In this document: positions 1 through 21,652 of the stretch, one piece after another
How the letters are laid out: each line of letters begins with the position of its first letter
How positions within the stretch are numbered: the stretch's first letter is position 1
Origin: a virus
Reading direction: 5' to 3' (one strand)
IMG/VR virus record: IMGVR_UViG_3300015371_000215
Span: 1 to 21,652 of that record
DNA length: 21,652 nucleotides
Notes under the pieces: generated by a model
Database searches by the model: none
Told to the model about the DNA's origin: nothing
Seen by the model: the letters and a program-made list of their open reading frames with translations, nothing else
Translations under genes and position numbers: made by a program

Positions 1-693
1 AAGGTCAACGTCGGCCGGATCACGGTCGGCGAAGGGGGGCACGCCCCCACCACCTCCTGGCTCGGGACAAAGGGCGCGATCGACCACTACGACAAGACCG
101 GCACCGTCGGTGCCTTTGTCCGTGCCTCCGACGGCAAGCACGGGATCTGGCTCTCGGGGGCAGTCCGCTCCGACTGCCCCGCCGAGAGAGTACGAGACAT
201 GGAAGCCAACCCACCCTCGGGTGATTGGCGCGAGGAGAACTACTCGCTCGAACTGTGCGCCGCGCTCTCCGTCCCCGTCGCCGGGTTCCCCGTCCCCCGC
301 TACGAGGCCTCGCTCGTCGCCTCCGGGAACGAGGAACGCGTCGTCGCGCTCGTCGCCGCTGGTTTCCACGAGCCAGTCCCATTCACCCGTGCGGAACAGC
401 GGCGTTTCGGTGCGCTGCTGATGCGGGCGCAGGAGCTGGTGCGCCCTTTCCCGACTGAGTGGGACGACGGCTTCGCAACGATCCCAGCGAAGGAACGTCG
501 TCGTGCGGCCGGTGCCGGGCAGGCGCTCCCCGATGGCAGCTATCCGATCCGCAACTGCGCTGACGCACAAAACGCGATCCGCGCCCAGGGTCGTGCCCAG
601 ACACCCGCGAAGCGAATGCGGGTCAGGGCGCACATCCGCAAGCGCGTCAAGGCGCTTGGTTGCAAGGGAACGATGTTTGACGCATACCGGTGA
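1..693 (+). CDS. Capsid maturation protease-like protein (5' end outside window)
   Basis: The reading frame is open from the first base and ends at TGA 691-693, so the N-terminus is missing; the ATG at 199 is internal. The visible 230 residues contain an AIDHYDKTG segment, a KHGIWLSGAVR strand and a PPSGDWR motif followed by LELCAALSVPVAGFPVPR. I associate this combination with proteins annotated as capsid maturation proteases in actinobacteriophages; the match is from memory. The C-terminus (PIRNCADAQNAIRAQGRAQ and a basic HIRKRVKALG helix) looks like a small helical domain (DUF6582-like) often found at the end of phage head proteins. If the assignment holds, the protein processes the capsid precursor, including the scaffold-like part of the product encoded at 1441. 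I cannot identify catalytic residues with confidence. Its stop overlaps the next start (GTGA), so the two genes are translationally coupled. Confidence 0.6.
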   Translation, partial: KVNVGRITVGEGGHAPTTSWLGTKGAIDHYDKTGTVGAFVRASDGKHGIWLSGAVRSDCPAERVRDMEANPPSGDWREENYSLELCAALSVPVAGFPVPRYEASLVASGNEERVVALVAAGFHEPVPFTRAEQRRFGALLMRAQELVRPFPTEWDDGFATIPAKERRRAAGAGQALPDGSYPIRNCADAQNAIRAQGRAQTPAKRMRVRAHIRKRVKALGCKGTMFDAYR

Positions 694-1316
694 AGATCGG
701 CTACCGGGTTCAACATGCAGCGGGTCGGGAGAGTGCCCTTGACCCGCTGCTCCCACTTCTACCGCCAGCGGTAGAAGTGATCACAGACGAGGAGGCGGAG
801 AGCGACCCCAACCCGCTCCGCTGTTTCCTCCGCTGTCTTGCCAACCCAGGCCCAGGAGTCACCCACCTGTGTGTGCTCCAGGACGACGTCACCGTCTGCA
901 CCGACTTCGAGCGTCGTGTCGAGGACGCGGTCGCGGGACGTCCCGCCGACATCCTCTCGCTGTTCGTCGGTGGCCTGCATGGACGCACCCAGCGCGAGTT
1001 CCTTAGCGCGCTCAAGGCGGGCAACCCCTGGACACAGGTCTACTTCCGTGAGATCCACCACGTCGTCGCCACCGTCTGGCCGGTCACCCAGGCACAGGCC
1101 TTCCTCGACTGGTGGGAGACAAAGCCAAAGGTTCCCGGCCCCCGCGTGCAGCGCTCCGACGACGCCGTCGTTGGCTACTGGGCACGCCGCAAACAGATCC
1201 GTTTCTGGGCCACCGTTCCCTGCCTGGTCGAGCACCGCAACGAGCTTCCCTCAACGATCCGCCAGGCGAGCAGGTTTGGCGATAAGGGTCGTCGTGCAAT
1301 CAGCTTCTTAGGCTGA
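690..1316 (+). CDS. Glycosyltransferase-like protein between protease and capsid genes
   Basis: A 208-aa protein starts at GTG 690, overlapping the upstream TGA by three bases; no good Shine-Dalgarno precedes it, so coupling is likely. The sequence has the feel of a GT-A glycosyltransferase (GT2/GT25-like): an N-terminal strand (MKIGYRVQH), a hydrophobic strand ending in an acidic pair (LCVLQDDV, D65-D66) where a metal/nucleotide-sugar motif would sit, and a later region with HHVVATVWPV and a DDAVVGYWA segment typical of acceptor-side motifs. Such genes occur in phage structural operons and some modify virion proteins. Its position directly before the major capsid gene would suit capsid glycosylation (inference). 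The fold call rests on short motifs only; an unrelated phage protein of similar size remains possible. Confidence 0.5.
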   Translation: MKIGYRVQHAAGRESALDPLLPLLPPAVEVITDEEAESDPNPLRCFLRCLANPGPGVTHLCVLQDDVTVCTDFERRVEDAVAGRPADILSLFVGGLHGRTQREFLSALKAGNPWTQVYFREIHHVVATVWPVTQAQAFLDWWETKPKVPGPRVQRSDDAVVGYWARRKQIRFWATVPCLVEHRNELPSTIRQASRFGDKGRRAISFLG

Positions 1317-1327
1317 GGACTAGCTGC

Positions 1328-1374
1328 CCTCCGCCCAGCCTGCTATACCTCCGCCCAGCGGTAGGCGCTGGGCG
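1328..1374 (+). promoter_or_regulatory. Direct repeat and GC stem-loop in the leader of the capsid gene
   Basis: The 124-base gap between the glycosyltransferase-like gene and the capsid gene holds a 12-base direct repeat (CCTCCGCCCAGC at 1328-1339 and 1348-1359). The second copy forms the left arm of a perfect 9-bp stem (1352-1360 with 1366-1374, loop GTAGG). No U-tract follows, so it is not a classic intrinsic terminator. It may be a transcript boundary, an attenuator or an mRNA-stabilising element for the capsid message. TATACC at 1345-1350 resembles a -10 box but has no clear -35 partner. Confidence 0.4.
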
Positions 1375-1440
1375 TTCAGCCGTTAGCCGGGTCCAGGGGA
1401 CTCCAGGCGTGAATCGCATCACGTCAATAAGGAGTCTGAG

Positions 1441-3213
1441 ATGGACCCGCTGTTCCCGGATCTTCCCGAGGACCTCGCTGCGCTCAGTGACGAGGAACTC
1501 CAGGCGTTGCTCGACGAGCACGACGTCGCGCTCAGCAAGATCGAGCAGAACGACGAGGAGTACGTCGGTGGTCTGACCGCTGACGAGATCATCACCGGTC
1601 TCGAACTCGGCACCGAGCAGGTCAAGGCGATCCAGGCCGAGCAGAGCCTCCGGGTCGAGGCCGCAAAGGCGTTCGAGGCCCGCCGGGCCGAGCTGATCGC
1701 CGGGGTCCGCCCCGCCGAGCAGACCGAGGAGACGGCGGACGAGGTCGGCGAGGTACTTGCCGACGCGACCGACGACGTCGAAGAGGAAGTCAAGTCCGAG
1801 GACGAGGACGAGGACGAAGAGAAAGAGGAGAAGGACGAGGTCAAGGTCGAGGTCGAGAGCAAGGAAGAGCCTGCGCTCGTCACCGCCTCATCGCCTCCGC
1901 AGCCGCAGCCGCGCGTCATCTATCGTCGCCCGCCGCAGCCCGAGCCGGACCGCACCCCGGGTGAGGACACCCGTCGTGCCCAGCTCGTCGCCGCCGCTGG
2001 CGTCGATGGCGTCCGTGCGGGGGAGAAGCTCGATCACCTCGGCTTCGCCAAGGCCCTGATCGAGCACGTCTCGCGTCGCTCGCGCCCCGTCAAGCACGAG
2101 CACGGGGTCGAGGAGAAGCTGCTCGTCGCCTCGGTCGAGTACGACTTCCCCGAGGAGATGACGCTGATCGACGGCGATCACTCCGGCAACGCCCGCAAGC
2201 TACGCGAGGTCGGGAACCCGTTCCTCGGCCCCGAGGGACAGCAGGCACTGGTCGCCTCAGGTGGCCTCTGCGCCCCGCTGACCCCGTTCTACGACATCCC
2301 CGACTTGGCGGTCAACGACCGTCCCGTCAGGGACTCGCTGCCGTCGTTCCGGGCGGAGCGGGGTGGCGTCTCCGTCCCCTCGGTCTCCTACATCGGTGAC
2401 ATCACGACCGCGATCACCGTGATCGAGGAGTCCGCCGATGCACAGGGTGGCACCTTCGCGACAAAGTCCTGTCAGGACCAGACCTGCCCGACCTGGACGG
2501 ACGTCGCGATCGGGATCATCTCGCATTGCCGCGAGTACGGGAACCTCAACGCCCGCGCCTGGCCGGAAGGGATCGCACACGAGAACGCGATCACGATGGC
2601 CGCTCACGCACGGACGGCCGAGGCCCGCCTGCTCGATCGGATCAAGGCGCTCTCGATCAACGTGACCGGTGGCGCGGCAACGCTCAACGCGTGGTCGCAC
2701 CTCGTCTACGCGCTCACCCGCTCACGCGCCTCGATGCGCTACGTGCTGCGCCTGGAGCGGAACTTTACGCTCCGCGTGCTCGCACCCGAGTGGCTGCCCG
2801 ACCTCCTGATCACCGACCAGGTGTCGGCGCAGTTCGACCGCTTCATGGCCCTCGAAGAGGCGACCTCGACCCTGCGTCGCTACGGGATCGAGCCGACCTG
2901 GTACAAGGACACGCCCAGCACGGGAACCCCGCAGGGCTTCGCAGCCGAGACGGCGTCGGCAATCGACGACTTCCCGGACATCGCCCAGATCGCGCTGTTC
3001 CCGGCAGGCACGTTCCTCCATCTCGACGGCGGAACGCTGGAGCTGGGTCTTGTCCGCGACTCGACGCTCAACCAGACCAACGATTACCAGGTCTTCGGTG
3101 AGACGTTCGAGAACGTGGCACGGATCGGCCCGACCCAGGCAGCGCGCTGGCTCTCGGTCACGATCTGCCCGAACGGCCAGTTCCCGGCCCTCGGGACGGC
3201 AATCTCCTGCTAG
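1441..3213 (+). CDS. Major capsid protein with fused scaffold-like N-terminus
   Basis: A 590-aa protein with a strong AAGGAG Shine-Dalgarno (1429-1434) six bases before its ATG. Residues 1-100 are acidic and helical (coiled-coil-like, LSDEELQALLDEHD). Residues 111-143 are an almost unbroken Glu/Asp/Lys tract and 151-174 are Pro-rich (PPQPQP, RRPPQPEP), forming a flexible hinge. From about residue 180 onward the protein looks like an HK97-fold capsid subunit of the actinophage type: a helical lead-in, an LCAPLTPFYDIPDLAVNDRP segment, and a long domain with AITMAAHARTAEARLLDRI and LLITDQ. HK97-type capsid proteins often carry an N-terminal scaffolding delta domain that the maturation protease removes; the layout here fits that, with cleavage expected in or after the hinge (inference). 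No separate scaffold gene is visible. The own leader and strong ribosome site suit very high expression. Confidence 0.8.
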   Translation: MDPLFPDLPEDLAALSDEELQALLDEHDVALSKIEQNDEEYVGGLTADEIITGLELGTEQVKAIQAEQSLRVEAAKAFEARRAELIAGVRPAEQTEETADEVGEVLADATDDVEEEVKSEDEDEDEEKEEKDEVKVEVESKEEPALVTASSPPQPQPRVIYRRPPQPEPDRTPGEDTRRAQLVAAAGVDGVRAGEKLDHLGFAKALIEHVSRRSRPVKHEHGVEEKLLVASVEYDFPEEMTLIDGDHSGNARKLREVGNPFLGPEGQQALVASGGLCAPLTPFYDIPDLAVNDRPVRDSLPSFRAERGGVSVPSVSYIGDITTAITVIEESADAQGGTFATKSCQDQTCPTWTDVAIGIISHCREYGNLNARAWPEGIAHENAITMAAHARTAEARLLDRIKALSINVTGGAATLNAWSHLVYALTRSRASMRYVLRLERNFTLRVLAPEWLPDLLITDQVSAQFDRFMALEEATSTLRRYGIEPTWYKDTPSTGTPQGFAAETASAIDDFPDIAQIALFPAGTFLHLDGGTLELGLVRDSTLNQTNDYQVFGETFENVARIGPTQAARWLSVTICPNGQFPALGTAISC

Positions 3214-3253
3214 TTCGGGAGAGGAACACAGATCGTGCATCTGGCAACTGGAT

Positions 3254-3281
3254 CTCGGGAGGCGGGCAACCGCCTCCCGAG
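3254..3281 (+). terminator. 12-bp GC stem-loop with GCAA tetraloop after the capsid gene
   Basis: Bases 3254-3265 pair perfectly with 3270-3281, leaving the four-base loop GCAA, a GNRA tetraloop. The stem lies 40 bases after the capsid stop and 22 bases before the next start. No U-tract follows (CCTGCTT), so it could be an actinobacterial-type U-less terminator, a partial terminator giving more capsid than downstream message, or a 3'-end stabiliser. Confidence 0.55.
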
Positions 3282-3291
3282 CCTGCTTGAG

Positions 3292-3297
3292 AGGAGG
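3292..3297 (+). promoter_or_regulatory. Ribosome binding site selecting the GTG start at 3303
   Basis: AGGAGG lies five bases before GTG 3303 but 14 bases before the in-frame ATG 3312. The spacing favours GTG as the real start of the following gene. Confidence 0.6.
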
Positions 3298-3302
3298 GCG
3301 GC

Positions 3303-4139
3303 GTGAGCACCATGACGTTCGGCCCGCCGATCGTCCTCGACGACGGTCACCTTCCCGTCGCGCCGCCTCACTCACTGCTCAACACCCCCGGCGTTCTCAA
3401 GCCGCCGCCGGACGAGCATTGGCTGAGCGGGGCAACGGTCTATCCGTATCCGGAAGGACCGCCCGCAACGTGGGACCCCTGTTCAGCCGGGACCTTCCGT
3501 GAGAAGGAGGAAGGCTCGGGGGTCGATCTCAATTCGTTCGCGAGCTTCGTCGTCTACCTACCCATCACCTGCTCGTCGATGTCGATCGGTGATCCGGATG
3601 AGTTCATGCGTCGAGCAGAGATTGCGCTCGAAGCAACCGAATCATTCGCGATCGAACAACAGCTCTCCCAGGGAACAGCGATCCCGACCAACCCGTTCTT
3701 CGCGATGGCCGGGGTCGATCTACCAGCAGGAGCCGGGGCGGTCACCGCCGCGATCGGGCTTGCCTGGCTGGAGGAAGCGATCGGAGAAACAGGGAAGCAA
3801 GGGATGATCCACGCGACCCCCGGTCCGATCGCGCACTGGAACAACCTCGGGATCAGCCTGATCAACGGAGAGCTGATCAGCGCCAACGGCAACAGGGTTG
3901 TCTCCGGCGGTGGCTATGCCGGGGCGACACCGAGCGGAGGTGGGGCTGCCGCAGCAGGGCAGTCCTGGGCCTACGCGACCGGCCCAGTCGAAATCAGACA
4001 CTCAGCGGTCGCGATCCCCGACATCTCCGAAGTGCTCGATCGCTCGATCAACGAGGTCACGTTCCGCGCCGAGCGGTACGTGCTCGCGACATGGGACACG
4101 CATCCACATGCGGCCGTCCTCATCGACTGGGCGCCGTAA
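3303..4139 (+). CDS. Virion structural protein of uncertain role (possible second capsid-type protein)
   Basis: A 278-aa protein starts at GTG 3303. It sits between capsid and tail tube genes, so a virion role is likely. Visible features are a Pro-rich N-terminal arm, a VVYLPITCSS strand, a long helix (EFMRRAEIALEATESFAIEQQL), a second helix (AIGLAWLEEAIG), then MIHATPGPIAHW, a Gly-rich loop (VVSGGGYAGATPSGGG) and a closing strand pattern (YVLATWDTHPHAAVLIDWAP). A long spine-like helix, a helix/strand domain and a hydrophobic terminal strand are compatible with an HK97-like fold, so a minor capsid or vertex protein is possible, but a head-tail junction protein is equally open. I do not recognise a named family. 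The stop is followed by a strong Shine-Dalgarno for the tail tube gene. Confidence 0.6.
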   Translation: MSTMTFGPPIVLDDGHLPVAPPHSLLNTPGVLKPPPDEHWLSGATVYPYPEGPPATWDPCSAGTFREKEEGSGVDLNSFASFVVYLPITCSSMSIGDPDEFMRRAEIALEATESFAIEQQLSQGTAIPTNPFFAMAGVDLPAGAGAVTAAIGLAWLEEAIGETGKQGMIHATPGPIAHWNNLGISLINGELISANGNRVVSGGGYAGATPSGGGAAAAGQSWAYATGPVEIRHSAVAIPDISEVLDRSINEVTFRAERYVLATWDTHPHAAVLIDWAP

Positions 4140-4167
4140 TGGTGGCCGCGAAGGGAGGTAGACAGTA

Positions 4168-4827
4168 ATGGCAGTCAACTGCGGCGTCTCCTTCGGCGTC
4201 TGCGCTGTCCGTCTAACGGCGGTGGATGCGGCAGGAAACGTCACCGGCACGACTGACAACTCGTACGTGACCGACAACGTCACGTCGATCAGCCTGACTC
4301 CGAACATCGAGACAGGCGACACGTTCTCGCAGCGCAACGGCTGCGGCTGCTCGGTCGCTCGCTTCAAGGCGAACGACACCTTCAACTGGTTCGAGTTCTC
4401 GCTCGTCGACGCGGCACTCGAACCGGCGATGATGGCGCTCCTGCTTGGCACCCCGACGATCGAGGACGGGGCCGACATCGTCGGCCAGGCGTTCCTCGGT
4501 GCGCTGGAGTGCGGAGAGGACGAGCCTGCCGTCGCACTGGAGTTCTGGACGAAGCACATCGTCGGCTCAGGCCAGGACGGGACGTTCCCCTGGATCCATT
4601 GGGTCTTCCCGAAGACGGTCTGGCAGATGGGCGACAACACCTTCGAGGAGGGCATCGCCCTGCCGACGGTGAACGGCTTCTCCCGCACGAACACCCAGTG
4701 GGGCGACGGACCCTACGGCGACGGCCCGCCCGACGGGCAGGACATCGCCGAGGGTGGCTGGTGGAAGACGGACGTCGATCCGCCGACCGCCGCCTGCGAC
4801 TACCAGAACGTGACGCCGTCCAGCTAG
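4168..4827 (+). CDS. Major tail (tube) protein
   Basis: A 219-aa protein with AAGGGAGG (4151-4158) nine bases before ATG 4168. The C-terminal half contains IHWVFPKTVW, a TFEEGIALPT stretch, GFSRTN, WGDGPYGDG and a final AACDYQNVTP; this arrangement matches my recollection of actinobacteriophage major tail proteins, which end in a similar ACxYQxV motif. The N-terminal half is beta-rich with Cys-containing turns (NGCGCSVARF). It would polymerise into the tail tube around the tape measure protein. The strong ribosome site and the GC stem-loop just after the stop suit a highly expressed structural gene. In most siphoviruses this gene lies directly before the chaperone and tape measure; here the fibre block and connector genes come between. 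Confidence 0.65.
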   Translation: MAVNCGVSFGVCAVRLTAVDAAGNVTGTTDNSYVTDNVTSISLTPNIETGDTFSQRNGCGCSVARFKANDTFNWFEFSLVDAALEPAMMALLLGTPTIEDGADIVGQAFLGALECGEDEPAVALEFWTKHIVGSGQDGTFPWIHWVFPKTVWQMGDNTFEEGIALPTVNGFSRTNTQWGDGPYGDGPPDGQDIAEGGWWKTDVDPPTAACDYQNVTPSS

Positions 4828-4840
4828 GTCGGATGAAGCA

Positions 4841-4869
4841 GGGGGCGCTCCAGCGGACGGAGCGCCCCC
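4841..4869 (+). terminator. 11-bp GC stem-loop after the tail tube gene
   Basis: GGGGGCGCTCC (4841-4851) pairs perfectly with 4859-4869 around a seven-base loop. It starts 13 bases after the tail tube stop, in the same relative place as the stem-loop after the capsid gene. No U-tract follows. A terminator or partial terminator separating tail tube message from fibre message is likely. Confidence 0.55.
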
Positions 4870-4879
4870 CGAGCCGCTG

Positions 4880-4898
4880 AGAGGAGACGTCAGCCATA
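4880..4898 (+). promoter_or_regulatory. Shine-Dalgarno positioned for an ATA start codon
   Basis: AGAGGAG (4880-4886) is followed nine bases later by ATA at 4896-4898. No ATG, GTG or TTG occurs in the fibre frame between the upstream TGA (4878-4880) and GTG 5100, 68 codons further on. The Shine-Dalgarno therefore points to ATA as the initiation codon. Confidence 0.55.
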
Positions 4899-7800
4899 AC
4901 CGCGATCCTCTTTCCACGCAGGCTCGTCGAACTCAGGGATGTCGTTAGCGCAGGCATCCAGGCTGGGGATGTCCCGACCTATGACGGGGCATCGTTCACC
5001 TTTGGCCCCGGTGGCGGCGGTGGCGGCGGCTCCTTCAGCCTGGGCGTCTCGAACCTTGGCAACACGCTGGGGCAGACAGGGATCACCGGCTCCCGCGTTG
5101 TGCTCGCGGGCGGCAACGGGGTCACCCTCTCGCAGGCCACCGACCTCAACGGTGGCACCGTCACGATCTCGGGGATCACCCAGTCGCTCCAGACGCAGGG
5201 GCTGTTCAACCTCACTCTGAGCGGGAACACCTCGGGGGCGCCCCAGCTGGTCTCCTCTGGGACGCTCACTCTGGCCGGTGGCAGCAACATCACGCTGAGC
5301 CAGAACGGCAACACGATCACGATCATCGGTGACGCGGGTGGTTCGGCGACCGAGTCCTTCGAGTGGATCTACAACACCACCACTAGCGAACCACCTGGTA
5401 ATCAGCAGCTGCGTCTGAACAACGCGAACCAGGCGTTGGCGACGCAGATGTGGATCGACGACGACACCGCCGACGCCGTCGATGCCTCCCTCTGGATGGG
5501 ACTGCTGACGACTGGCTCCCGCATCGTCGTGCAGGACAAGAACGACGCGACGCGCTACGAGGTCTACCAGGTCACCTCGACTCCCACCGACGATGGCGGC
5601 TACTTCGACATCCCGGTCGCGTCGATCGCCTCCGGTGGGGCGCTGCTCGCAGGGCAGCGGGTCAGGGTCACGTTCGTCTTTGGCACCACCCAAGCGCCCC
5701 AGACCGCGATCAGCGGCATCGCCGCTAGCAACACCACCTATACCTCTGGCACGGTGACGATCAGCGGGGTCGGGGGCGGGATCACCGTCTCCTCCAACAC
5801 CGGGCAGAGGATCGACCTCTCGGTCGCTGCCCCGGTCGCACAGACCGGGACGCAGTTCAGCGCCGGGATCTCCGGTGGCAACACCTCGGGTCATTCGGGC
5901 ACCGTCGCCGGGCGGCTTGTCCTCGCGGGCGGCAACAACATCACCCTCAGCGGCTCAAGCAACGGGGCCTCCGAGTCGATCACGATCTCCGCCGCCAGCC
6001 AGACGGTACAGACCCAGAACCTCCACAACCTGACGCTCTCCGGAAACACGGCCGGGGCACTCGCGGCGATCTCCTCGGGGACACTCACCCTCGCGGGCGG
6101 AAACAACATCACCCTCTCGCAGGCGGGGAACGCCGTCACGATCTCGGGCGCAAACGTCGGTGGCGCGCAGACGGGGATCTCCTCGATCGCCGCCTCGAAC
6201 ACGACCTACACCTCGGGCCAGGTTGAGTTCACCGGCTCCGGGATCGTCACCGTCCGCTCTTCGGCAGGCCAGCGGGTCGTGATCGACGCCTCGCAGTCGG
6301 TGCAAACGCAGAGCCTGTTCTCGGCCGGGGCATCGAATCTTGGCAACACGCTTGGCGATACCGGCGTCACTGGCACGCGCCTGGTCTTTGCCGGGATCAA
6401 CAACATCACTCTCTCGCAGAGCACCAATACGGCGGGTGGGACGGTCACGATCTCTGGCCCCTCGGTGGCCGGGGCACAGACAGGCATCTCTGGGATCGCC
6501 AACAGCCAGACGACGTACACGTCGGGCACGGTCTCGCTCAGCGAGCTGGGCGCAATCACCATTCGCTCTACCACCGGGAATCAGTTCCAGCTCTCCGTTG
6601 CTCCGCAGAGCGTGCAGCCCGAGACACAGACCTTCATCGGCGGGATCAGCGCCTCGGACACTCTCTACACCTCCGGCACCGTACGGATCACGGGGGCGGG
6701 CAACATCACCGTCGCCTCCGACACCGGCCAGCGAGTGGTCATCAGCGGCAGCCAGTCGGTTCAGCCCGAGACGCAGACTTTCCTGGGCGGGATCCGCAAC
6801 TCGGAGACGACGTACACCAGCGGCACCGTCAACCTCAGCGGCCTCGCGAACATCACGGTGCGCTCTACCACCGGGAACGCGTTCCAGCTCTCCGTCGCCG
6901 CCCAGAGCGTACAGCCGGAAACACAGACCTTTGTCGCTGGTCTCGCCGCCAGCGACACCACCTACACCAGCGGCACCGTCCGCCTCACCGGGGTCGGCGG
7001 GGGGGTCACGGTCAGCTCGAACACGGGGCAGCGGATCGACATCTCCGTTGCCGCGCCCGTCGCGCAAACCGTGCAGACCCAGAATCTGCACAACGTCACC
7101 CTGAGCGGAAACACCGCCGGGGTGCTGGCCCAGATTTCCAGCGGCACGATGACCCTGGCGGGCGGCAACAACATCACCGTCAGCCAGAACGGCAATGCGG
7201 TCACCATCTCGGGGCCGAACGTCGGCGGCGCGCAGACCGGCATCTCCGCGATCGCGAACAGCGAGACGACCTACACGTCCGGCTCGATCACGCTCTCCGA
7301 ACTCGGCGCGATCACGATCCGCTCGACGACGGGGCAGCGCTTCCAGTTCAGCGTCGACCCGCAGAGCAACCAATCGCTCGGCATGTACGCGGTCGGCAAC
7401 ACCACCGGGGAGTCCTCCTCGACGACCCGGGATGCGCGCACCGTCAGCCTGCGCGGCGACGGGATCGTCTCCGTTGGCTACTCGAACGGCTCGGTTCGGA
7501 TCAGCGCCAGCCAGAGCGTGCAGCCCGAGACGCAAACGTTCATTGCGGGCGTGATCGCCTCCGACACCACGTACACCTCCGGCTCGGTGCGCTTCACCGG
7601 GGTTGGCGGCGGGATCACCGTCAGCTCGAACACGGGCCAGCGCGTCGACCTCAGCGTCGCCGCGCAGACGGTGCAGCCGGGGATCCAGCATCTCGTCGTC
7701 TCCAACACCACCTTCTCCTCCGGCACCGTCAGCCTGTCCGGCTTTGGCGATGTGACGGTCAACACCGCCGCCAACATCATCCGGGTCAGCGCTCCCGTGC

Positions 7801-10800
7801 AGACAGCCGAGTCGCAGTCGATCGGCATGTCGAACATCGGCAACACCTCGGGCACCACCGGGATCGCCTCCGGGGCGCAGGTGCGGATGCTCTTTGCCGG
7901 GGGCAACAACGTCACCCTCTCGCAGTCGCTGAACGGCGCGTCGGGGACGCTGACGATCAGCGCCGCCAACCAGACCGTCCAGACGCAGAACCTGCATAAC
8001 GTCACGCTCAGCGGCAACACCGCTGGCGTGATGGCCCAGATCAGCTCGGGCACGCTGACGCTCGCGGGTGGCAACAACATCACGCTCTCGCAGGCGGGCA
8101 ACGCGGTCACCATCAGCGGCGGCGGCGGCGCGCAAACCGCGATCAGCGGGATCGCGAACTCGCAAACGACCTACACCAGCGGCACCGTCTCGCTCTCAGA
8201 GCTTGGCGCGATCACGATCAGAAGCACGACCGGCAATCAGTTCCAGCTCTCGGTCAACGCGCAAACCGATCAGACGCTGGGGCTGTACGCGCTTGGGAAC
8301 ACGACGGGGGAGTCGTCCTCGACCACCCGTGACGCGCGAACGCTCTCCTTCCGGGGCGATGGGATCGTCAGCGTCGGTTACTCGAACGGCTCCGTCCGGA
8401 TCAGCGCCTCGCAGTCGGTGCAGCCCGAAACACAGACGTTCCTGGGCGGGGTCGCGGCGAGCGACACGACCTACACGTCGGGCACGGTCCGTTTCACGGG
8501 TGTCGGTGGCGGGATCACGGTCTCCTCGAACACCGGCCAGCGGGTCGATCTCTCCGTTGCCGCGCAGACGGTGCAAACCCAGAACATGGTTGCCGTCACC
8601 CTCAGCGGCAACACCTCCGGCGCACAGGCGCTGGTCAGCTCCGGGACACTGACGCTCGCCGGGGGGAACAACATCACCGTCAGTCAGGCCGGGAACGCCG
8701 TCACGATCAGCGGCCCCAACGTGGGTGGTGCACAGACCGGGATTTCGGGTCTTGCCAACTCCCAGACCACGTACACGAGCGGCACCGTCTCGATGTCCGA
8801 ACTCGGGGCGATCACGATTCGCTCCACCACCGGCAACCAATTCCAGTTCTCGGTCAACCCGCAGAGCGTGCAGCCCGAGACAAAGACGTTCGTCGGTGGG
8901 ATCGCCAACTCGCAGACGACCTACACGTCGGGCACCGTCAGCCTCAGCGAACTCGGCGCGGTGACGATCCGTTCGACGACCGGCAACCAGTTCCAGATCA
9001 GCGTCAACGCCCAGAGCGTGCAGCCGGAGACGCAGACGTTCATCGGCGGGATCATCGCCTCCGATACCACCTACACCTCAGGCAGCGTCCGGTTCTCAGG
9101 TGTTGGTGGCGGGGTCACCGTCAGCTCCAACACGGGGCAGCGGGTTGACATCTCGGTCGCAGCCCCGGCGGCGGCGCAGACGGCCATCTCGGGGATCGCA
9201 AACTCGCAGACGACCTACACGTCGGGGACGGTCTCTCTTTCCGAACTTGGTGCGATCACGATCCGGTCGACCACCGGCAATCAGTTCCAGCTGAGCGTCA
9301 ACGCGCAGTCGACCCAGCCGGGGGTGCAGCACTTCGTCGTCTCGAACACGACCTTCTCCTCGGGGACGGTCAGCATCAGCGGCTTTGGTGACGTGACCGT
9401 CAACACCGCCGCGAACATCATCCGCATCAGCGCCCCGGTACAGACCGCGCAGACGGGGATCAGCGGCCTCGCGAACTCGCAGACCACCTACACCTCGGGG
9501 ACAGTGAGCCTCAGCGAGCTGGGCGCAATCACGATCCGCTCCACCACGGGGAACCAATTCCAGCTCTCGGTCAACGCGCAGACGGCACAGACGGGCATCT
9601 CTGGCATCGCGAATAGCCAGACCACGTACACGTCGGGAACCGTGTCGCTGTCCGAGCTGGGCGCGATCACCATCAGGTCGACCACCGGGAACCAGTTCCA
9701 GCTGTCCGTCAACTCACAGACGGTGCAGACGCAGAACCTGCACAACGTCACCCTCTCGGGGAACACGTCCGGGGCGATGGCGCAGATCAGCTCCGGAACG
9801 ATGACCCTGGCTGGGGGCAACAACATCACCCTCTCTCAGGCCGGGAACGCGATCACGATCAGCGCGGGTGGTGGGGCCGAGACACAGACAGCGATCTCAG
9901 GGATCGCCAACTCGCAGACGACCTACACCTCCGGGACGGTCAGCCTCTCCGAGCTGGGCGCGATCACGATCCGTTCCACGACCGGGAATCAATTCCAGCT
10001 CAGCGTTGCCGCGCAGACGGCGGAGTCCCAGAGCATCGGGATGTCCAACATCGGCAACACGTCCGGGACGACCGGGATCGCTTCGGGTGCCCAGGTGCGG
10101 ATGCTGCTCGCGGGTGGCAACAACATCACCCTCAGCCAGTCGCTCAACGGGGCCTCGGGGACGATCACGATCAGCGCCCCGAACGCGCAGACCGGGATCT
10201 CGGGGCTGGCGAACTCGCAGACGACGTACACGTCAGGGACGGTGTCGCTGTCGGAGCTGGGAGCAATCACGATCCGCTCGACGACAGGGAACCAGTACCA
10301 GTTCTCGGTCAACTCCCAGAGCGTCCAGACGCAGAACGTCCACAACGTGACGCTCTCGGGCAACACCGCCGGGGCGATGGCACACATCTCCAGCGGCACG
10401 ATGACGCTTGCGGGCGGAAACAACATCACGCTCAGCCAGGCGGGGAACGCGGTCACGATCTCTGGCGGAGCGGGAGGGGGCTTCTCCGCCGGGGTCTCGA
10501 CCGGCGGCAACACGCAGGGTCAGACCGGGGTCACCGGCACCCGGCTGGTGATCGTCGGCACGAACAACATCACCCTTTCGCAGGCGACCGACGCGAACGG
10601 CGGCACGATCTCGATCTCCGGGCAGTCACCCGCCGGGGGCGCGTTCTCCGGTGGTGTCTCGACCCTCGGCAACAGCAGCGGTGCGACGGGCATTACCGGC
10701 ACCCAGCTTGTGTTCGCCGGGGGCAACAACATCACCCTCTCGCAGACGACGGGGGCAAACGGAGGCACCCTCACCATCTCCGGGCTGGCGTCGTCGGCGC

Positions 10801-11543
10801 TGTCGGCTGTCGCGCCGCTCTCGACAAGCACGAACGGGTCGACGATCTCGATCCTTGGCCCCGCCACCTCGTCGCTGGTTGGCACCAACGGGATCTCGAT
10901 CAGCACCAGCGGCTCCACGATCTCGGTGATGCCGCTGACCGTGTCGTCTCACGCACCGTACGACGAGTCACCGATGGTCACCGGCTTCCAGGGCGCGGGG
11001 ACGCTCCATCTCGCCCCGGTGCGGTTGCCGAACATCCAGTTCGACCGGATCGCGATTGGCCTCCAGATCACCAACGCGACAAACTCGTCCGGCTCGATCA
11101 CTCTCTCACAGTGGGTTGGCCTCTACACCCAGAACGTCAGCACGCTGTCGCTGATCTCCTCGACCAGCGTCACGACGAACTTCACCGGGTCGGGCACCGC
11201 AGGCTCGTACTCGCGCTACGGCGGGCCAAAGCACCTCACGATCCCGTGGACGATGACGCTGACCGGCAGCGACTACTGGATGGGGATCAACCTGCGGACG
11301 ACGAGCGGCGGCGTGGCAGGGCACACCGTCAACCAGCTGCTGCTGTCGAAGTTCACGACCGACCCCTGGTCGGGGATCATCGGTGCTGGCTCCAACGCCT
11401 CCGACCAGCGGCTGCTTGGTCTCGGCGTCTGGTCGGTCTCGACCGCCGGGATGCCAAACAGCGTCGCCTTCACCGACCTTCGCGGCAGCGGCAGCATCGT
11501 GCTCCGCGCACCCGTCTGGCATCTGCGAAGCTCAACGGTATGA
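4896..11543 (+). CDS. Giant repeat tail fibre (2215 aa), apparent ATA start
   Basis: The frame runs from ATA 4896 to TGA 11541-11543. The N-terminus reads TAILFPRRLVELRDVVSAGI after the start and then GDVPTYDG, which resembles the usual beginning of phage tail fibre proteins (MAxLFPRRLxELRDV...VPTYD), supporting this start over the internal GTG at 5100. A poly-Gly linker follows (residues 38-46). Residues from about 46 to 1962 hold roughly 36 beta-rich repeats of 40-55 aa, interrupted at about 149-268 by a single non-repeat domain (FEWIYNTTTSEPPG to VRVTFVFG), a module I recall from other fibres. Residues about 1964-2215 form a distinct C-terminal beta domain (TVSSHAPYDESPMVTGF, GLYTQNVSTLSLISS, YWMGINLRTTS), the likely receptor-binding end. 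Composition is very rich in Ser, Thr, Gly and Asn. The stop overlaps the next ATG (ATGA). Confidence 0.75.
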   Translation: MTAILFPRRLVELRDVVSAGIQAGDVPTYDGASFTFGPGGGGGGGSFSLGVSNLGNTLGQTGITGSRVVLAGGNGVTLSQATDLNGGTVTISGITQSLQTQGLFNLTLSGNTSGAPQLVSSGTLTLAGGSNITLSQNGNTITIIGDAGGSATESFEWIYNTTTSEPPGNQQLRLNNANQALATQMWIDDDTADAVDASLWMGLLTTGSRIVVQDKNDATRYEVYQVTSTPTDDGGYFDIPVASIASGGALLAGQRVRVTFVFGTTQAPQTAISGIAASNTTYTSGTVTISGVGGGITVSSNTGQRIDLSVAAPVAQTGTQFSAGISGGNTSGHSGTVAGRLVLAGGNNITLSGSSNGASESITISAASQTVQTQNLHNLTLSGNTAGALAAISSGTLTLAGGNNITLSQAGNAVTISGANVGGAQTGISSIAASNTTYTSGQVEFTGSGIVTVRSSAGQRVVIDASQSVQTQSLFSAGASNLGNTLGDTGVTGTRLVFAGINNITLSQSTNTAGGTVTISGPSVAGAQTGISGIANSQTTYTSGTVSLSELGAITIRSTTGNQFQLSVAPQSVQPETQTFIGGISASDTLYTSGTVRITGAGNITVASDTGQRVVISGSQSVQPETQTFLGGIRNSETTYTSGTVNLSGLANITVRSTTGNAFQLSVAAQSVQPETQTFVAGLAASDTTYTSGTVRLTGVGGGVTVSSNTGQRIDISVAAPVAQTVQTQNLHNVTLSGNTAGVLAQISSGTMTLAGGNNITVSQNGNAVTISGPNVGGAQTGISAIANSETTYTSGSITLSELGAITIRSTTGQRFQFSVDPQSNQSLGMYAVGNTTGESSSTTRDARTVSLRGDGIVSVGYSNGSVRISASQSVQPETQTFIAGVIASDTTYTSGSVRFTGVGGGITVSSNTGQRVDLSVAAQTVQPGIQHLVVSNTTFSSGTVSLSGFGDVTVNTAANIIRVSAPVQTAESQSIGMSNIGNTSGTTGIASGAQVRMLFAGGNNVTLSQSLNGASGTLTISAANQTVQTQNLHNVTLSGNTAGVMAQISSGTLTLAGGNNITLSQAGNAVTISGGGGAQTAISGIANSQTTYTSGTVSLSELGAITIRSTTGNQFQLSVNAQTDQTLGLYALGNTTGESSSTTRDARTLSFRGDGIVSVGYSNGSVRISASQSVQPETQTFLGGVAASDTTYTSGTVRFTGVGGGITVSSNTGQRVDLSVAAQTVQTQNMVAVTLSGNTSGAQALVSSGTLTLAGGNNITVSQAGNAVTISGPNVGGAQTGISGLANSQTTYTSGTVSMSELGAITIRSTTGNQFQFSVNPQSVQPETKTFVGGIANSQTTYTSGTVSLSELGAVTIRSTTGNQFQISVNAQSVQPETQTFIGGIIASDTTYTSGSVRFSGVGGGVTVSSNTGQRVDISVAAPAAAQTAISGIANSQTTYTSGTVSLSELGAITIRSTTGNQFQLSVNAQSTQPGVQHFVVSNTTFSSGTVSISGFGDVTVNTAANIIRISAPVQTAQTGISGLANSQTTYTSGTVSLSELGAITIRSTTGNQFQLSVNAQTAQTGISGIANSQTTYTSGTVSLSELGAITIRSTTGNQFQLSVNSQTVQTQNLHNVTLSGNTSGAMAQISSGTMTLAGGNNITLSQAGNAITISAGGGAETQTAISGIANSQTTYTSGTVSLSELGAITIRSTTGNQFQLSVAAQTAESQSIGMSNIGNTSGTTGIASGAQVRMLLAGGNNITLSQSLNGASGTITISAPNAQTGISGLANSQTTYTSGTVSLSELGAITIRSTTGNQYQFSVNSQSVQTQNVHNVTLSGNTAGAMAHISSGTMTLAGGNNITLSQAGNAVTISGGAGGGFSAGVSTGGNTQGQTGVTGTRLVIVGTNNITLSQATDANGGTISISGQSPAGGAFSGGVSTLGNSSGATGITGTQLVFAGGNNITLSQTTGANGGTLTISGLASSALSAVAPLSTSTNGSTISILGPATSSLVGTNGISISTSGSTISVMPLTVSSHAPYDESPMVTGFQGAGTLHLAPVRLPNIQFDRIAIGLQITNATNSSGSITLSQWVGLYTQNVSTLSLISSTSVTTNFTGSGTAGSYSRYGGPKHLTIPWTMTLTGSDYWMGINLRTTSGGVAGHTVNQLLLSKFTTDPWSGIIGAGSNASDQRLLGLGVWSVSTAGMPNSVAFTDLRGSGSIVLRAPVWHLRSSTV
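5031..10781 (+). repeat. About 36 protein-level repeats in the fibre gene, seven families
   Basis: Seven repeat families can be told apart. A: IANSQTTYTSGTVSLSEL with ITIRSTTGNQFQLSV, about 12 copies including one variant. B: ASDTTYTSGTVRFTGVGGG with SSNTGQRVDLSV, 6 copies. C: QNLHNVTLSGNTAG with ISSGTLTLAGGNNITLSQ, 7 copies. D: QSIGMSNIGNTSGTTGIASG, 2 copies. E: GNTTGESSSTTRDART, 2 copies. F: VVSNTTFSSGTVS with VNTAANIIR, 2 copies. G: GVSTLGNSSGATGITGTQLV-like, 5 copies. Families alternate in partly repeated orders such as B-C-A. Each unit looks like three or four short strands. Nucleotide identity between copies is much lower than protein identity. A single non-repeat domain interrupts at about 5340-5697. 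Confidence 0.85.
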
Positions 11544-11731
11544 CCGACCAGCAGCTCCTCCTTTCGCTCAACACGAAGGTCGAGTTGCTGGAGCAGATCG
11601 TCTCCGACCACGCGCAGCGGTTTGACACCTTGCAGACGCCTCTCTGGAAGCGGCTCTGGTTTCGGCTCGATGGCTGGCCGGGGCAGAACGATCTGAACGC
11701 GGAGCGGCGGGCCTGGAGGCCGTGGCACTAG
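11540..11731 (+). CDS. 63-aa coiled-coil protein coupled to the fibre
   Basis: The ATG at 11540 overlaps the fibre TGA (ATGA), and the TAG at 11729-11731 directly abuts the next ATG, so it is translationally coupled on both sides. The N-terminal half has a heptad pattern (LLLSLNTKVELLEQIV) suited to a short coiled coil. The C-terminal half is aromatic and basic (LWKRLWFRLDGW, then ERRAWRPWH). There is no transmembrane segment long enough to be convincing. Small proteins of this look follow fibre genes in several actinophages, but I know no function. A fibre trimerisation or attachment helper is one idea (inference). Confidence 0.65.
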   Translation: MTDQQLLLSLNTKVELLEQIVSDHAQRFDTLQTPLWKRLWFRLDGWPGQNDLNAERRAWRPWH

Positions 11732-13465
11732 ATGGCGACGCAGTTGTTCTTCCAGACCAGCAACACACTGGCCGATACCCACCGTGGCACGAACACGGCC
11801 AAGCGGGACGGAACAGCGGTGGGATGGATTCCGGTCGCGCTTTCCACATCGCGGGGGGCTGCGGCCGTCAGTGTGACGGGCGTCACGGTCACCGGCCCGA
11901 CCAATGGTGTCGAGCTGGAGGCGGCTAGCTCCACTGCTGAGTGGCTCACCCCGCCGGTCGCTGTCGACGTCACGATCTCGGGGACGATCACGGCCAACAT
12001 CTGGGCGTTAGAGAACAGCATGAACGCGAATGTCGCGATCAACGTGATCATCGACATCGTTCGCGCCAACTCCTTCGCGGGCGATGGGTCGAACACGATC
12101 ACGAACATCGTTCAGAGCACGAACGCGACCGAGCTTGCACTTGCTGCCGCCGTCAACAACTTTACGAGCGGAATGACCTCGGGTGCGTACACGGGGCAGA
12201 CGGTGAACCGTGGTGACCGGATCAGAATCAGGATCGTTGGCGGCGACGCTGGGGTTATGGCAACGGGGTTCAATTTCTCGGCCCGAGTGTCCGGCCCGAC
12301 CGCCGACGCCGACGGTGACAGCTACGTCACGTTCACCGAGGACATCACGTTCGAGAACGCGCCCGGAACGGCAGTCATTTCGTCAACGGACGCGGCGAAC
12401 CCCCAAGGCATTGGTGCGACAGCCAGTTCGACGCAAGCAGCATGGGGTTTTACCGCGCAAGGCACTCTGACCGAAGTTCGGGCGACGCTCTATAAGGCCG
12501 GGGCACCGACGGACAACCTTGTGCTGGAGATCCAGAGCGACTCTGCGGGAGTCCCATCGGGATCTGTCGTTGGTACGGTCGCCACAGTCGGCGGCGCCTC
12601 GCTGACGACGACTGCCACCGAGTACACCTACTCCGTCTCCATCTCGCTCACCGCGAGCACAACCTACTGGCTTGTCATGCGGCGATCTGGGGCGGTTGAT
12701 CTCAGCAACGCCTACCAAGCAAGGTATGCGACGGCTGGCTCATTTCCGAGCGGGTATGCCGGACACTTCCGCTTCGACGGGTCATCCTGGGTCAGCCTGG
12801 GAGGCATTGGAGCGGCTGTTGCGTCGCGGTTGACGTTCGCGACCGGGGGCACCACGACGCTCTATCTGACCGACACCGCCTCCGCCGTCTCGACCGCCTC
12901 GGTCGACCGCGAGGCGTGGACGTCACGCGGCAGCGGTGTCGTCAACGACGTGACGAACACGGCGGCCGGGTTCACCACCCCGATCCAGGTGACCGACACT
13001 GCCGGGGGCACCGTCGTCGACTGGTTCACGAAGCAGTTGCAGGCGGTGACGTTGACCGGGATGGCGCAGGCGAACATCCGCGCGCTCGAATCCGCGATCG
13101 CGGCGAACGCCTCGATCCGGGTGGAGATCGCGCGCGTCGAGGGCGACGGCAGCAGCCCCACCGTGTGGGCGTCGTGGTGTATCGCGCCGTCCGGTCTTGA
13201 CTTCGGCGAACTCACCACGTCGGAGGTGGCGCGAACCGCGAACGTCTCGGGTGACGACCTGGCGATCACGGATGGGCAGCGGCTGCGGATCCGGCTCTAC
13301 ATCGATGACATATCGACGACGGCGATGGGCGCGGGCCAAACCGTCACGACCTACTACAACGGCACCTCGGGTGGTGCCTCCGGCGACAGCTACATAACCT
13401 TCCCGGCGACGCTGACCGAGTTTGAAATCATTCCCGCTTCCATCGGCTTTCTGAAAACGCTGTGA
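11732..13465 (+). CDS. Minor tail/fibre-like protein with duplicated end modules
   Basis: A 577-aa beta-rich protein begins at ATG 11732, 12 bases after a GGAGG. It has three parts. Residues 1 to about 213 (TQLFFQTSNTLADTHRG to DGDSYVTFTEDITF) and about 373-577 (TTLYLTDTASAVST to SGDSYITFPATLTEF) share the same order of motifs: an opening TT/TQLxF/YxT strand, an ANIW/RALE helix with N/AAN, a D/GxRIRIR strand and a closing SGDSYITF strand, so one is a duplicate of the other. Between them, about 216-370, lies a different jelly-roll-like module (VRATLYKAGAPTDNLVLEIQ, GVPSGSVVG, TTYWLVMRRSG, FRFDGSSWVSLGG) resembling choice-of-anchor domains of secreted proteins. Placed after the giant fibre, it is likely a virion adhesin or minor tail protein; no enzyme motif is visible. 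Confidence 0.65.
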   Translation: MATQLFFQTSNTLADTHRGTNTAKRDGTAVGWIPVALSTSRGAAAVSVTGVTVTGPTNGVELEAASSTAEWLTPPVAVDVTISGTITANIWALENSMNANVAINVIIDIVRANSFAGDGSNTITNIVQSTNATELALAAAVNNFTSGMTSGAYTGQTVNRGDRIRIRIVGGDAGVMATGFNFSARVSGPTADADGDSYVTFTEDITFENAPGTAVISSTDAANPQGIGATASSTQAAWGFTAQGTLTEVRATLYKAGAPTDNLVLEIQSDSAGVPSGSVVGTVATVGGASLTTTATEYTYSVSISLTASTTYWLVMRRSGAVDLSNAYQARYATAGSFPSGYAGHFRFDGSSWVSLGGIGAAVASRLTFATGGTTTLYLTDTASAVSTASVDREAWTSRGSGVVNDVTNTAAGFTTPIQVTDTAGGTVVDWFTKQLQAVTLTGMAQANIRALESAIAANASIRVEIARVEGDGSSPTVWASWCIAPSGLDFGELTTSEVARTANVSGDDLAITDGQRLRIRLYIDDISTTAMGAGQTVTTYYNGTSGGASGDSYITFPATLTEFEIIPASIGFLKTL

Positions 13466-13474
13466 GGAGAGCGC

Positions 13475-14206
13475 ATGTCTGATGCAGACGCCCCCACCAT
13501 CATCATCGGCGGCGACGTCGGTGTTCACAACAAGAAGCCCTCCCAGACCCGCAAGCGAATCAAGGAGGGCAAGGGCTACCGCGACCTCTCGACGGTGATG
13601 GTCTGCCCGACGAGAGGCTCGATCCCGGCACGCGTCGTCCAGTCGATGATGGACATGGTGCCGATGATGAACCAGGCCTTCGTGCGGATGTTCATCGAGC
13701 GGATGGAGGTCGCCGATGCCTACAACCAGGCGGTCGAGCTGATCCTCAACCACCCGGCGCTGACGAACTTCAAGTACATGCTCACGTTCGAGGAGGACAA
13801 CATGCCTCCCCCGGACGGCCTCCACCGGCTGTTCGAGTCGATCGACGAGTACGCGATCGTCGCGGGCCTTTACTACACCAAGGGCGACGGCGGGCAGCCG
13901 ATGATCTACGGCGACCCGAAGGGGATGCTTGGCTTCCAGCCGCAGGTGCCACGGGTCAACCAGGTGCAGGAATGCAACGGCACCGGGATGGGCTTCACCC
14001 TGTTTGACATGAACCTGTTCCGCGACGAGCGGATCCCGAAGCCGTGGTTCCGCACTCTCAACGAGTGGACACCCGAGGGGGGCGCGCGCGTCGGCACGCA
14101 GGACCTGTACTTCATGGGCAACGCCCGCAAGGTCGGTTACCGGATCGCCTCCGACAATCGGGTCAAGGTCGGTCATTACGACGCCGCCAACCGCATAGTT
14201 TGGTGA
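13475..14206 (+). CDS. Glycosyltransferase-like protein in the fibre block
   Basis: A 243-aa protein with GAGGAG (13464-13469) five bases before ATG 13475. It looks like a GT-A-fold glycosyltransferase: an early strand and turn (TVMVCPTRGSIP), a helix with a substrate-type Asn/Asp (RMEVADAYNQAVE), then the expected acidic motif after a hydrophobic strand, YMLTFEEDNMPP (E106-E107-D108-N109). Later come YAIVAGLYYTK, an acceptor-side CNGTGMGFTLFD segment and a C-terminal SDNRVKVGHYD with H234 as a possible metal ligand. Phage proteins with this pattern are usually annotated as glycosyltransferases. The sugar and target are unknown; the neighbouring Ser/Thr-rich fibre is the obvious candidate (inference). 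Confidence 0.65.
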   Translation: MSDADAPTIIIGGDVGVHNKKPSQTRKRIKEGKGYRDLSTVMVCPTRGSIPARVVQSMMDMVPMMNQAFVRMFIERMEVADAYNQAVELILNHPALTNFKYMLTFEEDNMPPPDGLHRLFESIDEYAIVAGLYYTKGDGGQPMIYGDPKGMLGFQPQVPRVNQVQECNGTGMGFTLFDMNLFRDERIPKPWFRTLNEWTPEGGARVGTQDLYFMGNARKVGYRIASDNRVKVGHYDAANRIVW

Positions 14207-14217
14207 AGCGGTAGCCC

Positions 14218-14349
14218 GTGACGAACGTCCTGCACGTCATAGGCGACGACGCCAACCCGGGTGCGGGAACGCTGGAGGTGATCCCCGATCCGACCGGCAC
14301 CCTCCCCAGCCGCGAGCTGGGCGGGGTGATGTGGGTGGGCACGCTCTGA
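14218..14349 (+). CDS. 43-aa hypothetical peptide
   Basis: GTG 14218 opens a short frame (MTNVLHVIGDDANPGAGTLE, then IPDPTGTLPSRELGGVMWVGTL) that ends at TGA 14347-14349, sharing one base with the next ATG. The upstream spacing (11 bases after the previous stop) and stop-start overlap support a translated gene, and the bases otherwise have no gene assigned. No Shine-Dalgarno is evident. It appears to be two or three beta strands. I do not recognise a function. Confidence 0.5.
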   Translation: MTNVLHVIGDDANPGAGTLEVIPDPTGTLPSRELGGVMWVGTL

Positions 14350-15719
14350 TGGCCGTCCGCGAGTTCAACGGCACCAGCGACCGGCTTGTCGTCGACAACG
14401 GCACGCTCGGGGCGGTCGCCAACTCGGCCTTCTCCATCTTCATCCTGGTACGCCCGACGACGCTGGGCGCGGGCGAATGCTACGTCTCCTGCGAGACGGG
14501 GGCCGTCGACGTGTTCGGGTTCTTCGACAACGCTGGCGGCGGCGGGCAGGTGGCGCTCGGCGACACGAACGAGTACATCAGCGGCACCGTCGGCGAGACC
14601 GCTGCCGCGTGGCAGCTGATGGCGGTGACCTGGGCTGGCCCGGGCACCACCCCCCGCTTCCATCGCAAGGAGCGCGGGGCGGGATCGTGGACGCACCAGG
14701 ATGGCTCCGGTGCGTTCACCGGCTCCGCCACGGCGATCACCCAGATCTCGTTCGGGGCGGTGCTGAACGGCAGCTTCTCGTCGTGGAAGGACATGCGGCT
14801 GGCGGTGGCGGCGGTGTGGAGTTCCGCGCTCACGGACGGCCAGATCGAGTCGATCGAGACGACGCCCGCCTCGCAGACGGTCTACGACCTGAACCCGGTC
14901 AGCATGTGGGAGTTCAACCAGGCCGCGATCACCTATCCCGTCACCGACGCGATGGGGAACGGGGCGAACCAGACGATCATCGCGGGCACCACCGTCGTCA
15001 CCGGGGCCGACCCGACCGGCTGGACGTTCGGTGCGGTCCCCGACCCGTTGCGCTCCAGCGTCGGCTTCGGAGCCTCGGTCGCTGCCGGTACCTCGATCAC
15101 GGTGACGAAGCCCACCGACGCCGTGAGCGGAGACAAGATCTGGGCCGTGATCGTCAACCAGAACACGAGCAACCCGGTCACCGCCCCCGACGGCACCTGG
15201 ACACAGCTGGAGCTGATCGAGATGACCGTGCCACAGTCGAACTCGCTGACGTACTGGGAGAAAACGGCCGGGGGATCAGAGCCTTCGACCTACACGTTCA
15301 CGCAGACCGACAGCTGCCACTGGGTCTCGATGTGCATCGCGGCCGGTGGGGGTACGGTCACCCGCTACAACCAGGACGCGGGCACCGACACGACGGGGCC
15401 GGACCACGCCTCCGGGCTGATCTCGACCACGGCGGCAGGAGACCTTGTCCTCTACTTCTTCGGGCAGGACAACGCCACCTCGCCCGGGGCGTGGAACATC
15501 GGCACCTTCCCTACCAACCTGAGGCTGCTGGGGCAGGTGTGGGGAAGCGACTCGCAGGGGATGGCGGGCTTCGTCGAAGTGCGCGCCGCTGCGGGCAGCG
15601 GCAACGCCGAAGCGACGCAGACGACAGGGGGCGCGCCCACGCGTGGCTCGGTGTGGGTCGATTGGGCAGCGCATCTAACCGCTGGCGTGACGAACGCCCT
15701 CGCCTGGATAAGAGCCTAG
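14349..15719 (+). CDS. LamG-like (concanavalin A-fold) tail protein
   Basis: ATG 14349 overlaps the preceding TGA by one base; an in-frame GTG at 14331 is less likely because MAVREFNGTSDRL is the customary start of such proteins. The 456-aa product begins with a LamG/laminin-G-like domain (about residues 1-215): FNGTSDRLVVDNG, an SIFILVRP strand, WQLMAVTW, and the typical closing segment MRLAVAAVWSSALTDGQIESI. The C-terminal half (about 235-456) is a second beta sandwich (GDKIWAVIVNQNT, LTYWEKTAGGSEPSTYTFT, ADLVLYFFGQ-like strands) of unknown type. LamG domains commonly bind carbohydrate, so an accessory adhesin on the tail is plausible. No catalytic motif is visible. Confidence 0.65.
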   Translation: MAVREFNGTSDRLVVDNGTLGAVANSAFSIFILVRPTTLGAGECYVSCETGAVDVFGFFDNAGGGGQVALGDTNEYISGTVGETAAAWQLMAVTWAGPGTTPRFHRKERGAGSWTHQDGSGAFTGSATAITQISFGAVLNGSFSSWKDMRLAVAAVWSSALTDGQIESIETTPASQTVYDLNPVSMWEFNQAAITYPVTDAMGNGANQTIIAGTTVVTGADPTGWTFGAVPDPLRSSVGFGASVAAGTSITVTKPTDAVSGDKIWAVIVNQNTSNPVTAPDGTWTQLELIEMTVPQSNSLTYWEKTAGGSEPSTYTFTQTDSCHWVSMCIAAGGGTVTRYNQDAGTDTTGPDHASGLISTTAAGDLVLYFFGQDNATSPGAWNIGTFPTNLRLLGQVWGSDSQGMAGFVEVRAAAGSGNAEATQTTGGAPTRGSVWVDWAAHLTAGVTNALAWIRA

Positions 15720-15739
15720 TTCACTAGTGACGAAGCTGC

Positions 15740-15754
15740 TAGGGTCAGCCCGTG
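15740..15754 (+). promoter_or_regulatory. Candidate leaderless -10 element for the methyltransferase gene
   Basis: TAGGGT (15740-15745) lies exactly six bases before GTG 15752, and no Shine-Dalgarno is present. In actinobacteria TAnnnT at this distance places the transcript start at the first base of the start codon. No clear -35 is seen; the palindrome TCACTAGTGA (15721-15730) occupies that region. Confidence 0.45.
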
Positions 15755-16300
15755 GCCGGGCTAAAGCTCGATCTGGGATGCGGGCAACGGCCAACGCCCG
15801 GATTCAAGGGCGTCGACATCATGCCGGGAGAGGGCGTCGAGTACGTCCACGACCTGTGGGAATACCCGTGGCCGTTCAAGGACCGCTCCGTTCGCGAGGT
15901 CGTCTCCAACCACCTGATCGAGCACATCCCGCACTACCGTCCCGACTGGGGTGGTGTCGACGGCTTCTGGATGTTCTTCAACGAGCTGTACCGGATCTGC
16001 GCCAAGAACGCAAAGCTCACCTTCACCTGTCCTTACGCGAAGGGTGACCGTGCCTTCTGGGACCCGTCACACACCCGCTACATCCACGAGACGAACTTTT
16101 ACTACCTCTCACCCGAATGGCTGGAAGCGCAGGGGTTGCAGCACTACCCGGTCAGCTGCAACTTCGAGATCGTCACGATCGACGGCCTGGGGGTGCCCGA
16201 CGAGATCATGAACCGCAACGCCGAGATGCAGGCGCAGGCCCGCAGCTACTACTGGAACGCGGTCACCGATCTGTCCGTCCAGCTCAAAGCCATAAAATGA
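15752..16300 (+). CDS. Class I SAM-dependent methyltransferase
   Basis: A 182-aa protein starting at GTG 15752. Motif I is clear: LKLDLGCGQ (D7-L-G-C-G11) for SAM binding, followed by GFKGVDI with acidic D22 after strand 2. A methyltransferase-11-type motif NHLIEHIP (H54, E57, H58) and a later ELYRICAKNAKLTFTCPY (strand 5 region) follow, then DPSHTRYIHETNFYYLSPEWL. This pattern matches small phage and bacterial methyltransferases of the COG4627 type. The target is not evident: methylation of a glycan, a virion protein or a small molecule are all possible; no DNA-methyltransferase motif (DPPY/NPPY) is seen. It follows the LamG-like gene and is unlike its neighbours in having no Shine-Dalgarno. 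Confidence 0.75.
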   Translation: MAGLKLDLGCGQRPTPGFKGVDIMPGEGVEYVHDLWEYPWPFKDRSVREVVSNHLIEHIPHYRPDWGGVDGFWMFFNELYRICAKNAKLTFTCPYAKGDRAFWDPSHTRYIHETNFYYLSPEWLEAQGLQHYPVSCNFEIVTIDGLGVPDEIMNRNAEMQAQARSYYWNAVTDLSVQLKAIK

Positions 16301-16307
16301 GCGCATG
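16293..16307 (+). promoter_or_regulatory. Candidate leaderless -10 element for the 29-aa membrane peptide
   Basis: TAAAAT (16293-16298), inside the last codons of the methyltransferase gene, lies exactly six bases before ATG 16305. No Shine-Dalgarno or clear -35 is visible. Confidence 0.45.
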
Positions 16308-16394
16308 TCCGTCACCAAGTCAGAAGCGCTGTTGGCCGCGATCGCGATCGCGTTGTGGGTCTGGGTTTTGTTCGGCGCGAACTTGATCGACTAG
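16305..16394 (+). CDS. 29-aa single-span membrane peptide
   Basis: ATG 16305 begins five bases after the methyltransferase stop and ends at TAG 16392-16394. The product starts MSVTKSEALLAAIAIALW and continues VWVLFGANLID: a short charged head and about 18 hydrophobic residues, enough for one transmembrane helix. Support for translation comes from the snug fit between neighbours, the -10-like element six bases before its ATG, and the sharply hydrophobic composition. It is far shorter than a usual holin. It could be a small membrane protein of the phage or a regulator, or it could be a chance frame. Confidence 0.45.
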   Translation: MSVTKSEALLAAIAIALWVWVLFGANLID

Positions 16395-16415
16395 GCAGCG
16401 TCCGCCGCACACTCC

Positions 16416-16430
16416 TAGAATGCGCCCATG
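16416..16430 (+). promoter_or_regulatory. Candidate leaderless -10 element for the head-tail adaptor gene
   Basis: TAGAAT (16416-16421) lies exactly six bases before ATG 16428. There is no Shine-Dalgarno in the 33-base gap and no clear -35. This could start the connector-tail transcript. Confidence 0.5.
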
Positions 16431-17543
16431 CTTGGCCCTGGCCTGCCCGGCTCCACGATGGAGGCCTTCTCAGAAGGGTTCCCCTGTGGACTAGTCGGGA
16501 CGATCGGGGTCACGATCGACGATGGCAACGGCAACAACGTGTTGCCGCGCACGACCGCGAACATCCTTCAGCTTGAGTGTGTCGCCGACATTGCGGTGTA
16601 CCGCTATCTGGGCGTGTTCCCAGACGGGACGGCGGAAGGCCCCTACATCCTCACCTGGGATGACACGGTCAACCTCGCCACCGAGGAGATCACCGTCTCC
16701 ACCGACGCACCGGTTGTTCCTTCCGGCGTCGGTCCCTGTGCCTCCTGGATCGAAGCAGCCGACGTCGTCGCCTGTTGCTCGGGGACAGAGCTTGACTCGG
16801 ACAATGCCGAGTCGCTCGAACTCGCCGCACGAGTCGCCTCGGAGCTGCTGTTTGAGCTTTCCGGCGGCAAGTTCTCCGGTCTCTGCGGTCCGATCACCGT
16901 TCGTCCTTGCCGTGACAACTGCTCCTGCTGGGGTGGGCAGCGGCTTGACTACGTCGAGGCGGGGGGTTGGCGCTGGCTGTGGGGCGGCAGCGAATGGAGT
17001 CACGGAGCCAGCTCCTGCGGCTGCGGCTGTCTCTCGCAGGTCAAGCTGGCGGGCTACCCGGTGCAGGGGGTTAGCCAGGTCAAAATTGACGGCGAGGTCG
17101 TGCCCCCGTCCGAGTACCGGCTTTACCAGAAGCGCTACCTGACGCGGATGAACGGCGAGTTCTGGCCCGCCTGCCAGGATCTCTCGCTCGAAGACGACCA
17201 GCCGGGCACGTTCTCGATCTCCTACTGGTACGGCCGCACGCCCTCCGCGCTCGCCGAGGCCGCTGCCGCAGCGCTCGCCTGCAACATCTTCCGTCTCTGC
17301 GCCAGCGAGGGGGCGGGTGACTGTGCGCTCCCGACCGGTGTCACCCGGCTCACCCGCCAGGGCGTGACGATGGACAAGTCCGCCACGATCGCCTGGTTCT
17401 ACGGTCAGCAGGGCGACAAGGGCTGGCGGACAGGGATCCAGATCGTCGACAACTTCCTCAACGCCTACGCCCCCTATGGGATGCGGCGACCACCGATGAA
17501 CTACAGCCCCGACGGGCGAAAGTTCGCCAAGCAGCTCAGCTAA
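16428..17543 (+). CDS. Head-tail adaptor protein with an N-terminal beta domain
   Basis: A 371-aa protein from ATG 16428 to TAA 17541-17543. Residues 1 to about 93 form a beta-sandwich-like domain (LVGTIGVTIDDGNGNNV, LPRTTANILQ, GPYILTWDD, EEITVST) like the small Ig-like domains carried by phage connector or fibre proteins. From about residue 105 (CASWIEAADVVACC) comes the adaptor proper: a helix with SLELAARVASELLFELSGGKF, then a Cys-rich section (GLCGPITVRPCRDNCSCW, SSCGCGCLS) and a C-terminal helical section (SALAEAAAAALACNIFRLC). This Cys-rich pattern is what I recall for actinophage head-tail adaptors (gp6/gp15-like). It would cap the portal ring. The closely packed Cys residues could bind metal (inference). 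The stop overlaps the next ATG. Confidence 0.7.
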   Translation: MLGPGLPGSTMEAFSEGFPCGLVGTIGVTIDDGNGNNVLPRTTANILQLECVADIAVYRYLGVFPDGTAEGPYILTWDDTVNLATEEITVSTDAPVVPSGVGPCASWIEAADVVACCSGTELDSDNAESLELAARVASELLFELSGGKFSGLCGPITVRPCRDNCSCWGGQRLDYVEAGGWRWLWGGSEWSHGASSCGCGCLSQVKLAGYPVQGVSQVKIDGEVVPPSEYRLYQKRYLTRMNGEFWPACQDLSLEDDQPGTFSISYWYGRTPSALAEAAAAALACNIFRLCASEGAGDCALPTGVTRLTRQGVTMDKSATIAWFYGQQGDKGWRTGIQIVDNFLNAYAPYGMRRPPMNYSPDGRKFAKQLS

Positions 17544-17857
17544 TGGGGAAGGTGATCGTCAATCAACAGGCACTGGAACAGCTCCTTGGGTCGCGCACAG
17601 GCGCTGTCGGTCAAGAGATCGAACGGCGTGCGCAGGAGGTTGTGGCTTTTGCCCGCGAAGAGGTTGAGTCGGTCATGCACCGGAACCCCGGCTGGGGAGA
17701 CGTGGTGGATTACGCGATGGAACATGAAGTCGTGGCGGTGATCGGCTTCAAGGACTCCCCGCCCGAGGATCTGCCGCCGACCTACACCTATCTCGGGAAC
17801 AAGGAAATCCGCGAAGGTCGCTTCCTGGAGCGGGCACTCTGGCGTGAGTTCGGCTAA
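17543..17857 (+). CDS. HK97 gp10-like tail completion/joining protein
   Basis: A 104-aa protein whose ATG (17543) overlaps the adaptor TAA (TAATG) and whose own TAA overlaps the next ATG in the same way, so all three connector genes are coupled. The N-terminal helix (LEQLLGSRTGAVGQEIERRAQEVV) followed by a strand pair (EHEVVAVIGFKD, PPTYTYLGNKEIREG) and a terminal helix (FLERALWREF) is the gp10-like arrangement. Position between adaptor and tail terminator agrees. The family joins head and tail or completes the tail end. Family assignment is by layout and position. Confidence 0.65.
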   Translation: MGKVIVNQQALEQLLGSRTGAVGQEIERRAQEVVAFAREEVESVMHRNPGWGDVVDYAMEHEVVAVIGFKDSPPEDLPPTYTYLGNKEIREGRFLERALWREFG

Positions 17858-18366
17858 TGGGCGAAGGCCCCGGCGACCTGCACGCTCTCGCGGTCGAGTA
17901 CCTCGCCGCCTGCGTCGCAGCACTCGACACGATCCCTGACTACGAGACCGAGCTACTGGGGGCGCCCCTACGGTCGCTGGTCGCTCCTGGCCCACCGGCC
18001 TTTGACTGCTGCGACCAGCTGGCGGTGCACGTCGCCCCGATCACGGAGCGCGAGGTCGTCAAGGGCAGCAACATCAACCAGGTCAACCTGATTGTCCACA
18101 TCACCCGTTGTGTGCCGATGCCCGACGACGATGGCAACCCGCCGCCCCCGTCGGAGCAGCAGGCAGCGGCGGCGCAGATCAACGCTGACAAGTGGGCGCT
18201 CTGGAACTACCTGCACATGCTGATCGAAGACGGTCTACTGTTCGAGCGCTGCTGCGGGGTGCTGTGGGGGACGTTGTCCCCGTTGACCCCGAGCGGTGGT
18301 TGCGGCGGTTCACAGCTCACCCTCACGGTGTGCTTCGACGGGTACGAAGCGGTGCCCTCAACATAG
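17857..18366 (+). CDS. Tail terminator protein
   Basis: A 169-aa protein begins at ATG 17857 in a TAATG overlap. The N-terminal helix (LHALAVEYLAACVAALD) is followed by a CCDQLAVHVAPI strand, VNLIVHITRCVPMPDDDG, a helix with NADKWALWNYLHMLIEDGLL, a RCCGVLWG turn, and the closing strand SGGCGGSQLTLTVCFDGYEA. That order, with a paired Cys and a final DGY strand, is what I recall for actinophage tail terminators, which cap the tail tube and bind the head connector. A GC stem-loop begins immediately after the TAG. Confidence 0.65.
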   Translation: MGEGPGDLHALAVEYLAACVAALDTIPDYETELLGAPLRSLVAPGPPAFDCCDQLAVHVAPITEREVVKGSNINQVNLIVHITRCVPMPDDDGNPPPPSEQQAAAAQINADKWALWNYLHMLIEDGLLFERCCGVLWGTLSPLTPSGGCGGSQLTLTVCFDGYEAVPST

Positions 18367-18391
18367 AAGCCGCCCTCGGGGAGGACGGCTT
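18367..18391 (+). terminator. GC stem-loop after the tail terminator gene
   Basis: AAGCCGCCCTC (18367-18377) pairs with 18381-18391 with one C-A mismatch and a GGG loop. It begins on the base after the stop codon. No U-tract follows. It is the third stem-loop lying just after a structural gene and just before a strong Shine-Dalgarno. Confidence 0.45.
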
Positions 18392-18416
18392 CGGATAACC
18401 CTCAGGGAGGGACGGT

Positions 18417-18827
18417 ATGAAGAGTTTTTCGGGAGAGAAGGATCGCGACTTTGAGGTGATGGGGGAGGCCTTCCGTTGGGTCTATCCCTACTGGGAGGAC
18501 ATCGCCGACCAGTTCGACCGTGACGACGAGAGCGACGAGGAGAAAGAGGCGACGGAGACGAACGGCAACGTCTCGGTCACCGTCCGCTCGACGCTGTCGG
18601 ACTTCATCCACAGGATCGAGCTGTTCATCGACCCCGACTTCAACGACGGTGTCAATCGTTGGCGGAAGCTGACGAAGCGGCGGAAGGACCCGATTCCGCA
18701 CACGCAGTATTCGGCGATCTACCAGTACCTGCTGGAGGTGACGTCGCGGCACCCTACCGATCCATCCTCGCCCTCGGAGGATGGGCAACTTCCAATCGAG
18801 CCTACGTCAGTGGCAGGCTCGTCCTAG
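18417..18827 (+). CDS. Tail assembly chaperone, short form (gpG-like)
   Basis: A 136-aa protein with AGGGAGG (18404-18410) six bases before ATG 18417. It is acidic and helical at first (FEVMGEAFRWVYPYWEDIAD, DDESDEEKEATE) and ends in a Ser/Pro-rich tail (TDPSSPSEDG, SVAGSS). Its place directly before the tape measure, its size, and the overlap with a long open -1 frame are the standard signs of the G/GT chaperone pair. The short form would be made in excess and coat the tape measure during tail tube assembly. A separate tail-like acidic insertion at about residues 38-48 is visible. Confidence 0.75.
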   Translation: MKSFSGEKDRDFEVMGEAFRWVYPYWEDIADQFDRDDESDEEKEATETNGNVSVTVRSTLSDFIHRIELFIDPDFNDGVNRWRKLTKRRKDPIPHTQYSAIYQYLLEVTSRHPTDPSSPSEDGQLPIEPTSVAGSS

Positions 18828-19078
18828 CCGGTCATGATCCGTCCCGTGTCCAGTTCCGGCATGTGCTTGACCTGGTCACGGCGCTCGTCATCGAGGTGTA
18901 CCAGGAGCTGGGAATGAAGTTCGACGAAGCGACAGCAGAGCTGGCCGGGAAGCTGCTTGACCCGACCGACCCGGAGACGCCGAAGAAGCGTGTCCCGACG
19001 CCGTCGCAGGAGAAGGCGTCGATGGCGATGCTCCAGTCGATGATGGGCGGCTCCAACTTCAAGGGGCCACGCGGCTAG
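18417..19078 (+). CDS. Tail assembly chaperone, -1 frameshift fusion (gpGT-like)
   Basis: The -1 frame relative to the short form is open across the overlap and ends at TAG 19076-19078. It encodes a well-formed C-terminal extension (ILALGGWATSNRAYVSG, LVLAGHDPSRVQFRHVLDLV, ALVIEVYQELGMKFDEATAE) that has no convincing start of its own: the first start-type codon at 18659 is an internal TTG without a Shine-Dalgarno. If ribosomes slip at CCT 18753-18755 the fusion would be 113 residues of the first frame plus 107 of the second, about 220 aa. The extension joins the tape measure ATG directly (TAG-ATG). Coding in both frames across 18659-18827 is typical of this locus in siphoviruses. Confidence 0.65.
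18752..18785 (+). promoter_or_regulatory. Candidate -1 frameshift site and stimulatory stem-loop
   Basis: CCCTACC (18752-18758, read C-CCT-ACC in the first frame) allows proline tRNA to move from CCT to CCC. Two to three bases later CCATCCTC (18762-18769) pairs perfectly with GAGGATGG (18777-18784) around a seven-base loop, extendable by a U-G pair. The A-site codon does not re-pair, so this is not a canonical X-XXY-YYZ heptamer, and the spacer is shorter than usual. No better slippery site is visible between about 18540 and 18827. Confidence 0.35.
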
Positions 19079-21652
19079 ATGTCCGAGTTCATCGCATCGG
19101 CTGAGATTGCGATCATCCCGAACACTCGGGAGTTCCGCAAGCAGCTGAAGCTCGAACTCGCGGACGCGACCAAGACCCCGGTTGCGGTCAAGGTCACAGT
19201 CAACACCGCTGGATTCGAGAGGGATCTACGCAATGCCGTTCGTGGCGTAACGGAGAGGGTCAAGGCACAGATCCTCGTCACGCCGGATATGACCGGCTTC
19301 GAGCGTGACCTGCGCACCAAGGTCAAGGCCGTCGCTGAGAGGGTCACCGCGAACGTCAAGGTCACGGCAGGAACAGCACGGCAGACAACGACGGGTGGCG
19401 GAGGGGCGCCCCGCACGAGACGCCCTGCGCCGGTCCTCTCGGACACCGGCAAGCCTCTGTTCGGGGCGGCGGCGGCAGCGAAGACCGAGGCCCGCGCGCG
19501 TGAGAAGGCAGAGCTGGATGTCATCAAGAAGATCCAGGCAGCCGAGATCAAGGCCCATGCCAGGAACATCGCGATGGACAAGGCGAGGGCGGAGGCTGAC
19601 GAGAAGGCACGACTCAAGGTCCTCGCCGACCTGGAGGCGCAGGGCCTGCTCTCGCGCACCGGCAGACCGCTGACGGGTGCAGCTCGTGACGCAAAGCTCG
19701 AAGCGAACGCGCGTGTCGCGGCCAATGCAGAGGCGTTGGCGCAGATGCACGCCGACGAGATCGCGGCCCACAAGAAGAACGACGATCTGACGCGACGCAG
19801 CATCGCAGCTGAAACAAGGGCGAGACAAAAGGCTCTCGACGACCTGGCGAGACAGGGTCTGCTCTCCAGAACTGGAAAGCCCCTTACCGGGGCTGCCCGA
19901 GAGGCGGTGCTGGAGAAGCAGGCGCGTGCTGCGGGTCAAGAGGCCCAGGTGGCGGCTTCCCAAGCACAGGCGACGAAGGTCCTCAACAAGGCGCGGATTG
20001 CGGAGATAACGATCGCCAACGCCGAGATCGGCGCGATGAACAAGCTGGAGGCCGCAAGGGCAAGGGAGGCGGCGGCACAGAGGCTCGCGACCGAGGCAAC
20101 GGTGGCACGGCAGACGGCCGAGCGGCTCAACCTGACGACGACTGCGGCAGCGATCGCGAAGGAGGAGGAGCTGGCGCTGGCGCGGCTGACGACGGAGCAA
20201 CAGACGCTGCGAGAGGCACTGAGTGAGGAGACGCTCGCCAAGCGCCGCTCATTCTTCACCCGCGCCATTGGTGCGAGCGCGGCCTCCTTCGCCGGTTTGC
20301 GTGGGGCCGTGCTGTCGGCGAACTCCGCCTTCATCGCGGGCACCGTCGTCGCGATCGCATTCGGTAAGGCGATCGGCAGCGCCGCCGCGTTCGAGAGTCA
20401 GCTGAACGTCTTCCGGGTCACCGCCGGGGCAACGGCAGAGGAGATGGAACGGGTCGCCGTGGCAGCACAGCGGCTCGGACGCGATGTGACGCTGCCGGGT
20501 GTCGGTGCTGCCGATGCCGCCGAGGCGATGACCAGCCTCGCCAAGGCAGGTCTCAGCGTCGAGGACTCACTCGCCGGGGCACGAGGTGTGTTGCAGCTCG
20601 CGACCGCCGCCGCGATCACCAACGCCGAAGCGACCGAGCTGGCCGCATCCGCGATCAACGCCTTTGGCCTGGCCGGTGAGGACGCCGTCCACGTCGCCGA
20701 CGTGTTCGCCAACTCGGCCAACCTGGCGCAGGGGTCGATCCAGGACGTCGCGATTGCGCTCCAGCAGGCCTCGGCGGTCGCCCGTCAGGTCGGTGTCTCG
20801 TTCGAGGACACCACCGCGCTCCTCACCCTGCTCGCCCGTAACGGCATCCGTGGCTCCGACGCCGGTACCTCGCTCCGTGTCGCCTTCACCCGCCTGATCG
20901 CCCCGACCGCTCAGGCCGCTGAGGTGCTCAGGGATCTGAACGTCCAGGTCCGTGACGCGCAAGGCAACCTCCGTCCCGAGGTGTTCTCCGACATCGCGGT
21001 CGCGATGCAGGGGATGAGTCGGGCGCAGCAGGACGCAAACGCAAAGATCATCTTCGGCGTCGACGCGCTGCGAGCGTTCTCGATCATCTCGCGTGAGGGC
21101 GAAGGCTCGCTCAACGCCACCCGCAACTCGCTCGGTGAGCAGGGCACCGCCGCCGAGCTTGCCGCCGCCCGGATGGCCGGTCTCACGGGCGCGGCCGAGA
21201 ACCTCAAGAACCAGCTCTCGGCCCTGGGTCTCGCGTTTGGCTCGCTGGTCACCGGTCCGATGGCCGAGTTCACCAACGCGGTCAGCGGCATGGTTGGCAC
21301 GCTCAGCCTCGCGCTCGGTGGGATCGGTGACCTCGTCAAGGGCGCGAGCGGACTCGTCGACCAGTTCAAGGATCTGACCTCGGTTGAGATCGGCGGCTTC
21401 ACCGTTGGCCCTGCGCAGGGAATCCTCGCACCGCTGGAGGGGATCAAGGACGCCAACGCCTTTATCCAGAGCCAGTTCCAGAAGAGCATCCGCGATGCCC
21501 GCGTCGAGGTCATCGCGATGGTCGGCGAGTTCAACAAGGTCGGTGGCGGCACCCAGCTCAACACGACGGTCAAGAACCTCAAGAACCTTCAGGCCGAGCT
21601 ACAGGGCGGTAACAAGGAATCACAGGATTTCGCCAAGAGCATCGGCGCGCTG
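19079..21652 (+). CDS. Tape measure protein (3' end outside window)
   Basis: ATG 19079 directly follows the chaperone stop; 858 codons are open to the window end. Residues 1-100 hold three repeats of 27-28 aa (F19, F46, F74; TGFERDLR in the last two). Residues 122 to about 285 carry 71-residue repeats marked by S/DTGKPL and RTGRPLTGAA, within a long Ala/Lys/Glu/Arg-rich helical stretch reaching to about 385. A hydrophobic segment (about 405-435, SANSAFIAGTVVAIAFGKAI) precedes a PhageMin_Tail-like region: AAFESQLNVFRVTAGATAEE, LPGVGAADAAEAMTSLAKAG, AASAINAFGLAG and RGSDAGTSLRVAFTRLI. The protein sets tail length and is probably ejected on infection. The 5' third uses AGG, AGA, CGA and GGA often, the 3' part hardly, which suggests a mosaic gene. 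Confidence 0.85.
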   Translation, partial: MSEFIASAEIAIIPNTREFRKQLKLELADATKTPVAVKVTVNTAGFERDLRNAVRGVTERVKAQILVTPDMTGFERDLRTKVKAVAERVTANVKVTAGTARQTTTGGGGAPRTRRPAPVLSDTGKPLFGAAAAAKTEARAREKAELDVIKKIQAAEIKAHARNIAMDKARAEADEKARLKVLADLEAQGLLSRTGRPLTGAARDAKLEANARVAANAEALAQMHADEIAAHKKNDDLTRRSIAAETRARQKALDDLARQGLLSRTGKPLTGAAREAVLEKQARAAGQEAQVAASQAQATKVLNKARIAEITIANAEIGAMNKLEAARAREAAAQRLATEATVARQTAERLNLTTTAAAIAKEEELALARLTTEQQTLREALSEETLAKRRSFFTRAIGASAASFAGLRGAVLSANSAFIAGTVVAIAFGKAIGSAAAFESQLNVFRVTAGATAEEMERVAVAAQRLGRDVTLPGVGAADAAEAMTSLAKAGLSVEDSLAGARGVLQLATAAAITNAEATELAASAINAFGLAGEDAVHVADVFANSANLAQGSIQDVAIALQQASAVARQVGVSFEDTTALLTLLARNGIRGSDAGTSLRVAFTRLIAPTAQAAEVLRDLNVQVRDAQGNLRPEVFSDIAVAMQGMSRAQQDANAKIIFGVDALRAFSIISREGEGSLNATRNSLGEQGTAAELAAARMAGLTGAAENLKNQLSALGLAFGSLVTGPMAEFTNAVSGMVGTLSLALGGIGDLVKGASGLVDQFKDLTSVEIGGFTVGPAQGILAPLEGIKDANAFIQSQFQKSIRDARVEVIAMVGEFNKVGGGTQLNTTVKNLKNLQAELQGGNKESQDFAKSIGAL
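19442..19940 (+). repeat. 71-residue tandem repeat in the tape measure gene
   Basis: The motif GLLS-RTG-K/R-PLTGAA ends its Ser at residues 121, 192 and 263 of the tape measure, an exact 71-residue (213-base) period. Repeat 1 (residues 122-192) and repeat 2 (193-263) are both 71 long and agree at K14, E16-A17, A19-R20, E35-I36, A38-H39, N42, A56-R57, D63-L64 and Q67 to S71. The third copy keeps the first 20 positions and then drifts. Nucleotide identity is modest. Confidence 0.7.

Follow-up and report, generated by a model that had tools for sequence, protein, structure and literature searches.

TAnnnT hexamers at the start codons of a head-tail adaptor gene and two neighbouring cargo genes in a probable actinobacteriophage

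Leaderless genes of actinobacteria carry the hexamer TANNNT about 12 bp 5' of their start (Zheng et al. 2011, PMC3160421). The viral locus described here raises the question whether three consecutive genes, encoding a putative methyltransferase, a short hydrophobic peptide and a head-tail adaptor, are expressed in the same manner, as was proposed in an earlier note that described them as a leaderless cluster. The window, i.e., the whole stretch of DNA analysed, is a 21.7 kb viral contig (21,652 bases) with a GC content of 65.7%. Its gene order runs from the C-terminus of the portal protein via a glycosyltransferase, the major capsid protein, a pentamer-type protein and the major tail protein to a stretch of cargo genes, which is followed by the head-tail adaptor, coupled small genes, chaperone-like genes and the tape measure (Table 1). 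The capsid protein has relatives in 826 phage records; the ten genera listed for these records, with five further names beyond the listing, all belong to actinobacterial hosts, and the relatives of capsid and adaptor are named for such hosts. Judged from this kinship, the host of the virus is very probably an actinobacterium.

Table 1. Features of the window that bear on the three hexamer-led starts; the role of the pentamer-type protein is assigned from its position and from matches in annotated relatives.
Feature	Position	Strand	Remarks
Major capsid hexamer protein	1441..3213	+	Shine-Dalgarno (SD)-led; contrast gene
Capsid pentamer-type protein (PHROG 779)	3303..4139	+	SD-led; contrast gene
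Major tail protein	4168..4827	+	SD-led; contrast gene, left border of cargo site
Cargo stretch, tail tube to methyltransferase	5100..15719	+	Site variable in relatives
Large repetitive protein	5100..11543	+	Within cargo stretch
Cargo gene	11732..13465	+	Within cargo stretch
Glycosyltransferase	13475..14206	+	Within cargo stretch
Cargo gene	14331..15719	+	Within cargo stretch
TAGGGT, -10-like	15740..15745	+	Followed by CAGCCC and GTG 15752 (methyltransferase start)
Putative SAM-dependent methyltransferase (LDLGCG motif)	15752..16300	+	GTG start, predicted leaderless; cargo gene
TAAAAT, -10-like	16293..16298	+	Followed by GAGCGC and ATG 16305 (peptide start)
29-aa hydrophobic (membrane) peptide MSVTKSEALLAAIAIALWVWVLFGANLID	16305..16394	+	Predicted leaderless
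TAGAAT, -10-like	16416..16421	+	Followed by GCGCCC and ATG 16428 (adaptor start)
Head-tail adaptor (PHROG 783)	16428..17543	+	E 1.6e-51; predicted leaderless
Small gene, TAATG overlap with adaptor stop	17543..17857	+	Probably on adaptor transcript
Tail-module gene (PHROG 810), TAATG overlap with 17543..17857	17857..18366	+	

Hexamers and start classes in the window

TAnnnT occurs 15 times on the plus strand of the window. Scanning of both strands for TAnnnT-N6-RTG returned only the starts at 15752, 16305 and 16428 (GTG, ATG and ATG), with none on the minus strand. The first T is located at exactly -12 in all three, so that the coordinates and the six-base spacing reported earlier proved exact, as did the statement that no other start of the window has the pattern. 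At each other spacing from 3 to 12, at most one TAnnnT precedes an ATG or GTG, and the only intergenic TAnnnT sites on the plus strand are those 5' of 15752 and 16428. With 15 starts and 15 sites placed at random, at least three pairs would share a preset spacing with a probability of 1.9e-7, which rises to 3.9e-6 when 21 spacings are allowed for, in agreement with the earlier opinion that such a triple coincidence is unlikely by chance.

No SD-like match precedes any of the three starts, and the starts at 1441, 3303, 4168, 13475 and 18417 do carry SD matches; the earlier note had likewise seen no SD at the three and strong SDs at capsid, tail-tube, chaperone and one glycosyltransferase starts. 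A poor or absent SD is not confined to the hexamer-led genes and is also seen at 17543 and 17857, which have a stop-start overlap (TAATG), and at 11732 and 19079, which directly follow a TAG. The starts at 690, 5100 and 14331 were assigned to none of the SD-led, stop-start and TAnnnT-N6 classes.

The hexamer TAAAAT lies within the 3' end of the methyltransferase gene, which reads ATA AAA TGA (stop). Both sense codons are rare choices in the window, where ATA accounts for 6 of 348 Ile codons (1.7%) and AAA for 8 of 121 Lys codons (6.6%), giving a joint probability of 0.0011; the methyltransferase genes of relatives have ATC AAG or GTG AAG at this position. The 15740 hexamer is directly preceded by TGC, which makes it an extended -10 (TGN). 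A convincing -35 (TTGACA-like at 16-18 bases) was found at none of the three hexamers, which counts against their being promoters of leaderless genes; the best -35-like element, TAGGCA at 16392-16397 with an 18-base spacer to TAGAAT, brings the consensus matches to 9 of 12, which is no better than in shuffles. A ten-base palindrome, TCACTAGTGA (15721-15730), is located just 5' of the methyltransferase hexamer and was not seen in the relatives that were read.

Recurrence and gene specificity in related phages

A purpose-built gene finder that relies on codon usage was applied to 16 uncultivated contigs of related phages and to 15 cultured actinophages, and TAnnnT was counted 0-25 bases 5' of the resulting candidate, not proven, starts. 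The uncultivated set together with the window contained 47 hexamers at spacing 6 and 31 at spacing 7, versus 1-11 at the other spacings, and the cultured actinophages contained 49 and 66, respectively, versus 1-17 elsewhere. In-frame internal ATG and GTG codons, which served as control, displayed no excess (9 and 21 at spacings 6 and 7, versus 3-26), and neither did the starts of five GC-rich proteobacterial phages of Pseudomonas, Caulobacter and Burkholderia. Within single records the enrichment reached p = 2e-18 (G015), 5e-13 (Saguaro) and 2e-12 (phiAsp2); several phages, e.g., G006, G009, G012 and Cece, had no peak. Thermus phage P23-45, intended as a positive control, had no peak either (8 versus 7.0 expected), a result that neither supports nor harms the case. 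The earlier proposal of leaderless starts in the actinobacterial style is favoured by these counts, as the spacing is that of the published signal and the peak at 6-7 bases is present in the kin and absent from the proteobacterial phages. Two further observations were made in the uncultivated contigs. Leaderless starts in G005 and G013 (L069 at 686, 1866 and 3052; L045 at 1040; L057 at 1446 and 10235) share CACCTATTAGGTG-like palindromes 5' of the -10, which are possibly an operator, and G015 (L059-L062) has repeated extended -10 sites resembling TGTGATATCTT at many leaderless starts.

A single-sequence search with the window adaptor returned no viral relative; alignment searches did find relatives. 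An alignment of Mycobacteriales-type adaptors retrieved 75 loci from viruses and 13 from bacterial genomes, and 86 loci were scored. TAnnnT-N6/7 precedes the adaptor start in 76 of these 86 loci and in 43 of 53 less redundant representatives, thinned by shared 4-mers only, and none of the 53 has an SD-like match. More distant adaptors have an SD or neither signal, which was counted against the leaderless reading.

The start type differs by gene. By orthologue over all records, in sets that overlap because some IMG/VR records are cultured phages, the starts of the capsid hexamer protein (18 SD, 0 leaderless), the pentamer protein (44 SD, 1 leaderless) and the tail tube (70 SD, 1 leaderless, 1 both) add up to 132 SD versus 2 leaderless and 1 both. 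Adaptor starts in the same count were leaderless in 47 cases, both in 4, SD in 12 and neither in 17. The tape measure was leaderless in 25 of 26 cases, all at spacing 6, and its start (Gyarad 20233 and 24 others) is conserved beyond the hexamer as TAGCCTGACC-N2-GTGACC, even among proteins whose identity falls to about 30%. Portal starts were divided over 7 leaderless, 6 SD and 12 neither, and the leaderless ones include every one of the five cultured phages of this Mycobacteriales kind that were tested. The Mycobacteriales rule does not extend to the tape-measure start of the window or to the portal starts of its nearest relatives, and this, too, was counted against the leaderless reading. In the annotated genome of Gyarad, leaderless starts are located at the portal (4441), adaptor (17069), tape measure (20233) and lysin A (40388) genes and at a few unnamed genes. 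Some annotated starts are probably too early, with the signal pointing to a later position: 16940 rather than 16916 for the CloverMinnie adaptor (MN234196), 25854 rather than 25824 for the NTR1 adaptor (MF477236), and 40388 rather than 40379 for Gyarad lysin A (JX649099).

In 46 Mycobacteriales adaptor promoters (among L142-L225), the C at -13 from the hexamer is invariant and is part of a GCACC element that takes the place of a -35; the same set has A at -12 in 38, C at -11 in 39, G at -14 in 33 and G at -2 in 37 promoters. In five cultured phages, with late-region boundaries set by the analyst from annotation and gene order, C-13 was present at 29 of 31 sites in the late region versus 16 of 29 elsewhere (p 6e-4), and TTG at the -35 position at 1 of 31 versus 8 of 29 (p 0.01). 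At the Mycobacteriales spacing, GCACC is absent before the three hexamers of the window, and the element was therefore not used for the window.

Closest relatives and the junction between tail tube and adaptor

By tblastn, the methyltransferase gene was found in the relatives G001 and G002 (76-79% identity) and not in G003 or the other relatives; phage genes annotated as methyltransferase were 33% identical, and searches with the protein against Pfam and PDB gave no hit. The peptide gene has a coding-like third-position GC of 0.90, and its homologue is absent from both methyltransferase-bearing relatives. The closest adaptor by tblastn is that of G003 (43% identity, with 71% in the capsid).

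The earlier note had named homologous loci without the hexamers as evidence against its proposal, and the outcome is divided. The G003 adaptor retains the signal as TACACT-N6-ATG. The adaptors of G001 and G002, i.e., two of the three near relatives, have lost the first T (GAGAAT-N6-CTG-ATG and GAGAAT-N6-GTG, respectively). The methyltransferase signal is only partly kept, as TAGGGT-N9-GTG in G002 and with an SD instead in G001, and the peptide is missing in both. Both the adaptor losses and the incomplete methyltransferase signal were counted against the leaderless reading. The glycosyltransferase (85-87%) and the methyltransferase are far nearer to G001 and G002 than is the adaptor (37-38%), which suggests exchange of cargo.

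The distance from tail-tube stop to adaptor start varies from 76 bases to 5.9 kb in 48 representative loci, with cargo on either strand (L142-L229), and amounts to 11.6 kb in the window (4828-16427). The methyltransferase and the membrane peptide are cargo at this variable junction. In many relatives the gene 5' of the adaptor is on the opposite strand, and the adaptor there cannot rely on coupling to that gene. Of 53 loci, 15 have stems of at least 10 pairs in the interval that separates the tail tube from the adaptor promoter, versus 1 of 53 shuffles; long GC-rich hairpins, some followed by T-rich runs, were seen 5' of the adaptor in L161, L168, L175, L203, L220 and others. With respect to the features of a moron, the methyltransferase varies in presence between conserved virion genes, and as to a promoter of their own only the -10-like hexamer was seen at the cargo genes. 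A scan of positions 13000-19200 of the window revealed no terminator-like site, and for this reason the methyltransferase and peptide were not filed as strict morons.

Explanations for the hexamers and their possible meaning for late gene expression

The best overall explanation, which we consider likely, is that the hexamers are -10 elements of promoters that yield leaderless mRNAs, with a separate promoter for the adaptor and cargo genes that are self-promoted. Each transcript would begin on, or 1-2 bases from, the A or G of the start codon, and the methyltransferase, the membrane peptide and the adaptor would be read from leaderless mRNAs by the ribosomes of the actinobacterial host. The adaptor promoter would be part of the late virion module and would open a new transcription unit, comprising the adaptor and the coupled genes downstream of it, behind the capsid and tail-tube genes with their SDs. 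The two cargo genes, methyltransferase and peptide, would each have a leaderless promoter. A promoter belonging to the adaptor itself would allow cargo to enter between tail tube and adaptor without silencing of the tail genes. Leaderless initiation at the three starts is, as a prediction from the DNA, well supported. The notion of one special cluster was not supported in the form proposed: the adaptor start belongs with a recurrent feature of the late module in many phages, and the methyltransferase and peptide with the cargo of a variable site.

The locus may also be read as one long late mRNA on which ribosomes reinitiate past the upstream stop codon without need of an SD, with hexamers that are incidental or act as weak internal promoters. 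The peptide start is only 4 bases past the methyltransferase stop, the starts at 17543 and 17857 clearly make use of a stop-start overlap, and the lack of a terminator-like site at 13000-19200 agrees with a continuous transcript. The 32 and 33 bases that separate 15752 and 16428 from the preceding genes are, however, long for stop-start coupling, the opposite-strand genes upstream of many related adaptors argue against it there, and the fixed spacing of the hexamers is left unexplained; we consider this reading improbable. Slightly less probable still is that the hexamers are genuine -10 elements with transcript starts a few bases away, giving very short leaders rather than leaderless messages. 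The TAGGGT-N9-GTG of the G002 methyltransferase and the GAGAAT-N6-CTG-ATG of the G001 adaptor are consistent with a leader of 0-3 bases, but the counts are concentrated at spacings 6 and 7 and nearly vanish at 5 and at 8-9, which argues for a transcript start that is tied to the first base of the codon. It is hardly credible that the hexamers are there by chance or serve some other purpose, be it as an unstructured landing pad for ribosomes that work without an SD or as remnants of stop codons: TAG does open two of them, and a TGA stop overlaps the third, but neither TAG (15740, 16416) is the stop codon of the gene called upstream, and chance was rejected by permutation, by the lack of a peak at internal codons and by the GC-rich phages of non-actinobacterial hosts.

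A further alternative concerns timing rather than mechanism, and holds that the methyltransferase and the peptide have leaderless promoters which work in the lysogen, as privately expressed cargo, and not late in infection. Both genes are located at the variable cargo site, and Mycobacteriales-type adaptor relatives occur in bacterial genomes, presumably as prophages. On the other hand, the 21,652-base fragment has no sign of a temperate life style, and neither an integrase nor a repressor was recognised in it; we regard lysogenic expression as rather unlikely.

The predicted leaderless promoters resemble those of actinobacterial leaderless genes (PMC3160421) in hexamer, position, lack of SD, ATG or GTG starts and GC-rich genome, and differ in that the genes are those of phage virions, repeatedly portal, adaptor and tape measure, with a host that is deduced from kin. 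In cluster O mycobacteriophages (Corndog), the leaderless promoters PL1, PR2 and PL2 have been predicted (PMC4351075), likewise with an actinophage -10 at a distance that puts +1 on the initial base of the start codon. Those promoters scored as SigA-like with both -35 and -10, whereas no convincing -35 accompanies the three of the window; the genes that recur in the present data are portal, adaptor and tape measure. In Deinococcus-Thermus, TANNNT directly before open reading frames has been shown by experiment to be the -10 of a promoter for leaderless mRNA (PMC12340547), albeit in another phylum and for host rather than phage genes. The classical lambda cI gene, as cited in that paper, is also a phage gene read from a leaderless mRNA, there a single E. 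coli repressor gene and here virion genes. For portal, adaptor or tape-measure genes, no report of leaderless starts was found in the open-licence PMC literature; such reports may exist elsewhere.

According to a 2022 review, few late promoters of mycobacteriophages have been characterized and further investigation is warranted (PMC9262239). A fixed -10 on the start codons of portal, adaptor and tape measure predicts late promoters exactly, to the single base, in phages that are in culture and easily grown, and the signal flags probable start-codon errors in deposited genomes. In Mycobacterium smegmatis reporters, leaderless constructs yielded smaller amounts of mRNA and protein than did a strong construct with a leader (PMC7148126), which fits, and does not prove, a relation between scarce particle parts and leaderless starts. 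Tentatively, and with more doubt than confidence, actinophages of this capsid type might set the ratio of their parts by start type, with SD-led genes for hexamer, pentamer and tail tube, and separate late leaderless promoters for portal, adaptor and tape measure; in Mycobacteriales phages these would have GCACC ending nine bases before TAnnnT and would perhaps be aided by a phage factor, and the window adaptor would be an outlying example without GCACC. Judging by the relatives, TAnnnT at this distance from the start codon is a recurring, gene-specific habit of such viruses, found at scarce particle parts, whereas the proteins of shell and tube, which are abundant, start from ordinary ribosome-binding sites. 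Start type may, in this manner, offer a virus a simple means to keep the particle proteins needed in few copies and those needed in many at separate levels.
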